A DNA stretch of 64,000 nt from a virus, in the IMG/VR virus record IMGVR_UViG_3300033571_002949, positions 1 to 64,000 of that record; one strand, 5' to 3'. The translations under genes were made by a program, and so were the position numbers. Within the stretch, counting starts at the first letter, position 1, and each line of letters starts with the position of its first letter. The notes beneath the pieces were generated by a model. It did no database searches. It was not told where the DNA came from and was given only the letters and a program-made list of their open reading frames with translations. Of this stretch, positions 1-64,000 are shown in pieces.

Positions 1-60
1 AAGGCCTTCTAATAGTGCCTCTTTAGTTTCTTGCCAGCGGCTTTCTAGTAGTTCTGACAT
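1..60 (-). CDS. 23: Major capsid protein gp23, N-terminal fragment (partial)
   Basis: Only the first 20 codons lie in the window; the start codon is at 60-58 on the minus strand and the frame runs off the left edge, beginning MSELLESRWQ. The identity is inferred from order: in T4-type phages the major capsid gene directly follows scaffold gene 22, which is the next gene upstream here. An AAGGAG ribosome-binding site lies just before the start, in the 12-bp gap to gene 22. Nothing in these 20 residues is diagnostic alone, so the call rests on synteny. Confidence 0.7.
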   Translation of the reverse strand, partial: MSELLESRWQETKEALLEGL

Positions 61-72
61 TTAAGTTTCTCC

Positions 73-1164
73 TTATTTCAATCCAGCAAGGCGACGAATA
101 TCAATTACTTCCGCCTGGCTATTAGCACTACTAATGCTATGGTTTTCTTTATTGCCTGTGATTTCTTTAGCCTCTACAAGAGCCTTCTTCTTCTCCGGTG
201 TGCTACCAGATAATACTGCTGGTAGGTACTTGTCAAAACTAGTACGTAGTTTTACAGTCTGCACACTTTCCAATAATTCAGACATAATTTCTTTATGATC
301 CTTGCTCAAAGGACCTAGCAGTTCATTCATAACTTCCTTACGCTCTGCAACAGCCTTGGCGCGAGCAACTTCTTGCTCTTTGCTTTCAACTAATGCTTGC
401 TTTTCAGAAATAGCGTCACGTGCTTCTGCTAATGCCTGATCTTTTTCTGCTATTACCTTTAGCAGTTTACTAGTTTCACTCTTCTCATTGAGTAGACTGT
501 TCTGGTATTCTGCGGTAAACGCTTCAAATATTTTACGACCAAAGTCGTTTCGACGAGCACTGTCAATGTCTTCTTTAAGTTGTTTGATCTCTTGTGTGAG
601 ACCACGTGTAACAACATCTTCAACAAGACCTGCTGTCTGTTTAACAAACTTGCCCTTGAGCAGAGCAAACTGTTCTTTTGCTTCCTTAACAAGACGTACT
701 TTGGTCTCTGCCAAATCTTTCTTGTCTTCATAGAAGTCTGCAATTTCTTTAGCCAATGCTTCAACAACGAATTCTTCTAACTTAGCAAAATTCTCTGCCA
801 TGACTTTTTGGTCACTGTGAAGTTCTGTAACTTCCTTAGCCAAACTCTTCAACACAAACTCATTTAGTTTATCTGAATGCTCACGAATTGCAACAGCATA
901 CTTGGCTTTAGCCTCTGCTAGTTGCTTGCGATCTTCTGTAAATTCTTGAATTTCTGCTGATAAGCGATCTGAAACCATTTGGTCAATGGCTTCGATCATT
1001 ACTGATTTATCATGTTCGTATTTCTGTGCGAATTCTTCGCGCAGTTGCTGAGTTACGATCTCACGGTTTTCTTGGATTCTTGAATTCCAAGCCGCTTCGA
1101 TGTCTGCTTTGATCTCCTCAGAAATCACATTGTTTTCGAATAATGATTTTAGTGCATCCAACAT
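73..1164 (-). CDS. 22: Prohead core scaffold protein (gp22-like)
   Basis: A 363-residue, highly charged and mostly helical protein, rich in Glu, Lys and Ala, with heptad-like patterning over most of its length (about residues 50-290) and no enzymatic motif. This composition and its position between the prohead protease and the capsid start match T4 gp22, the main internal scaffold around which the capsid assembles and which the gp21 protease later degrades. It is longer than T4 gp22 (about 270 residues). The start is supported by a GAGGGAGA ribosome-binding site immediately upstream. The call rests on composition plus synteny. Confidence 0.8.
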   Translation of the reverse strand: MLDALKSLFENNVISEEIKADIEAAWNSRIQENREIVTQQLREEFAQKYEHDKSVMIEAIDQMVSDRLSAEIQEFTEDRKQLAEAKAKYAVAIREHSDKLNEFVLKSLAKEVTELHSDQKVMAENFAKLEEFVVEALAKEIADFYEDKKDLAETKVRLVKEAKEQFALLKGKFVKQTAGLVEDVVTRGLTQEIKQLKEDIDSARRNDFGRKIFEAFTAEYQNSLLNEKSETSKLLKVIAEKDQALAEARDAISEKQALVESKEQEVARAKAVAERKEVMNELLGPLSKDHKEIMSELLESVQTVKLRTSFDKYLPAVLSGSTPEKKKALVEAKEITGNKENHSISSANSQAEVIDIRRLAGLK

Positions 1165-1179
1165 GTGATTCTCCCTCGG

Positions 1180-1809
1180 TTAATGGAGCCCGCCTATTAT
1201 CTTTAATAGGCTTTCTTTAATATAGTGCTGTGCCTTTTTATCGCCTTGTACTTCCTGTGCTGTTAAAAATGCCTTGTAACCTCCCCTGGTATTCATAAGA
1301 TGCTCATAAATGGGCGTTGGATATGCACCTGGGGCACTTGGTTGTGCTACCACGTCTACCGTGATAATTTCAAAATCGCTCACTTCGCCGGACCCGTCTT
1401 CTTTGACGTTGCCTGCTCCGCGACTGGACACACCTAATTTAACACCACTTTCTAACATGGTTTTTACTAGTTGTCCCATTGGTGTAGGTAATATTTTTAG
1501 TTTACCGTAACCATTTGGACCGTCCATCCACATTTCAGTTATCATGTGACTAACACGGTCCAAGTTGATTTTTAAGTCGTCTGGATGATCTACTTCACCG
1601 AGAACGCTGTATCCCCCACTGATTTGATCATTGAGGGTCTTGACAGCACTGCCGATTTCGCTCACAGGATACACTCGCTGATTTTGGTTGCGGATACCGC
1701 CCTGGATGCAAATACCTTTCATAAAAAGGTTTTTTCCATCTGTACCATCACTTTCGACCACCATACGGGCTTGGTCGAAAGTTAGGTTTTCACGGAGATA
1801 TAGACTCAT
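1180..1809 (-). CDS. 21: Prohead core protease (gp21-like)
   Basis: A 209-residue protein matching the T4 gp21 prohead protease family (herpesvirus-assemblin-like serine proteases). The likely catalytic His is H75 in GEVDHPDD and the nucleophile is S128 or S129 in LGVSSRGAG, with the spacing expected for the family. Its role is to cleave scaffold and capsid N-termini during head maturation. It sits 14 bp upstream of gene 22 and 14 bp downstream of the gp68-like gene, as in T4 order 68-21-22-23. The motif RVYPVSEI near residue 45 is also typical of T4-type prohead proteases. Confidence 0.88.
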   Translation of the reverse strand: MSLYLRENLTFDQARMVVESDGTDGKNLFMKGICIQGGIRNQNQRVYPVSEIGSAVKTLNDQISGGYSVLGEVDHPDDLKINLDRVSHMITEMWMDGPNGYGKLKILPTPMGQLVKTMLESGVKLGVSSRGAGNVKEDGSGEVSDFEIITVDVVAQPSAPGAYPTPIYEHLMNTRGGYKAFLTAQEVQGDKKAQHYIKESLLKIIGGLH

Positions 1810-1823
1810 CTATTCTTCCTCGA

Positions 1824-2678
1824 TTACTTGCCTACTACGCTCTTAGTGTTGGCAGCCTGCTCGCCAGCACCTTTCTTTTCAGCGCCATGACCTTTTGTTG
1901 GGTGCATTTTGGTCGCTGTTTTTGAACCAGACACGTTAACGTTACCTGAATTCAAATCTTTTGCAGTTGGGTTTGCTAGGCCGCCTTGTGTGCCGCCTTT
2001 GTTGCTTTCGCCGCCTTTAGCGATGTTAGCAGTTGTGCCACCCATGTCATTCTTACCTGCTACGATGCTCTTTGTGTTAGCACCATTGTCACCCATTTTA
2101 GCAGTAACTTTTTCTACGTATTCACGGACAACACCTTCGTCCATGTCTTCATCTTCTTCGTCAGATGCTTCAAATGCGAAATCTTCTTTCTTTTCTTCTT
2201 CGCCTTCTTCACCTTCTTCTTCGCCACCAAAGTCCATTTCGCCTTCTTCTTCACCTGCTTCTTCACCGCCTTCTTCACCGGCTAGCATGGCTTCAAATTC
2301 TGCTTTTAGTTCGTCCAGGGCATCTTTAATGTCCATAACGTCGTCTTTAGTTGCTGGCTCATCGCCACCCATTTCGTCGTCCATGTCCATTTCGCCACCC
2401 ATTTCGTCGCCTTCTTCGTCGCCTGTAACAGCGTCGATCATTGCGTCTGCTGGGTCACCGCCAACTGCTTCTTGGCCTAGGTCCATGTCGAAGTTTTCTT
2501 CAACTTCTTCATCATCTTCATCAGATGCTTCATCTACTTGAACGTCGTCGTCAAGTAGGTTTTCGTAAATTTCGCGAGATTTTGCTACCACTAAATCGTG
2601 GAAAATTTCCTCGGCTTTTGCTTTGTCGTTGTTGATTAGATGTTCAAGCATCTGCTCGAACTTTGCGCGATCAGTCAT
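1824..2678 (-). CDS. 68: Prohead core protein (gp68-like), very acidic
   Basis: A 284-residue protein. The N-terminal 45 residues (start MTDRAKFEQMLEHL) resemble the gp68-type prohead core proteins of marine T4-like phages; residues about 45-185 are almost entirely Asp/Glu with Gly and Met, and the tail is Lys/Gly/Asn/Thr-rich. It lies directly upstream of the protease gene, the T4 place for gene 68. T4 gp68 is about half this length, so the acidic middle is an expansion. A strong AGGAGG ribosome-binding site precedes the start. The acidic tract makes long antisense frames that should be ignored. Confidence 0.7.
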   Translation of the reverse strand: MTDRAKFEQMLEHLINNDKAKAEEIFHDLVVAKSREIYENLLDDDVQVDEASDEDDEEVEENFDMDLGQEAVGGDPADAMIDAVTGDEEGDEMGGEMDMDDEMGGDEPATKDDVMDIKDALDELKAEFEAMLAGEEGGEEAGEEEGEMDFGGEEEGEEGEEEKKEDFAFEASDEEDEDMDEGVVREYVEKVTAKMGDNGANTKSIVAGKNDMGGTTANIAKGGESNKGGTQGGLANPTAKDLNSGNVNVSGSKTATKMHPTKGHGAEKKGAGEQAANTKSVVGK

Positions 2679-2761
2679 GATATTCCTCCTATGATAGTTA
2701 CAAGGCTGTCGATGTATTTAATATTCACAGTTAAAAACCGGTCGATATCGGTGTAAAATTG

Positions 2762-3346
2762 TCAATTTTGATAATCTATTCTTTCTCTGAACTCAGAATA
2801 ATTTATATTTTTAAAATTATTTTTATTCCATCCTGGATCGTATGCGTCAGAGTCACATACTCTATAGTACTTAATCTGATTATAATCTTTTAAAACTTGC
2901 TCTGTTTGTCGTAACCAATTACCGTAAAATGTAGCAGGAGCATTAGTTTGTTTGTAATTAGGTGTGCCAGCATATACATTATTCACATATTTTCCACCCT
3001 GTAAACCTACATAATCAAAGCCTAAAATATAGATTTCATCATAGCCATGAGTACTGGCTAACCACAATGCTGTTGGTCCAGAACTCCATCCTTTACTAGG
3101 TTGTAATATGTTAAATCCTTGAAAATCTTTGTATCTTTGATTGAAATTAGTATATGTAGGTACTTGGTTTTGCACATTGTTTTCATTTAATTCCACTACC
3201 ATTTTTGGGTCTACAGCCACAAGATAATCGGGAATAAAATCACGGTATATGGCATTACAACCATATATTTTTCCATATTTTTTTAAAGATTCACAGTTAA
3301 AATGCTGACGACTAATGCCGTTACCTAACACAAACGCACGATTCAT
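2762..3346 (-). CDS. DUF115 / GT42-like nucleotide-sugar-binding protein inserted in the head module
   Basis: A 194-residue protein unrelated to capsid genes. It opens with FVLGNGISR, then CNAIYRDF and PDYLVAVDP, and later has SSGPTALWLA and GYDEIYILGFDY. This order (glycine-rich nucleotide loop, Cys-Asn motif, Pro-Asp-Tyr, Ser-Gly-Pro-Thr, Gly-[IF]-Asp-[FY]) is what I know from DUF115 and GT42 sialyltransferase-type proteins. It sits between the gp67-like and gp68-like genes, has its own AAGGAG site, and looks more A+T-rich than its neighbours, suggesting later acquisition. Function is unproven; transfer of a sugar to a virion or host glycan is one possibility. Confidence 0.5.
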   Translation of the reverse strand: MNRAFVLGNGISRQHFNCESLKKYGKIYGCNAIYRDFIPDYLVAVDPKMVVELNENNVQNQVPTYTNFNQRYKDFQGFNILQPSKGWSSGPTALWLASTHGYDEIYILGFDYVGLQGGKYVNNVYAGTPNYKQTNAPATFYGNWLRQTEQVLKDYNQIKYYRVCDSDAYDPGWNKNNFKNINYSEFRERIDYQN

Positions 3347-3354
3347 AGTGCTCC

Positions 3355-3594
3355 TTAGGCTGCGGCTTCAGTAGGTGTAGCGTACATACGTGCGATAAAC
3401 TCCATCTCGGCTTGTGTTTCTTTGATGTGTTGATCGCTGGCACGACGCAATTCGTTGATTTGTCCTAGTGTTAAGCGTGTTTTACGTGTGTCTGAGTCAT
3501 CCATGACATCAGTATCACGGTAATTCATATAGCGATTATCCTGCTCCATGTCGGCAGTTTCTCTATTAAAGTAAAATAATTCACGCAGTATCAT
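3355..3594 (-). CDS. 67: Prohead core protein (gp67-like)
   Basis: A 79-residue protein, almost the length of T4 gp67 (80 residues), directly downstream of the portal gene as in T4. It is charged and probably helical in the second half (residues 38-72), consistent with a small internal head protein. It has no recognisable catalytic motif. The gap to the portal gene is 13 bp. The call is mainly synteny and size. Confidence 0.6.
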   Translation of the reverse strand: MILRELFYFNRETADMEQDNRYMNYRDTDVMDDSDTRKTRLTLGQINELRRASDQHIKETQAEMEFIARMYATPTEAAA

Positions 3595-3607
3595 ACTAGT
3601 ATTTACC

Positions 3608-5305
3608 TTATGTAGGTGTGTTGGGTTCAGTTCCGCCTTCTGCAGGTGCTTCTGCTCCGGCGAGATCGTCAGGTGCTTCTTCTGTACCGGCGGCTGTCTC
3701 TAAATCTTGTTCCATGCCTGTAGGACTTACACCAGCAGTTCTTAACTCGCCGGCAGAATCGGTAGTTGGAGTGCCTTCGCCGTTTTCTTCTTTCCACATT
3801 TTTTCGTTTTCTGCTAGATCTTCTTCAGTCATGCCCAAGAATCTCTTTAGTGCAAATCGCTTGCTAACAAACGGCAATGCTACCATTTGCGCAAATGTTG
3901 AAATACGTTGATTATCTAATTCTGCTTGACGGTATGCGGCAAAGTTTTGTGGACTTTGAAATTTTAAATCAAACAGACTAAAGTCAATATTCACACCTTT
4001 TTTGTAGAGATAAAGTTTAAATTCTTCATCAAATGTACTGACCATAGCCTGCTGTAGTCGTTCGCAGTATTTGTTAAAACGTAGCTCTTGAATATATGCT
4101 GTGCCAACTCTTCCGTCGTTATACTGTGATTGGCTGTCATCTGCGCCTGTTGGCAGATATGAACTTGGAATACGCAAGGCACGCATTAACTTGTTAGTAA
4201 AGTATTTTAAATCGTCAATTTCGCCTAGATTTGTACCGCCTGGTAGTGTGTCAACTTTTGAACCGCGGCCTTCTGCTGTCTGCGGGAAGAAATAGTCTTC
4301 ATTGATAGACAGAGGATTATACGCAGAGTCTATGACTGAACCGCCACCTGTTGATGATGGAATCCTGCGCTGATGTATTTCGTTTTTGACACGTTCTACA
4401 AAACTCATAGCCAAGTGGCTTGGCATGTTACCAACGTCAATGTAGAAAATTCTACGCTCTGGAGCACGTTGGATACGATAGATAATAATAGCATCTTCTA
4501 GCAATTCTTTTTGCTTGTAGACTTTGAATACTGATTCTAATAATGAATTACCAAAAGGATAGTTATTGTCTAAACCTTCACTAAGACTTAAATGTACAAC
4601 ATGTTGTGCTTCAATGGCTTGTTCTTGTTGTTCTGTACTAAAGCGTGTGCCTGTTTGTTGTGGATATGCTCCGGTCATGCCGCGAGCACCACTACCACCT
4701 CGCACATAGGCTGCACCACCAGGATGCATGTTTTGCGAATTTGGATTAATCTGGGTTACTACTAGATCTTGAAAGTTTACGTTTAAGTCACGGACAACAT
4801 ATTGTTCAGGTTTTTTGCCTTCGCTTTCGTTAACAATGATTTTAACAACTTTACCTGGATCAACATAAAACCATTTTTGTGTTTCAGGATCGCGAATAAA
4901 AAACCCGTCACCGTATTTGAATAAGTTACGAGCAATACGGAACATACGCTCGTCTAATTTCTGCATCTTACTCCACTGTTGTAGATACTGTTTTAAGATG
5001 CTGATTTCCGAATTCGTTGGGCGGCCTTTAAACTTTAATGTAAAAGGTGTGTCATTTTCTTTGTTGCGTTGTGTACAAAATTCTGCTAGAATGTCCAAGG
5101 CAGCATTAACTTCACTGTCGTTGTCCATAGTATCGTACTGCATATAACGCTCGATACGATTTGGACTGCCGGTGTAAACATCTGGTAGATACGAACTATA
5201 GTTGGTTTTAGCAGGACCTGCTCGGCCACCCGAACCTGAAATTGGACTGACTATTCCAGATCTTGGCGCTGTTTCCACCGGTGCAAAATATTTTTTCCAA
5301 CTCAT
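3608..5305 (-). CDS. 20: Portal vertex protein gp20
   Basis: A 565-residue protein matching the T4 gp20 portal family in length (T4 is 524) and in typical segments: MQYDTMDNDSEVNAALDILA near residue 55 and PGGTNLGEIDDLKYF near residue 355. The portal is a dodecameric ring at one head vertex; it nucleates head assembly, docks the terminase and passes the DNA. The last 70 residues are low-complexity, rich in Glu, Ala, Gly, Pro and Thr, and probably disordered. It is the first gene of the minus-strand head module and lies 18 bp from the tape-measure gene. Confidence 0.92.
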   Translation of the reverse strand: MSWKKYFAPVETAPRSGIVSPISGSGGRAGPAKTNYSSYLPDVYTGSPNRIERYMQYDTMDNDSEVNAALDILAEFCTQRNKENDTPFTLKFKGRPTNSEISILKQYLQQWSKMQKLDERMFRIARNLFKYGDGFFIRDPETQKWFYVDPGKVVKIIVNESEGKKPEQYVVRDLNVNFQDLVVTQINPNSQNMHPGGAAYVRGGSGARGMTGAYPQQTGTRFSTEQQEQAIEAQHVVHLSLSEGLDNNYPFGNSLLESVFKVYKQKELLEDAIIIYRIQRAPERRIFYIDVGNMPSHLAMSFVERVKNEIHQRRIPSSTGGGSVIDSAYNPLSINEDYFFPQTAEGRGSKVDTLPGGTNLGEIDDLKYFTNKLMRALRIPSSYLPTGADDSQSQYNDGRVGTAYIQELRFNKYCERLQQAMVSTFDEEFKLYLYKKGVNIDFSLFDLKFQSPQNFAAYRQAELDNQRISTFAQMVALPFVSKRFALKRFLGMTEEDLAENEKMWKEENGEGTPTTDSAGELRTAGVSPTGMEQDLETAAGTEEAPDDLAGAEAPAEGGTEPNTPT

Positions 5306-5323
5306 CGTTTATCCTCTTGTCTG

Positions 5324-7921
5324 TTAACCTGGTCTTAGGTTTCCAGAATTTCGTTTGGCATATGTAGCAGTTTTTTCCACGGACGGTGCTACACGTTCTT
5401 GTATAGCAACTAAGTTTGCCATGTTATTATTTAAGCGATCAACCTTGCCGTTAAGGTCGGTCATGAGCGTTTCTACAGTTTTTTCTTTGGCTACTTTTTC
5501 TCCGCCAAGTTTGGCTGTGATAGTTGTACCAATTTCTTTAATTGCTCCTGACACTGCTTCAGTTATACTAGGGGAAGAGATGGATTTCATTTCTTCTCGC
5601 ACTGAAGCCAATGTGCTACTAAGTCTACGTATCTTGGCTGTGCCAATATCTAAATTAGTTAACTGAGTATCAGTGAATGAAAGATTGTTTAAAGGCATAT
5701 CTGTGATAGCCAATTTAAATGCACTGAATCCTTCTGCGGCTTTGCCTAAATCATTACCAACAACTGCAAACTCTCTAAGTTTTTCTATAGGAGATTTGGC
5801 TCCAAATAATCCTGCAATACCATCAACTAAACTGCCAAAGGCATTGGTAATTCCGCCCACTGCGCTAGTAGTTCCAAATGCCAATAAGCCTCCGCCCACA
5901 GCGGCCATGCCAACACCTACAGATTTTAATTTTTCTCCGTCTAGTGTTTCTAAAGATTTCATTCCTTCCGCTAGTGTAGGCAATGCCTTGCCCATTAACC
6001 AACTTGCGGCAGCGATGCCTGCACCTATAATAGCAATAGATCCTGAAAAAATTGTGGCTCCTACTAATATCTTAGGATTACTAAATGCTTCAAACCCTTT
6101 GGCTAAGCCAGTCATTATTCCGCCGGCTAATCCACCTAAACCCTGACCAAGTCCTGTACCCAGTGAGGCTGCTCCACGACCCACACCACGACCTGCTGTG
6201 GCTGCTCCTGCACCTGCACCGCCACCAAGTGCGCCTGTAAGTTTAGACACTAGTACGGCTTTAATTGCGGCAACGCCTATTGCGGCAGCAAATGCTAACC
6301 CCATAGCAGTTAACACTGTTGGATGTGTAAACAATTTTAATATTGCTTCGCCCATAATAGGAACCAGTGTGTCAACAATATCCGATCCTAACTTTTTAAA
6401 CATAGGACCAACTCCACCGTTATCAGAAGATAAGATTTCAAATAGTCCTTTAAAATAATTTCCAACTCTTTCCATGAATTCTTTGAGTTTTTTGCCTGCA
6501 CCCTTTTCAGAATCCATTAACCCTGCAAAACCTCCAACAGAATCTAAGAAAGTTTTAAGTGCTGGTTCAAGATAACTCATGAATATGTTTCTAAGATTTA
6601 AGAAAGTTCTATCCACACCAGCGGCTGCTTTTTCTGCATTTTCAACTGCTTCAAGTTGCGCCCTTTCTGCATCAGTTAAAGACTCAGCCATGACTTTCAT
6701 ACCAGCCATTTCTGTAGCGGCCTGATTAGTTTCTTTACCTAACACACCTAACAATGCTGTTTGTCTAAAGAATGCATTACCCATACCAGAGGCTGCACGT
6801 TGTCCGCTGTTGAATGCGGCTGCTGTACCTTCAAATGTTCCTCTATTTTGACTAAAGGCCGCGGCCTGTCTTGCAATTTCAGGATACAGTCTTGCATAAC
6901 TTCTGCTGACATTGTCTAGACCTCTACCACCGCTGGCTACCAATTTAGCAAATACTTCAGTGTTACCTCCAGCGGCCTTTAATGCTGTCAGCGTTCTTTG
7001 ATATTCTTTACGCTGTTGTTCGTTCATGCCTAACATAACATTCTTAACGTTTTTGTCTGCTAGTTGTTGCTTCTGCAACTCCATAACTTCTTTACGTTGT
7101 AAGCCTGTGGCTCTGGCCAGTTGATCTAACTCCATGAGATAGTCTTCGGAGCCCATTCTCAGTTCCATGTCAGACATCTTTTGAGCTCGGCCCAACTGTG
7201 TCTGCAACTCAATGTAGTTAACCAGTCCGCTGGCTGTTTCTTCCATGGTAAAACCAAGACGTTCTAATCTTGGCTGTACTTCTTTCTGTATGCTACCACT
7301 AAGTGCGGCAAAACGTTTAATACCTGCGGCAGCATTGCCTTCAAGGCCTGCCAATACTGTGGCATTGCCCATTACTATATTTTTAAAATCGTCGAGACTT
7401 AGACCTGCGTCCACAGCGGCAAATCTCACAGCATTGATGTCGTTGCCAAGATCTGCACCCACCGAACTCAATGTTCTAAAATTATCTATGCTGTCCTGTG
7501 CGGCTTGACCAAATGCACCAATAATAGGACCTAATATTGGTATTCCACTAAGTGCATTAGTAAGGTCTGTGAGCTTAGGAGTAGCAGTGGCAAATATGGC
7601 TGTAAAACCTCGGCCCAACACACGGCTTACACCGTCTAAATCTTCAATGAATCGCTTGCGTTTTTCCTGCTCTTTGTCCAGCAGTTTGTTGATGTTATCT
7701 CGCTCTTTTTCTTCTTCTTTAAGTTTTTTAAGAGCGGCTACATGCCCGTCATTGCTTTTCTTTAGAGCATCTTCGTACATCTTTTGCAGACGTCCGGCAT
7801 TACCCTTGTTTGGGTTAGATGCGTTGACTGCTTGTACTAGTAACTGGAGAGTCGTTTCCGTGGCAGCGTTTTTTAAAACAACTTCTTCACTGCCTATAAA
7901 ACCTTCTACTTCACCGGGCAT
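5324..7921 (-). CDS. Tail tape-measure protein
   Basis: An 865-residue protein with the usual tape-measure layout: a charged coiled-coil N-terminal part (residues about 40-95), a long helical Ala/Gln/Glu-rich middle, then hydrophobic Gly/Ala-rich segments (roughly residues 530-560 and 585-690) that could insert in a membrane, and a helical C-terminus. It sets tail length and is ejected ahead of the DNA. T4 gp29 is 590 residues, so a longer tail than T4 is expected if length scales. It is divergent from gp26, with late promoters in the 68-bp gap. I cannot confirm homology to gp29 by motif, only by type and position. Confidence 0.8.
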   Translation of the reverse strand: MPGEVEGFIGSEEVVLKNAATETTLQLLVQAVNASNPNKGNAGRLQKMYEDALKKSNDGHVAALKKLKEEEKERDNINKLLDKEQEKRKRFIEDLDGVSRVLGRGFTAIFATATPKLTDLTNALSGIPILGPIIGAFGQAAQDSIDNFRTLSSVGADLGNDINAVRFAAVDAGLSLDDFKNIVMGNATVLAGLEGNAAAGIKRFAALSGSIQKEVQPRLERLGFTMEETASGLVNYIELQTQLGRAQKMSDMELRMGSEDYLMELDQLARATGLQRKEVMELQKQQLADKNVKNVMLGMNEQQRKEYQRTLTALKAAGGNTEVFAKLVASGGRGLDNVSRSYARLYPEIARQAAAFSQNRGTFEGTAAAFNSGQRAASGMGNAFFRQTALLGVLGKETNQAATEMAGMKVMAESLTDAERAQLEAVENAEKAAAGVDRTFLNLRNIFMSYLEPALKTFLDSVGGFAGLMDSEKGAGKKLKEFMERVGNYFKGLFEILSSDNGGVGPMFKKLGSDIVDTLVPIMGEAILKLFTHPTVLTAMGLAFAAAIGVAAIKAVLVSKLTGALGGGAGAGAATAGRGVGRGAASLGTGLGQGLGGLAGGIMTGLAKGFEAFSNPKILVGATIFSGSIAIIGAGIAAASWLMGKALPTLAEGMKSLETLDGEKLKSVGVGMAAVGGGLLAFGTTSAVGGITNAFGSLVDGIAGLFGAKSPIEKLREFAVVGNDLGKAAEGFSAFKLAITDMPLNNLSFTDTQLTNLDIGTAKIRRLSSTLASVREEMKSISSPSITEAVSGAIKEIGTTITAKLGGEKVAKEKTVETLMTDLNGKVDRLNNNMANLVAIQERVAPSVEKTATYAKRNSGNLRPG

Positions 7922-7945
7922 ATTTTTTCACCTAAAAACTGCGCA

Positions 7946-7953
7946 TATAAATA
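7946..7953 (+). promoter_or_regulatory. Late promoter (perfect TATAAATA) for gp26
   Basis: An exact T4 late-promoter -10 box, 36 bp before the gp26 start. T4 late promoters consist essentially of this octamer, recognised by gp55, which is encoded in this window. Expected transcription start is near 7959. Confidence 0.75.
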
Positions 7954-7967
7954 ACTGGCAGTATAGT

Positions 7968-7975
7968 TATTTATC
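7968..7975 (-). promoter_or_regulatory. Late promoter (GATAAATA, minus strand) for the tape-measure gene
   Basis: Read on the minus strand this is GATAAATA, one base from the T4 late octamer, 46 bp before the tape-measure start. It faces the plus-strand late box at 7946-7953, so the two start sites fall almost back to back between them. Confidence 0.6.
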
Positions 7976-7989
7976 GGAGTCAAAAATAC

Positions 7990-8847
7990 ATGGAAAATCG
8001 TCAACAAAACCCGCTACAGAAATACTTTAGGCAGCCTAAAATTTATGTTCGTTTGCCTAGTTCAGGTAACTTCTATCCGCCGGGCAGTTTAGAAAAATCC
8101 GAAACTGGCGAATACCCTGTGTATTCAATGACAGCCAAAGATGAAATTATCATCAAAACACCAGATGCGTTGTTAAACGGTCAGGCCACTGTAGACGTAA
8201 TTCAAAGTTGTGTGCCCAACATCAAAGATGCTTGGAAGATTCCTAGTATAGATTTAGATGCACTGCTTGTGGCCATAAGAATTGCCACATACGGAGAATC
8301 TTTAGATGTAACCACATTACTGCCTAATACACAAGAAACACGTACTTACGAAACTGACCTACGTACTGTGTTAGACCGTTTGTTAAACGCTACATTTGAC
8401 CCTGAAGTAAAAATTAATAATGATTTAACAGTGCTTTTACGTCCGTTGACCTATCACGAGTTTACAAAGAATAATATTCGTACAGTGGAAGAACAAAGAA
8501 TTATCCGCATTGTCAACGACGAAAAGATGGAAGAAGACGAAAAATTAACTAGATTTGCAGAAAGTTTCCGTAAACTTACAGAAGTTACTATTGGAATGAT
8601 CAGTCAAGGCATTGAAAAAATTGTTACACCTGACGGAGATGTCAGCGATCCATTGTTTATTCAAGAGTTTGTTAATAACTCCGATAAAAACACACTGACT
8701 GCTATTATCGAACATTTAGATAGTCAACGTAAAAAATTTGCCATTGAACCATTTAAGGTCCAAACTACGGAAGAAGAACAAGCACTAGGCGCACCTACAG
8801 AATTTGAAGTTCCTATCACTTTGGATAGCTCAAATTTTTTCGTATAA
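7990..8847 (+). CDS. 26: Baseplate hub / tail assembly protein gp26-like (T4_baseplate family)
   Basis: A 285-residue protein with the N-terminal signature of the T4 gp26-type baseplate family: YVRLPSSGNFYPPG (about residues 19-32), then EYPVYSMTAKDEI and LLNGQATVDVIQSCVP. T4 gp26 is 208 residues. It starts at an ATG with a CGGAG site upstream and is preceded by a perfect late promoter. It lies next to the tape-measure gene, where many phages encode tail assembly chaperones. Its last codons contain a canonical -1 slippery heptamer (8832-8838), so a minority product may continue into the next gene. Which T4 role it fills, hub subunit or tape-measure chaperone, is open. Confidence 0.82.
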   Translation: MENRQQNPLQKYFRQPKIYVRLPSSGNFYPPGSLEKSETGEYPVYSMTAKDEIIIKTPDALLNGQATVDVIQSCVPNIKDAWKIPSIDLDALLVAIRIATYGESLDVTTLLPNTQETRTYETDLRTVLDRLLNATFDPEVKINNDLTVLLRPLTYHEFTKNNIRTVEEQRIIRIVNDEKMEEDEKLTRFAESFRKLTEVTIGMISQGIEKIVTPDGDVSDPLFIQEFVNNSDKNTLTAIIEHLDSQRKKFAIEPFKVQTTEEEQALGAPTEFEVPITLDSSNFFV

Positions 8848-8860
8848 GGCTCCTTAGCCT
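8832..8860 (+). promoter_or_regulatory. Probable programmed -1 ribosomal frameshift site
   Basis: A AAT TTT at 8832-8838 is a canonical X XXY YYZ heptamer in the gp26 reading frame. Eight bases later AGGCT-CCTT-AGCCT (8847-8860) can form a 5-bp hairpin, the usual spacing for a stimulator. The -1 frame has a stop at 8826-8828, just before the heptamer, and is then open through the downstream small gene to 9071; the 0-frame stop is at 8845-8847. Slippage would give a 360-residue fusion. Layout and position next to the tape-measure gene match the frameshifted tail-chaperone pairs known in many phages. Confidence 0.7.
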
Positions 8861-8875
8861 CAAACTCGAAGAGGC
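8857..8875 (+). promoter_or_regulatory. Alternative hairpin covering the ribosome-binding site of the small downstream gene
   Basis: GCCTC at 8857-8861 pairs with GAGGC at 8871-8875 across a 9-base loop. The right arm contains the GAGG ribosome-binding site (8871-8874) of the ATG at 8883. The left arm shares bases 8857-8860 with the frameshift hairpin, so the two structures exclude each other. Confidence 0.45.
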
Positions 8876-8882
8876 ATTGAAT

Positions 8883-9071
8883 ATGGTTAAGGAGCTCGAC
8901 GGAGAAGTTCTGCAATTAAAATCAGAACTCTTTAAAATATGTTGGTATATGCGTGGTGGAATAACTGCTGACGAAGTGTTTGCACTAACCTACGAAGACC
9001 GTACATTGATTGCAGATATTGTCAAAGACAATCTTGAAACTACTAAAAAGACCGGAATGGCTTTCTTTTAA
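8883..9071 (+). CDS. Small tail-assembly protein, probable frameshift extension of gp26
   Basis: A 62-residue protein beginning MVKELDGEV, with the central segment CWYMRGGITADEVFALTYEDR, a pattern I associate with the short gene after gp26 in marine T4-like phages. It can be made in two ways: alone from the ATG at 8883 (GAGG site 8 bases upstream), or as the last part of a gp26 fusion by -1 frameshifting at 8832-8838, which would add 15 residues before this ATG. An in-frame TTG at 8877 is a weaker start. By analogy with gpG/gpGT-type pairs it may help the tape-measure protein assemble; this is inference. It ends overlapping the convergent gene by 4 bp. Confidence 0.72.
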   Translation: MVKELDGEVLQLKSELFKICWYMRGGITADEVFALTYEDRTLIADIVKDNLETTKKTGMAFF

Positions 9072-9763
9072 ACAGACACTGCTGTCTTTGGTTTAAGCAG
9101 TGCAGCCTTGGGTTTAGTTGAAGGTGCAGACTGTGCTTGAGTAGCAGGTGCTACCACAGGTGTTTGCGTAGTTTGTTGAGTTGATTGTAATGCAGTTTGA
9201 GCGGCCTTAACAATCCTATTAAGATCTCTTTTACTCATTTGTGGAATTACCTGTAATAATGCAGGCACACTAAATGGCTGTGAATTAGTTTGTCCAGCAG
9301 TTGGACTAACATTTGGTTGTACGCCAGCAGGCATAGTTGCAGTACCAGTAGTTCCCGCAGTTTTAGATGCTGTGCTTTTTGTCAATTTACCTAATTTTTC
9401 TTTACCAGCAAAATAGTCTTGAGAAATCTTCGCAAATGTTTGATTTAGTATATTAGGATCGACAAGTCCTTTTTGTCCTTTAATACCATCCACAGGCAGT
9501 CCTGATTTTTTCATAAACTGAGCAACATCTGCATAGGTAGCAGTTTTTTCGTCTTTGCCAGTTTGTCCTAGCCATTGACGATATGCAGTGTAATACTGAT
9601 TAGCACGATCGCCCATTTGAGCTTTGCCACGAATACCTGCGGCAGTATTTTTAGCACCTAACGCACTCAATGCGGCAGCACCAACTTTACGACCTATTTG
9701 GCTCAGTGCTCCTACAGGCGCTTCATTGATTTTAGATTCTGCTAGTATGTCTATAGCCTTCAT
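9068..9763 (-). CDS. Hypothetical protein with low-complexity C-terminal half
   Basis: I do not recognise this 231-residue protein. The N-terminal part (start MKAIDILAESKINEAPVGAL) is Ala/Gly-rich and may be helical; residues 45-120 look like a folded domain with an aromatic-rich stretch (QYYTAYRQWLGQ); from about residue 135 on it is Thr/Gln/Pro/Ala-rich and probably disordered. It is monocistronic, with a late-type promoter 25 bp upstream, so a virion-associated or late role is likely. It converges on the gp26 pair with a 4-bp overlap. Confidence 0.75.
   Translation of the reverse strand: MKAIDILAESKINEAPVGALSQIGRKVGAAALSALGAKNTAAGIRGKAQMGDRANQYYTAYRQWLGQTGKDEKTATYADVAQFMKKSGLPVDGIKGQKGLVDPNILNQTFAKISQDYFAGKEKLGKLTKSTASKTAGTTGTATMPAGVQPNVSPTAGQTNSQPFSVPALLQVIPQMSKRDLNRIVKAAQTALQSTQQTTQTPVVAPATQAQSAPSTKPKAALLKPKTAVSV
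9074..9087. terminator. Possible weak bidirectional terminator hairpin
   Basis: AGACA-CTGC-TGTCT forms a 5-bp hairpin just past the end of the small plus-strand gene and inside the end of the convergent minus-strand gene, with a few T residues after it on the plus strand and A-rich bases before it. Its place between convergent genes fits a shared terminator, but the stem is short. Confidence 0.3.
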
Positions 9764-9787
9764 TCAGAGTAATCCTTTGTGATATGT

Positions 9788-9795
9788 TATTTATT
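9788..9795 (-). promoter_or_regulatory. Late promoter (AATAAATA, minus strand) for the 9068-9763 gene
   Basis: On the minus strand this reads AATAAATA, one base from the T4 late octamer, 24 bp before the start codon at 9763. It is the same distance class as the other late boxes in this window. Confidence 0.5.
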
Positions 9796-9796
9796 G

Positions 9797-10219
9797 CAGT
9801 TTAGATGAACTGCGTTCATCTGTTCTTCGCTTTCGCTCGAACTATTTTATTTCTTTTTCTATAATTAACTGCGAAGCAGTTTAGCATCATCTAGATATTA
9901 TGGTCACAATTCGCCCGTTTCCGGGCGAAAAGCAGTTATCATCTGAGTACAACAGCCACTCTTGATAAAGGAGATTTGTATTTCTACAGCGGAGGCGGCA
10001 ACCCTGAAACCCCCTACTCCAGATTCGCGAATAGTCGCGGAAGGCAGGTGATCCCTATCAAGCGAAATTCCTTACCCTTGGGTTGTATCTTTTTCACAGA
10101 GCCCAATCTTTTGAAGCCTTACGTTAACTTCTTCCGTGCAACACACCAGAATCTAACGGCTACGGGCCTTACCCCGGCTGTCTCAAGGTGAGTCGAGCTA
10201 CCCCGACCAAACTAAGTTG
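9797..10219. other. Long non-coding region with many hairpins, candidate structured RNA
   Basis: The only gap above 300 bp. The left part (9797-9965) has clean hairpins: 9803-9821 (7-bp stem), 9867-9881 (6-bp stem, GAA loop) and 9910-9929 (8-bp stem). The right part (about 9966-10210) is much more G+C-rich than the phage genes and holds smaller stems, for example 10026-10039 and 10163-10176. An open frame at 9976-10191 has base usage unlike phage genes and no well-placed start signal, so I do not call it coding. On the minus strand the 9910-9929 loop reads GAAA, a stable GNRA tetraloop, which favours an RNA transcribed leftward after the GIY-YIG gene. No known RNA family was recognised. Confidence 0.55.
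9910..9929 (-). terminator. 8-bp GNRA-capped hairpin
   Basis: TTCGCCCG pairs perfectly with CGGGCGAA around a 4-base loop (GAAA on the minus strand, TTTC on the plus strand). It is the strongest local hairpin in the non-coding region. It could end leftward transcripts from the 10220-14601 operon, but no clear T-run follows on the minus strand, so it may instead be a structural arm of an RNA. Confidence 0.45.
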
Positions 10220-10654
10220 CTATGATTTCTGCCTATGTTCTGCTAATGCTTTACGAAGTTTATCTGAGCCACCTACACGAACATTAATAATACCGTTGTA
10301 ATATTCATCTGACTCTAACACACGTCGGTCAAATTGTTCGCGAGCCTCAATATAACTCATTTCAGCCTTAGAAGTGCAGTAATACAATATTTCTCTTGTA
10401 AAATTTTCCGGGCCTAGTTGTGCCACATCTGCTTGTAATCTATCGCTGGAACCCCAATAGTCGCGCCAATCGCTTTCTACTGTGCTTCTGCGTTTATTTT
10501 TTTTGCCTTTGAGTGGTGGTTTAGTACGTTTAAACTGTGCTAGTTTCTTGCCTATGTACTTCTGCCCGGTCTTGAGATTGGTGATGAGATAAATGAAGCC
10601 AATAACGCCTTCGGGTATTTCTTCAACAGGTTGATTTTGATAAGTCCAAGACAC
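10220..10654 (-). CDS. GIY-YIG endonuclease-like protein
   Basis: A 144-residue protein with the GIY-YIG fold signature near the N-terminus: GFIYLITN (residues about 18-25) and KYIGKK about ten residues later, then DYWGSSDRL and ENFTREILYYC further on, the usual order for this nuclease family, ending with a Glu in IEAREQF. The first motif is FIY rather than GIY. Such proteins occur in T4-like phages as homing or repair-type nucleases. It lies 3 bp downstream of the next gene in the gp55-gp47-gp46 operon and borders the structured non-coding region. Target and role are unknown. Confidence 0.72.
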   Translation of the reverse strand: MSWTYQNQPVEEIPEGVIGFIYLITNLKTGQKYIGKKLAQFKRTKPPLKGKKNKRRSTVESDWRDYWGSSDRLQADVAQLGPENFTREILYYCTSKAEMSYIEAREQFDRRVLESDEYYNGIINVRVGGSDKLRKALAEHRQKS

Positions 10655-10657
10655 AGA

Positions 10658-10963
10658 TTATGTATCTAAGTCTCCATTGTCTATCTGTTGTTTTTGAATT
10701 TGCCTTTGAATTTTTCTTGCTCTACGCTCGCTAGGAGCAGTAGGAGCAATGCCCTTTCTTGGATGCCCGTGCAGGGCTACTTTTTTATCAAATATTTCTT
10801 TGCGCCTTACTTTTATTAGCCTTTGTATTTCTAACAGTGCTGATCTAGCTCGAGTAGCACTTTTATTAAATCCTTCTAGTTCAAATTTTTCATTATGTCT
10901 AGCATATTCCATGAATGCTTGAACTAATTTAAGGTGTGTATCGTCGTTAAATTCTTTACTCAT
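10658..10963 (-). CDS. Small basic conserved phage protein
   Basis: A 101-residue protein I can only call conserved-hypothetical. Residues 1-60 look helical (HLKLVQAFMEYARHNEKFE), and the rest is strongly basic (KVRRKEIF, SERRARKIQRQIQKQQ), suggesting nucleic-acid contact. It overlaps gene 46 by 8 bp and so is translated with the recombination nuclease pair; a role in recombination or repair is a guess from context. Confidence 0.7.
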   Translation of the reverse strand: MSKEFNDDTHLKLVQAFMEYARHNEKFELEGFNKSATRARSALLEIQRLIKVRRKEIFDKKVALHGHPRKGIAPTAPSERRARKIQRQIQKQQIDNGDLDT

Positions 10964-12737
10964 AAACTTCGATATCTGTACTGTAACTTGTAAATCCGTT
11001 TTCTTTAATTACTTTAAGAACATTGTTTACACGACCAACTAGTTCATCTCTATGACTAATTAGGTAAATGTTTTTGTGTCTTTCACGACCCATCTTTTTA
11101 AGTATTCCTAAACTACCTTCAACACCGGCAGCGTCCATACCGCTGTCGATTAGTTCGTCGATGAATAACAGATTAATGTTTTGATATAGACTTTCCCATA
11201 CATCACGGAATGCCCAAGATAACCCTAAAATAAGTCTGTTACGCTCACCTCGACTTAAATTATCAAAATCTAGGTCCTGTCCTAGTTGTGTGATTTCCAC
11301 ACTGAGATCGTTCTGAAATACCACACTGTGAGGTAATCCAACTTTATCTAGATAATAAGTTAGACGATTGTTTAGATAAGCAAGATTTTGATCAATTATT
11401 TTCTTACGAATAAAACTATCCTTATTAGTTAGAAGTTTTAACAAAAATTCTTGGTGATCTTTCATCAGTGTTAGTGAATTTACAGTGTCCCAAGACACTT
11501 CCTGCAGAGCAGTATTTTCTAAATCTTCAATCTGCTCTTGATAAGTGTCACGTTCGCTACGTTTGTTTTCCAGTTGACTACCCAAACTTTCAAGATTACT
11601 GCGATGATTATACGCTTCATCTAGTGTGTCATAAAAGGTATTAGGCCTTCCGTTAATGTCACCTATAGATAATAACTCTTTAGTTACTGTTTCGAGATCG
11701 CCAGCCACCTTGGACATGTATGTATCGGCTTCTACAAGATTTTTCTCTGCCGCTTTAATCATCTCATCATGCTTGTGATCATGCAATTCCTGTTCACATG
11801 CTGGACATTGCTTTTCGGCTAGTTGCTTGATCTCTCGTTCATACTTTTTAACAGTCTTATCGGCCTGCATTAACGCTGTTTCTAGCGTGGCCTTTTCTTT
11901 GTTTAGACTTTTAATAAGAGCACTCTTTTCGTCATACTCCTTAACTAAGGTATGTTGATTAATTTCAAATTCGATATCAACACCTGCTAGTTCGTCTATA
12001 GCACGTTGAATTTTAGCAATGTCTTGGTCGCGTCCTTTTTGCCAAGCACTCTGTTTAATTTTTAAACTGTTAATGCTTTCTTGAATACGATCGTTGCTCT
12101 TTTTTACAGCCTCGATACGAGCATTTTCTTGAAATATTTCGTCTTTGGTAATTCTAATCTGTTCTTTAAGCAGTTCTGCTTTTTCGCTGAGTACAGTAAT
12201 TCCCAACAGTTGCTCAATAATAGCACGTTGGTCATTGGCTTTCATACTTAAGAAAGGCTCAGTGTAGGTGTTAAGAGCAACGATATGTTTAAACATATCA
12301 TGACTCATGCCAATTAGTTCGTCAATGTCTTTTTGTGTTTCGCGACTATCGCCCTGACCTTCATCTTCTACATCAGCGTTTTCTTGTTCTTGATCATCAA
12401 TGTAGAATTTTAGAACGTTGGGTTTACGACCTCTCTCAATCCTAAATAGTCTGCCGTCTTTTTCAAATTCTACAGTGACTAACATGTTTTTTCCGTTAAT
12501 CTTATTAATAAGATTATCTTTTTTGATGTTAGTCAATGCTTGACCAAACAACCCGTAACTTAAAGCGTTAACGATGGTAGTTTTGCCGGTACCATTACGT
12601 GATCCGCTGTCGTCGCCTCCTTGATCTAGATTCTCGCCTAGTACAAGCGTAAGTTGTTCTTTGCCAAAGTTTACGGCTTGTGTGGCATTGCCCACACTCA
12701 TAAAATTTTTAACAGTTAAATCTTTTATTCTAATCAT
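10956..12737 (-). CDS. 46: Recombination endonuclease subunit gp46 (SbcC/Rad50-like ATPase)
   Basis: A 593-residue SMC-type ATPase. Walker A is NGTGKTTIVNAL near residue 48, preceded by an unusual Gly/Asp/Ser-rich loop (residues 35-47); long coiled coils flank a zinc-hook CPACEQ near residue 310; the signature motif LSRGERNRL and Walker B LLFIDELID are in the last 120 residues. With gp47 it forms the Mre11/Rad50-like nuclease that resects DNA ends for recombination-dependent replication and helps degrade host DNA. It overlaps gene 47 by 4 bp and the next gene by 8 bp, so it is translationally coupled. Confidence 0.95.
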   Translation of the reverse strand: MIRIKDLTVKNFMSVGNATQAVNFGKEQLTLVLGENLDQGGDDSGSRNGTGKTTIVNALSYGLFGQALTNIKKDNLINKINGKNMLVTVEFEKDGRLFRIERGRKPNVLKFYIDDQEQENADVEDEGQGDSRETQKDIDELIGMSHDMFKHIVALNTYTEPFLSMKANDQRAIIEQLLGITVLSEKAELLKEQIRITKDEIFQENARIEAVKKSNDRIQESINSLKIKQSAWQKGRDQDIAKIQRAIDELAGVDIEFEINQHTLVKEYDEKSALIKSLNKEKATLETALMQADKTVKKYEREIKQLAEKQCPACEQELHDHKHDEMIKAAEKNLVEADTYMSKVAGDLETVTKELLSIGDINGRPNTFYDTLDEAYNHRSNLESLGSQLENKRSERDTYQEQIEDLENTALQEVSWDTVNSLTLMKDHQEFLLKLLTNKDSFIRKKIIDQNLAYLNNRLTYYLDKVGLPHSVVFQNDLSVEITQLGQDLDFDNLSRGERNRLILGLSWAFRDVWESLYQNINLLFIDELIDSGMDAAGVEGSLGILKKMGRERHKNIYLISHRDELVGRVNNVLKVIKENGFTSYSTDIEVYE

Positions 12738-13738
12738 AGGTTATTATAAATTGCCAGTAAAACTTTAGGGTCATAGTTATCGCTTTGAATGTTTACAATT
12801 TGATTAGTAACAATCTGATCTACGCTTTCAAAATGCTCAACATCTAAATCTGTGTTAATTTCTAATTCTTTCTTTTCTGGAATTAATGTTAGTTCTCTAA
12901 CTTCAGGGCGCCCCATATAAGTTTCCTTGATAAAACTGGCTTCCTCAAAACTCAAAGGCAAGTCTATGCTTACACGCAGATATGTTTTACTTTTTAATAA
13001 ATTATCTGCATCGTCAATTAATTGACTCAGTTTAATAGTTTTAAATTTAGGAGCATCGTCCCATATCTTATAAACTGGAGCCTTGCCGTGTTCCAATATC
13101 ATCATACCGCGGTCATCATCCCATGCGTCTGCATAGTTGTGAGGGAAAGCATTGCCAATATAGACAATATTCTGTTTGTGCTGACGTTTATGAAAATGCC
13201 CGCTGAACACATACTCAGGATTTTTAAAATGATGTGCTTGTAGTTCTCCATGATCTGGCATCTGCACCATGGCATTCATGTAAAACAATGGCAGTTCAAA
13301 GTGTCCAAAAATATATCGACTCTTTAATTTTTCCATTTGTTTCCATTCGTCGCCTACTAGCCACGGCACCATGGTAACATCGTCGATTGTAGTAATTTCG
13401 TTAACAATCGTAACTCCGGGAAGATGTCGTCCCCAGTCTACACTGTGTACATCACGCTTGTCTTTGTAGTACAAATCGTGATTACCTGGGAAGAAATAAA
13501 AGTTATCAAATGCTTTACCTAATTTTTCCAGTGCTCGAATAGAACTGTGTAAAGTTAACATATTCAAACTGTTACGATTATGATGCCAGTCACCTAGGAA
13601 GATGCCAGTGTCGCACCCTTCACGTTTGGCCTCAGCAATAAACCAATCTACAAAATCCTCGCAGTCTTGGTTATGTATAGCACTATTTGATTTTAATCCG
13701 AAATGTATATCGGTAAAACAAGCAATTTTTTTAAACAT
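12734..13738 (-). CDS. 47: Recombination endonuclease subunit gp47 (SbcD/Mre11-like nuclease)
   Basis: A 334-residue calcineurin-type phosphoesterase with all the metal-binding motifs in order: FTDIHFG (about residues 8-14), FLGDWHHNR (about 47-55), FPGNHDLY (about 92-99) and SGHFHKRQ (about 186-193). It is the nuclease partner of gp46. Its length is close to T4 gp47 (339). It lies 35 bp after gene 55 on the same strand; no convincing promoter of its own was seen in that gap, so it probably shares the gp55 transcript. Confidence 0.95.
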   Translation of the reverse strand: MFKKIACFTDIHFGLKSNSAIHNQDCEDFVDWFIAEAKREGCDTGIFLGDWHHNRNSLNMLTLHSSIRALEKLGKAFDNFYFFPGNHDLYYKDKRDVHSVDWGRHLPGVTIVNEITTIDDVTMVPWLVGDEWKQMEKLKSRYIFGHFELPLFYMNAMVQMPDHGELQAHHFKNPEYVFSGHFHKRQHKQNIVYIGNAFPHNYADAWDDDRGMMILEHGKAPVYKIWDDAPKFKTIKLSQLIDDADNLLKSKTYLRVSIDLPLSFEEASFIKETYMGRPEVRELTLIPEKKELEINTDLDVEHFESVDQIVTNQIVNIQSDNYDPKVLLAIYNNL

Positions 13739-13773
13739 AAGTCCTGTAAATATAAGTGATTAAACGAGCAATG

Positions 13774-14601
13774 TTAATCCCCACTGCTATCTGCTTCTCT
13801 TTTCATTGCATGTTCGTATTCGGCATTGATAATTCTAGTATTACTTGGGTTCATTCCGTTCATTTCTAATATATCATCTCGAATATTTTGCATTTTCTTT
13901 TCAATATTGATCACACGTACAAAACTATTAGTCACAGCCGCAGTAAAATATGCAAATGGATTGTCTGATTTTGATTCATCAAACTGTAATCCTATCTGTG
14001 TTAACTGCAAAATGGCCTGACCTTTCATTTCGTCGTTATAGGTATAACCTCGAACATTGCCTCTAGTAGCATAACGTTCACAAAGTTTAATATACATACG
14101 AGCTAATGTGTTGGTAATTTGTCCGTGATCTTTTGAAAACTTGCCGGTCTTGACTCCGCCTTTCCAATGGCTTTTGCCTACACATTCTAAATTATCATTC
14201 TCATCAAACTTCCAATGTTGGAAAGCAGGAAAGTTTACTTTTTCTTTGGCATCTGCGGCGCTTTTTACTGATTTTTTACGTCCAGGAGCATCTGGAATAT
14301 GATCGTATGTCATAATACGAAATACTAGATCAGTTTTTTCAATCTTTTTATAATCAACTTCAAATTCTGCTAGTTTGACTTTGTTGTTTAATGCTTTGGC
14401 TGCTTCAAACGCTTGTTGTGCTAGACGTTTAGCTCTGTTTCTTTTGGCTTCTGCTATAGTTCTTACATTAATTTTTTCTAAACTAGGCAAAATTAAATCA
14501 TATTGATGATGCTCTTGTTTAGCGAAACTGCTGTAGGAACACTTACTTTTATGTATTTCTGCTAACAGATCCTTGTTGTTAAGATAGTTTACTTTTTTCA
14601 T
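13774..14601 (-). CDS. 55: Late-transcription sigma factor gp55
   Basis: A 275-residue protein whose C-terminal half matches T4 gp55, the small sigma factor that directs RNA polymerase to late promoters: GYTYNDEMKGQAILQLTQ (about residues 187-204), then NPFAYFTAAVTNSFVRVIN, the region-2-like helices that bind polymerase and the -10 box. T4 gp55 is 185 residues; the extra N-terminal 90 residues are charged and of unknown role. A sigma70-type promoter with 17-bp spacing lies upstream and a GAGGAG site precedes the start, so host polymerase should make it early. Its product would read the TATAAATA-type boxes found here. Confidence 0.93.
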   Translation of the reverse strand: MKKVNYLNNKDLLAEIHKSKCSYSSFAKQEHHQYDLILPSLEKINVRTIAEAKRNRAKRLAQQAFEAAKALNNKVKLAEFEVDYKKIEKTDLVFRIMTYDHIPDAPGRKKSVKSAADAKEKVNFPAFQHWKFDENDNLECVGKSHWKGGVKTGKFSKDHGQITNTLARMYIKLCERYATRGNVRGYTYNDEMKGQAILQLTQIGLQFDESKSDNPFAYFTAAVTNSFVRVINIEKKMQNIRDDILEMNGMNPSNTRIINAEYEHAMKREADSSGD

Positions 14602-14626
14602 TGTTATTATAGTACTCCTCTATAAC

Positions 14627-14655
14627 ATTATAAAACCAGCGGTTTTAAAAGTCAA
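14627..14655 (-). promoter_or_regulatory. Sigma70-type promoter for gp55, with a palindrome in the spacer
   Basis: On the minus strand: TTGACT (14655-14650), 17 bp, TATAAT (14632-14627). The spacer contains an inverted repeat AAAACC-AGC-GGTTTT (14632-14646, plus-strand reading) that extends to 10-bp arms with one mismatch (14628-14650). The repeat is upstream of the start site, so it acts on DNA, if at all, and is placed like an operator. Confidence 0.75.
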
Positions 14656-14661
14656 TAAATA
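14654..14661 (+). promoter_or_regulatory. Late promoter (AATAAATA) for the baseplate operon
   Basis: One base from the T4 late octamer, 22 bp before the first baseplate gene, giving a leader of about 16 bases with an ACGGAG site. It overlaps by 2 bp the -35 element of the opposing gp55 promoter, so binding at one should hinder the other. Confidence 0.6.
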
Positions 14662-14683
14662 TGTGTAACGGAGATAGCCAAAT

Positions 14684-15532
14684 ATGCCATTAGATAGAAT
14701 AAGTAGTTTCGCATCGGGTGCTAGAACTTTAGGTTCTACAGTTGGCGGAAATGTAGGCAATGCCATTGGTGCTGTAGGTGGCCTAGTAGGCGGAGCCACT
14801 AGTTTAATTAGAAGTATACTGCCTAAAGGCGGTGTTCCTAGCGGAGCATCGGGCGCAACTAAAGCCACATTTTCTGGGCCCACTAGTGCTAAAGATTGGC
14901 GTGTGAAGTTAAGTTTACCTCCAGGTGTTTATCAAGAAAGTTTTATACTAGAACCACTAAAAGCCACTAACGGATTTGTGTTTCCTTACACACCTAGTAT
15001 CAGTCTTAGCCATCAGGCTAACTATCAAACTGTTGAACCAGTGCATAATAATTATGCATTTCTCAGTTATGAAAACAGTAAGATTGATAGAATATCTATT
15101 ACTGGAGACTTTTATTGTGAAGATGGCACAGAAGCCGCTTATTGGATAGCCGCAGTACACTACCTTCGCAGTGTGACAAAAATGTATTACGGTGAAAAAA
15201 CAGAAAATGCAGGCAGTCCTCCTCCTATAGTAAAATTAAACGGCTATGGCGACTTTGTGTTTGCTAATGTTCCAGTGGTAATTACAAATTTCACAGTAGA
15301 ACTACCAAAAGATGTAGACTACATACCTGCAAAATTTACAGGAGGTATTCCTGTGGTAACAGATGTTGACAGCGGTATTCAACGCAAAGACGGTATAGGA
15401 TATGCACCAGTTAGAAGTACACTTACTGTGACTTGCCAACCAGTTTACAGTAGAACTAAAGTTCGAAATTTTAATCTCAATGATTTTGTTAACGGTGCCT
15501 ACATTGGTAAAGAAGGCGGAGGTTACATTTAA
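14684..15532 (+). CDS. Baseplate tail-tube protein (gp48/gp54-like)
   Basis: A 282-residue protein. The first 60 residues are Gly/Ser/Ala-rich; the rest has a beta-rich pattern with FVFPYTPSISLSHQANY (about residues 97-113) and DFYCEDGTEAAYWIAAVHYLR, which resembles the tube-initiator and cap proteins of marine T4-like phages. T4 gp48 and gp54 are 364 and 320 residues; both have tube-like folds and join the baseplate to the tail tube, and I cannot say which one this is. It opens the late baseplate operon and its stop overlaps the gp53 start (TAATG). Confidence 0.62.
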   Translation: MPLDRISSFASGARTLGSTVGGNVGNAIGAVGGLVGGATSLIRSILPKGGVPSGASGATKATFSGPTSAKDWRVKLSLPPGVYQESFILEPLKATNGFVFPYTPSISLSHQANYQTVEPVHNNYAFLSYENSKIDRISITGDFYCEDGTEAAYWIAAVHYLRSVTKMYYGEKTENAGSPPPIVKLNGYGDFVFANVPVVITNFTVELPKDVDYIPAKFTGGIPVVTDVDSGIQRKDGIGYAPVRSTLTVTCQPVYSRTKVRNFNLNDFVNGAYIGKEGGGYI

Positions 15533-15834
15533 TGGCTGCAAAATACGCAAACTCTAGTCCTTGGTTTAACACTAAAGTTCGTGCAGGTTATCTCGATACA
15601 ATGGCTATACGACCAGTGTCTGCTGAGCCGGATGATATTTTATATGCAATAGAGCCACAGTTCAACTATCGCCCTGACTTATTGTCTACATATCTATATG
15701 ATACACCTAAACTATGGTGGGTTTTTGCACAACGCAATCTTGATGTTATTAGAGATCCAATATTTGATTTTAAATCTGGAACAGAAATTTACATACCTAA
15801 AAAACCAAGCCTGTTTAAAGTTCTAGGAATTTAA
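15532..15834 (+). CDS. 53: Baseplate wedge protein gp53
   Basis: A 100-residue protein matching the conserved core of T4 gp53: the segment KLWWVFAQRNLDVIRDPIFD followed by GTEIYIPKKP is the LysM-like fold shared by gp53 proteins and used to clamp wedge units together around the hub. T4 gp53 is 196 residues, so this is the minimal form, as in other marine T4-like phages. The start overlaps the preceding stop by one base. It acts in the baseplate. Confidence 0.82.
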   Translation: MAAKYANSSPWFNTKVRAGYLDTMAIRPVSAEPDDILYAIEPQFNYRPDLLSTYLYDTPKLWWVFAQRNLDVIRDPIFDFKSGTEIYIPKKPSLFKVLGI

Positions 15835-15840
15835 TAACCT

Positions 15841-18807
15841 ATGAGTAAAACACAACAGATTCTTGGAGCCGAGGGGTACGAAAATTATCGTCGATATATC
15901 CTGCAAAAAGAAAGTTCTGGCGATTACGCAGTAGTAAACCGTCTAGGATTCATGGGTGGGTATCAGATGGGAGTGCCTGCTCTCAAAGATGCAGGACTGA
16001 TAAGACGTGATGCTCCTAACAGTAACTCAGCCGCACTCAACGACAGCAATTGGACAATACCGGGCGGTCGACAAGCATTTCTAAATAATCCAGCACTGCA
16101 AGACAAAGCATTTGCTACTTACACTGATAAAAATTTAGGTTATCTAAATGCCAGTCGTGTAATAGGGCCTAATACATCCGCTGAACAAACAGCAGGTTAT
16201 CTAGGTGCTTCGCACCTAGTAGGTGCCGGAGCAGTCAACGCAGATAGATCTCTCAGCAAAAAAGACGCCAACGGTGTACAAGCAAAATCCTATTATGATG
16301 GGGCAGCCGGTGCAGTATCAGGAAAAACGCCTGTGCCTCCTGCCGGAGCAGCCAAACCTGGGGCAAAACCTAAAACAGAACAAAGACCTCGAGAAGTTTA
16401 CAGTGGTAAAAACGTTAATCTAGGAGACAGTGGAGTTGGAACTAATATTCCTGTAAGTTACACTCCTCCGGGTAATGTTGATATTGTACTACCACAGCCC
16501 AATCCTTTGAGATCCTTTGCTAGTTTTACTACTATTATCACATTAAGTTGTCTAACAGCAGACGAATACAACTATCCAGAACAAAGTTATAAAGCAGGAA
16601 GATTGGGAAAAATTATTGCTAAATCTGGCGGCAGCGGCGATCAAGTAGTAAGTCTTGCCGCAGAAACTAGCGACAACAGATCTGGAAAATATGAATTTTT
16701 TATTACAGATTTTGAATTTGAACTTGAAGCAACTTTTAATAGATTAACGTTAGGCAGTAACTTGACAGACATGAAAATGACTATCATAGAGCCTTATAGT
16801 ATGGGAATGCTGTTTCAAGCTCTAGAAGTAGCCGCTAGAGAAAACGGTCACGAAACTGGGTATAACTTGGCTCCGTTTTTAATTACTATAGAATTTGTAG
16901 GGTGGGATGACAATGGAAATTCTCATAAAGTTCCTAACACTACAAGACATTTACCTGTGCATTTAGTAGACATGAGCATGGAAGTTACTGGGGCAGGATC
17001 CACTTATAGTCTACAGGCTATTGCGTATAACGAAACAGCAGTATCAGATTTGAATAATGTTTTTAAAACAGATATTGGCATTGCAGGTAGTACTGTTCAA
17101 GAAATATTACAATCTGGCGAGTTTAGTTTACAGGCAGTAATTAATAAACGAATTCAAGAAATGAACTCTAAAGAAAAAGTCAAAGGCCTGCCAGATGAAA
17201 TACTAATTGTGTTTCCTAAAGATTCGACAAATATTGCTAACAGTGAATCTAACTCGGACAACGAAGATGAAAACAATAATCAAGACAATGATCAGTTAAT
17301 AGATTTAAACGACCGAACAGCAACACAAGATCCTAATGAAAGTAAATCAGTAGATTTTACAACAAGAATTAATGCCACAAGGGGTGCGAATAATCTAGTA
17401 GTACAGGATAACAGTACTCTTAATGATATAGGTATATCATCAATGGATTTTTCTCAGTCAATGGCTGGCGAAAGTAAACAGGTACAAACTAATGTTGCTC
17501 AACCAGATGCATCTAAAGGCATAAGAAGAAAAAATGCCACATATGATCCTAAGAGTCGACTATTTGTTTTTGAACAAGGGTCTACAATAATAAACGCAAT
17601 CACTAATGTAATAGTAGTCAGTGAATATGGTAAATCGGCTGTAGAAAAAGCCAACAAGGATCCTAGCGGATTAATTCCTTGGTTTAGAATTGAAACCGCA
17701 GTATATATTAAACCTAGTGAAGAAGGTAATCTAGGAAAAAACAGACCGCCTGTGGCAATAGTGTTTAAGGTAGTACCTTATTTCGTACACAGTGCCAAAT
17801 ATAAAAGAGCAAACTCTGAACCTAAAGGATTAGACTGGCTCACAGAAGAAACAGCCAAAGTTTATGATTATATCTATACTGGTAAAAACGAAGAAATTAT
17901 AGATTTTAAATTAAACTTTACAACATTATTTGGTACACCACAACTAGCAGACAACGGTCTATTAAATGCCGCAACATTTTATTCGACTAAAAATTCTGCA
18001 GGATTACCAGACACTAGTCCAATTATCTCCAGCAACGAGTCTGGAGAAATAGAAGGGAACAACGGCAAAACAGACGGACAAAACACAGAAGTAAATGCAC
18101 TTGTTGGAGGAACTCCGGCCGCAGATCATCGAACGTTAATAGCACAAATGTTTAACTATGCGATATTAAACGATATGAGCACAGATGTTGTACAAGTAGA
18201 ATTACAAATACAAGGAGATCCGTATTTCATTGCTGACAGCGGCATTGGTAATTTTAGCAACACTGGATCTGGTAGATTTAATATTACAGAAGATGTTGCC
18301 ATGGATTATCAAAGTGGTATAGTTACTGTGATTTTAAATTTTAGAACACCTATAGATTACGGCCCAACTGGAATTATGGAGTTTGGAGTTAACACCGAAG
18401 TACTAGAAGAGTTTAGTGGATTGTACGAATTAGTTTTAACAAAATCTGCAGTTAGCAAAGGTAAGTTTACACAATTATTGACCTTAAACAGAATAGACAA
18501 TCAGAAACCAAGACCCCAAGTATTAGCAGGAGCATCAACAACCGATGCCGTAGCAGAAAGAGCCAACGGTAGTGAAGAATTACGAGACGAAACGGGACAG
18601 TTAAGTACAATAAGAAGAAATACTGAAACAGGTGATTTATATGACTCTACAGGACTATATGATGATAACGGTAGAGCCACATTTGATCCCAATAACCCAG
18701 CCGCAAGAACTAAAGTAAGAACATCACCGGCTGTGGCCAATGCTGAGATGTTAGTAGAATCTAGCACTCCCGAAAATACTTTTTCTTCTGATTACATAGC
18801 ACCATAA
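15841..18807 (+). CDS. Baseplate hub protein with N-terminal lysozyme/transglycosylase-like domain
   Basis: A 988-residue protein. Residues about 5-130 resemble a phage peptidoglycan-cleaving domain: LQKESSGDY with candidate catalytic E24, then GFMGGYQMG (about 37-45) and a repeat of small helices. After a Pro/Ala/Lys linker (about 160-185) comes a long beta-rich region (about 215-890) that I interpret as hub structure, since the gene lies between gp53 and gp5 where a gp27-type hub is expected. T4 carries its lysozyme inside gp5; here gp5 has none, so the activity seems to have moved to this protein. The C-terminal 90 residues look disordered. Confidence 0.65.
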   Translation: MSKTQQILGAEGYENYRRYILQKESSGDYAVVNRLGFMGGYQMGVPALKDAGLIRRDAPNSNSAALNDSNWTIPGGRQAFLNNPALQDKAFATYTDKNLGYLNASRVIGPNTSAEQTAGYLGASHLVGAGAVNADRSLSKKDANGVQAKSYYDGAAGAVSGKTPVPPAGAAKPGAKPKTEQRPREVYSGKNVNLGDSGVGTNIPVSYTPPGNVDIVLPQPNPLRSFASFTTIITLSCLTADEYNYPEQSYKAGRLGKIIAKSGGSGDQVVSLAAETSDNRSGKYEFFITDFEFELEATFNRLTLGSNLTDMKMTIIEPYSMGMLFQALEVAARENGHETGYNLAPFLITIEFVGWDDNGNSHKVPNTTRHLPVHLVDMSMEVTGAGSTYSLQAIAYNETAVSDLNNVFKTDIGIAGSTVQEILQSGEFSLQAVINKRIQEMNSKEKVKGLPDEILIVFPKDSTNIANSESNSDNEDENNNQDNDQLIDLNDRTATQDPNESKSVDFTTRINATRGANNLVVQDNSTLNDIGISSMDFSQSMAGESKQVQTNVAQPDASKGIRRKNATYDPKSRLFVFEQGSTIINAITNVIVVSEYGKSAVEKANKDPSGLIPWFRIETAVYIKPSEEGNLGKNRPPVAIVFKVVPYFVHSAKYKRANSEPKGLDWLTEETAKVYDYIYTGKNEEIIDFKLNFTTLFGTPQLADNGLLNAATFYSTKNSAGLPDTSPIISSNESGEIEGNNGKTDGQNTEVNALVGGTPAADHRTLIAQMFNYAILNDMSTDVVQVELQIQGDPYFIADSGIGNFSNTGSGRFNITEDVAMDYQSGIVTVILNFRTPIDYGPTGIMEFGVNTEVLEEFSGLYELVLTKSAVSKGKFTQLLTLNRIDNQKPRPQVLAGASTTDAVAERANGSEELRDETGQLSTIRRNTETGDLYDSTGLYDDNGRATFDPNNPAARTKVRTSPAVANAEMLVESSTPENTFSSDYIAP

Positions 18808-18808
18808 T

Positions 18809-20200
18809 ATGCCAGAAATAAGACGAACGCCAGAAAATCAAAGCCCACTAGGACCCGGTCCCTACTTGGCTAAAATTGTTAGCCACCTTGATCCAAAATA
18901 CATGGGTACACTGCAAGTCCAACTATTGAGAGATGTTGGTAACTTACCTAATCGCGTGGGTAATACTATTCCGGTAAAATATCTCAGTCCGTTCTATGGA
19001 GTTACAGCATTAGAGCATACTGGTAATAACAATACATATAACGACACACAAAAAAGTTACGGTTTTTGGATGGTACCGCCAGATGTTGGTACAACAGTCA
19101 TGGTAATTTTTGTTGATGGTGATATTAAACAAGGATATTGGATTGGTTGTGTTCAAGACGAGTTTATGAACTTTATGACTCCGGGATTAGCCGCAACAGA
19201 GCTACACAACGAGACAGGATCGGGCAAACGTGTAGTAGCAGAATTTAATAAACGATTAAATGATCAAACACAAACTGACACAACATTAATTAAAAAACCT
19301 GTACACCCTTTTGATCAAGTATTATCGGCCCAAGGACTTGCCGGGGATGAAACTAGAGGAACAACTACTTCTAGTGCAAGACGAGATTTGCCTAGTATGG
19401 TATTCGGTATTAGCACTCCGGGCCCAGTAGATAGAAGAAGTGGTGCTAAAAAAGGAACTACTGGTTTTCAAGAAAGCCGTGTAACAGGCACATTTGTTAG
19501 TCGATTGGGCGGCAGTACTTTTGTCATGGATGACGGTGACGAAAACTTTTTACGAGTTGGCCCGGCTAGCGAAGCACCTAGTCAATATGTCAGCGTTGAA
19601 AATGATGAAACGGGCGGAGATCCAACTATTCCACACAACGAACTAGTACGTATTAGAACACGCACAGGTCATCAAATACTTTTACACAACAGTGAAGATT
19701 TAATTTACATTGGTAATGCTAGGGGAACTACTTGGATAGAACTTACTAGTAATGGTAAAATTGATATCTATGCCGCAGACAGTGTTAGCATACACACTAA
19801 AGCAGATCTTAATGTCACCGCAGACAGAGATATAAATCTTAAAGCAGGGCGTAATGTTAATATTAAAGCCGGTGAAAAGTTTCATGCTGAAAGTGGTGCA
19901 GATTGGGCGGCACTAAGTGGCGCTAATACCTTTATTACCACATCAGGGACAACAAACATCAACAGTGGTGGCAATCATTTAGAAACAGCGGCACAGATTC
20001 ACATGAACGGGCCAGCCGCAGGCACAGCCAGTGCAGGGCCTGATCCTAAACGTGTGCCACAAGCAGAACCGTGGGGAGGACATGAAAATTTAAACCCTTC
20101 GGGACATACTCCGGAAGTTACAGATGCATCTTCTAGTAGCCAAGTAAAAAATGGTACAGTGGGTAAAACACTAGATACCTTTAAGAAAACAGGCAAATAA
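18809..20200 (+). CDS. 5: Baseplate hub spike protein gp5 (no lysozyme domain)
   Basis: A 463-residue VgrG/gp5-type spike. Residues about 15-150 form the OB-fold domain (PYLAKIVSHLDPKYMGTLQV, then PDVGTTVMVIFVDGD and GYWIGCVQDE); residues about 320-400 have the short strand repeats of the gp5C triple beta-helix (DIYAADSVSIHT, LNVTADRDINLKAG, VNIKAG). T4 gp5 carries a lysozyme domain between these parts; none is visible here. The protein is the membrane-piercing needle under the tail tube. It starts 1 bp after the hub gene. Confidence 0.9.
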   Translation: MPEIRRTPENQSPLGPGPYLAKIVSHLDPKYMGTLQVQLLRDVGNLPNRVGNTIPVKYLSPFYGVTALEHTGNNNTYNDTQKSYGFWMVPPDVGTTVMVIFVDGDIKQGYWIGCVQDEFMNFMTPGLAATELHNETGSGKRVVAEFNKRLNDQTQTDTTLIKKPVHPFDQVLSAQGLAGDETRGTTTSSARRDLPSMVFGISTPGPVDRRSGAKKGTTGFQESRVTGTFVSRLGGSTFVMDDGDENFLRVGPASEAPSQYVSVENDETGGDPTIPHNELVRIRTRTGHQILLHNSEDLIYIGNARGTTWIELTSNGKIDIYAADSVSIHTKADLNVTADRDINLKAGRNVNIKAGEKFHAESGADWAALSGANTFITTSGTTNINSGGNHLETAAQIHMNGPAAGTASAGPDPKRVPQAEPWGGHENLNPSGHTPEVTDASSSSQVKNGTVGKTLDTFKKTGK

Positions 20201-20208
20201 ATAAAGTT

Positions 20209-20649
20209 ATGGCATTAGAAAAAAACCTTATTAGCAGAACAGTTGTACAAGGTAATCAAAAACAAACGGTTGCCGGAAGCCGTACCTACAGAGGTTTAAG
20301 TACTATAGCAGATCCTGCAGGCAGTTTTGCTCTTTATGATATTGCTTTAATTAAACAGGATATTATCAATCACTTTCATATTCGCAAAGGCGAACGCTTA
20401 GAAAGACCTGAATTTGGCACTATTATTTGGGACGCACTGTTTGAGCCTTTAACAGAAGAACTTAAAGAAATCATAGCACAGGACGTTACTACAATTATAA
20501 ATTTTGATCCACGTGTTAAAGTTGATAGGATTGTAGTCAGTGAATACGAAAGTGGACTACAAATAGAGTGCGAACTAACATACTTGCCCTACAACATATC
20601 TGAACAACTGCGTTTTCAGTTTGATCAAGACAACAGTATCCTAGCATAA
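20209..20649 (+). CDS. 25: Baseplate wedge protein gp25
   Basis: A 146-residue protein of the gp25/W family. The diagnostic segment is RKGERLERPEFGTIIWDALF (about residues 60-79), containing the Glu-Arg-Pro-Glu-Phe-Gly motif. T4 gp25 is 132 residues. It joins with gp6 to form the conserved wedge core and probably primes sheath assembly. It lies 8 bp after gp5. Confidence 0.93.
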   Translation: MALEKNLISRTVVQGNQKQTVAGSRTYRGLSTIADPAGSFALYDIALIKQDIINHFHIRKGERLERPEFGTIIWDALFEPLTEELKEIIAQDVTTIINFDPRVKVDRIVVSEYESGLQIECELTYLPYNISEQLRFQFDQDNSILA

Positions 20650-20673
20650 TAATCTACCCAGTTTTTTCGTTGC

Positions 20674-20681
20674 GATAAATA
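20674..20681 (+). promoter_or_regulatory. Late promoter (GATAAATA) for gp6
   Basis: GATAAATA lies in the 50-bp gap between gp25 and gp6, 18 bp before the gp6 start, with a GAGGGG site after it. The gp6-gp7 pair can therefore be transcribed apart from the upstream baseplate genes. Confidence 0.6.
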
Positions 20682-20699
20682 TCAGTATGAGGGGATATT

Positions 20700-23600
20700 A
20701 TGGCCAGTGTAGATAGACAAAATAGACTAATTGTAGCGGAAGATTGGAAAAAGATATACCAAAGTTTCCGTAACGCAGATTTTCAAAGTTACGATTTCGA
20801 CAATTTACGTCGTACAATGATCACGTACTTACGTGAAAATTATCCTGAAGATTTTAACGACTATATCGAAAGCAGTGAGTATCTAGCCCTCATAGATCTT
20901 ATTGCGTACTTAGGTCAAAATCTTGCTTTCCGCTTTGATCTAAACAGTCGAGATAATTTTCTTGAACTAGCAGAACGTCGTGAAAGTGTGCTTCGATTGG
21001 CACGTTTATTAAGTTACAATCCTAAGCGTAATTTACCAGCCAACGGACTGTTAAAATTCACAGCAGTATCTACCACAGAAGCAGTTATTGACAGTAATGG
21101 TCGTAACCTAGCAGGGCAGACTATAGTATGGAATGATCCAGCCAACGCTAACTGGTATGAGCAATTTATCAAGGTAATCAATGCTGCCATGACAGAAACT
21201 ATTCAGTTTGGCAAACCCCAGGATCGAGCTGTAATTTCTGGAATAAGAACAGAGCAATATCGTTTTAATGCTACTAATACTGAAGTTCCTGTTTATGCTT
21301 TTAACAAATCCATAGACGGAAGAAATACCAACTTTGAAGTTGTTAGTTGTTCATTTAAAGACAGCGATAAAATTTACGAAGAAGCACCTTTTCCTGGCAA
21401 CAGTTTAGCATTCTTATATAGGGATGACGGCGGTGGTGCTCCTAGCAGTAACACAGGTTTCTTTGCACACTTCCGTCAAGGTAGTCTTCAAACAGGAAAC
21501 TTTGGCATATCAAGACCTAGTCCTAATGAAACTGTTGACATAGATAGTTCTGGAATTAATAACGACGACATTTGGTTGTATAAGTTAGACGGTATTGGTT
21601 TAGAAAATGAATTGTGGACCAAAGTTGATGCTACTGAAGGCAATAACATTATCTATAACAGCGTTAATAAAAAAATAAGAAATATCTACAGTGTGCTTTC
21701 ACGTACCGGAGATCGTATACGTTTAAGTTTTGCTGACGGAGTGTTTGGAGACTTGCCACAAGGCAATTTTAAAATCTATTATCGTGTCAGCAACGGATTA
21801 CGCTATTCTGTTAATCCTAACAATATTAAAAACGTTACTATAGATATTCCTTATGTTAGTAAGAGAGGTAAACAAGAAACTATCACTGTAACACTTGGTT
21901 TAAAATATACAGTTAACAATGCGTCTGCCGCAGAAACTTCTGCCAGCATTAAACAGAAAGCCCCACAGACTTATTACACACAAGGTCGAATGATCACAGG
22001 CGAGGACTATAACGTTCTGCCGTTGAGTATCAGCCAAGAAATTATTAAAGCCAAAGCAGTTAATCGTGTTAGCAGTGGTATTAGTCGTTATTTTGATTTA
22101 AAAGACACTAGTGGAAAATACAGTAGCACTAATATATTTGGCACAGATGGTATCATTTATAAACAAGAGTTTGCTGAGACATTTAATTTTAGCGCCGCTA
22201 CTAGATCAGAAATTGAAAGTGTTGTAGTTAATAAATTAAGTCCTGTGCTAAAGAAAAAGTCAGTGTATGATTTTTACCTAGATAATTTTCCACGTGTTGG
22301 ATTATCGATTACTTTTGCAGATTGGAGACAAATTTCTAAGGCCACAAATGTGTCTACAGGTTATGTTAAAAATGTCGATACAGATGAACCTAAAACTGTA
22401 GGAAGTTTTACCAGCAGTAATCTTTTTTATCTAATACCGAACAGTTTAGTAAAGTTTACAGCATATGTCGAAGGTACTCCTATCAAACATTTTGATAAAA
22501 ATAATCTTATCGTCGACGGTCCAGCATCTTTACCAGGTGACAAAGAATATATCTGGGCAAAAGTTATCAACGTAGTTGGTGACGGCACATACGGAGAAGA
22601 TCAAATATTGCCTAACGGTGAAGGTCCAGTTAAATTTAACGAAATAATTCCTAATAATGCAGTATTAGATAGTATTGTACCAAGATTTACTAAAGCATTA
22701 GATTCTGCTACGCAATCTCGAATTATAGATTTAATTTTTGCTAATAAAGAATTTGGACTAAGATACGACACAACAGTAACAGCATGGAAAATTGTAACAG
22801 AAAGTAATCTTGATAAACTTTCTAATTTTAATTTAGGTAAAGCAGGAGATATTAGCAATCAACAATTAGATTCTAGTTGGTTAGTAATGTTTGAAACTGA
22901 TGGAGAAACATATACAGTAACTAACAGAGGTCTTCGCTATGTTTTTGAAAGCGAAACTGAAGTTAGATTTTTCTTCGACAGCAGTGACAAAGTGTATGAT
23001 ACTAAGACAGGAAAAGTAATTAGAGATAGAATAACAATTCTTAGCATTAATAAACAACCAGATGTTACTTCTGCATTTATGAACGACTTTGAATGGAATA
23101 TTGTTGAAGAGTATAAAGGTGCCGACGGATACATCGATTCTAAGAAAATTTCTATTAGTTTTTCAGACACAGATGAAGACGGCGTAGTAGATGATCCAGA
23201 TTTGTTTACACGTATAGTAGCCCCTACAACTAATCCTAGAGAAAAATATATTTTTCAACAGCGTAGAGTTGGATTAGATGGTGTAATAGATTATTATTAT
23301 CTAGACAATTCTAATAGTCTTATCAATGTCTACGAAACACAAGGACAAGCGGAACAAGATATTCCTACTTTTTCAAATGGAAAATTAGTCTATATAATTA
23401 ACGAGGATCTTGTAAAAACTTTTAATTCTGCCACAACTAGTTTTACTATTAATACAGAATATCGATCATACCAAGGAAGAAATTCTATTAAATTTCAGTA
23501 TATACATGCCGCAGACGAAAGCAGTCGTTTAGACCCAGCGGCTACAAACATCGTTGATGTTTATATGCTAACACGCAGTTATGACACAGAGTATCGACGT

Positions 23601-24146
23601 TGGCTCAAAGGAGAGATAGACAGTAAGCCCTTACCTTTAAGCAGTGATTCTTTGTTTGTTAATTTTGGTAGCAATCTTAACAAAATAAAATCGGTCAGCG
23701 ATGAAATAATCTATCATCCTGTAAAATATAAAAATATTTTTGGTAGTACAGCAGATACTAGTCTTCAAGCCACATTTAAAGTAGTAAAAAGCCAAGGCGT
23801 TTCAGTTAGCGACAGTGATATAAAAACTGCGGTCATAAACGCCATTAATGAATTTTTTGCTATTGAAAATTGGGAGTTTGGAGATACATTTTATTTCGGC
23901 GAGTTAGCCACATATGTGATGAATAAACTTTCCCCAAATTTGGCTAATATTGTTTTAGTACCTAAACAAGATGGTTTAAGTTTTGGTAGTCTCTACGAAA
24001 TAAAATCTAACTCAGATGAAATTTTTGTAAGTTCGGCAACAGTTGATGATGTTGAAATTATTTCTGAAATAACAGCGTCACGTATACGAGCATCAGGTAC
24101 TGTGTTAACCAGCACACAATCTACTAGTGGAATAACAAGCGCATAA
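20700..24146 (+). CDS. 6: Baseplate wedge protein gp6
   Basis: An 1148-residue gp6/J-type protein. The N-terminal part (residues about 15-130: YDFDNLRRTMITYLRENYP, SSEYLALIDLIAYLGQNLAF, then NFLELAERRESVLRLARLL) is the conserved gp6 core, and the C-terminal end (about 1020-1110: INEFFAIENWEFGDTFYF, GELATYVMNKLSP) is also typical. T4 gp6 is 660 residues, so about 480 residues are inserted in the middle, mostly beta-rich. gp6 dimers form the ring that dilates when the baseplate is triggered. It stops 4 bp before the giant gene. Confidence 0.92.
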   Translation: MASVDRQNRLIVAEDWKKIYQSFRNADFQSYDFDNLRRTMITYLRENYPEDFNDYIESSEYLALIDLIAYLGQNLAFRFDLNSRDNFLELAERRESVLRLARLLSYNPKRNLPANGLLKFTAVSTTEAVIDSNGRNLAGQTIVWNDPANANWYEQFIKVINAAMTETIQFGKPQDRAVISGIRTEQYRFNATNTEVPVYAFNKSIDGRNTNFEVVSCSFKDSDKIYEEAPFPGNSLAFLYRDDGGGAPSSNTGFFAHFRQGSLQTGNFGISRPSPNETVDIDSSGINNDDIWLYKLDGIGLENELWTKVDATEGNNIIYNSVNKKIRNIYSVLSRTGDRIRLSFADGVFGDLPQGNFKIYYRVSNGLRYSVNPNNIKNVTIDIPYVSKRGKQETITVTLGLKYTVNNASAAETSASIKQKAPQTYYTQGRMITGEDYNVLPLSISQEIIKAKAVNRVSSGISRYFDLKDTSGKYSSTNIFGTDGIIYKQEFAETFNFSAATRSEIESVVVNKLSPVLKKKSVYDFYLDNFPRVGLSITFADWRQISKATNVSTGYVKNVDTDEPKTVGSFTSSNLFYLIPNSLVKFTAYVEGTPIKHFDKNNLIVDGPASLPGDKEYIWAKVINVVGDGTYGEDQILPNGEGPVKFNEIIPNNAVLDSIVPRFTKALDSATQSRIIDLIFANKEFGLRYDTTVTAWKIVTESNLDKLSNFNLGKAGDISNQQLDSSWLVMFETDGETYTVTNRGLRYVFESETEVRFFFDSSDKVYDTKTGKVIRDRITILSINKQPDVTSAFMNDFEWNIVEEYKGADGYIDSKKISISFSDTDEDGVVDDPDLFTRIVAPTTNPREKYIFQQRRVGLDGVIDYYYLDNSNSLINVYETQGQAEQDIPTFSNGKLVYIINEDLVKTFNSATTSFTINTEYRSYQGRNSIKFQYIHAADESSRLDPAATNIVDVYMLTRSYDTEYRRWLKGEIDSKPLPLSSDSLFVNFGSNLNKIKSVSDEIIYHPVKYKNIFGSTADTSLQATFKVVKSQGVSVSDSDIKTAVINAINEFFAIENWEFGDTFYFGELATYVMNKLSPNLANIVLVPKQDGLSFGSLYEIKSNSDEIFVSSATVDDVEIISEITASRIRASGTVLTSTQSTSGITSA

Positions 24147-24150
24147 GACT

Positions 24151-27100
24151 ATGGCATTTAATAACGATCAACAAGAATCAGCACTACCTATTGGAAATTC
24201 TGCTAACAGAACTTCTGTGGATTTTTTACCAAGATATTTTAGAACAGCAACTAATCAAAAGTTCTTAAATGCTACTTTAGATCAGTTAATATCTGAAGGT
24301 GAAGTAGAAAAAATAAACGCCTTTGTAGGAAGAAAAACTACAGAAGCATACAGCATCAGAGATAGATATTTAGATGATGTTAGCGATCAGCGTACAGCAT
24401 ATCAGTTAGAACCTGCTATTACTATTAGAGATAGTCTTAACAATTATGTATTTTTTAAAGACTATAATGATTACATTAATCAGTTAAGTTTTTTTAATTC
24501 TAACAACAGCAATCATGATTTAATCAACAGTCAAGAATTTTATGCGTGGAATCCGCATATTGACTGGGATAAGTTTATCAATTATAGAGAATATTATTGG
24601 TTGCCTAACGGACCCCAAAGTATTCCAGTTGTTGGCCAAACACCTAACATAATCAGTACTTACAAGGTTGCACTTGTTGATGAAACAGATAATCAGGCTT
24701 ATGTGTTTACTCCAGACGGACTAACTCGCAATCCTACACTAACATTGTATAGAGGTCAAACTTATCGTTTTGAAGTTGACTGTGCTGATCAGCCAATAGC
24801 ATTTAAAACTGATAGAATTTCAGGCGATAGTTTTTTCTATACACAAGGTGTTAGTACAGGTAACGCATACGTAGGCACCGGTATAATCGAATTCCAAGTG
24901 CCAGAAGATGCTCCAAATATTCTTTATTACGTTAGTAAGAACGATATAAACTCCAGCGGTATTTTAAAAATTTATGACATTGACGAGTTTACAAAAATAG
25001 ATGTAGAAAACGAAATTATTGGTAAAAAGACTTATGTGTTAAATGACGGCACACCTCTAAGCAACGGTATGCGTGTTTTCTTTCAAGGGCGTGTAACACC
25101 AGAAAAATACTCAACGGGTAATTGGTATGTAGAAGGTGTAGGCAACAGCATTTATCTTGTTGCAGAAAACGATCTATTAACACCTGCCAGTTATGCCTCT
25201 AATGCAGATATTGAATTTGACAATGAACAATTTGACACACAAGGCTACGATGTTAATGCAAACTACCCATCGACTAAAGATTATCTAATAGTTAATAGGG
25301 GTAGTAAAGATAGAAATCCTTGGAGTCGTTATAATCGTTGGTTCCACAAGGACGTTATAGAAGTATCAGCCGCTGTTAATAATCAGCCACTGACACTTGA
25401 TCAAAATGCTCGTGCTAAACGACCAATTATTGAATTTGAAGCAGGACTTACACTTTGGAATTTTGGTAGTCAAGCCAAAGACAACGTTACTCTAGTAGAT
25501 ACATTTACCACAGATGTATTTTCTAAAGTAGAAGGTAGTTTAGGTTATAATGTTGATGGTGTTAATTTATTAGAAGGGATGCGAGTGCTGTTTACAGCAG
25601 ACACTGATATACGTGTAAGTGGTCGTATATTCCGTGTTTCGTTTGTTACGCATCTTGGTACAAGAAGAATTACCTTAATAGCAGAATCAGATACTGATCC
25701 TATCGAAGGCGAAACAGTATTAGTTTTAGAAGGTGATGAAAACAGTGGAAAAATGTATTACTATTCTAATGGATTTTGGAAAGTATCTCAGCAAAAAACA
25801 ACAATAAATCAGGCTCCTCTGTTTGATGTGTTTAACAGTGACGGCATTAGTTACGGAGACAAATCTGTATATGTAGGTTCTACATTTGCTGGTACAAAAC
25901 TGTTTACTTACGCACCCGGTTCTGTGTTAGATTCGGAATTAAAATTTGGCATATCCTACAGAAATATTGGTAATATTGGTGATATAGTTTTTGATTTTAA
26001 TTTACACACTGATTCGTTTTTATATCAAGATCTAGCCGAGGTTAAAACAGTAACATTGGATAGAGGTTACTTAAAGCAAACTAATGGTCTACTGTCAGAA
26101 TCTTTTGTAAACGGGTGGAGCAAGGCTAGTGCAACTAGTCGACAATATGTTGTTAGACAATACGATGCAGTTGAACGTCAAAATTTCTTCCCCATTGATG
26201 TGTACGACAATGTTGGGTCGCTAACTGACTTAGAAGTGCGTGTATGGGTCAACGGCAAATTAAAATCTAATATATCAGATTACAGCATTTTTGTAGAAGG
26301 TGTTAACGCCTATGTAGATTTTATTGCAGATTTAAACACTACGGATTCTGTAGTAGTTAAGACTCGCAGTTCAGCAGTTAAAAATCAAAATGGCTATTAT
26401 GAATTTCCGCATAATTTAGAAAATAATCCTCTTAACATTAGCATGGATGATTTCACTTTAGGCGAAATATCTAATCATTTAAAAACAATCGTTGAAAACA
26501 ACTCAGAAGTTATTGGCACAGTACCAGGTCCAACAAATTTAAGAGATATTTCAAATTTATCTGCATATGGTCGCAAAATAATACAGCACAGCGGTCCATT
26601 GTCATTGGCTGCTTATCATATTACAGATAAAGAGCATAATATAGTAAAGTCATTAAGATTCGCTAAAAACGAGTACAGTAAATTCAAAAGAAATTTTCTG
26701 CGTATTGCGGAATCTTACGGCTTCGATGGTGACACAAGAGTACACTTAGATCTTTTATTAAGAGAAGCAGTTAAAGATAATGTAGATACTATGCCGTTTT
26801 ACTTTAGCGACATGATCCCATTTTCTGCAAACTTTATCTACGAACAAACAGTTATAGACGACAGCATAACTCAATACCCTATAACTTTTAATTTTGATTT
26901 AACACAACCTAGTCAACGTGCAGTTTTAGTTTACTTGAACGATCAACAACTACTGCACGGAAAAGAATACGAGTTTGTAAATGATAGTTTTGTCAGTATT
27001 CTCGTACCAATTGTAGAAGGCGACAATGTTAAAATTATTCAGTATGAAAGTACCGATGGCTGCTACGTACCACCAACGCCAACAAAGTTAGGTTTATATC

Positions 27101-30100
27101 CATTGTATGAGCCAAAGATATTTGTTGATGACACATATCAAACTCCTACAAGAGTAATACAAGGTCACGACGGTAGCATTACTGTAGCATTCAACGACTA
27201 CAGAGATGATTTAATTTTAGAATTAGAAAAACGAATTTTTAATAATATTAAAGTTCTGTATGATCCAACAGTATCAAACATTGACGAATATATTACCGGT
27301 TATTATAGAAAAACAGATGTTGCTATAAAGGATCTCAATGATACATTAAGGCAAGAGTTTTTATACTGGAGTCGTTTTATAGCCGACGATTACACTAAAC
27401 ATACATTCTATGATAGTAATAATTCGTTCACATTTAATTATAAACAATTTGCCGCACCAGACGGAACACAAGTTCCGGGATTCTGGAGAGCAATCTACAA
27501 GTATTTTTACGATACAGATCGCCCACACAGTCATCCTTGGGAAATTCTTGGCTTTAGAATAGAACCAACATGGTGGCAAGATGTCTACGGACCTGCACCA
27601 TACACCAGTGACAATTTAATTTTATGGAACGACATTGCCGAAGGGATCATTAGAGAGCCTGGAAAATTATTAGTAAGAACGCCAGAGTATGCTAGACCAA
27701 CAATAAGTTCTCATTTACCTGTTAATCAAAACGGCGAATTACTGTCACCATTAGAAGCAAACGCAATTAATGATTATGTTGCATTGTTTACAGAAGGCGA
27801 ATTTACATTTGGCGATCAAGCACCGATTGAAAGTGCTTGGAGAAAAAATTCAGAGTATCCGTTTGCTTTGATTACAGCATTAACATTGTTACGCCCAGCA
27901 AAACTGTTTGCCACTGCCTACGACAGAATAAGACAAGTTAGAGATAAAGATGGCCAACTAGTCTACAAAGTAGCCGATGGAAATCTAAGAATATCTCCAA
28001 AGATTATAGAGTTTCCTAATACTATTAAAGACACTAGTAGAATATTCACTTCTGGTCTAGTAAATTATGTCTGTGAATATGCTACAAGTCGCAGTGAAGA
28101 AATTTGCGAAAATTATAAATTTAATTTAAAAAATTTAGATCTTAAATTATCTGCTAAACTTGGCGGGTTTACTAGCAAAGAAAAATTTAAACTTATTCTT
28201 GACAGCCGTAGTCCTTTAAATCAAGGTAATGTTTTTGTACCAGAAGAAAATTATGAAATTGTTCTCAATACTAGCAGTCCTGTTTTAAGTATTGACTATA
28301 GCGGTGTTATTGTTGAAAAACAACCTAGTGGATTTATAATCAAAGGCTACAATCAATCTGTACCGGAATTTAAATATTACAAACCACTGTCTACAGTTTC
28401 AGATCCACAAATTAATATTGGTGGTATATCAGAAAGTTATCTCGACTGGGACACTGATAAGTTTTATAATAAAACTCAAATAGTACGCTACGATAATAAT
28501 TTTTACAGAGTAACTACTAGTCACACTAGCAGTGGAACATTTGAGCTCAAATATTTTGCCAAGTTACCTCAGTTACCTGTAACCGGTGGCAGAGATGTTA
28601 CTATTCGTAGAAGATTTGAAACAGAGTTGAGTACACTACATTACGGAGCAGAGTTAGAAACAGTGCAGGATGTAGTTGACTTTATGCTGGGATACAATCA
28701 ATATCTTTTACAACAGGGATTTAATTTTGAATACTTCAATCCTAGTTTAGAAACAGTCACTGATTGGGAAACTTCTGTTAAAGAGTTTATATTCTGGACT
28801 ACACAAAATTGGGCCGCAGGTTCGGTAATCGCTTTAAGCCCAGGTGCAGATGAAATAATTTTTGCTCAAGAATTTTCAGTTGTAGATAACATCTATGATA
28901 GTTTTTACGAGTATAGCATTTATAAACAGGATGGATTAAGTTTAGAACCTTTATTTACAAACAGCATCCGTAAGGGAAATAACTTTACATTACGTCCACG
29001 TAATACTGCTGATGGCATCTATCATGCTACGTTAAATCTTGTACAGAAAGAACATGTGTTAATTTTAGATAATAAAACAGTATTCAATGATATAATATAC
29101 GATCAAACACAAGGTTATCGCCAAGAAAGAATTAAAGTTACAGGCTATAGAACTGGCGGATGGCAAGGCGACTTTAGTATACCAGGATTTATCTACGACA
29201 GAGCAGTGGTAAAAGAGTGGTCATCGTGGAAAGATTATGCACTTGGTGAAACAATCAAATATAAAGAATTTTATTATAGTGCTAAGAAAAATACTCCAGG
29301 TAGCGAAACATTTAATGACGAATCTTGGTATAGATTACCTGCTCGCCCAGAAAGCAAGTTAATACCTAACTGGGACTATCGAGCAAATCAGTTCCCTGAC
29401 TTTTACGATTTAGATACCGATAGTTTTGATACCGATCAACAAAAATTTGCACAACATTTAATTGGTTATCAAAACAGACAATATCTTGAAAATATTATTA
29501 ATGATGACGTAGCACAATATAAATTTTATCAAGGTATGATTCGAGAAAAAGGAACTCAGAACGTTCTTTCGAAACTATTTGATACTCTTAGTGCTACAGA
29601 TAAAGAAAGCATTGAATTTTTTGAAGAGTGGGCAATTCGTATTGGACAATACGGTGCTGTTGATGCCTTCAAAGAATTAGAATATAAGGTTGACGAAGAA
29701 AAAATATTAATTAATCCTCAACCATTTGAACTAGTCAATAGAATTGATAGAGAGTTAAATGATTTCGTTTATAGATTTACGCCAGATCAAGTCTATGTAA
29801 AACCTGAAGGTTATAATCATAATCCTTTTCCAACATTTAATCCTTCTAACTATTTTGTAGAAACAGCAGGATTTGTAAGAACAGAAGATGTTAATTATGT
29901 AATTTCTACTAAAGCAGACCTAGCCAACTATAGTTTAGAAGATTTAGAAGAAGGCAGTCGTTTCTGGGTAGGATATGATAAAAATACTTGGAACGTTTTA
30001 AGATTTGGCCAATTTGCTAAAGAAATTTCTAGTGTTGAATTTTTAGATCCAGCATTAAAAATTAATTTAGTATCCAATCGAGACAGCGATATTCAAGTAG

Positions 30101-33100
30101 GCGACTACATTGGCGTTAATGTTGGTAATAATAGATTGGATGGTATCTTTCCAGTAATAGAAGTTGGATTTAATTATATTACAATTACTCCTGCTTCTTC
30201 GTTCACAGACGATGATGCAACGTTGATTAACTTTGATGGTGTTACTACACTTTATAAATTTAGCAGTGTTAGAACATCAACAATGGATCAAATCAATTCA
30301 CTATATCTACCACGTAAGAAAGATGGTGATTTAGTTTGGGTTGACGGTATTAGCAATCAATGGAGTGTGTGGCAGTATAATAGCGTTTATTCTGTAGATA
30401 CAGTTGCAGACGATGCAGATAAATTTGGCTCAGTGTTGTCTATTGATGATGCAAACAGAATTATGGTAATCACGGCCGATGATAGAGTTTTATATCTTTC
30501 AAGACCAGTTAGCCAACAAAACTGGGTATTTAGAGATCAAATAACACCTAGTTCAGCGCAGGCGTTGACTGACACTAACGGCAGTTTCGGTGCGAGTCTT
30601 GCAATTAGCAAAGACGGAGCATATTTGTTAGTTGGTGCTCCGGACGCAGATAAAGTTAGTGGCGACAGTAGTAACACAGCAAAAGAAGGATATGTTGCTG
30701 TTTACAAGAAAAATGCCGCAGATATTTTTACGCTACACGAAGTTAAAGATGCAAATGAAAATATAATTTTTGATGGTGTGTTTAAATCACCAAACAGAAA
30801 TCAGTTTGAGTACTTTGGTTTTAAAACAGCAATAGTCAATCAATTAGTAATTATAGCAGGCAAAGGAGGCCAACTCGGTCCAACAACACTTAACTTGTTT
30901 ACATTAGATGGAATGTTTATAGATCGGTATGAGTTTACAGGCGATGCCGAAATAACAGACATGAGTGTAGCAGATACTGGCCTAATTGCAGTAACTAGAA
31001 ACGACGAAACTGTACACATGTTTACTTCTAATAATAGTGGTCTAACATTGTCTGAAACTATTTTGTTTAATGATGTAATTGACAGCGGAATTGAAATATC
31101 TAGCGGTTCAAATTTTGCTAGTTCAGTGGCTTTAGCCAGAGATGGCAACACTATGGCAGTAGGTGCAGCCAGTTATTCAAACACCAACATTGAAGAAGGA
31201 TGTGTGATATTATTTGCTAAGAACACAATCTTTGAACCTGTTGATATTATTACTAGTCCAACTCGCCAGGAAAGCGGTCGCTTTGGTGACAAAGTTAAAT
31301 TTAATCGAACAGGCGATCAATTAGTTGTTCGTTCTAGAACAGGTGATCAAACATTTGCTACAAGTTTTGACAACAGTGCAACAACGTTTGATTTAGGGTC
31401 AACAGCATTTAAAGAAATTGACAAGTTTACTGGTGCAGTATTTGTATTTGACAAGTACAATACTAAGTATGTTTTTGCTGAAGATTTAGAAAATAAAAAT
31501 TTAGGTTCAGAGTACGGTAAAGATATTGTTGTTACAGATAGAATTTATGTAGGCGATGCAACTGCCACGCAAGGTGCAGTGTATGAATTTAAGTCTAGCA
31601 AAAAATCTTGGAGTGTCTATAGACAACCCGAACCAGCAGTAGATGTAAAGAAAATTAGATCTGTATTTTTATACGACACAGAAAAAAATAATATCATAAG
31701 TTATCTAGATTTTATTGATCCTTTGCAAGGAAAAATTTTAGGACTGGCCGAACAAGAATTAAGTTACAAAACATATTATGATCCAGCCACTTATACTCTA
31801 GGTACTGCTGATGTAGTAGTTGATACTTTTGATAGTTGGACCAGAGCCGCAGTTGGTAGACTATGGTGGGATTTAGGCGCAGTAAAGTTCTTTAACACTT
31901 ATCAAGGCACAGCGGCATATAAAGCCAATACATGGAATGCTAGATTTGGTGATGCTGAAGTTGCAGTATACGAATGGGTTGAATCTATTTACAGACCAAG
32001 TGACTGGGATCAATTAGCAGATACAGAAGAAGGTCTAACAATGGGCATAAGCGGCCAAAGTAAATATGGCGATTTGGCTTATAGTGTAGAACAAAGTTAC
32101 GATTCTCTTACACAAAATTATTCTAACAAATATTATTTCTGGGTAAAGAATAAGGTCACTGTTCCTAATGTTGAATTCCGCAAATACAGTGCTAAAGATG
32201 TTGCTGAATTTATACAAGACCCTAAGAGTAAGGGAGTTAGATATGCGGCATTATTAGGATCAAATCAATGGGCGTTAATAAACTGTAAAGAATTGATTGC
32301 TGACAGAAAAGTTGCTGTAAACTTCCGTTATTGGAATGTAGAAAATACTGAAATTAATATACATAGTCATTATCAATTACTAACAGACGGCGATATAAGC
32401 CGTAAGTTAAACACATATGTTGAGCAAAAATGGATCGACAGTTTAGTTGGGTCAGATGTGTTTAACAATCCTGTGCCTGATCCAGACTTGCCACCTAAAT
32501 TAAAATATGGTATCTTAAACAAGCCTCGTCAGAGTATGTTTGTAAACAGAGTTGAAGCAGTTAAACAATTCGTAGAACGTGTCAACTCTGTACTAGCAAA
32601 GAAAAATTTAATAGATGATTTTAATCTCAGCGGCCTTGATGTTAAAGAACAGCCACCTACTTTATACAGCCGTAGTTATGATATAGTTAAACCCACTTAT
32701 AGCGAAATAAGATTTGTAGGTACGGCGGCAGTAGAAGCACCAGTATTATTACCAATAATTTCTTTAGGTAAGATTGTTGGTGTAGATATTATTAACCCAG
32801 GTAAAGGTTATATAGATGTTGTCTACGATCCAGCACAAGAAATAGCTCGTCGAGGGCCTGCCATTGAAGTTGTGGGCACTGGAGAAGGTGCTCAACTTTC
32901 TTGCGAAATCGATTCTGCAGGTCAAATTGTCAGAGTTAAAGTTGAAAAACAAGGCAAGAATTATTCTAATTCTACCGCGTTAACTGTTCGTCCGTTTACT
33001 GTATTAGTAGAAGCAGACGAAACAGCAAATTTTGGGTGGAGTTTATACACTTGGAATGTTGAATCTAAGTCATGGGAACGCTCAAGAACACAATCCTATG

Positions 33101-36100
33101 ATGTGACTAAGTATTGGCAATACGCCGACTGGTATGCCAGCGGATACAATAATTTTACTAACATAAATCATTTATTAGATTTTGCCTACGAAATTCCTGG
33201 AGCAAATATCGAAATAGGTGAAATAGTTAAAATTAAAAATCAAGGTTCTGCCGGCTGGTTACTATTAAAGAAAATAGATAATCAAGAAACTACAGATAAC
33301 ACTGTAAACTTTCAAACTATTGGTCGTCAAAACGGTACAATACAATTGAACGATAATATCTATCGCTTCTCTAATAACAATGTAGGCTACGACGGCCCTA
33401 CCTATGATGATGATATCTTTGATGATCAACCTACCGAAGAACTTCGTATAATGCTAAATGTTTTGAAAAATGATATTTTCATTGATGATTTAGAAATAGA
33501 ATACAATCAGTTGTTCTTTGCAAGTTTACGTTATGTGTTCCAAGAACAAGTATTTGTTGATTGGGCATTTAAGACTAGTTTTGTAAGAGGTAAACACAAC
33601 CTAGGTGAATTAAAACAAAAAGTAACCTATCAAAGTGATAACCTCGATAGTTTTGAGGATTACATCAGCGAAGTTAAACCTTATAGAACTAAAATACGTG
33701 AATTTGTTAGTGCATATGATAGATTAGAGCAAACTAGGTCTGTAGTTACAGATTTTGACTTACCTCCTTTCTATAATTTTGAAAGTAACAAAATTACCAC
33801 TGTTTCCACTTTTGTTGAAGACGGTATTTTAAAATACAACAATGACATTGTATTATCAGAACCCTACGACAACTGGTATTATAACGTAGGTCACAATGTT
33901 GCTGAAATCACGGTTGTTGATGGGGGATCAGGTTATACAAGTCCTCCGATAGTAATTATTAACGGAATAAGTTCAATATCTGCTGAAGCCACAGCATATA
34001 TCAGTCAAGGACGTGTTAACAAGATAATAGTAGATAATCCAGGCGAAGGATACTTAGTTATTCCTGAAATTATTTTAGATGGCGGCCAACCGTTAGGAGG
34101 CACTCCTGCTAGAGTTGCAGTACAATTAGGCGCAGGTCCTGTGCGCAGTAATAAAATTGGAATTAAATTTGATAGATTAAACCCAAGATATACAATAACT
34201 AATCAGGTTAAAACAGAAACTTTTGCAAATGTTTCCGGTAGTCAAACTAGATTCAATTTAATTTGGCCTATTGATTTGCGGTTAACAAAAATTACTGTGT
34301 CGGTTGGCGGAATAGAATTGTTAGACAGTGACTATACTGTGGCCAACATCAAAGATACAACTTCTACATATACACGCTATTATGGTCGCGTAACATTTGA
34401 TGTAGCGCCATCTGTTGGTCAAACTGTGGCAATAACTTATTATAAAGACATTAATCTAATGGATGCCGCAGACCGCATTCAGTTCTACTATACCGATCCA
34501 ACACCGGGTCAGTTAGGACAAGATTTAGGTCAATTGATGCAAGGTGTTGACTACGGCGGTGTTCAGATAACAGGTATTGATTTTAATATTGGTTCAGGTT
34601 GGGACAGCCTACCTTGGGGTATCACTGGTTGGGATAGTTTTGATTCTCAATATACTGATCAATTATTTAGAAGCGATGGCACTAGTCGAGAATTTACACT
34701 AGGATTCGTGCCGGGTGTTGGAGAAGAAATTAACGTCTACGTTAATAATATTCGCGTAGATGATCCAAACTATGACACTGTAACTACAACACAGGCAGTA
34801 TTAACTGCTGAACAACAAGTGTTAGAAACCCTGCAGACAGAACTATCTGCACTTCAGTTAATAGCCAACGGCACACAACTTGCGTTGAATAGTGCGTTAA
34901 GCACACAACTTCAAGCACAGCAGGACACACAAGCGGCAGCCGCGGCCTATAATCAGGCTATACTTGACTTTGGAGCAGGCAGTCCTGAAGCACAGGCAGC
35001 AGAAGCAGTTTACATTTCTGCTCAAAGTGACGAAGTTACAGCAAATAACAATGCCATTGCAGCCACGGCCGCTAATAACATAGCTCAGGACAACGTTTCA
35101 GATAAGCAGGACGAAGTAAATGCTCAAACTATAATAGTTACATCGGCGCAAACAGCATTAGACGATTTAGATCCTATAACTAATGAAAATGCAGAGATGA
35201 ATACTATCTACGGCGATGGCGTTACTAACGAATTTACACTACCTTCTACAGTGACATTATCCGGTGATCAAACTAATAATAATGTGTTTGATAATATTAT
35301 TTTCCGCAAAGCCACCAGTGATGGCAGTTTTGTGCCAGAAGAAAACACATACGACATTAATTTAAGTGGCGGAAATCTAGCCTATACTAGTGCTAGAGGA
35401 TTGAACGCAGAAGAAATTAATGTCGACGGCGACGGGTTTGTTACGCCAACTTCTAGTCATGCTCCAGAGGAGATGGTAACTGGTCAAGTATTAGACACTG
35501 TCGACATTCAAGTATTTCACAAAGTTAGCGACGGTGCGCCAACTATTGTTACCAAGCATTACATAGCAAACGGTCAAACCGCATTTGATATTGGTCAACG
35601 TCCAGGCACAGACAATTCCGTTATTGTAAAAATAAATGGTCTAGTAAAGAGATTAAATGTTGATTATGTTGTTGATTTTATTAATCAGCAAATTTTATTA
35701 ACTACAGTTCCTACAACAACAGATGAAGTTACTCTAACAAGTCTAAGTCAAAATGGTTTAGGTATTTTAGATTTAGATTTCTTTGTTGGCGATGGTAGTA
35801 CTACAGAGTTTATTACTGCGGCACGTTGGGACGGAGATTTTTCAGCCTTTGTTACTGTGAATGGATTAGTTACAGGTGTAACAGCATTTGTAGCAGACGA
35901 CACTTATATTCGTCCAGGTAACATTGGTATAAGATTTGGTCAAGCCCCAGCAGTAGACTCAATTATCAATTACACCATACTTAACAGTTTTGTAAACACT
36001 GTGAGTAAAATTGACCAAGAATTAATTGTACACGACGGAACTACTACAACATATGAACTAACTAATGTTCCTGCATTTGTAGCACCATTAGAAAATCATT

Positions 36101-37569
36101 TGATAGTAGAGGCAGACGGTCACGTCCTGCGTTCAGTAGATACATATTATTTTAATGTATCTGGTACAAGTAGAACTTACACAGTTGACTCTGCAGATTA
36201 TGCGTTTAATACAATCGATCCAACAGAACTTAAAGTTTATAAGAACGGTGTAGAATTACAGCAGGCTCGAGATTGGACATGGACTTCAAGCAGTAACCAA
36301 CTAAAAATTAAACAAGGAGTTGCGGTTACCGGTGATATTATTGCGTTGGCTATTTTAGAAAATGCTGAATATTTTGTTGAAACAGTTAGTAACTCCACAG
36401 TAATTCGATTTGTTAACGCTTATACCAGTGGTACAGTAATAGCAGTAACATCTTTTACTAATCACGATTTGTTAGAAGTTGAACGTAACAACGATGTTGT
36501 TGTTTCCACAGCAACTTTAACTCCTGGATCAGTTTCATATCAAAAGTTTAGTCAACTATCTTTAGGTAAAATTAAATTAGAAAACACTGTAGTAAGTCCA
36601 GCATATGTTTGGATTATGATTAATAGCGAACTGCTAACACCTAGTGTGGACTATATTTTAGATTCTGATTTACAAACTATTATAATTGGAAAAACTTTAG
36701 CATTAGGTGACCTTGTCGAAATCATGACATTTAACAGTAATACAACACGTACTGCATTTGGATACAGAATATTTAAAGACATGCTGAATTCTGTAGTTTA
36801 CAAACGTTATGATGATAGTACAACTACAACTTTAGTTGAACCTTTACGCTATTATGATCCAAGAATTACTGTTGCCGATGCGTCCGGATTAACAGAACCA
36901 AACGCTAGTTTAAATCAACCGGGTATTGTATTCATTGATAGTGAGCGTATTGAATATCTTAAGAAAACAGGTAACGTTCTTAGCCAACTAAGAAGAGGTA
37001 CATTAGGAACAGGTATATTAGAAAGTTATCCTGTAGGAACTAAAGTTCGAGATCAAAGTCAGGGACACACTGTGCCTTACAATGATGTCACAGCGTCTAG
37101 TAAAGTAATTGCTGACGGTAGTAGTCAAATTATTCCTATAGATTTTGTACCAATGCAACATCACATACAAAACAACGGAACTTATAAGACTGCGGCTGAT
37201 TGGATAGCAGAAGGATTTACAACACAGTTTGCACCAACATCCGTTCAAGCAGACGATATTGAAGTATTTGTAGGCGGAAGAAGACTTCGCAAGCAACCAA
37301 TTAAAATTTGGAACGAAGCAATTGGTCCAGATAGCCCAAGCGGAGATGTTAGTTTAGATGCAGAATTTGTAGTTGACGGAGTAACAGCCACAGTACAGTT
37401 AGCAGATGGTGTGATTCCTCTAGCAGACGACGGCTCACAACTACCTGTAACTATTGTAGTACAAAAACGTACAGGTAAACTTTGGACAGGTATAGGACAG
37501 AGTCTGGCAGACAGTACTCAAAGTCCTGCAAAATTCATACGTGCAAAGAGCATAGATTTGTCAGAATAA
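24151..37569 (+). CDS. Giant baseplate/tail structural protein, gp7-like in position (4472 aa)
   Basis: A single uninterrupted 13.4-kb frame, about 21% of the window. Its place after gp6 and the N-terminal segment (residues 20-155) fit gp7-type wedge proteins of marine T4-like phages, but T4 gp7 is only 1032 residues. Visible parts: a cupredoxin-like segment at about 197-275 (YRGQTYRFEVDC then DAPNILYYVS); a long beta-rich body; an FG-GAP/propeller-like part at about 2140-2400 (GASLAISKDGAYLLVGAPD, VALARDGNTMAVGAAS); an Ala/Gln-rich coiled coil at about 3547-3673; and C-terminal repeats with a GDGxTxxF motif. No separate gp8-gp11 was recognised, so it may carry those roles. Confidence 0.72.
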   Translation: MAFNNDQQESALPIGNSANRTSVDFLPRYFRTATNQKFLNATLDQLISEGEVEKINAFVGRKTTEAYSIRDRYLDDVSDQRTAYQLEPAITIRDSLNNYVFFKDYNDYINQLSFFNSNNSNHDLINSQEFYAWNPHIDWDKFINYREYYWLPNGPQSIPVVGQTPNIISTYKVALVDETDNQAYVFTPDGLTRNPTLTLYRGQTYRFEVDCADQPIAFKTDRISGDSFFYTQGVSTGNAYVGTGIIEFQVPEDAPNILYYVSKNDINSSGILKIYDIDEFTKIDVENEIIGKKTYVLNDGTPLSNGMRVFFQGRVTPEKYSTGNWYVEGVGNSIYLVAENDLLTPASYASNADIEFDNEQFDTQGYDVNANYPSTKDYLIVNRGSKDRNPWSRYNRWFHKDVIEVSAAVNNQPLTLDQNARAKRPIIEFEAGLTLWNFGSQAKDNVTLVDTFTTDVFSKVEGSLGYNVDGVNLLEGMRVLFTADTDIRVSGRIFRVSFVTHLGTRRITLIAESDTDPIEGETVLVLEGDENSGKMYYYSNGFWKVSQQKTTINQAPLFDVFNSDGISYGDKSVYVGSTFAGTKLFTYAPGSVLDSELKFGISYRNIGNIGDIVFDFNLHTDSFLYQDLAEVKTVTLDRGYLKQTNGLLSESFVNGWSKASATSRQYVVRQYDAVERQNFFPIDVYDNVGSLTDLEVRVWVNGKLKSNISDYSIFVEGVNAYVDFIADLNTTDSVVVKTRSSAVKNQNGYYEFPHNLENNPLNISMDDFTLGEISNHLKTIVENNSEVIGTVPGPTNLRDISNLSAYGRKIIQHSGPLSLAAYHITDKEHNIVKSLRFAKNEYSKFKRNFLRIAESYGFDGDTRVHLDLLLREAVKDNVDTMPFYFSDMIPFSANFIYEQTVIDDSITQYPITFNFDLTQPSQRAVLVYLNDQQLLHGKEYEFVNDSFVSILVPIVEGDNVKIIQYESTDGCYVPPTPTKLGLYPLYEPKIFVDDTYQTPTRVIQGHDGSITVAFNDYRDDLILELEKRIFNNIKVLYDPTVSNIDEYITGYYRKTDVAIKDLNDTLRQEFLYWSRFIADDYTKHTFYDSNNSFTFNYKQFAAPDGTQVPGFWRAIYKYFYDTDRPHSHPWEILGFRIEPTWWQDVYGPAPYTSDNLILWNDIAEGIIREPGKLLVRTPEYARPTISSHLPVNQNGELLSPLEANAINDYVALFTEGEFTFGDQAPIESAWRKNSEYPFALITALTLLRPAKLFATAYDRIRQVRDKDGQLVYKVADGNLRISPKIIEFPNTIKDTSRIFTSGLVNYVCEYATSRSEEICENYKFNLKNLDLKLSAKLGGFTSKEKFKLILDSRSPLNQGNVFVPEENYEIVLNTSSPVLSIDYSGVIVEKQPSGFIIKGYNQSVPEFKYYKPLSTVSDPQINIGGISESYLDWDTDKFYNKTQIVRYDNNFYRVTTSHTSSGTFELKYFAKLPQLPVTGGRDVTIRRRFETELSTLHYGAELETVQDVVDFMLGYNQYLLQQGFNFEYFNPSLETVTDWETSVKEFIFWTTQNWAAGSVIALSPGADEIIFAQEFSVVDNIYDSFYEYSIYKQDGLSLEPLFTNSIRKGNNFTLRPRNTADGIYHATLNLVQKEHVLILDNKTVFNDIIYDQTQGYRQERIKVTGYRTGGWQGDFSIPGFIYDRAVVKEWSSWKDYALGETIKYKEFYYSAKKNTPGSETFNDESWYRLPARPESKLIPNWDYRANQFPDFYDLDTDSFDTDQQKFAQHLIGYQNRQYLENIINDDVAQYKFYQGMIREKGTQNVLSKLFDTLSATDKESIEFFEEWAIRIGQYGAVDAFKELEYKVDEEKILINPQPFELVNRIDRELNDFVYRFTPDQVYVKPEGYNHNPFPTFNPSNYFVETAGFVRTEDVNYVISTKADLANYSLEDLEEGSRFWVGYDKNTWNVLRFGQFAKEISSVEFLDPALKINLVSNRDSDIQVGDYIGVNVGNNRLDGIFPVIEVGFNYITITPASSFTDDDATLINFDGVTTLYKFSSVRTSTMDQINSLYLPRKKDGDLVWVDGISNQWSVWQYNSVYSVDTVADDADKFGSVLSIDDANRIMVITADDRVLYLSRPVSQQNWVFRDQITPSSAQALTDTNGSFGASLAISKDGAYLLVGAPDADKVSGDSSNTAKEGYVAVYKKNAADIFTLHEVKDANENIIFDGVFKSPNRNQFEYFGFKTAIVNQLVIIAGKGGQLGPTTLNLFTLDGMFIDRYEFTGDAEITDMSVADTGLIAVTRNDETVHMFTSNNSGLTLSETILFNDVIDSGIEISSGSNFASSVALARDGNTMAVGAASYSNTNIEEGCVILFAKNTIFEPVDIITSPTRQESGRFGDKVKFNRTGDQLVVRSRTGDQTFATSFDNSATTFDLGSTAFKEIDKFTGAVFVFDKYNTKYVFAEDLENKNLGSEYGKDIVVTDRIYVGDATATQGAVYEFKSSKKSWSVYRQPEPAVDVKKIRSVFLYDTEKNNIISYLDFIDPLQGKILGLAEQELSYKTYYDPATYTLGTADVVVDTFDSWTRAAVGRLWWDLGAVKFFNTYQGTAAYKANTWNARFGDAEVAVYEWVESIYRPSDWDQLADTEEGLTMGISGQSKYGDLAYSVEQSYDSLTQNYSNKYYFWVKNKVTVPNVEFRKYSAKDVAEFIQDPKSKGVRYAALLGSNQWALINCKELIADRKVAVNFRYWNVENTEINIHSHYQLLTDGDISRKLNTYVEQKWIDSLVGSDVFNNPVPDPDLPPKLKYGILNKPRQSMFVNRVEAVKQFVERVNSVLAKKNLIDDFNLSGLDVKEQPPTLYSRSYDIVKPTYSEIRFVGTAAVEAPVLLPIISLGKIVGVDIINPGKGYIDVVYDPAQEIARRGPAIEVVGTGEGAQLSCEIDSAGQIVRVKVEKQGKNYSNSTALTVRPFTVLVEADETANFGWSLYTWNVESKSWERSRTQSYDVTKYWQYADWYASGYNNFTNINHLLDFAYEIPGANIEIGEIVKIKNQGSAGWLLLKKIDNQETTDNTVNFQTIGRQNGTIQLNDNIYRFSNNNVGYDGPTYDDDIFDDQPTEELRIMLNVLKNDIFIDDLEIEYNQLFFASLRYVFQEQVFVDWAFKTSFVRGKHNLGELKQKVTYQSDNLDSFEDYISEVKPYRTKIREFVSAYDRLEQTRSVVTDFDLPPFYNFESNKITTVSTFVEDGILKYNNDIVLSEPYDNWYYNVGHNVAEITVVDGGSGYTSPPIVIINGISSISAEATAYISQGRVNKIIVDNPGEGYLVIPEIILDGGQPLGGTPARVAVQLGAGPVRSNKIGIKFDRLNPRYTITNQVKTETFANVSGSQTRFNLIWPIDLRLTKITVSVGGIELLDSDYTVANIKDTTSTYTRYYGRVTFDVAPSVGQTVAITYYKDINLMDAADRIQFYYTDPTPGQLGQDLGQLMQGVDYGGVQITGIDFNIGSGWDSLPWGITGWDSFDSQYTDQLFRSDGTSREFTLGFVPGVGEEINVYVNNIRVDDPNYDTVTTTQAVLTAEQQVLETLQTELSALQLIANGTQLALNSALSTQLQAQQDTQAAAAAYNQAILDFGAGSPEAQAAEAVYISAQSDEVTANNNAIAATAANNIAQDNVSDKQDEVNAQTIIVTSAQTALDDLDPITNENAEMNTIYGDGVTNEFTLPSTVTLSGDQTNNNVFDNIIFRKATSDGSFVPEENTYDINLSGGNLAYTSARGLNAEEINVDGDGFVTPTSSHAPEEMVTGQVLDTVDIQVFHKVSDGAPTIVTKHYIANGQTAFDIGQRPGTDNSVIVKINGLVKRLNVDYVVDFINQQILLTTVPTTTDEVTLTSLSQNGLGILDLDFFVGDGSTTEFITAARWDGDFSAFVTVNGLVTGVTAFVADDTYIRPGNIGIRFGQAPAVDSIINYTILNSFVNTVSKIDQELIVHDGTTTTYELTNVPAFVAPLENHLIVEADGHVLRSVDTYYFNVSGTSRTYTVDSADYAFNTIDPTELKVYKNGVELQQARDWTWTSSSNQLKIKQGVAVTGDIIALAILENAEYFVETVSNSTVIRFVNAYTSGTVIAVTSFTNHDLLEVERNNDVVVSTATLTPGSVSYQKFSQLSLGKIKLENTVVSPAYVWIMINSELLTPSVDYILDSDLQTIIIGKTLALGDLVEIMTFNSNTTRTAFGYRIFKDMLNSVVYKRYDDSTTTTLVEPLRYYDPRITVADASGLTEPNASLNQPGIVFIDSERIEYLKKTGNVLSQLRRGTLGTGILESYPVGTKVRDQSQGHTVPYNDVTASSKVIADGSSQIIPIDFVPMQHHIQNNGTYKTAADWIAEGFTTQFAPTSVQADDIEVFVGGRRLRKQPIKIWNEAIGPDSPSGDVSLDAEFVVDGVTATVQLADGVIPLADDGSQLPVTIVVQKRTGKLWTGIGQSLADSTQSPAKFIRAKSIDLSE

Positions 37570-37572
37570 ATA
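37565..37572 (+). promoter_or_regulatory. Late promoter (AATAAATA) before the fibre genes
   Basis: The octamer overlaps the stop of the giant gene and lies 20 bp before the next start. It would give the tail-fibre genes their own late transcript. Confidence 0.5.
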
Positions 37573-37592
37573 TAGAGAACAGGTAAAAAAAT

Positions 37593-38207
37593 ATGGATAA
37601 AAAACCCAACGAAAATACAGGAATACTAGTTCAAGGTCATATCAAGATCTTTGATCCTAGCACTCAAGAAGTGTTCATAGATAAACGTAATGCTATCCAT
37701 TACGAAAATATGAGTATAGCATTAGCAGAAAGTCTTGCCAACGCAGGACAAGGATTTATATATGAAATGGTGTTCGGCAATGGAGGAACTAGTGTAGATC
37801 CTACAGGAATCATAACATATTTGACACCTAATACTACCGGCACAAACAGTAGTTTATACAACGAAACCTATGCTAAAATAGTAGATGATCGCTCAGCCAA
37901 CAATGTGGATCCTGTGCGTAATAAAATTGAAACTCGCCACGTAACTGGCGCAAATTATACAGACATTCTAGTTACCTGTTTATTAGACTATGGTGAGCCT
38001 GCAGATCAAGAAGCGTTTGATGTGGCCACTATTCCGGATAGTCAATACGTATTTGACGAATTAGGTTTGCGTAGTTATAGCCCCAATGGTACAGGAAGAT
38101 TATTAACTCACGTTATTTTCCATCCTGTACAAAAGTCACTTAACAGATTAATTCAAATTGATTATACTGTGCGTGTTCAGAGTTTAACTGGTTTTAACGA
38201 GGCTTAA
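37593..38207 (+). CDS. Virion structural protein, fibre or baseplate associated
   Basis: A 204-residue protein, beta-rich, with KIFDPSTQEVFIDKRNAIHYEN near residue 18 and GFIYEMVFGNGGTSVDPTG near residue 55. I do not recognise a named T4 equivalent; it does not resemble T4 gp8. Its place between the giant baseplate protein and the first tail fibre, and the 2-bp gap to that fibre gene, suggest an adaptor or fibre-attachment role. It has a late promoter 20 bp upstream. Confidence 0.65.
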   Translation: MDKKPNENTGILVQGHIKIFDPSTQEVFIDKRNAIHYENMSIALAESLANAGQGFIYEMVFGNGGTSVDPTGIITYLTPNTTGTNSSLYNETYAKIVDDRSANNVDPVRNKIETRHVTGANYTDILVTCLLDYGEPADQEAFDVATIPDSQYVFDELGLRSYSPNGTGRLLTHVIFHPVQKSLNRLIQIDYTVRVQSLTGFNEA

Positions 38208-38209
38208 TC

Positions 38210-40567
38210 ATGGCATATCAAATCAATTATTCAGACCCATTAAACAATGAACCGTTAATTGTAGAAGACGGCGCAGAAAATAATTCTACAAGCCTTGTTT
38301 TTGTAGGTAGAAACAAAACAGGATATGCTCAAGCCATATCAGAAAATTTTCTTCATTTGTTAGAAAATTTTGCCAGCGGTACCGCACCAGTTAATCCTAC
38401 ACAAGGACAGTTATGGTATGATACTAGTATAGGTGTTAATCAACTTAAAATTTGGGACGGCAGTAACTGGGGTGCCGCAGGTGGTCTTAAAAAAGGATCA
38501 AATGAACCTGATGTAAGTTCTAGTGTTGTCGGTGACTTATGGGTTAATACTGATACACAACAATTATATTTGTTCACTGGCTCAGGCTGGATTCTAGTTG
38601 GACCAAGATTTAGTTCTGGGTCTAGAACAGGAGCAGAACCAGAAGTTATCATAGACACGTTAAATACTCCGCAAAACGTTGTAAGCCAATATGTAGAAGG
38701 CGAACGTGTGATGATTATTAGCAAAACTGATTTTATACCTAAATCAGTTATACCTGGGTTTACAGAAATTAAAGCAGGTACTAATCTTAATAATCTATAC
38801 AGCACTTATTACGGAACAGCAGATAAAACTACTAAGTTAGTGGTTTCGGGATACCCAAATGGATTAGATGCTAATAGTTTTGTAAGAAAAGACATAGAAC
38901 AAAACACACAAGGTGCATTAAATGTTCGTAATGCAGGTGGTGTTAGCGTAGGCACTGATGCACAATTTACAATGAATCTGGACGGAGCAACTGGTGTAAT
39001 TCGCCATAAGACTTCCGGAGCCAGTATTGATATTCGTGTTAACAATAACAACAGTGTATCTACAGTTATTCGAGTTGATGCTAACGAACGTGTTGGTATT
39101 AGAAAATTAAATCCTCAAGAAGCATTAGATGTTACTGGTAATATTTTAGCCAGCGGTACAATTAAAACAACTGATACAACAGAATCTACAACTAGCGGCA
39201 CTGGTAGTGCTGTGTTTGCCGGCGGAGTAGGCATTGCAAAAAATTTAAATGTTGGCGGTAATTTAATTGTAAGCAGTAACTTGCTTCCTGATGAACAAAA
39301 TGGTGCAGATATAGGCACTGTAGATTTGCGATTTGAAAACATTTATGCTTCGACAATAGATGTAGCAAATGAATTTGTTGGTGATTTACGAGGAAACGTT
39401 ATTGGTAATATTACCGGTAATGCACAAGGATCCGCTAGTAAATTGGCAAGTTCTACAATCTTTGAATTAACCGGTGACGTTACTAGTAGTGCTGTTGAGT
39501 TTGACGGACAAGTTGGTACACCTACAGTAGCCACATTAACAGCATCTGGCGACGGTACAACAGCCACACTTACTTTTGCAACACAGACTATTCCTCCTTA
39601 TCCGGTTGGATCTACTATTGTTGTTTCTAGTATTGTGCCAACAGGATATCGCGGAACATTTATTGTTACAGGTGCTACAGCAAATAGCGTTAGTTACGCA
39701 AACACTACTACAGGTGCGCAAACTACAGCAGGACAAGTGGCACCATTGGCTCCTGTAGGAAATAGAAAAACATTCTTTACTAGACTTAGTGAAACTTTTA
39801 TTTCAAGTAAACCCGCTGTAACTGAAATAGCAGAAAACGATCAATTATTGCTAAGTCGCGGCGCAGAAGGTTTAAAAAGAATTTCAAAATCAGATTTCTT
39901 TAATGCTATTCCAGGTATGCCAGTTGGCGCAGTTATGCCTTACGCTGGACCAGTTGCTCCGGGTGGTTGGTTAGTGTGTGACGGTAGCGAAGTTAAAACT
40001 GCTGACTATGAAACATTGTTTAGTGTTATAGGCTATACCTACGGTGATCCAGCAACATTATTAGGTCTAGGAACATTTAAATTACCTGACTTACGTGGTC
40101 GATTTGCTCTAGGTCTTGATAACATGACTAGTGGAATCACAGTACCGCAAGGTCCGGGAAGCGGACCGGGCTGGGATCCAAATAACCAAATTACTACGGG
40201 CGGTGGACCTGCTAATCGAGTAACAGATGTACAAGCCGACATTGATTATGCTAATCCGTTCTCAGCAAGAATTGGTGGCGGAGATGAGGACAGAACATTG
40301 GCTGTTAATAATCTTCCAGATCACGAACACGATTTAAGAGGCAATGCAGGCAATCCTTATTATGCTTATAGAAATAATTCCGGAACGCCTCCAGATACAG
40401 ATGCTATTTCGGGTACGGGTAATCCACCAGAAGATTCGGGTCTAGGACAATATCTAGGAACCAGTGGCGGCATTTTAACAAGCCCACCGGGCACATTCAG
40501 TCAAGCAGCCTTGAATGTTATGAACCCGTATTTGGCTATGAATTATATTATCTATACCGGAGCATAA
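38210..40567 (+). CDS. Tail fibre with C-terminal tail-collar domain
   Basis: A 785-residue fibre. Residues 1-145 form an N-terminal module shared with the next two genes (ENFLHLLENFASG, PVNPTQGQLWYDTS, VVGDLWVNTDTQQLYLF). The middle has short repeats around ALDVTGNILASGTI and AVFAGGVGIAKNLNVGGN. Residues about 569-640 are a phage tail-collar domain (GMPVGAVMPYAG, PGGWLVCDGSEV, LPDLRGRFALG), as in T4 gp12, followed by a His/Gly/Pro-rich tip (NLPDHEHDL). The collar and tip suggest receptor contact. It is the first of three tandem fibre genes. Confidence 0.85.
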   Translation: MAYQINYSDPLNNEPLIVEDGAENNSTSLVFVGRNKTGYAQAISENFLHLLENFASGTAPVNPTQGQLWYDTSIGVNQLKIWDGSNWGAAGGLKKGSNEPDVSSSVVGDLWVNTDTQQLYLFTGSGWILVGPRFSSGSRTGAEPEVIIDTLNTPQNVVSQYVEGERVMIISKTDFIPKSVIPGFTEIKAGTNLNNLYSTYYGTADKTTKLVVSGYPNGLDANSFVRKDIEQNTQGALNVRNAGGVSVGTDAQFTMNLDGATGVIRHKTSGASIDIRVNNNNSVSTVIRVDANERVGIRKLNPQEALDVTGNILASGTIKTTDTTESTTSGTGSAVFAGGVGIAKNLNVGGNLIVSSNLLPDEQNGADIGTVDLRFENIYASTIDVANEFVGDLRGNVIGNITGNAQGSASKLASSTIFELTGDVTSSAVEFDGQVGTPTVATLTASGDGTTATLTFATQTIPPYPVGSTIVVSSIVPTGYRGTFIVTGATANSVSYANTTTGAQTTAGQVAPLAPVGNRKTFFTRLSETFISSKPAVTEIAENDQLLLSRGAEGLKRISKSDFFNAIPGMPVGAVMPYAGPVAPGGWLVCDGSEVKTADYETLFSVIGYTYGDPATLLGLGTFKLPDLRGRFALGLDNMTSGITVPQGPGSGPGWDPNNQITTGGGPANRVTDVQADIDYANPFSARIGGGDEDRTLAVNNLPDHEHDLRGNAGNPYYAYRNNSGTPPDTDAISGTGNPPEDSGLGQYLGTSGGILTSPPGTFSQAALNVMNPYLAMNYIIYTGA

Positions 40568-40573
40568 ACAGTC

Positions 40574-42427
40574 ATGACGTACACTATTAATAAAACAGAT
40601 GGTAATGAATTAACTAAAATACCTGACGGTACGTTTGACACTAACAGCACTAGTATTACGCTGATAGGTAAAAACGTAACCAGTTTTGGTGAAGCACTTA
40701 ACGAAAATTTTGTTAAGTTACTGGAAAATTTTTCCAGTGCTACGGCGCCAGAAAATCCAATTAGGGGTCAAATTTGGTTTGACACTACTAACAATAGACT
40801 AAACGTATATGACGGCACATCATTTCGAGCCAGTGGTGGACCACAAGTTGGTCCACGTGCTCCGACAAATTTAGTTACTGGTGACTTGTGGATTAACAAC
40901 GATACAAATCAACTTTATTTTTATGACGGTACTGATTTAGTATTAGCCGGACCGATATGGGCCAACGCTCAAGGCGAAACTGGGTTTAAAGTAGTTACCG
41001 TAATAGATACCTTTGGTGTTAGTCATACTATTGCACAACTACGTGTTAAGAGTGTAATAATTGGTATCTTTAGTAAAGATGCGTTTGTACCTCGATCAGA
41101 TTTTTTAAATGATGTAGCAGGTATAAATCCTGTAGGCATAGGATTTTCTGCAGCCAATATTGCAGGAATTAAATTTGATGTTACTGTTACACGCAGTGAA
41201 AATATTTTATTAGACGACGGAACACCAAAGTCGGGTAGTGAGTTAGTGTTTACTAACGAAGAAGCAGTATTCACAGAAAAAGTAACAATACAAAATGACA
41301 TTGGTTTAGTAATTGGCGGTGCAGAACAAGTACAACAAAAAGTCGTCGATGATGAATTTATAATTGAAAATCAAATTACTAACAAACCAATTAAACTTAA
41401 AGTAAAGTCGTTGGCTACTACATTTACCGGACTTAGTGTTTTACCTATTGCACCAAATCAAGCATATATAGGTATTTCTAAAGATGTACCTACAGCCGCG
41501 TTAGATGTCAACGGTGATGTTAAAGTTTCCGGTAATTTAATTATTGAGGGATCCACTACAACAATAAATTCGACAACATTAACAGTTGATGATAAAAATA
41601 TTGTTTTAGGTGATACCGCAAGTCCTACAGATGTTGGTGCAGACGGTGGCGGCATTACCTTAAGAGGTACAGTAAATAAGACTATAACCTATAGCAATGC
41701 TAGTCAAAGTTGGGACTTGTCTGAAAATCTTAAATTAGCATCTACAAAAACAATTAGTATTGGTTCTAGCGAAGTGCTATCGGATAATGCATTAGGTACT
41801 TCTATAACATCATCAAGCCTTGAAATTGTTGGTGTACTTGAAAGTTTACAAATAAAAGGTACAGCAACTTCAGGATTAAATTTTTTAGACGGAACTATTA
41901 GTTTAGCATCCGGCGACATAGGTATTAATCCAGCAGGAAGTTTAAATCTAAATAGCAAGAAAATTATTAATCTTTCTAACCCACGCTCAGGTGTTGCAGG
42001 CCTACAAGATGCCGCAACTAGAACGTATGTGGATGATGCTGTGTTTGCCCGCCCACTATCTATGAGTATGGATATTACAGGATTGGCTAATAATGCTGCC
42101 ATTGCCGCAATATTAGATCAAGTGGCTCCGTTTTACGATCCGACTTCGTCACCGGATGGTTCAGCAATCGACGGAACAATCCTATATTTGCACACTACTA
42201 CTGTTTCTGTATCAAACGGTACTACAACAATTACTGGTGCAAATATAACTAAAACTTACGATAACGCACTAAGTATAGACGGATCTAGCACTGTTCCTGT
42301 TTTAACAGATGTCAATTTTAGCCCAATAGCGGGCCCTACAGCAACAGTTACAGTAGCACGTCAAAATAAAAGATTTATCATGGGCAGAAACGTGCCCGGA
42401 CAGTGGGGTTTTGACGGTGATATCTAA
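40574..42427 (+). CDS. Tail fibre paralogue 2
   Basis: A 617-residue fibre starting 6 bp after the first. It repeats the N-terminal module (NFVKLLENFSSA, PENPIRGQIWFDTT, LVTGDLWINNDTNQLYFY) and has the fibre segment ALDVNGDVKVSGNLIIEG, then TLTVDDKNIVLGDT and GGGITLRGT (about residues 312-365), common in trimeric phage fibres. It has no tail-collar domain; the C-terminal 110 residues are beta-rich and end in a basic/aromatic tail. It probably trimerises with the same N-terminal anchor as its neighbours, exposing a different tip. Confidence 0.8.
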   Translation: MTYTINKTDGNELTKIPDGTFDTNSTSITLIGKNVTSFGEALNENFVKLLENFSSATAPENPIRGQIWFDTTNNRLNVYDGTSFRASGGPQVGPRAPTNLVTGDLWINNDTNQLYFYDGTDLVLAGPIWANAQGETGFKVVTVIDTFGVSHTIAQLRVKSVIIGIFSKDAFVPRSDFLNDVAGINPVGIGFSAANIAGIKFDVTVTRSENILLDDGTPKSGSELVFTNEEAVFTEKVTIQNDIGLVIGGAEQVQQKVVDDEFIIENQITNKPIKLKVKSLATTFTGLSVLPIAPNQAYIGISKDVPTAALDVNGDVKVSGNLIIEGSTTTINSTTLTVDDKNIVLGDTASPTDVGADGGGITLRGTVNKTITYSNASQSWDLSENLKLASTKTISIGSSEVLSDNALGTSITSSSLEIVGVLESLQIKGTATSGLNFLDGTISLASGDIGINPAGSLNLNSKKIINLSNPRSGVAGLQDAATRTYVDDAVFARPLSMSMDITGLANNAAIAAILDQVAPFYDPTSSPDGSAIDGTILYLHTTTVSVSNGTTTITGANITKTYDNALSIDGSSTVPVLTDVNFSPIAGPTATVTVARQNKRFIMGRNVPGQWGFDGDI

Positions 42428-42440
42428 AATACAGCAGAGC

Positions 42441-42448
42441 GATAAATA
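42441..42448 (+). promoter_or_regulatory. Late promoter (GATAAATA) before the third fibre gene
   Basis: GATAAATA in the 42-bp gap, 21 bp before the start codon, with an AGGGG site between. The sequence around it (GCGATAAATA) is like that of the gp6 promoter. Confidence 0.6.
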
Positions 42449-42469
42449 CAGCATACTAGGGGTGAACTT

Positions 42470-43981
42470 ATGTCATACGTAATTAATAAATTTAATGGAA
42501 CAGCGATTACAACCATAGAAGATGGTACAGTAGATCAAACGCTAGACATTAAACTTATCGGTAAAAACTATGCTGGATACGGTGAAATCCAGAACGAAAA
42601 TTTCTTGCATATGTTGGAAAATTTTGCCAACAATGCTCCTCCCCCTAATGCTATTGCAGGGCAGATTTGGTTTGATTCAACCACTAAAAAATTAAAGTTT
42701 TTTACAGGTGATACCCCAGGTGGTGTTAAATTATTTAAAACAGCAGGCGGTGTTGAATATAGCGCCAACGAACCCTCTAGTGCTACAGAAGGCGATTTAT
42801 GGTTAGATACTTCTGTAAACCAACTTAAAGTTAGAATTGCCGGAAGTCAGTGGTTATCAGTTGGTCCACAAAGTGCAGGAACAGGTACAACACAGTTAGT
42901 ATCTCGTCAAGTTAAAGCCACTGACGATAGTTTAAAATCTATTATTGCTGCCACAGTTAACAATGAAGTTGTTTATGTAATCTCTAAAGATTTTGACTTT
43001 ACTTTAAAAACAGGTGACTTAGCCAACAATGGCTTAGATGGTTCGGGATTTACTTTAATTAAGAAAGGTATTACATTAGCCTACAGCGACTCTAATGGTA
43101 AATCTACACAGAGTCACAGATTCTGGGGTACAGCATCTGCGGCTACAGGACTTGTTGATAGTTTAGGAAACTTTGTACCGGCCAGTGCCTTTGTGCAAAG
43201 CGGTAGTTCAACATTTACAGCCATAGTTCGTTTTGCAGATGTAGGTTATACAGTAGGCGACAGCAACGACCTAGCAGTGTTTATTGAATCAGGTGTTGAA
43301 CCAATAATTCAAAATACATCAGGACCTAAAATTATATTCCGAGTACAAGACGGCGCTACTACTCAAAACGTAGTTTCTATTAATGCTAATCGACTTGAGC
43401 CAGGATCAGATAACACGTATAGTCTGGGTACTTCTAGTAAAAAATGGAGTAACGTCTACGCTACAACTTTTACAGGTACTGCTACTCAAGCAGATACATT
43501 GTTAGTAGGAAGCTCATACAGAGTAGCATCAACAGCAGCCACAGCAGACACTATTGCGTGTCGTGATGCCGCAGGTAATATGACAGCCGCGGTATTTAAC
43601 GGTACTGCAACATCAGCACGTTACGCTGACCTAGCAGAAAAATATTTGGCAGATGCTGAATATGAGCCAGGTACAGTTGTTGCTGTTGGCGGCGAAGCAG
43701 AAGTTACAGCAGTAAAATTTGGTGACCGCGCTATCGGTGTTGTTTCTACTGCACCTGCTTATATGATGAACAGCGAATTAGAAGGTGGCACTTATGTAGC
43801 TCTAAAAGGTCGTGTACCATGTAAAGTAGTTGGTACAGTTCGTAAAGGTGATCGGTTAGTAGCATCAAACAACGGATGTGCAATAGCAGCCAGTTTCCAT
43901 CAGCATCCTGATGTTTTTGGAATTGCTTTAGAAAATAACAGCGAAACTGGTGTCAAAACAGTAGAAGTTTTAGTGTTATAA
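42470..43981 (+). CDS. Tail fibre paralogue 3
   Basis: A 503-residue fibre with the same N-terminal module (ENFLHMLENFANN, PNAIAGQIWFDSTT, ATEGDLWLDTSVNQLKV). The C-terminal 140 residues (ATSARYADLAEKYLADAEYE, then PGTVVAVGGEAEVTA and FGIALEN) match a tip domain that I associate with fibres of marine T4-like phages; it differs from the collar domain of the first gene. It has its own late promoter. Confidence 0.8.
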   Translation: MSYVINKFNGTAITTIEDGTVDQTLDIKLIGKNYAGYGEIQNENFLHMLENFANNAPPPNAIAGQIWFDSTTKKLKFFTGDTPGGVKLFKTAGGVEYSANEPSSATEGDLWLDTSVNQLKVRIAGSQWLSVGPQSAGTGTTQLVSRQVKATDDSLKSIIAATVNNEVVYVISKDFDFTLKTGDLANNGLDGSGFTLIKKGITLAYSDSNGKSTQSHRFWGTASAATGLVDSLGNFVPASAFVQSGSSTFTAIVRFADVGYTVGDSNDLAVFIESGVEPIIQNTSGPKIIFRVQDGATTQNVVSINANRLEPGSDNTYSLGTSSKKWSNVYATTFTGTATQADTLLVGSSYRVASTAATADTIACRDAAGNMTAAVFNGTATSARYADLAEKYLADAEYEPGTVVAVGGEAEVTAVKFGDRAIGVVSTAPAYMMNSELEGGTYVALKGRVPCKVVGTVRKGDRLVASNNGCAIAASFHQHPDVFGIALENNSETGVKTVEVLVL

Positions 43982-43982
43982 A

Positions 43983-43990
43983 GATAAGTA
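43983..43990 (+). promoter_or_regulatory. Possible weak late promoter (GATAAGTA)
   Basis: Two changes from TATAAATA and one from the GATAAATA variant used elsewhere, 24 bp before the next start codon. Spacing fits; sequence is weaker. Confidence 0.35.
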
Positions 43991-44014
43991 ACATACACGG
44001 ATAAAGGAAAGATT

Positions 44015-44923
44015 ATGGCAGTCGGTGATTTAATTACAGCAACGAGATATAATAATTTACAAAGTCGTATTAACGTTATTATGGGCGTGGGCTCGGGTAA
44101 TAGCGGATACGGACAAACTTTAGTTAGCGGACAAGTTATTGCAGGTAGTAACGTAGACTTAACTCGCGTATTGAACTTGCGTACAGACATGCTGAAAGCA
44201 CGCCAACATCAAACCGGCGGTAACGAAGGACCTAGCCCAGGCACTGGAGCATTTCCGTTGGTTACAACTGCTGATCAAATTACAGATGCTTTTGCCGCAA
44301 ACCTTGAAAGCCAAATGACTACTATTGAAAACAATAAATTAGCATTAGGACTAGTAGCAGGTAACTTTACCGATGTAACAGATGCATTAACTAGCCAACG
44401 TACTGCTAGTTGGAATGGTCTATTAACACACAATCTTACAGTGGCATTTGGCAGCGATAATAATGCTCGTTATTTCTTTAACAGCGGCGGTGATATTCGT
44501 TTCCGTGTTACACTAACAGGCGGTACTAGCGACACAGGTGCTAACCAAATTTATACAGATTGGTTAAACATGTTTAACACCATGGGTACTATCATTATGA
44601 ATCATAATACTACTAGTAGAACTGGTACAGCAGGAACAACACAAAATATTGGTTTTTATGGTTTGACTGGTACTAACCAAGAAATTTTCCGTCGTGTAGG
44701 TTCGGGCAACTACGCTTCAAACACATACATTATTAATGCACGTAAGGATACTTCAGGTAACGTATTTTTTAACATCCAATTCAACGATAACAAAGGCGGT
44801 AATCCAAACTTTGACGAAGCCGTAACAGGTACGTTGACAAGCCGTGTGGATCATCGTCGTGCTACGGGCTCAAACGTATCAGTAGCCGCACCAACTTTGA
44901 CAACAACTACAGCAATTACCTAA
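44015..44923 (+). CDS. Virion structural protein, last gene of the late tail operon
   Basis: A 302-residue protein, Thr/Asn/Gly-rich and probably beta-structured, with short helical stretches near residues 8-25 and 90-115. The segments ITATRYNNLQSRI near the N-terminus and NQEIFRRVGSGNYASN resemble structural proteins of marine T4-like phages that I know only as uncharacterised. Its place directly after the tail fibres suggests a fibre-associated part. It starts 33 bp after the third fibre with an AAAGGAAAG site. A strong hairpin with a T-run follows, consistent with the end of the late operon. Confidence 0.72.
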   Translation: MAVGDLITATRYNNLQSRINVIMGVGSGNSGYGQTLVSGQVIAGSNVDLTRVLNLRTDMLKARQHQTGGNEGPSPGTGAFPLVTTADQITDAFAANLESQMTTIENNKLALGLVAGNFTDVTDALTSQRTASWNGLLTHNLTVAFGSDNNARYFFNSGGDIRFRVTLTGGTSDTGANQIYTDWLNMFNTMGTIIMNHNTTSRTGTAGTTQNIGFYGLTGTNQEIFRRVGSGNYASNTYIINARKDTSGNVFFNIQFNDNKGGNPNFDEAVTGTLTSRVDHRRATGSNVSVAAPTLTTTTAIT

Positions 44924-44931
44924 TAAATTTC

Positions 44932-44960
44932 TTGACACTAGTCTCCTAGTACTATATAAT
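44932..44960 (+). promoter_or_regulatory. Full-consensus sigma70 promoter of the accessory island
   Basis: TTGACA (44932-44937), exactly 17 bp, TATAAT (44955-44960): both hexamers match consensus at all twelve positions. Expected start near 44967. It drives the operon from 44989 using host polymerase, so early in infection. The -10 box sits in the left arm and loop of a 41-bp imperfect palindrome. Confidence 0.9.
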
Positions 44961-44988
44961 ATACTAATATAGTCCTAGGAGATTTTTT
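44942..44988 (+). terminator. Palindrome-terminator that also covers a ribosome-binding site
   Basis: TCTCCTAGTACTATAT (44942-44957) pairs with ATATAGTCCTAGGAGA (44967-44982) with one mismatch and a 9-base loop, followed by six T (44983-44988): an intrinsic terminator for transcripts arriving from the tail operon. The right arm ends in AGGAGA, the ribosome-binding site of the gene at 44989. A transcript starting at the internal promoter (about 44967) lacks the left arm, so its site is free. The symmetry also makes a possible operator at the -10 region. Confidence 0.75.
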
Positions 44989-45336
44989 ATGGATGAACGA
45001 TTATCCAAAGCATTAGAATTTGCCAATTATTCGGTGACGCTGGCCAATCAACGTCGAGCTCTAAAAGAAAAATATCTAGCAGATGTTATCCACTATCATA
45101 ACGGAGGATGCTTTGCTATTACAAAAGAATTAATTAATTTTGTCAAATTACAAATCGATACAGGTAATGACACTGGTGTTGTTCTCATTGACGACAACGA
45201 TATTCCAGTAGAAATTGCCAATATGGACGAATTTTTTGATACGATTCTTAACAAATATTTTACAGCCAGTAATGAATATTATACTGAGTATCAAAAACTG
45301 CGTAAAAATCGCACAGTGGAAGGTTTAACACAATGA
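44989..45336 (+). CDS. Conserved phage hypothetical protein, first gene of the island
   Basis: A 115-residue acidic protein starting MDERLSKALEFANYSVTLANQ. The first 50 residues look like a long helix with a Lys/Arg-rich patch (RRALKEKY), followed by FAITKELINFVKLQ and an acidic stretch with IDDNDIPVEI. I recall proteins with this N-terminus in T4-like cyanophages, without a known role. Its ribosome-binding site AGGAG lies in the palindrome arm 7 bases before the ATG. It overlaps the next gene by 4 bp. A role early in infection is suggested only by the promoter. Confidence 0.75.
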   Translation: MDERLSKALEFANYSVTLANQRRALKEKYLADVIHYHNGGCFAITKELINFVKLQIDTGNDTGVVLIDDNDIPVEIANMDEFFDTILNKYFTASNEYYTEYQKLRKNRTVEGLTQ

Positions 45337-46214
45337 CCCGTGGCTGTTTAATCTATGCCTTTAACAACGAAGAAATAGATTATATCACTATTGCTCGAGA
45401 AGCCGCACGTCGAGTTAAACTTTACTTAGAGGTGCCCGTTTGCTTGATTACAGATTCTGTGGAACAAGCACAAAAGGTAGATCCCGACAACAAATATTTT
45501 GATACAATTATTGATGTTTGGAAAGACACCCAACTAAAACCTACAGCAGAATTATTAAACACTAGAAATGTTCGTCAATATTCAGACGGCAGTGTTACAC
45601 AAAAGAAAGCCAATTTTAAAAATAGTCTCCGAACAAAAACTTATGAATTAACACCTTATGATGAAACATTAGTAATAGACAGTGATTACTTTTTAGCCAA
45701 TGGTTTGTTAAAAAATTGTTGGGATCAAGAGAAAGATTTTTTAATTTATAAAGAAGGGTATGACATATCTGGATATAGAATCCACCCGGAGTTTGATCGT
45801 GTTAGCGACTATACAGTAGATTTTTATTGGGCTACAGCGTTCTGGTTTAGAAAATCATCAATGACTAAAACTTTTTTTAATCTAGTAGATCACATCCGTG
45901 ACAACTGGGATTACTATAAGTTAGTTTATCAATTTGCCAGTCATATGTACCGTAATGATCACGCCTTTAGTATTGCAATTCATATTATGAACGGTTATAC
46001 AGGCTTGCCTTGGGAAGGAAAAATGCCAGGTCGTATGCTTTATACACTAGACAAAGATGTACTAGTAGATATGGATGATCGAGGATTTAGAGTATTATTA
46101 GAAAAACAAAACAGACATGGTGAGTATACTTTAACAAAAACTCAGGATGTTAGTATACATCTTATGAATAAGTTTAGCATACACAGAGTTCTCAAGGAGA
46201 TTGCTGATGTCTAA
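45333..46214 (+). CDS. Glycosyltransferase-like protein A (GT-A/GT8-like)
   Basis: A 293-residue protein with a GT-A-like layout: an N-terminal Rossmann-type start (GCLIYAFNNEE), VCLITDS near residue 37, and a DxD-type motif, D116-S-D118 in LVIDSDYFL, for metal and nucleotide-sugar binding. Later segments VDFYWATAFWFRKS and YRNDHAFSIAIH (about residues 200 and 210) fit an acceptor site with DHAF-type catalytic region. It is a distant paralogue of the next gene. Sugar and acceptor are unknown. It overlaps its neighbours by 4 and 8 bp. Confidence 0.6.
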   Translation: MTRGCLIYAFNNEEIDYITIAREAARRVKLYLEVPVCLITDSVEQAQKVDPDNKYFDTIIDVWKDTQLKPTAELLNTRNVRQYSDGSVTQKKANFKNSLRTKTYELTPYDETLVIDSDYFLANGLLKNCWDQEKDFLIYKEGYDISGYRIHPEFDRVSDYTVDFYWATAFWFRKSSMTKTFFNLVDHIRDNWDYYKLVYQFASHMYRNDHAFSIAIHIMNGYTGLPWEGKMPGRMLYTLDKDVLVDMDDRGFRVLLEKQNRHGEYTLTKTQDVSIHLMNKFSIHRVLKEIADV

Positions 46215-47055
46215 AGGTTTTATTGTATTAGCACAAAATACAGACACAATAGACTATGTTCGACAGGCTTATGCTCTTGCGTTAAGCATTAAACATAGTC
46301 AGCAGACAATAAACAATATATCTATCATTACTAATGATATTATACCCGAACAATATAAATTTGTGTTTGATCAAATTATTAAAATCCCATGGGGCGATTC
46401 TAGCGCCAACAGTAGATTTAAAGTAGAAAATCGTTGGAAAATATATCATGCTAGTCCATATGATCAGACCATTGTGCTTGATACTGATATGTTAGTGTTG
46501 GATGATATTTCTAGTTACTGGTCTACCTTTGAAAATTATGAAGTTTATTATACAAGTAAAGTCTTAGATTATCGAAACAAAATTATTTCCAGTAATTATT
46601 ATAGAAAAGCGTTTACTGCTAATAACCTACCAAATTTTTACTCTGGGTTACACTATTTTAAAAAATCTGAGTTTGCCAAAGAATTCTATAGTTGGGTAGA
46701 GTTAATTACAAACAACTGGGAATTATTTTATGGCAAATATGTCAGCGAACATTATCCAGAAAGGCCCAGTATGGATATTAGTGCGGCCTTAGCAGGAAAA
46801 ATTATGCAAGTGACAGAAAAGATTACTAATTCTAAATACGACCCTGTAACCTTTACACACATGAAAAGTCGAATACAAGGTTGGGCTGACCCAGGGGATA
46901 GTTGGATGAATAGTGTTGCTGTATATTTTGATCACGAGTGCCAGTTAAAAATTGGTAATTTTCAACAGCAGGGAGTGTTCCATTACACTGAAAAAGAGTT
47001 TCTTACTGATGTAATAATTAACAAATTGGAGTCAGCATGCCTGGCAATGAATTAA
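46207..47055 (+). CDS. Glycosyltransferase-like protein B (GT8-like)
   Basis: A 282-residue protein starting at the ATG at 46207, chosen over an in-frame TTG six bases earlier because AAGGAG (46194-46199) is 7 bases from this ATG. It has GFIVLAQNTDTIDYVRQAY, typical of family-8-like enzymes, a DxD motif D92-T-D94 in IVLDTDMLV, and FYSGLHYFKKS later, like the NsGv/mf segment of the family. It is a paralogue of the preceding gene. Cytoplasmic, no signal peptide. Likely transfers a sugar from a nucleotide donor; target unknown. Confidence 0.65.
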   Translation: MSKGFIVLAQNTDTIDYVRQAYALALSIKHSQQTINNISIITNDIIPEQYKFVFDQIIKIPWGDSSANSRFKVENRWKIYHASPYDQTIVLDTDMLVLDDISSYWSTFENYEVYYTSKVLDYRNKIISSNYYRKAFTANNLPNFYSGLHYFKKSEFAKEFYSWVELITNNWELFYGKYVSEHYPERPSMDISAALAGKIMQVTEKITNSKYDPVTFTHMKSRIQGWADPGDSWMNSVAVYFDHECQLKIGNFQQQGVFHYTEKEFLTDVIINKLESACLAMN

Positions 47056-47648
47056 CTCAAGAAGAATTAGATGCTATACTAGCACAGTCGGCATGGAAAC
47101 CAGCAGACCCGCTAGTGTATTTTAATCCGGATACCGGAGAACTTCGTATGATTACTGGAGAGCAACAGGGCGATGATCCGTATTTTATACGTGTTAATCC
47201 TGCTGAGATTGACGATCTTGTAAAAAACAAAACATCCCCTGCAGACTATCGTGTAGTTATGGATTTTAAAACTAATGAATATATTCTACAAAATATTTTA
47301 GATGGAGACATTCGTAGTTTTAATTGGAATGAAGAAGTATATCAACTACCTAAACACGGAGAGGGTAGTATTACATTAGTTCAAAATATTAAAGATAAAA
47401 CTTGGACTCTTAAAATAACAGACAACGTTAGAGACTCGCTGTCTAAACAGGCAGTACACGCTAAAAGCAGTCTTGCTTTTTACGCTACTAAGCGGGATGA
47501 TGTTAACGTGTTATATGGGATATTAAAGTTTAGGATGATAGATATTACTACTACAGGTGAATTTACTATAAAAGATAGTTCTGCAGAACAGGAATGCAGT
47601 GTATTTTGCCGTAGAGTATTTGATAGTTATAGGCATGTAGAACAATGA
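47037..47648 (+). CDS. Hypothetical protein in the glycosyltransferase cluster
   Basis: A 203-residue protein I do not recognise. It has an acidic N-terminus (NELTQEELDAILAQ), a tryptophan/proline segment (SAWKPADPLVYFNPDTGEL) and a central beta-rich region (RVVMDFKTNEYILQN, GSITLVQNIKDKTWTLKI), with two Cys near the end (CSVFCRR). Composition suggests a soluble beta-sandwich or virion-associated protein rather than an enzyme. It overlaps the preceding gene by 19 bp and the next by 4 bp, so it is co-translated with glycosyltransferase-like proteins on both sides. A GGAG site lies 6 bases before the start. Confidence 0.7.
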   Translation: MPGNELTQEELDAILAQSAWKPADPLVYFNPDTGELRMITGEQQGDDPYFIRVNPAEIDDLVKNKTSPADYRVVMDFKTNEYILQNILDGDIRSFNWNEEVYQLPKHGEGSITLVQNIKDKTWTLKITDNVRDSLSKQAVHAKSSLAFYATKRDDVNVLYGILKFRMIDITTTGEFTIKDSSAEQECSVFCRRVFDSYRHVEQ

Positions 47649-48541
47649 AAATAAGAATAGCAGAACAAGATATCATTTATCTCAGTTACGATGAACCCAA
47701 TGCTGAGAAGAATTATGCAGATTTATTACACAAAGTACCTTGGGCTAAACGTGTACATGGAGTTAAAGGCAGCGATGCCGCACACAAAGCCTGTGCCGCA
47801 TTAAGCGACACAGAATATTTTGTCACAGTTGACGGTGACAATGTTATTGATTCTGAATTTATTAACGTAGAAATCGATTTAGATGAATTAGGGCTTGATG
47901 AAAGTTATGTATTCAGTTGGTGCGGTAAAGTTAACGTTAACGGATTAATGTATGGCAACGGCGGCCTTAAGTTATGGACTCGTAAATTTGTTAACAACAT
48001 GCGTACACATGAAAATTCTGACCCTGCTGATACTAAAGGTCTAGTAGAATTTTGTTTTGATGACAAATATTATCAATTCAATACTAATTATTCTACTAGC
48101 GTTATTAATGGCAGTGCTTTCCAAGCCTTCCGTGCAGGATTTCGAGAAGGCGTAAAGATGAGTTTAAATCAAGGAGCCAAAGTTAGTAACATTAAAGACG
48201 TGTGGTGGCAAAATTATCAACGTCTTTTAATCTGGTCTACGGTTGGCAGTGATGTGGAATATGGAGATTGGGCTATATATGGTGCTCGAGAAGGTTGCTA
48301 CTTGACTAATTGTACAGACTGGGACTATGCCAATGTTCGTGATTTTGAATACCTTACAGAACAGTGGAAAGAAAAATACAGTAAAATTACTGAGGAAATG
48401 TTACCATATGAAATTACAGGACTTGGTGTAACACTAAAAGAAGAATTAGGTTTAGAAATAGCAGACCTAGATAAACATGGCAGTAAATTTTTTAGAACAG
48501 TATATCAAAATACTCCAAGAATAATTGGAAGAAAACTATGA
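47645..48541 (+). CDS. Glycosyltransferase-like protein C, paralogue of the 59116 gene
   Basis: A 298-residue protein with IIYLSYDEPNAEKNYADL near the N-terminus, KRVHGVKGSDAAHKAC (about residues 35-50) and a DxD-like motif D63-G-D65 in VTVDGDNVI. The same order recurs in the protein at 59116-59811, so the two are paralogues. The layout fits a family-2-like GT-A enzyme that reads a nucleotide sugar, but the fold is inferred only from these motifs. A later Cys-rich segment (GCYLTNCTDW) is unusual. It overlaps its neighbours by 4 bp each. Confidence 0.6.
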   Translation: MKIRIAEQDIIYLSYDEPNAEKNYADLLHKVPWAKRVHGVKGSDAAHKACAALSDTEYFVTVDGDNVIDSEFINVEIDLDELGLDESYVFSWCGKVNVNGLMYGNGGLKLWTRKFVNNMRTHENSDPADTKGLVEFCFDDKYYQFNTNYSTSVINGSAFQAFRAGFREGVKMSLNQGAKVSNIKDVWWQNYQRLLIWSTVGSDVEYGDWAIYGAREGCYLTNCTDWDYANVRDFEYLTEQWKEKYSKITEEMLPYEITGLGVTLKEELGLEIADLDKHGSKFFRTVYQNTPRIIGRKL

Positions 48542-49953
48542 TCACTAGCAAGTTAGAATATTGGCCTAAGATTAAAGATCAACTAGATCAAGTAGGACCT
48601 GGATTTTGTTTGGCAAAATGGAATCAAGTAACAATTCATCTAGCCACAGGTCATACACATAGTTGTCATCATCCTAACACACATAAGATTCCTCTGCAAG
48701 AAATTGCCGCGGACCCTAGTGCATTACATAATACTCTATTCAAGAAACAACAACGCCAACGTATGTTAGACGGTGAACGTCCAGAAGAATGTAGTTATTG
48801 CTGGAATGTTGAGGATAATGTTAAAGAAGCACATATATTCAGTGACCGTGTACAAAAAAGTGCAGAATCTTGGAGTCAGAATTTTGAAGAAGTGCTGGCT
48901 GCTGGCGCAGAAAATTTTAATCCTACCTATGTTGAAGTTAGTTTTAGTAATGTTTGCAATTTTAAATGTTCGTATTGTTCACCAGAAGTATCTAGCAAAT
49001 GGATGGAGGAGATAGAACAATATGGGGCTTATCCAACTAGCAACAAATTTAATAATATCGAATGGTTAAAAAGCATTGACAAAATGCCTATACCTAACAA
49101 AGACTATAATCCTTATGTTAATGCGTTTTGGCACTGGTGGCCCGAGTTATATAAGACTCTAAAAGTGTTCCGTATTACTGGCGGCGAACCTTTATTAAGC
49201 AAAGATACGTTTAAAGTTTTAGATCATATCATAGAAAACCCTCGTCCTGAACTTGAACTAATGATTAACAGTAATCTCTGCATACCGGATGAATTGTTTA
49301 ATAAGTTTGTAGAAAAGATGAAACGTATTCAAGGCGAAGGCATGATCAAAGACTTTACCTTGTTTACTAGTTGCGAAGCACACGGCGAGCGAGCAGAATA
49401 TATTCGCAACGGTTTAAATTATAACAAATGGTTAGATAATTGTTATACGTACTTGGACAAAGTACCAAATGGTCGTTTAGGTATAATGAGCACCTATAAT
49501 ATTTTAAGTGTTACAAGTTACATGCCATTTATGAAAGACTTGTTAACACTAAACAAAACCTTTAATCATTATAAGGATAGAGTACATCCATTAATTTTTG
49601 ATATTCCATACTTACGTTATCCAGAACATCTTAGTATGACTATCCTTACACCTGATTATCTTAAACAAGTCGAAGAACAAGTAACGTTTATGTATCAGAA
49701 CCGTCAAACAGCAGATTGGCAACCTCTTGCTGGCAACGGTTTTTATGATTGGGAATGTAAAAAGTTAGAACGTGTTTATCATTTGCTAGAAAGCACTTTC
49801 AAAGTTGGCGAGCATCTACAACCAAGCACTGTAAATAAACGCAAAGATTTTGTACGTTTTGTTGACGAGCATGACCGTCGTCGTGGTACAAATTTCTTAC
49901 AAACCTTTCCAGAAATGGAAGAGTTCTACAACCTATGCAAGTCTTTAACATGA
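48538..49953 (+). CDS. Radical SAM protein with extra N-terminal cysteines (twitch-type)
   Basis: A 471-residue radical SAM enzyme. The cluster motif is C140-NFK-C144-SY-C147, followed by the SAM-binding Gly motif FRITGGEPLLS (about residues 219-229). Two Cys/His segments come before it (HTHSCHHPN near 40-48 and EECSYCWN near 82-89), as in proteins called twitch-domain radical SAM, where extra cysteines may bind a second iron-sulfur cluster. It would cleave SAM to a 5'-deoxyadenosyl radical and modify an unknown substrate, perhaps a sugar or peptide. It overlaps the genes before and after by 4 bp. Confidence 0.85.
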   Translation: MITSKLEYWPKIKDQLDQVGPGFCLAKWNQVTIHLATGHTHSCHHPNTHKIPLQEIAADPSALHNTLFKKQQRQRMLDGERPEECSYCWNVEDNVKEAHIFSDRVQKSAESWSQNFEEVLAAGAENFNPTYVEVSFSNVCNFKCSYCSPEVSSKWMEEIEQYGAYPTSNKFNNIEWLKSIDKMPIPNKDYNPYVNAFWHWWPELYKTLKVFRITGGEPLLSKDTFKVLDHIIENPRPELELMINSNLCIPDELFNKFVEKMKRIQGEGMIKDFTLFTSCEAHGERAEYIRNGLNYNKWLDNCYTYLDKVPNGRLGIMSTYNILSVTSYMPFMKDLLTLNKTFNHYKDRVHPLIFDIPYLRYPEHLSMTILTPDYLKQVEEQVTFMYQNRQTADWQPLAGNGFYDWECKKLERVYHLLESTFKVGEHLQPSTVNKRKDFVRFVDEHDRRRGTNFLQTFPEMEEFYNLCKSLT

Positions 49954-50381
49954 AATATATTAGTCATAGAGGAAATTTAAAAGGTCCTGAACCTGAATTA
50001 GAAAATGAGCCAGGGTACATTCAGGACGCTTTAGATGCTGGATTTGATGTAGAAGTTGATGTTTGGTATGTAGATGAAAAATTTATGCTAGGGCATGACG
50101 CACCTATATATGATGTAACCAAAAACTTTTTATTAGATAGTAGACTTTGGTGTCATGCTAAAACTCCCGAAGCATTAACAGCCATGTTAACAGCCGGAAT
50201 TCATTGCTTTTGGCATGAAAATGATGAAAGAACTTTAACTAGTCAGGGATTTATATGGACATATCCACACAAAAAATTAGTTGATCGTTCAGTAGTTGTA
50301 ATTTTAGACAAGGAATTAAATCATGAGTATGTCTCACGAGCAGTTGCAGTCTGCGGTGACTACGTTCAATCCTGGCGCTAA
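49950..50381 (+). CDS. GDPD-like phosphodiesterase, short
   Basis: A 143-residue protein starting at the ATG at 49950 (ATGA overlap with the preceding stop); an in-frame ATG 15 bases earlier is less likely. It has the glycerophosphodiester phosphodiesterase start SHRGN (His6-Arg7-Gly8), then DAGFDVEVDVWYVDEKFMLG and HD, giving the conserved Glu, Asp and second His of the family. The usual ENT motif is ENE here, and the protein is well short of the typical 240 or so residues, so the C-terminal half of the barrel is missing or replaced. It may act on a phosphodiester in a lipid or teichoic-type polymer, or be inactive. Confidence 0.6.
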   Translation: MKYISHRGNLKGPEPELENEPGYIQDALDAGFDVEVDVWYVDEKFMLGHDAPIYDVTKNFLLDSRLWCHAKTPEALTAMLTAGIHCFWHENDERTLTSQGFIWTYPHKKLVDRSVVVILDKELNHEYVSRAVAVCGDYVQSWR

Positions 50382-51132
50382 TAAAATTGCTATCTGTTTT
50401 AGTGGACAAATTCGCACATGGCGTCGATGCATAGACACATGGATTCATCTTTTAGAACATAATGGTTCTAGAGATAACATAGATGTTTTTTGTCATTTTT
50501 GGGATTTTAATACGGTACCAAACTCTGTGCCAGATCATCCTAAAGTATCTGCCAAGGTGGATACTGAAGAAATAAAAGAACTAATAGACATTTTAAAACC
50601 TAAAAAATATATAATTGATTTTGCGCGAGAGTTCCCACTGTTTGATAAAAATCAAGCAATTACACACGGACCGTTTGTTAGTCAATTTTACGGAATCATG
50701 AAAGCGGCAAATTTAAAACGTCAGTATGAGATTGAAAATCGCATGATGTATAAAGGTGTAGTACGTGCAAGGTATGACGCATACTATACTCACAATGTAA
50801 CTGAGTTTTATAAAAATATTGCTCCTAATACTATGCACGGGTTTCATATGGGATGGAATCCTGATAACTTTAGAGGGCGTATGGGAGATATTTTTTGGAT
50901 TGCAGACAGTGACACTTATGATCTTATAGCAGACTACTATATCAATCTAGGCTACATGAATAAGAAATGGTTCACTGCTGATCAAACAGATGCCACTCCG
51001 GAATGGGTATTTTTTCATTACATTAAAAAGAATAATATCGATATACAAAATAATCATTGGGATATTAAACTAATGAGAGAAAACGCAGAACTTAGTTTTG
51101 CCAAGAAGGAGGGCGGCTTTGAAGTCTGGTAA
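50323..51132 (+). CDS. Glycosyltransferase-like protein D, paralogue of the next gene
   Basis: A 269-residue protein with KIAICFSGQIRTWRRC near residue 20, DVFCHFWD, then VVRARYDAYYT and GRMGDIFWIADSDTYDL. The order matches a family of bacterial capsule-type glycosyltransferases in which an RxD segment and a later DxFW-type segment are conserved. The protein at 51119 shows the same order, so they are paralogues. It overlaps the GDPD-like gene by 59 bp; an ATG 6 bases downstream is an alternative start. AAGGA lies upstream of the chosen ATG. Confidence 0.58.
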   Translation: MSMSHEQLQSAVTTFNPGANKIAICFSGQIRTWRRCIDTWIHLLEHNGSRDNIDVFCHFWDFNTVPNSVPDHPKVSAKVDTEEIKELIDILKPKKYIIDFAREFPLFDKNQAITHGPFVSQFYGIMKAANLKRQYEIENRMMYKGVVRARYDAYYTHNVTEFYKNIAPNTMHGFHMGWNPDNFRGRMGDIFWIADSDTYDLIADYYINLGYMNKKWFTADQTDATPEWVFFHYIKKNNIDIQNNHWDIKLMRENAELSFAKKEGGFEVW

Positions 51133-51853
51133 GATTGCTATCTGTATTAGCGGAATGCTACGAACAGGAATTCAAGCGTATCCTGTGTTTCGTAATTTTT
51201 TTGATTCTCTTGGCGAGTATGATATTTTTTATCATACCTGGAAGTTAGACTCATCAATATCTAATTTGTTAAAAACAACTTACAAACCTACAAGATTTTT
51301 AGAAGAAGATCCGCTTAATAATACTAAAGAAAGTTCGTTTGGTAGTATGTTATACAGTATAATGATGGCCAATGAACTTAAAAAACAATATGAGATTGAA
51401 AATAATTTCAGATATGATCTTGTAATTAAAACAAGGTTTGATCTTGTTTTTCCTAAGACTATTAAATTTCCTGTTGATGAAAATATATGGCCTAGAACAA
51501 TTTATAGTGTAAACGGAAATTGTGGTATAAATCATACTGATTATGAAAATCACGGTATTAGTGATGTAATATTTTGGGGAGATAGCCAAAGTATGGACCT
51601 GGCAACTAATATTTACAGGCATTATAAGTACACTACCTTAGTTAAAGACATGTATTTGAGGGACGGCTGGAAAATGGATGTAAAAGATTACTATCTAAGT
51701 CCAGGTACTATGATTTATCAACGCACAGTTAAACAAAATATAGCACATGTTAGATTGCCGTCTATTGGAGAAGTTCCGTGGAGGGACGATGTTGCTGAGT
51801 TAGATCCAGTTAAAGATTACGATAAAATAAGAGAGAGATATGCAAAAGGTTAA
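51119..51853 (+). CDS. Glycosyltransferase-like protein E
   Basis: A 244-residue protein. I place the start at TTG 51119, reading MKSGKIAICISG, because GGAGGG (51107-51112) lies 6 bases upstream; the farther TTG at 51098 is upstream of that site. Segments KIAICISGMLRTG, DIFYHTWK, LVIKTRFDLVFP and GISDVIFWGDSQSMDL align in order with the preceding protein. The KTRFDL segment is typical for this glycosyltransferase-like group. No signal peptide. The two genes overlap by 14 bp. Donor and acceptor are unknown. Confidence 0.6.
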   Translation: MKSGKIAICISGMLRTGIQAYPVFRNFFDSLGEYDIFYHTWKLDSSISNLLKTTYKPTRFLEEDPLNNTKESSFGSMLYSIMMANELKKQYEIENNFRYDLVIKTRFDLVFPKTIKFPVDENIWPRTIYSVNGNCGINHTDYENHGISDVIFWGDSQSMDLATNIYRHYKYTTLVKDMYLRDGWKMDVKDYYLSPGTMIYQRTVKQNIAHVRLPSIGEVPWRDDVAELDPVKDYDKIRERYAKG

Positions 51854-52658
51854 GACATTATTAGTAGATGGCGATAGTTGGACATACGGCAGTGAAATAC
51901 GCGATCCCAAGTTGCCAGAAGAAGTAAAAGATTGGGACCCACCGAATGATGAATATCGATTACCGCGTATTTGGCCAACAAAGTTGGGAGAAATGTTAGG
52001 TGCTGACGAAGTGTTTAACATCAGTTATCCTGCATCTAGCAATGATGGAATAGTGCGAAGAACAGTAGGATGGATTACTCAAGAATATCTAAGCAAAGGT
52101 CGCGATACTAGCGATCTATTTGTAGTCATAGGATTTACTAGTCCAGAACGAAAAGATTTTTATTATCGTGACATTGACGACAAATATAAACACTTTTGGT
52201 ACACACTTTGGCCAATGTGGAAACATCGTTATCCACAAGAGGAATTAAACAGATTTGCCGACATTTATGCTTCTTATATGTGGAACCCTGAAGAGTATAC
52301 ACATAGATATCTAAATCAAGTATTCTATTTGCAAACATTGTTTAATCATTACGGCATAAAACATTTATTTTTCCAAGCCTTTTATCAGCGTAATGATATG
52401 CATATACGTCAGTGGACAGATGATCCATATAACAAACACTACAACGGACAACCAGATCAAATGGTTTGGGACATGATTGATCCTACACGATTTATGCATA
52501 AGGATGACAAGATTCATAGTTTTCATAACTATATTTTAGATAAAGATACCAGCGAAGGAAAACGAAATAGTATTCTTAACATGCATCCTAGTGAATTAGG
52601 ACATACATGGTGGGCCGAACACATTTATGAATACGGCAAAGGAAAAAAATTATGGTAA
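51840..52658 (+). CDS. SGNH/GDSL hydrolase-like protein 1
   Basis: A 272-residue protein with the block-I motif G11-D12-S13-W14 in VDGDSWTYG, an Asn/Ser segment SYPASSNDGIVRR (block II-like), VVIGFTSPER, and a C-terminal HPSELGHTWWAEH giving a candidate catalytic His. SGNH proteins are esterases or acyltransferases, many of which add or remove O-acetyl groups on glycans. It is the first of three SGNH-like genes in a row. It overlaps the previous gene by 14 bp and the next by 7 bp. No signal peptide, so it should act in the cytoplasm or in the virion. Confidence 0.65.
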   Translation: MQKVKTLLVDGDSWTYGSEIRDPKLPEEVKDWDPPNDEYRLPRIWPTKLGEMLGADEVFNISYPASSNDGIVRRTVGWITQEYLSKGRDTSDLFVVIGFTSPERKDFYYRDIDDKYKHFWYTLWPMWKHRYPQEELNRFADIYASYMWNPEEYTHRYLNQVFYLQTLFNHYGIKHLFFQAFYQRNDMHIRQWTDDPYNKHYNGQPDQMVWDMIDPTRFMHKDDKIHSFHNYILDKDTSEGKRNSILNMHPSELGHTWWAEHIYEYGKGKKLW

Positions 52659-53425
52659 AAGAAATTGTAGTTTGCGGGGATAGTTTTGGCTGCGGTTCGG
52701 GCATCCCCTTAGAATCTTGTTTTGAAGCATCTTTTGGTGGACAAGTCGCAGATCATTTTAATGTTCCTTTGAATGTGTATGCTAGATCGGGGTGTTGTAA
52801 TTATGTGATATATCTGCAAGTTAAACAAGTAATTGAGGATTATCGTGCTAAAGAAAAACCATTTGTGTTAATATCAACAACTAATCACAGTCGATTTACA
52901 TTTCCTGTTGATACAACTTTAGGATATGTTAACTATACATTGGCTGATGTTGACTACGATAGTTATACTCCTTATTCTGAACATACAGGCCCAGGTCGTA
53001 GACCCAAGCCTATAGAAAATTTTAATAAACCTAAATTAATTAGTGAAACTGTTAGTAACATTTTATATTTTTTAGAACAAAATCCTGGAAATTTAGCACC
53101 GTTGTTTTACAGTATTAAAAGAAAAATAAAAACTGTTGAGCTTTATTTTAGAGATTTGTACGATGACGAAATTAAACAAGTTAATGATACTGGTTTAATA
53201 TTATTAATGCACAACGAATTAAAAGAGGCCGGAATTCCGCATTTAATAATGACACCTAGTGAACACAGAGATCGTTTTATAGATAAAGAAAATTTCTTTT
53301 ATAATAATTGGGGATACTATAGTCAAAAATATCCAGACTTGTACGGTAGCGGACATTGCACTGAAGTCGGTCACATGGAAGTAGCCAAAAAAATAATTAA
53401 ACGAATAGAAGGAACGAGTTTGTGA
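52652..53425 (+). CDS. SGNH/GDSL hydrolase-like protein 2
   Basis: A 257-residue protein with block I CGDSFGCGSG (nucleophile S11), a block-II-like RSGCCNYVIY, LISTTNHSRF, and a C-terminal GSGHCTEVGHMEVAKK that supplies a candidate His. It is divergent from its neighbours but has the same order of motifs. Overlaps are 7 bp upstream and 4 bp downstream. Function is probably linked to glycan acylation or deacylation, by family only. Confidence 0.6.
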   Translation: MVKEIVVCGDSFGCGSGIPLESCFEASFGGQVADHFNVPLNVYARSGCCNYVIYLQVKQVIEDYRAKEKPFVLISTTNHSRFTFPVDTTLGYVNYTLADVDYDSYTPYSEHTGPGRRPKPIENFNKPKLISETVSNILYFLEQNPGNLAPLFYSIKRKIKTVELYFRDLYDDEIKQVNDTGLILLMHNELKEAGIPHLIMTPSEHRDRFIDKENFFYNNWGYYSQKYPDLYGSGHCTEVGHMEVAKKIIKRIEGTSL

Positions 53426-54108
53426 AATTAGTGTATGCTAACGGTGATAGTTGGACGCATGGTGACGAATTATCTGCGTTCGATGACATAGATCAAACTT
53501 CTGTTCGATATTATAATTCTTGGCCGTGGAAATTATCTCAAATTTTAGACATTCCGGTATGTGTTAATGATGCACAAGGTGGCACAGGTAATTTACGTAT
53601 TTTTCGTAGAACTAACGAATTTATATATAGATGGATTGGTTCAGGAAAATCTGTCAGTGATTTATTAGTAGTAGTAGGATGGTCTACGCCCGAGCGTACA
53701 GAAATTGGTGAAGGAAAAGGAATATATCCAATACAGATTCAGGGTCCTTTGTATTTTACAGATTTACCACGTGATGATGTTTCTTTAGAAAACTATCATA
53801 AAGCATATTACGAAATATATTCAGACAGTTACGGAGAAAACTTAACAGCACTATATATGATGAATTTAAGAATGTTGTGCCAGGGATTAGGAATAAAATA
53901 TTTTGATTTTGTTGCTATAGGTAATCAACCTCAGCATTGGCAAGACTATATGAAATCAAAGTGGAATATAGAATTAACAAATATGTATATGAAAAGTACC
54001 TGGAGTGCTGAAGTTTATAATAATAAATGGAGTAAACATAAGCACGGACATCCTACTAAAGAAACTCATGAACTATGGGCTAACATTTTAGCCAAGGAAA
54101 TACAATGA
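53422..54108 (+). CDS. SGNH/GDSL hydrolase-like protein 3
   Basis: A 228-residue protein starting at GTG (4-bp overlap with the previous stop). Block I is ANGDSWTHGDE with nucleophile S10; AQGGTGNLRIFRR gives the block-II Gly/Asn; VVVGWSTPERTE resembles VVIGFTSPERKD in the first SGNH protein, indicating common origin; and HGHPTKETHELWA near the end supplies the His. It is followed by the sugar nucleotidyltransferase with an ATGA overlap. Confidence 0.65.
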   Translation: MKLVYANGDSWTHGDELSAFDDIDQTSVRYYNSWPWKLSQILDIPVCVNDAQGGTGNLRIFRRTNEFIYRWIGSGKSVSDLLVVVGWSTPERTEIGEGKGIYPIQIQGPLYFTDLPRDDVSLENYHKAYYEIYSDSYGENLTALYMMNLRMLCQGLGIKYFDFVAIGNQPQHWQDYMKSKWNIELTNMYMKSTWSAEVYNNKWSKHKHGHPTKETHELWANILAKEIQ

Positions 54109-54827
54109 ACATAATAATTGGACTATGCGGCCAAGGAAACCGATTTAAACAAGTAGGTTACGAATTGCCTAAATATCTTATTACGTATCATGGAGCACCA
54201 ATGATTTATCATAGTGTAGAAACTATAGGTATTAGAGGTAGAATACATTTTGTAGTAAGGAAAGAACATTTAGAACAATTTAATTTTTTAGAAAAAATGT
54301 TGTTAGGGTTAGGAGACGAAATCATAACCATAAATGGTAACACACAAGGTGCCGCAGAAAGTTTATTATATACTAAGCCTTATATCAAAGATTTAAATGC
54401 TCCTATGCTTAGTGTAAATGGTGACCAATTTATGGATTGGAAATCTTATCAATTTCAAGATGAAATACAACGGAATCCTGAAACAAGTTATATTGTAACT
54501 TACAACGAAACTAGCCCTAAATGCAGTTATGTTCGAGAGGATCAAGATCGTGTTGTTGAAGTAAGAGAGAAACAAGTTATTAGTAACGACGCAACTACGG
54601 GGTATTATCATTGGGCTCACACACATGATTTTTTTCAAGATGCTGAACAAATGATTAAAGAAGGACACAAAGAAAACGGAGAGTTTTATGTTGCTCCAGT
54701 TTATAATTATACTATTGCTAGAGGAAAAACAGTAAAAAAGTTTTCTATAAGTAATAAAGAGTTTTATCCAGTAGGCACTCCCGACGATTTAACAAAATTT
54801 CAAAGACTAAGCACAAGGTTTGATTAA
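54105..54827 (+). CDS. Sugar-phosphate nucleotidyltransferase-like protein
   Basis: A 240-residue protein of the NTP-transferase (RmlA-type) fold. The N-terminal glycine-rich signature is GLCGQGNRF (residues 6-14) with P22-K23 in LPKYLI, the usual GxGxRF...PK pattern, followed by MLSVNGDQFMDW near residue 100, whose Asp is the metal-binding candidate. Such enzymes activate a sugar 1-phosphate to an NDP-sugar. The pyrophosphorylase motif is slightly unusual (GLCGQGNRF rather than LAGGxGTR). It lies between the SGNH cluster and the cupin, RuBisCO-like, kinase and cyclase genes, so it may activate the cyclitol phosphate made there. Confidence 0.72.
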   Translation: MNIIIGLCGQGNRFKQVGYELPKYLITYHGAPMIYHSVETIGIRGRIHFVVRKEHLEQFNFLEKMLLGLGDEIITINGNTQGAAESLLYTKPYIKDLNAPMLSVNGDQFMDWKSYQFQDEIQRNPETSYIVTYNETSPKCSYVREDQDRVVEVREKQVISNDATTGYYHWAHTHDFFQDAEQMIKEGHKENGEFYVAPVYNYTIARGKTVKKFSISNKEFYPVGTPDDLTKFQRLSTRFD

Positions 54828-55162
54828 TGAAAAAAGCACACATTGATAACTTTATTAAAGGATGGTTCGTTGGAAATTTTGAACCTAGCCTACTTAAAGA
54901 AAATTTTGAAGTTGGTTTCCATCAGCACAAAGCAGGCGATTTTCATCAAGATCATTTTCATAAACACAGTACTGAAATTAACTTAGTAGTAGAGGGCAAA
55001 GTCAAAATAAACGGAGAAGTATTTAGGGCAGGTGACATCTTTGTTTTGGAGCCTTACGAAATTAGCCAATGCGAATATCTTACAGATGTTAAATTAGTTG
55101 TAGTACGGAATCTAAGCGACCCTAATGATAAGTTTGAAGTCCAAATAGTTGACAAAAAATAA
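54827..55162 (+). CDS. Small cupin-domain protein
   Basis: A 111-residue single-domain cupin. The metal-binding motif is visible at about residues 36-61 (DFHQDHFHKHSTEINLVVEG: several His, the Glu, then Gly), and the second motif (FRAGDIFVLEPYE) follows. Cupins of this size are often sugar isomerases, epimerases or metal-dependent sensors. Its start overlaps the previous stop by one base (TAATG), and the end of its coding sequence contains the -35 box of the promoter for the RuBisCO-like gene. A sugar-modifying role is inferred from context. Confidence 0.72.
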   Translation: MKKAHIDNFIKGWFVGNFEPSLLKENFEVGFHQHKAGDFHQDHFHKHSTEINLVVEGKVKINGEVFRAGDIFVLEPYEISQCEYLTDVKLVVVRNLSDPNDKFEVQIVDKK

Positions 55163-55177
55163 AAAATACTTTACAAT
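55149..55177 (+). promoter_or_regulatory. Sigma70-type promoter for the RuBisCO-like gene
   Basis: TTGACA (55149-55154), exactly 17 bp, TACAAT (55172-55177): eleven of twelve consensus bases. The -35 box lies in the last codons of the cupin gene. Expected start is near 55184, just ahead of the AAAGGA ribosome-binding site and ATG at 55194. It gives this gene and those after it a second promoter inside the operon. Confidence 0.78.
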
Positions 55178-55193
55178 AACAGAAAGGAAAAGT

Positions 55194-56426
55194 ATGAAAT
55201 TTTTTCGAGAACTAACTCAAACAGAAAAAGATCGTTGTGTTATTGCAACATATTATATTGAAACGTATTCTGACATAGGAGATTTACGCGATGCCGCTTG
55301 GAATCTTGCTATAGGTCAAAGTGTTGGAAATCCAAAAATACGAAATCAGTGGGAAACTGATGAATTGTTTGAAAGGTCATCCTGTGTGATTTATCACAAT
55401 GAATCAGAATTAACAGGCAAGCATAGTGGCACAATTAAGATTGGATTTCCTAAAATAAACTCCGATTGGCAAGGGGATGGCATCAGTCATCTTATGTGTC
55501 AATTAATGGGCGGCCAGATGGATATTAATGTGTTTAAAGCCTGCAGATTAAAACACATTGAGTTTCCTAAAGATGTCGAACAGCAATTTTTAGGACCTCG
55601 ACAAGGTATTACGGGTATTAGAAAATTTGTTAATCGCTATGACAAACCTCTGTCAGGAGCCATTGTAAAACCTAAAACTGGCATTAGTCCTGCTACTCTA
55701 GCAGACATGGTTAAAGAATTAATAGACGGCGGTGTAGATTTTATCAAGGAAGACGAGATATTGTCTAACCCTAGTTTTTGTCGTTTAGAGGATCGTGTTG
55801 AATTAATTTCTAACATTGTTAATAATTGCGGTCGTGGAGTTATCTATTGCTTCTGTATTAATGGCGATCATCATACTATTCTTGACCGTGCTAAGTTTGT
55901 AGCCAACAATGGCGGTAACGGTATTCACATTAATTTCTGGAGCGGTCTAGGAGTTTATAATTCAATACGCAGATTAGATTTTCCATTGTTTATTCATTAC
56001 CAGAAGAGTGGTGATAAGATTCTTACAGACAAACGCAACCCGTTTGGTATTGATTGGTCAGTACTGTGTGACCTTGCTGGACTATGCGGTGTAGATACTA
56101 TTCATGCGGGCATGTGGGGAGGCTATTTAAGTGACAACGAAGATGAACTTAAATACACCATGGAAACTCTGCATAAACGAAATGTTCTTCCTGCACTAAG
56201 TTGTGGCATGCATCCTGGGATTGTTAATCCAACAGCAGAAAAATTTGGTACTGATTTTCTTGCTAACTGCGGCGGCGCTATACACGGGCACCCAGACGGT
56301 ACTCTAGCCGGAGCATTAGCCATGCGTCAGGCCATTGACAAAACTCCTGGAAAAGAGTTTTTGACAGCAATAGAAAAATGGGGCTATGTAGGCGGTTCCT
56401 TACCCGAGTGGGTATTAGATTTTTAA
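55194..56426 (+). CDS. RuBisCO-like protein (form IV-type large-subunit homologue)
   Basis: A 410-residue protein of the RuBisCO large-subunit fold. Matches to active-site landmarks: K159 and K161 in AIVKPKTGIS (RuBisCO K175 and K177); K185-E-D187-E188 in FIKEDEIL, keeping the carbamylated Lys, Asp and Glu metal ligands; H268 and H304 at the positions of H294 and H327; S336 in LSCGMHPG (S379); and Gly360-Gly361 in CGGAIHGHP (phosphate site). The loop-6 lysine (K334) is not found: HAGMWGGYLSD occupies the place of HSGTVVGKLEG. So it is probably not a carboxylase but an enolase, isomerase or decarboxylase-type RLP. The start is the ATG at 55194, downstream of the promoter; a TTG at 55149 is unlikely. 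Confidence 0.88.
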   Translation: MKFFRELTQTEKDRCVIATYYIETYSDIGDLRDAAWNLAIGQSVGNPKIRNQWETDELFERSSCVIYHNESELTGKHSGTIKIGFPKINSDWQGDGISHLMCQLMGGQMDINVFKACRLKHIEFPKDVEQQFLGPRQGITGIRKFVNRYDKPLSGAIVKPKTGISPATLADMVKELIDGGVDFIKEDEILSNPSFCRLEDRVELISNIVNNCGRGVIYCFCINGDHHTILDRAKFVANNGGNGIHINFWSGLGVYNSIRRLDFPLFIHYQKSGDKILTDKRNPFGIDWSVLCDLAGLCGVDTIHAGMWGGYLSDNEDELKYTMETLHKRNVLPALSCGMHPGIVNPTAEKFGTDFLANCGGAIHGHPDGTLAGALAMRQAIDKTPGKEFLTAIEKWGYVGGSLPEWVLDF

Positions 56427-56427
56427 T

Positions 56428-57387
56428 ATGGATATAATTGAACTAAAAGGCGGTAGTTTAAATTCAACTTGTTTATATGTTGACGGTGATCGCAAATTTG
56501 TAAGAAAAACTATTTCGACTACTGCCGATAGAGAATACGGCTATGTACGTTGGTACAGTCAATTAAAAAAATTACAAAGATTTAATCAGATAATTCCCCA
56601 GCACGTTCCTCGAGTTCTGGATGCTGGTGTGTGTGATAAAGGTGCATATTTTGACATTGAATATATTGATGCTAAAGATATTAAAACACTGTTTAAAGAA
56701 AATTTACTAGATGCCCACCAGACTGAAAAAATGCATCAACAGTTGTGGCAAGCGTTTGATACTTTACATCAACACACTTATCAACCAAACATTAGTAGTT
56801 TAAAACTTTATTTTCAGGAAGAAGTTTTACAAAAAATTAATGATGCTAGACAGTTTTCAGAGTTTGAAAACTTTTATCAAATGGATGTCTATGTACATTG
56901 GGGAGAAACATTTAGTGGTATTAAACATAAATTAGAACAATTATCTAAGTTGTTTGATCAAGTTATAACTACAGAAAGTTACGTACACGGAAATCCAACG
57001 CTAGAAAATATTCTTTACAGCGAAGAAACAGGTATAGTGTTTATTGACTTATATGAAGAAGGTATTGTAGACAGCAAGTTTATGGACTATAGTCAGATAC
57101 TACAATGTAGTAGCAGTTACTACGGTATTCTTAATGACAGTGTGATACGTGTAAAAGGAAACGTTACAGGATTCGACACTAAGTTTCCAAAAAATTTATT
57201 GTACTTCGATAAACTGTTTAATGAAGAATTAGAGCGTAGATTTACAAATCAGGAATATTTGTTGATAAGATTATTTGAAGCCACACAGTTTTTTCGTATG
57301 TTGCCGTTTAAATGTCACGCTGGAAACATAGAAGCGGCAAAGTTTTTTTATGCTCATGCTTGCGCTCTCGTAAATAAACTATTATGA
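56428..57387 (+). CDS. APH-fold kinase-like protein with HGN in place of HGD
   Basis: A 319-residue protein of the aminoglycoside phosphotransferase / choline-kinase fold. The catalytic-loop motif is H187-G188-N189-PTLE-N194 and the metal-binding Asp is D207 in VFIDLYEEG; the N-terminal Lys candidate is in RKFVRKTIS. In typical members the third residue of the loop is the catalytic Asp (HGD), so N189 is a notable change that could mean loss of activity or altered chemistry. It starts 1 bp after the RuBisCO-like gene and overlaps the cyclase by 4 bp. It could phosphorylate a cyclitol or sugar, as kinases do in C7-cyclitol pathways. Confidence 0.68.
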   Translation: MDIIELKGGSLNSTCLYVDGDRKFVRKTISTTADREYGYVRWYSQLKKLQRFNQIIPQHVPRVLDAGVCDKGAYFDIEYIDAKDIKTLFKENLLDAHQTEKMHQQLWQAFDTLHQHTYQPNISSLKLYFQEEVLQKINDARQFSEFENFYQMDVYVHWGETFSGIKHKLEQLSKLFDQVITTESYVHGNPTLENILYSEETGIVFIDLYEEGIVDSKFMDYSQILQCSSSYYGILNDSVIRVKGNVTGFDTKFPKNLLYFDKLFNEELERRFTNQEYLLIRLFEATQFFRMLPFKCHAGNIEAAKFFYAHACALVNKLL

Positions 57388-58445
57388 CATGGCGTGTAAA
57401 GACTACCCTTCCTGTAGAGTTTGATATAGTCAAAGTACCTAATGCATTGGATTGGGACATAATTCCCGGTCAGCGTAGAATAGCCGTGGTTGATGAAACA
57501 GTCTATGCTTTGTACAAAGACAAAATTCCCGCTGGCACAGAGATTTTTACAGTACGCAGTACAGAATCTGAAAAAGATTGGAAAAACGCCGAACGTGTTT
57601 TACAGTTTTTTCAAGATATAAAATTACTACGGAGAGAAACGGTTATTGCTGTAGGCGGTGGAGTTCTTTTAGACTTAGTAGGATTTTGTTGCAGTATATA
57701 TCGTAGAGGTGTTCCTTATGTTAGAATACCAACTACACTATTGGCTATTGTTGATGCTAGTGTAGGTGCAAAAACAAGCATTAATCATTTTGGGTTTAGA
57801 AATAGAATTGGTAGTTTTTATCCACCGACATTGACATTAATTGATAAGTCTTTTATTAAAACACAAGATCACAGAGAAATATCAAACGGCATGGCAGAAA
57901 TTTTAAAGTTAGCCATAGTTCTTGATTATCAATTATTTGAATTAATTGAACTTAATCCGCAGGAATTACTAAGACTTAAATTTCAAAATTATGTGTTAGC
58001 AGATAAAATAATTGATCGTGCAATTTCGGGTATGACTGAAGAACTGAATGATAATCTTTGGGAACGAGACTTACAGCGTCCTGTAGATTTTGGACATACA
58101 TTTAGTCCTATGGTTGAAATGAAAAATGTTCCTAATTTGTTACATGGTGAAGCAGTAATGTTAGATTGTCTTTTAAGTGCTTGTATTAGTAATTTAAGAG
58201 GATATATCAGCAACGATCATTTACACCGTATTTTTAAAACTGTTCGCAGTTGTGACTTGCCTACAGAACACAAAGATTTTTATAATGTTGACCTGCTGTG
58301 GGCAGGTTTACAAGATGTAATGAACCATCGCAATGGTAATCAATATATACCTGTTCCTATAAGTATTGGCCGTTGCGAAATTATCAATGACGTAACACGC
58401 AGTGAAATAGAACAGGCCTGCGACCGAATGAGAAGTATGCAATGA
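57384..58445 (+). CDS. Sugar-phosphate cyclase, 2-epi-5-epi-valiolone synthase-like
   Basis: A 353-residue member of the dehydroquinate synthase superfamily. NAD-binding G91-G-G93 in VIAVGGGVLLDLVG; SIYRRGVPYVRIPTTLLA (104-121); the metal ligands are E172 in NGMAEILKLAIV, H238 in DFGHTFSPMVE and H254 in LLHGEAVMLD. The FGHTFSP, RRGVPYVRIPTTL and HGEAVMLD forms, and a short loop after GAKTSIN, resemble the valiolone-synthase branch more than dehydroquinate synthase, which has FGHTIGHA. Such an enzyme makes a C7-cyclitol from sedoheptulose 7-phosphate. ATGA overlaps join it to the kinase-like and SDR genes. The branch assignment is from memory. Confidence 0.82.
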   Translation: MTWRVKTTLPVEFDIVKVPNALDWDIIPGQRRIAVVDETVYALYKDKIPAGTEIFTVRSTESEKDWKNAERVLQFFQDIKLLRRETVIAVGGGVLLDLVGFCCSIYRRGVPYVRIPTTLLAIVDASVGAKTSINHFGFRNRIGSFYPPTLTLIDKSFIKTQDHREISNGMAEILKLAIVLDYQLFELIELNPQELLRLKFQNYVLADKIIDRAISGMTEELNDNLWERDLQRPVDFGHTFSPMVEMKNVPNLLHGEAVMLDCLLSACISNLRGYISNDHLHRIFKTVRSCDLPTEHKDFYNVDLLWAGLQDVMNHRNGNQYIPVPISIGRCEIINDVTRSEIEQACDRMRSMQ

Positions 58446-59116
58446 AAACAGTATTAATTACAGGTTCTAGTCGAGGGCTAGGTAAAGCACTGACAGAAAC
58501 ATTTTTACAAAATGGATGGAAAGTTGTTGGAGTTAGTAGAACAGATTTAAAGAGTTATGACAACTATACACACATAGTTGCTGATGTGGCTAATATTGGC
58601 CAAGTCCATACTGCATTTGATCTACTTAAAAAAACTAAAACTAAAATTGATGTGTTAATAAACAATACGGCTGCTTTTCATATGGGCGACTTTGCAGATT
58701 CAAAATATTTTGATATTGCGAATGTTATTGATACTAATGTAAAAGGCACAATGTATGTGACTAATCAAGCGTTAACAATAATGGAGCCAGGTTCAAAAGT
58801 TGTTTTTGTTAACAGTGTAGCAGGACTAAGAGAAATTCAACATCAGAGCATTTACTGTGCCAGCAAGGCTGCTTTAAAAAGTTTTGCCGGAGTGTTAGGC
58901 CAAGAACTTAGACAGAGGGGTATAAAAGTATCTAGTATACATCCAGGCGGCATTAACACAACCTTATGGAATGAAAATAATCCATATCCTTGCGGTGATG
59001 TTACTAACGCTTTAGATCCACACCATCTTTCAGAAATGATCTATCGCATCTCGTCTGATACTAGTAATACTGAATACAAAACTATAACAATGTTTCCTGA
59101 AGTGGAGTGGCACTAA
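58442..59116 (+). CDS. Short-chain dehydrogenase/reductase (SDR)
   Basis: A 224-residue classical SDR: cofactor loop TGSSRGLG (residues 7-14), D48 in ADVAN, NNTA (74-77), catalytic S125, Y138 and K142 (VNSVAG; YCASK), and HPGG after it. Arg33 in VSRTD suggests NADPH preference. It would oxidise or reduce a hydroxyl or keto group, for example on the cyclitol made by the upstream cyclase. Overlaps of 4 bp and 1 bp (TAATG) tie it to its neighbours. Confidence 0.88.
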   Translation: MKTVLITGSSRGLGKALTETFLQNGWKVVGVSRTDLKSYDNYTHIVADVANIGQVHTAFDLLKKTKTKIDVLINNTAAFHMGDFADSKYFDIANVIDTNVKGTMYVTNQALTIMEPGSKVVFVNSVAGLREIQHQSIYCASKAALKSFAGVLGQELRQRGIKVSSIHPGGINTTLWNENNPYPCGDVTNALDPHHLSEMIYRISSDTSNTEYKTITMFPEVEWH

Positions 59117-59811
59117 TGTACGACATAGTGTTTATCAGTTACGGTGAGCCTAATGCAGAAGCCAATTGGGAACGATTAAAAAATAGATATCCCTTGGCTA
59201 AACGTGTTACCAATGTGGCAGGAATTCATCAAGCACATATTGCCGCGGCTAAAAAAGCCTTTACTAAAATGGTTTGGGTAGTGGATGGCGATGCAGAGGT
59301 ATTACCTACATTTAATTTTGACTACGAAGTTAGCGAATGGGATTTAGATGTAGTACATGTATGGCGCAGTCGTAATCCTATAAATGATTTAGAATACGGG
59401 TACGGCGGAGTAAAACTATTGCCACGTAAGTTAACGCTGGATATGGATATTTCTAAACCAGACATGACTACCAGTATTAGTACAAAATTTAAAGCAATGG
59501 CTGAAGTTAGTAATATTACTGCTTTTAACACTGATCCGTTTAATACTTGGAAGAGTGCGTTTCGCGAGTGCGTTAAGTTAGCCAGTAAAGTTATAGATGG
59601 ACAAGTTGACACTGAAACTGAGCATAGGTTATTAGAGTGGTGTACCCCACACGTAGATAGATTGCACGGTAACTGGGCGTTTCTTGGCGCAGAGGATGGC
59701 AAAATGTACGGCATGCAAAAGGCCGGAGATTTAAAAGCACTAGGTAAAATAAATGATTTTGAATGGCTACGACAATTCTTTTCAAGATATCCCGTTCCAC
59801 CAAATAGTTAA
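59116..59811 (+). CDS. Glycosyltransferase-like protein F, paralogue of the 47645 gene
   Basis: A 231-residue protein starting at the ATG at 59116 (TAATG overlap); a GTG 9 bases earlier is an alternative. It has IVFISYGEPNAEANWERL, KRVTNVAGIHQAHIAA and the DxD-like D57-G-D59 in VVDGDAEV, in the order seen in the protein at 47645-48541. It lacks the C-terminal third of that protein. Such duplications at the two ends of the island suggest that the glycan is built by several related transferases. Donor and acceptor are unknown. Confidence 0.58.
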   Translation: MYDIVFISYGEPNAEANWERLKNRYPLAKRVTNVAGIHQAHIAAAKKAFTKMVWVVDGDAEVLPTFNFDYEVSEWDLDVVHVWRSRNPINDLEYGYGGVKLLPRKLTLDMDISKPDMTTSISTKFKAMAEVSNITAFNTDPFNTWKSAFRECVKLASKVIDGQVDTETEHRLLEWCTPHVDRLHGNWAFLGAEDGKMYGMQKAGDLKALGKINDFEWLRQFFSRYPVPPNS

Positions 59812-60751
59812 ATTTGGTCAACGCACTATGCTTGAACGACCTTTGTTCAACGTAAGTTGGATACTAGGTCGTTTTTGTAATTATAATTGTAGTTACTGCT
59901 GGCCCTATGCTAGAAGTGATAAATTGGATCATCTAGATTATGAAACTTATACAAACACCGTTGACGAAATAAAACGTCAGGCACGTGAACAAGGCTTCAC
60001 TGATTTTCATTGGAGTTTTAGTGGCGGCGAACCTACAGCATATAAACGATTATTAGATTTAGTTAAACATTTAGACGATGGAGTAAAATCTCCTTATCAA
60101 AGTATCCACATGACTACTAATCTTAGTCCAGGAAGTAAGTGGTGGGGCACCTGGTGTAAAAATACTGAGATGCTACAACGCAGAAGTTTAACAGCCAGTT
60201 TCCATACAGAATTTGCACGTGAACAAGAATTTGGAGACAAATGTCTACAATTAAATTACGAAGGTGTTCATGTAACAGTAAATCAGGTAATGGTTCCAGA
60301 ATTGTTCTGGGACACCTATGCACGATGCGAACGTCTATACAAACGAGGTATAAATGTAACACTAAAACCTCAAAGCGATCCTACGGCTAGTTTTGTAGTC
60401 AGTGGTTACGATGACAAAATGTTAGAGGTTATGCAAACAGGATTTCCGCAATTATCGAGTGGCGAGCAGTTGTATCAGGTAGCATTATTTGACGAGTTAG
60501 GGCACGAATATTTGTTTGATCAAGCCGAAAGATTTAACGCATTTGGTTTTAACAAATTTCAAAATTGGACTTGCAATGCTGGCTATCAAAGTGTTATAAT
60601 AAGAAGCAACGAAGTTAAACGTAGTTATAGTTGTCACGATGAATCATTAGGAACTTTGATAAGCGGATTTAAATTATTTGACAGTCCTAAAAAATGTATA
60701 ACTCCAACTTGTGTTAGTTCGGCAGATAGTAAAATACCAAAAATAAAATGA
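59753..60751 (+). CDS. Radical SAM protein 2
   Basis: A 332-residue radical SAM enzyme with C42-NYN-C46-SY-C49 and the Gly motif WSFSGGEPTAYKR (about residues 86-98). Late cysteines (NWTCNAGYQ, YSCHDES, KKCITPTCVSS) suggest a SPASM-type auxiliary cluster. The start shown overlaps the preceding gene by 59 bp; an ATG at 59828 (MLERPLFNVSW) would remove the overlap and keep all motifs. The substrate is unknown; it may modify a sugar or protein in the glycan pathway. Confidence 0.82.
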   Translation: MILNGYDNSFQDIPFHQIVKFGQRTMLERPLFNVSWILGRFCNYNCSYCWPYARSDKLDHLDYETYTNTVDEIKRQAREQGFTDFHWSFSGGEPTAYKRLLDLVKHLDDGVKSPYQSIHMTTNLSPGSKWWGTWCKNTEMLQRRSLTASFHTEFAREQEFGDKCLQLNYEGVHVTVNQVMVPELFWDTYARCERLYKRGINVTLKPQSDPTASFVVSGYDDKMLEVMQTGFPQLSSGEQLYQVALFDELGHEYLFDQAERFNAFGFNKFQNWTCNAGYQSVIIRSNEVKRSYSCHDESLGTLISGFKLFDSPKKCITPTCVSSADSKIPKIK

Positions 60752-61419
60752 AAAGATTAATAGCGTTCGGAGATTCCATGACCTATGGTGTAGGATTAGA
60801 AGATTGCTGGCCGGATACCGAGAAACCTAGTAAGCACTGTTGGCCCGAAATAATTGCGTCGACACTTGGAAGAAAATGCATTAACAAATCAGTGCCAGGG
60901 TCTAGTAACAAACGAATATGGTATTCTATATCTAAGTTTAAATTCCGTTCAGACGATTTGGTATTAATTTTATGGACATATCCTGATAGAACTGCGGTTA
61001 TTCGAACTCCCTTTAATATAACAAATTTATTGCCTAGTCAAGTAGGCAATAGTTATGGAGAAGTAGAAATAATGGCACGTAGTTATTATGAAAATCTTCA
61101 TGCTTTCTATGATTCTGATGTCGCAAGCAAACTTTATATAAGAGATGCTACTAGAAAAATAAAAGATCTGGGACTAGAGTTTTATCAGATGATTGCTGAG
61201 CCTCGAGATAAGTTTTTATTTGAAAATATAGAACATATTTCGCTATTCATGAGTAACTATGAAAGAAATTATAATAAAGCCCTAGACGACAATCATGCCG
61301 GACCCGACGGTCACAAAGCATTTGCTCGAGATTTTTTAAAATATATAAATGTTGATACAGATTTAGTTGCTCCTAAACCTTTAAGTTTTTTTGAAAAGAT
61401 TAAAAAAAGATGCAGATAG
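60748..61419 (+). CDS. SGNH/GDSL hydrolase-like protein 4
   Basis: A 223-residue protein with AFGDSMTYG (nucleophile S10), SVPGSSNKRIWYS (block II), ILWTYPDRTA, and DNHAGPDGHKAFA near residue 190, whose D and H form the family's DxxH-type pair. This is the most canonical of the four SGNH-like proteins in the island. The C-terminal 20 residues are basic. It overlaps neighbours by 4 and 10 bp. Confidence 0.7.
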   Translation: MKRLIAFGDSMTYGVGLEDCWPDTEKPSKHCWPEIIASTLGRKCINKSVPGSSNKRIWYSISKFKFRSDDLVLILWTYPDRTAVIRTPFNITNLLPSQVGNSYGEVEIMARSYYENLHAFYDSDVASKLYIRDATRKIKDLGLEFYQMIAEPRDKFLFENIEHISLFMSNYERNYNKALDDNHAGPDGHKAFARDFLKYINVDTDLVAPKPLSFFEKIKKRCR

Positions 61420-62000
61420 ATACAGAACATTTACACCACTGGATGAGAGCAATTCGATCTAGCAAAGATCCTATACGTACCATGGATGCTTTTTGGAGAG
61501 GCCAAATTCTTAGTAAAGAATGGTTAATAGACAATATTAAACCGTTTGTCAATCAAGAAGTGTCTATAGACATACATGGCGGGTGGGTAGGAGTGTTATC
61601 TAGTATGTTGTTTCAATCTGGCTTATCTATTAAACATATTCGTAGTATCGACATAGATCCAGACTGCAAGGATATAGCATCTAATATGAATCAGATAGAA
61701 CTAGAACAAGGAAGATTTAGAGCTGTCACAGCAGATATGTGTACTATTCGCAGTGATGCAGATATTATAATTAATACTAGTTGTGAACACATTACACAAG
61801 ATCAATACGACACTTGGTCAATAGGACATCCTAACAACAGTCTATTGGTATTACAGAGCAACAACTACAGCATTCCTGAACACGTTAGGCCTGCTCAAGA
61901 TTTAGAAGAATTTAAATCTCAATGTGATGTAAATGTATTATGGGCAGGAGAATTAGAACTACCCCTGTACAAGCGATTTATGATTATAGGAACTAGATGA
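61410..62000 (+). CDS. Class I SAM-dependent methyltransferase-like protein
   Basis: A 196-residue protein with a Rossmann-type methyltransferase order: SIDIHGGWVGVLSSML (motif I region, about residues 52-67), RSIDIDPDC (acidic end of strand 2), VTADMCTI (motif II) and INTSCEHI (motif IV region). The usual GxGxG is GGWVG here. It may methylate a sugar or small molecule of the pathway, but the fold is inferred from these short matches. Overlaps of 10 and 4 bp link it to the genes on each side. Confidence 0.55.
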   Translation: MQIDTEHLHHWMRAIRSSKDPIRTMDAFWRGQILSKEWLIDNIKPFVNQEVSIDIHGGWVGVLSSMLFQSGLSIKHIRSIDIDPDCKDIASNMNQIELEQGRFRAVTADMCTIRSDADIIINTSCEHITQDQYDTWSIGHPNNSLLVLQSNNYSIPEHVRPAQDLEEFKSQCDVNVLWAGELELPLYKRFMIIGTR

Positions 62001-62866
62001 TGAACAAACATTTTATTGAAATAGCACAATTTTACATGACTAATGTTTGTAATCTTACCTGTAATAATTGCTGTACTTTCAATAATAGAAGATTTTCGGG
62101 ACACTATAAATTTAACGATTATCGAGATCATTATATTGAGTGGTCAAAAAAAGTTGATTTAGATTTTATGAGTATCCTAGGTGGAGAACCGTATGCTAAT
62201 CCAGATTTACCAAATTGGATAGATGGTCTCAGATCCTGCTGGCCAGATAACAAAAATTTTAGTATTTGTACAAACGGATCTTATCTCTCTACCTTCAAAG
62301 AATTGTCAAGAGATGCAATAAAAAAGGGATTATGGTTAGAAATAAATGTTCACGATCCTAATCAATATGATGATATTAAAAACAATTTGTTAGAAATTAT
62401 CAGTGTCTTTAATTATGAAGAAAAAGTTATACCTGATAAATTTCATGTAGATCATCTTGAATACTATGCTGACGGTATAAAAATAGCTCAAATAGTCAAA
62501 TATTATAATTTTTTTAATTCAGCAACTACAGAGATTAAAAATAGAGTAACGTATTTTCATAATAGTAATCCAGAAATTGCTCACAGTGCTTGTTCAGCAT
62601 TTGATTGTCATTATTTTGTAAGAGGCGAACTTTATAAATGTTTTTTAACAGCAGTGGGAAGAGATTTAAATCAGCAATTTTTGATAGAGGATCGTGCTAA
62701 AACTCTTCTAGAAAACTATCAGGCCTGCTCACCGTGGTCTTCGGACGAACAAATTAAACAATTTATGAACAATATTAAAACCCCAATATCTCAATGTAGT
62801 CTTTGTCCAGAAAAATTAAATTTACAGCCTATATGGCCTTTAGAAAAGACCAAAATTAAATTGTAG
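61997..62866 (+). CDS. Radical SAM protein 3
   Basis: A 289-residue radical SAM enzyme: C18-NLT-C22-NN-C25 at the N-terminus, the Gly motif LGGEPYANP (about residues 61-69), and later cysteines (SACSAFDCHYF, YKCFL, QCSLCPEKL) likely to bind an auxiliary cluster. It is the last gene of the overlapping operon; a hairpin follows. It shares no close similarity with the other two radical SAM proteins here beyond the fold motifs. Confidence 0.82.
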   Translation: MMNKHFIEIAQFYMTNVCNLTCNNCCTFNNRRFSGHYKFNDYRDHYIEWSKKVDLDFMSILGGEPYANPDLPNWIDGLRSCWPDNKNFSICTNGSYLSTFKELSRDAIKKGLWLEINVHDPNQYDDIKNNLLEIISVFNYEEKVIPDKFHVDHLEYYADGIKIAQIVKYYNFFNSATTEIKNRVTYFHNSNPEIAHSACSAFDCHYFVRGELYKCFLTAVGRDLNQQFLIEDRAKTLLENYQACSPWSSDEQIKQFMNNIKTPISQCSLCPEKLNLQPIWPLEKTKIKL

Positions 62867-62868
62867 TC

Positions 62869-62900
62869 AAAACAACCTATGTAGAATGATAGGTTTGTTT
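62869..62900 (+). terminator. Probable operon-end terminator hairpin
   Basis: AAACAACCTAT pairs with ATAGGTTTGTTT (one bulged T) across a short loop, directly after the last overlapping gene. The T-rich right arm runs into TTTAAATA. The 60-bp gap is the largest inside the island. TTTAAATA at about 62898-62905 is two bases from the late octamer, so a late promoter for the next gene is possible but unproven. Confidence 0.45.
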
Positions 62901-62926
62901 AAATATCATGAACCAAGGAATATTCT

Positions 62927-63850
62927 ATGAAAATTTTAATGACCGGAACCAGTGGATTTATCGGATCACATCTTAAACCACTGATTGAAAAAAATCATAC
63001 TTTTTACTCTCTTAAAAGCGATTTGTTAGATTTTGAAGCAGTAACCAAAGAAGTATTAGATTTTAAACCAGATGTCATAGTACACCTTGGTGCTCGTACA
63101 GAAGTTGAAAAAAGTTTTTATGAGCAAATAACATTTAGTCAAATTAATTATGTTGGTAGCGTCAACTTAATCGAAGCGGCTAGCAAAGTAGAGAATTTTA
63201 AAAATTTTGTTTTTGCCAGTACCATGGAAGTGTATGGCTGGCAACCTATTAGCGACGAAATTAAAGATAACGGTCAACCTTTAAATCATGTTGCGTTTGA
63301 TGAAAATACCGAACCTCACCCTAATGCTCCCTATGCTGTAGCCAAATACGGTGTAGAAAAATATCTTGAATATATGCATCGTAGTTGCGGCTTTCCTTTT
63401 AGTGCCATTCGTCAGACTAATAGTTATGGTCGTAAAGATAATGATTTCTTTGTTGTAGAACAAATTATTACACAGATGTTAAAAAATCCTAATGAGGTAA
63501 ATTTTGGTTATGCCGAGCCTTTTCGCAATTTTATTTTTATTGATGATTTACTTGCCGCTTGGATGACATTAATAGAAGATCCTAACATCGGTAAAACAGG
63601 AAAAATTTTTACAGTAGGACCAGACAATCCTATCAAGATAAAAGATCTAGCCAGCATTATTGCTAAGAAACTAAACTGGAACGGTGCAATTAACTGGAAT
63701 AAAAAACCTAAGCGTCAGGGAGAAATTTACTGGTTAAACAGCAACCATAATCTTTTAACTAAACACACTGGGTGGACTCCTAAGGTTAGTTTAAATGACG
63801 GCATTGATCGAACTATAGAAATTTGGAGAAACATTTTACATGTTAAATGA
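62927..63850 (+). CDS. NAD-dependent epimerase/dehydratase (extended SDR)
   Basis: A 307-residue extended SDR of the sugar-nucleotide type: GTSGFIG (residues 7-13), HLGARTEV (53-60), S98 in ASTMEVYG, and the catalytic Y136-AVA-K140. The C-terminal part (RNFIFIDDLLAAWM, then FTVGPDNPIKIKDLA) is typical of UDP-/GDP-sugar epimerases and dehydratases such as GalE, RmlB and Gmd; the exact substrate cannot be read from sequence. It begins after the hairpin with an AAGGAA site and overlaps the next gene by 11 bp. It fits NDP-sugar or NDP-cyclitol modification. Confidence 0.88.
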   Translation: MKILMTGTSGFIGSHLKPLIEKNHTFYSLKSDLLDFEAVTKEVLDFKPDVIVHLGARTEVEKSFYEQITFSQINYVGSVNLIEAASKVENFKNFVFASTMEVYGWQPISDEIKDNGQPLNHVAFDENTEPHPNAPYAVAKYGVEKYLEYMHRSCGFPFSAIRQTNSYGRKDNDFFVVEQIITQMLKNPNEVNFGYAEPFRNFIFIDDLLAAWMTLIEDPNIGKTGKIFTVGPDNPIKIKDLASIIAKKLNWNGAINWNKKPKRQGEIYWLNSNHNLLTKHTGWTPKVSLNDGIDRTIEIWRNILHVK

Positions 63851-64000
63851 ACTGCAAACTCATTGGGACAACAAAGTTGTTAATTACAATTTAGAAAAGT
63901 ATAACTGGCCTGCGTGGGCGTTAAGTGTCATACAAGAAGTTGCACCACAAGTAAAAGAACTTGAAACAATGCATGAAGTTCTTACTCCCGTTGAGATTGT
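63840..64000 (+). CDS. Unknown protein, partial (N-terminal 53 residues)
   Basis: An open frame from ATG 63840 to the right edge, starting MLNELQTHWDNKVVNYNLEK, with a Trp-rich stretch and an acidic segment after it. It overlaps the end of the epimerase by 11 bp, as other genes here do. Too little is present to recognise a family. Confidence 0.6.
   Translation, partial: MLNELQTHWDNKVVNYNLEKYNWPAWALSVIQEVAPQVKELETMHEVLTPVEI

Follow-up and report, generated by a model that had tools for sequence, protein, structure and literature searches.

What does a RuBisCO-like protein (RLP) do among the glycan genes of a phage? The question arises from a 64,000-nucleotide stretch of viral DNA (hereafter the window; positions 1 to 64,000 of IMG/VR record IMGVR_UViG_3300033571_002949, which holds 85,912 bases). 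Its RLP gene occupies positions 55194-56426 on the + strand, where an ATG-initiated reading frame without internal stop encodes 410 amino acids (P0001) and a purine-rich AAGGAAAAG lies just 5' of the ATG. The preliminary description, made from the sequence alone, had assigned the window to a T4-like phage, and the PHROGs matches agreed. The portal matched phrog_213 (E 2e-115), the baseplate wedge matched phrog_10646 and an SbcC-like gene also found a PHROGs family; on these matches the phage is classed as T4-like. The portal was 49-52% identical to the portals of large phages such as Atu_ph07 (eight best rows), and the structural region also contains a reading frame of 4472 amino acids (24151-37569, + strand). 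That the RLP gene lies inside a glycan island, likewise proposed at the outset, was borne out by the genes in the ORF list and by Pfam. The island also encodes four proteins with a GDS-type start (51840-54108 and 60748-61419), two of which match DUF6071, and three proteins with a radical-SAM-like CxxxCxxC motif (48538-49953, 59753-60751 and 61997-62866), the first of which matches the PHROG of that name.

P0001 belongs to the RuBisCO large-chain superfamily, by profile and by its two-domain fold. PF00016 covered residues 138-382 (E 2.2e-43; 149.1 bits against a cut-off of 30.1), and the best solved relative by sequence was the RuBisCO of P. horikoshii (2cwx, E 4.9e-43). The RuBisCO fold anticipated in the preliminary description was recovered in an AlphaFold2 model built from a 36-row alignment (mean pLDDT 93.1, pTM 0.91). 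Foldseek identified a form III RuBisCO, 2d69, as the nearest solved fold (TM 0.86), and VIA-align superposed 379 residues of the model on 2d69 with an rmsd of 2.1 (Z 43.1). Scores of 42.5 for the RLP 2oem and 42.4 for 2zvi placed MtnW-type structures level with form III.

We mapped the active site on a 69-row alignment, reading the equivalents of E60 and N123 by eye from motif blocks, and we take the roles of the numbered residues to be those generally assigned in RuBisCO. The enolisation sites are kept: RuBisCO K175, K177, K201, D203 and E204 correspond to K159, K161, K185, D187 and E188 of P0001. H327 (H304), S379 (S336), G381 (G338) and G403/404 (G360/361) are kept as well, and the active-site landmarks listed in the preliminary description fall on RuBisCO sites. 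Across P0001 and 101 related loci, K159, K161, K185, E186, D187 and E188 were invariant (102 of 102 rows), the metal ligands equivalent to K201, D203 and E204 among them; H304 was histidine in 97 of 101 family rows. E60, N123, H294 and K334 are required for CO2 addition in carboxylating RuBisCO. In P0001 these positions are changed to G41, G107, Q270 and Y311, respectively, with further changes at R295 (K271), H298 (D274) and T65 (N46). Q270 is peculiar to the RLP family, all 43 reference rows having histidine there. The absence of the loop-6 lysine had been pointed out before, and its position is tyrosine in all 101 family rows that have a residue there. Because the equivalents of E60, N123, H294 and K334 are absent, carboxylation by the RLP is very unlikely.

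The phylogeny placed the family apart from the carboxylases. In a tree of 69 rows, 26 family rows made up one side of a branch with 100/100 support and a stem of 0.99, and that side held no form I, II, III, OiaX-like, MtnW or other RLP rows; the tree left out 11 of the 36 family rows and redundant references, and its references included no identified IV-GOS, IV-AMC, IV-DeepYkr or IV-Aful rows. The viral rows sat in a group of 18, starred in the tree, with three cellular rows (L083, L086 and L101). Outside the viral part, the clade comprised Elusimicrobia, Azospirillum, Legionella, DPANN archaea and one Pelagibacter group; with the root placed at the midpoint, a direction of transfer is only inferred. 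A family profile gave 368-675 bits for 17 family loci, most of which had themselves been in that profile, and no more than 246 for the remaining 108 of 125 loci. Against the form III model TIGR03326 the RLP scored 206 bits (cut-off 497). Tree, residues and curated scores rule out membership in the carboxylase forms I-III and in MtnW. With a RuBisCO fold, changed carboxylation residues and a position outside those forms, the protein is of form IV type and a putative non-carboxylase, as the preliminary description had predicted; its further suggestion of a phage-rich group distinct from the MtnW clade also agrees with the tree.

Searches of IMG/VR returned 246 relatives with the single RLP sequence and 297 confirmed stretches with the family alignment. 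Pattern scans of the same collection gave 208 matches with a forms I-III alignment and 186 with an OiaX-like and MtnW alignment, none of them confirmed, by a method that can miss divergent forms and that had no positive control in the cellular collection. Among 84,980 species genomes of cells, 33 stretches matched and 21 were relatives, several of them on contigs of 3-8 kb that could be viral. Beyond the seeds, family-level scores were reached by none of 368 genomes in the class of Legionella, none of 288 in the class of the Pelagibacter genome L092 and one of 193 in the phylum of L093. INPHARED phages contained no RLP at E 1e-5, PHROGs contained no family for it at E 0.001, and the BFVD matches listed included no RuBisCO fold (best-ranked TM 0.38 to the query). 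The viral loci analysed were the best 80 of 246 for the RLP, of 297 for the alignment, of at least 590 for a HAD-nucleotidyltransferase and of 450 for the cupin, so that locus counts describe the loci nearest to each query. Clustering of the 80 RLP loci gave 44 groups at 95% protein identity and 17 at 80%. Near-identical records are included in the counts, as with L002, whose RLP and neighbours are 100% identical to those of the window.

The neighbours that matter for the function are the following.

49935..50381, + strand: mini-GDPD-like protein, 148 amino acids; HRG...EN...ExD...GH invariant in the alignment
54105..54827, + strand: PF00483 nucleotidyltransferase, 240 amino acids; Pfam E 8.5e-8, best PDB match by profile 4evw (E 2.3e-35)
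54827..55162, + strand: small cupin-like protein, 111 amino acids, with an HxH(x4)E motif; phrog_24762 (function unknown), E 3.5e-33
55194..56426, + strand: RLP (P0001), 410 amino acids; ORF, PF00016, model, tree and alignment
56428..57387, + strand: APH/fructosamine-kinase-like protein, local rather than core; PF03881 E 7.8e-8, PF01636 E 2e-6
57384..58445, + strand: 3-dehydroquinate-synthase-like protein, a possible sugar-phosphate cyclase, local rather than core; PF01761 E 5.2e-37
58442..59116, + strand: short-chain dehydrogenase (SDR), local rather than core; PF00106 E 9.3e-40

The cupin-like protein stayed under the Pfam cut-offs (Cupin_7, E 0.002). The GDPD-like protein, encoded 4.8 kb upstream of the RLP gene in the window, had no Pfam match and matched GDPDs weakly by profile (3i10, E 1.8e-4) and by Foldseek (2pz0, TM 0.59, E 5e-3; model pLDDT 95.2). 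Against NCBIfam, the dehydroquinate-synthase-like protein scored 215 bits for aroB (cut-off 305) and 167 for TIGR04425 (cut-off 400).

Neighbour genes were counted with a simple ORF caller or by tblastn at 1e-5 or 1e-6 rather than by profile scans. In 76 of 80 viral loci (best 80 of 246), a nucleotidyltransferase gene lay on the same strand as the RLP gene and no more than 1.5 kb from it, always upstream. At the 21 cellular loci the nearest one within that distance was downstream in 12, upstream in five and absent in four. Because the gene is near the RLP in 17 of 21 cellular loci, mostly on the other side, the link outlives rearrangement; that this RLP is without the carboxylation residues and is linked to a nucleotidyltransferase is firm. 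A cupin gene lay within 600 bases in 58 of 80 viral loci, directly upstream, and in 3 of 21 cellular ones. A GDPD-like gene was no more than 1.5 kb away in 49 of 80 viral and 9 of 21 cellular loci. With tblastn hits anywhere in the locus DNA accepted, the nucleotidyltransferase, cupin and GDPD-like protein were found in 78, 67 and 63 of the 80 viral loci and in 19, 5 and 12 of the 21 cellular loci. The preliminary description had looked to cyclase and kinase genes as the defining context. Its expectation of a phage-rich clade held; the recurring neighbours are the nucleotidyltransferase, the cupin and the GDPD-like protein, and the kinase-cyclase-SDR block was rejected as core context, being present in only 8 of 80 viral and none of 21 cellular RLP loci. 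When loci were instead selected for resemblance to the cupin of the window, 16 of 78 had the block.

Several cellular loci have arrangements of their own. In Legionella nautarum, L. drozanskii and L. maceachernii, a divergent LicD gene (PF04991, E 1e-42 in L. nautarum; a single LicD match per genome) lies beside the RLP-nucleotidyltransferase pair, at ~6.6-10 kb of each locus (L098, L099 and L100). This suggests phosphodiester transfer of the product in Legionella. As a general partner of the RLP, LicD was rejected (3 of 35 records, all three Legionella). In the Pelagibacter loci L088 and L092, the RLP gene is located between two different nucleotidyltransferase copies with a GDPD-like gene upstream, and in another Pelagibacter genome (L084) an RLP homologue adjoins a gene of an epimerase-like cluster.

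RLP and neighbours did not always diverge together. L004 and L013 encode RLPs that are 85-88% identical to the window's, alongside nucleotidyltransferases and cupins that are only 36-37% and 45-48% identical, respectively. In L356 (3575-8467) and L361 (5279-10166), compared with window positions 54105-59811, the neighbours were 59-85% identical (nucleotidyltransferase 67-70%, kinase 73-75%, cyclase 77-79%, glycosyltransferase-like protein 83-85%) and the RLP 48%. Most simply, one RLP would have been exchanged for another in place.

A second enzyme occupies the place of the RLP in related cassettes. The same nucleotidyltransferase recurs in cyanophage Bellamy with an RpiB domain (PF02502, E 3.9e-32) at its C terminus, and the same cupin is encoded directly after it; SynMITS9220M01 has nucleotidyltransferase and cupin matches in the same order and an equally long gene, the RpiB part of which was outside the Pfam scan. 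The fusion was common to 30 IMG/VR loci, Bellamy's own record included, and tblastn of their DNA found an RLP in none of the 30. Among 80 viral loci anchored on the cupin (the best 80 of 450, in order of similarity to the cupin of the window), 55 had the RLP, 19 had RpiB, six had neither and none had both. RpiB was found nowhere in the 24 whole RLP-bearing virus records examined, of 81. The hypergeometric probability of this alternation was 1.5e-13, a value that ignores the relatedness of the loci. On the cupin tree, from which, as from the cassette trees, near-identical rows were left out, two changes sufficed to explain RpiB, with one RpiB-less locus inside the RpiB group; the alternation thus amounts to one or two events.

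The RpiB cassettes also contain more genes. A PfkB-like gene was present in 30 of 30 and a KdsC-like HAD gene in 29 of 30, and neither was found in any of 101 RLP loci (tblastn 1e-5). The Bellamy matches behind these names were a PfkB match at E 6e-5, under its cut-off, and a Hydrolase_3 match at E 1.5e-4, just over its cut-off. Such a cassette is usually read as isomerase, kinase, phosphatase and nucleotidyltransferase, the steps of heptose-nucleotide synthesis. In RLP cassettes, the pathway seems to arrive at the nucleotidyltransferase without the kinase and phosphatase of the RpiB cassettes, and the limitation of both genes to the RpiB cassettes indicates that the RLP does not simply stand in for RpiB one for one. 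A HAD domain was not the rule in RLP cassettes: a match just upstream of the nucleotidyltransferase-cupin-RLP row occurred in 8 of 80, in L070 and L078 inside the same open frame as the nucleotidyltransferase. A separate HAD-nucleotidyltransferase viral cassette is very common (at least 590 confirmed stretches); among the best 80 of these, HAD was joined to the same nucleotidyltransferase with a GDPD-like gene in 76, and one had an RLP.

Cyanophage S-SKS1 has a related nucleotidyltransferase in fusion with RibB (PF00926, E 5.4e-65), followed by an HGDxxxxNIL-motif protein and a HAD. The RibB fusion was found in 11 IMG/VR loci, and none of the 12 RibB loci (S-SKS1 included) contained an RLP. 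RibB was nevertheless rejected as an occupant exclusive of the RLP. In L396 (1637-7520), L397 and L401, which are one viral lineage (95-99.8% identical over 12.3 kb), a RibB-APH-like-nucleotidyltransferase-HAD group adjoins a nucleotidyltransferase-cupin-RLP group. RibB and RLP coexist here, each with its own nucleotidyltransferase, which makes RibB a parallel cassette. RibB, like RpiB a family of ribulose-5-phosphate enzymes, cleaves a C-C bond of its substrate, and the fusion still shows this family of transferases paired with enzymes of ribulose phosphate.

Because the protein no longer has the residues for carbon fixation and a sugar-activating enzyme is adjacent in most of the viral loci examined, the RLP most likely helps to make an unusual sugar. 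The reading we favour, at close to an even chance, is that it is an enediolate-forming ketose-phosphate isomerase (or epimerase) whose product enters the sugar-nucleotide pathway of a glycan. We infer the chemistry from the alternation with RpiB and the retained enolisation residues. The RLP would be a carbamate-activated isomerase that depends on Mg2+ and acts on a ketose phosphate, the probable substrate being a pentulose phosphate. K159 would take the proton beside the carbonyl, the metal on carbamylated K185, D187 and E188 would stabilise the enediolate, and reprotonation at the other position would yield a new phosphosugar; with the carboxylation residues missing, CO2 would not be expected to add. 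The nucleotidyltransferase next to the RLP would activate the product, and local glycosyltransferases would put the activated sugar on a glycan of the host envelope or the virion. The linkage to the nucleotidyltransferase, the RibB fusion and the LicD adjacency in Legionella point the same way, and form IV offers a precedent in the methylthioribulose-1-phosphate isomerase of R. rubrum. Against it stand the extra PfkB-like and KdsC-like genes, the one or two events behind the alternation and the coexistence with RibB. Also, the usual substrates of PF00483 enzymes are anomeric phosphates, and a pentulose isomerase does not produce these directly.

Other chemistries would fit the same cassette. 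It is possible, and in our estimate unlikely, that the RLP resembles OiaX or the RLP of the D-hamamelose pathway and works as a decarboxylase, C-C lyase or oxygenase; its substrate would be a phosphorylated sugar acid, branched or keto, and its product a shortened or branched building block. The cleaving activity of RibB, fused to a related transferase, is consistent with this, as are the 151.7 bits that the RLP scored on the OiaX model (NF042437) and the hamamelose-pathway oxygenase RLP mentioned in the accessible text of PMC10173188. That score is far below the OiaX cut-off of 700, however, and OiaX-like rows, which form a separate clade, keep H294, R295 and K334 (10 of 10 each), all changed in P0001. 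A four-carbon acid sugar kinase gene adjoins six plasmid RLPs, and none was present among the Pfam-scanned neighbours of the P0001 family. A dehydrating or tautomerising enolase, MtnW-like and working on a diketo or keto sugar phosphate in a glycan pathway, would also retain the enolisation residues and would account for the level fold scores of 2oem and 2zvi. We consider it quite unlikely, as the MtnW rows stand apart in the tree, the RLP scored 123.7 bits on TIGR03332 against a cut-off of 513.6, and three MtnW rows differ at K177, R295 and H327, which are K161, K271 and H304 in P0001. T4-like phages modify their DNA, and the RLP might act after activation, on a nucleotide sugar, or the cassette might serve DNA-base hypermodification rather than a surface-glycan phosphosugar. 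To this we give a slim chance, since RuBisCO-fold enzymes work on phosphosugars and chromosomal homologues adjoin LicD in Legionella and the epimerase-like cluster gene in the Pelagibacter genome L084. An auxiliary role in carbon fixation or methionine salvage, the usual 'viral rbcL' annotation, would suit the PF00016 match and the carbon-fixation genes reported in the accessible text of PMC8506154 and PMC12615777, and is highly improbable given the missing E60, N123, H294 and K334 equivalents and a clade apart from forms I-III and MtnW.

Beyond the favoured isomerase reading, a wider proposal seems to us possible rather than probable: within the RuBisCO superfamily, a clade found mostly in viruses would have been recruited to biosynthesis, making the phosphosugar from which a new nucleotide sugar is built and having replaced RpiB or been replaced by it, and would be the main viral form of the RuBisCO fold, so that many 'viral rbcL' would be glycan-pathway genes. 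A large part of the superfamily for which we found no described function would thereby gain a testable role, the supply of a phosphosugar for a nucleotide sugar, and RuBisCO-type chemistry would build glycan sugars, outside carbon fixation, methionine salvage and sugar-acid catabolism. For virome surveys, this suggests that the carboxylation residues of 'rbcL' calls be checked before the genes are counted as carbon fixation.

Viral rbcL genes from landfills group with 'RbcL-like' proteins (PMC12607003), others come from the Great Salt Lake (PMC8506154), and a mine-soil viral rbcL1 co-expressed with rbcS gave activity in lysate (PMC12615777), according to the accessible parts of these papers. 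The GOS survey, in the part accessible, described 65 homologues of RuBisCO that make up new groups, clustering with none of the known forms (PMC1821046), and IV-GOS appears among the form IV subgroups in the accessible text of PMC10173188. The present family, likened by description to those GOS homologues, is possibly IV-GOS, a clade first recognised in ocean metagenomes. The accessible parts of all five papers do not mention the nucleotidyltransferase cassette, and a literature search with subscription papers and preprints outside its scope found no paper on a rubisco-like protein with a nucleotidyltransferase and polysaccharide.

Among characterised relatives, form III RuBisCO (P. horikoshii 2cwx/2d69) has the fold, the metal site, K175/K177, H327, S379 and GG403-404 in common with the RLP, whereas the RLP is without E60, T65, N123, H294, R295 (lysine in the RLP), H298 and K334 and belongs to a separate clade. 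The form IV enolase MtnW/YkrW, like the RLP, combines a RuBisCO fold with the absence of the loop-6 lysine, and its rows too form a clade of their own. The OiaX-like RLPs of apionate pathways are PF00016 relatives, and in one of them (L222) glycine also replaces N123; they differ from P0001 in keeping H294/R295/K334. The closest parallel in gene context is the Bellamy RpiB/LacAB fusion, which takes the same place as the RLP in an otherwise shared nucleotidyltransferase-cupin-GDPD-like cassette. RpiB is of another protein family (PF02502), and its cassettes add the PfkB-like and KdsC-like genes. The RpiB cassettes of cultured cyanophages are thus a natural comparator for those of the RLP.
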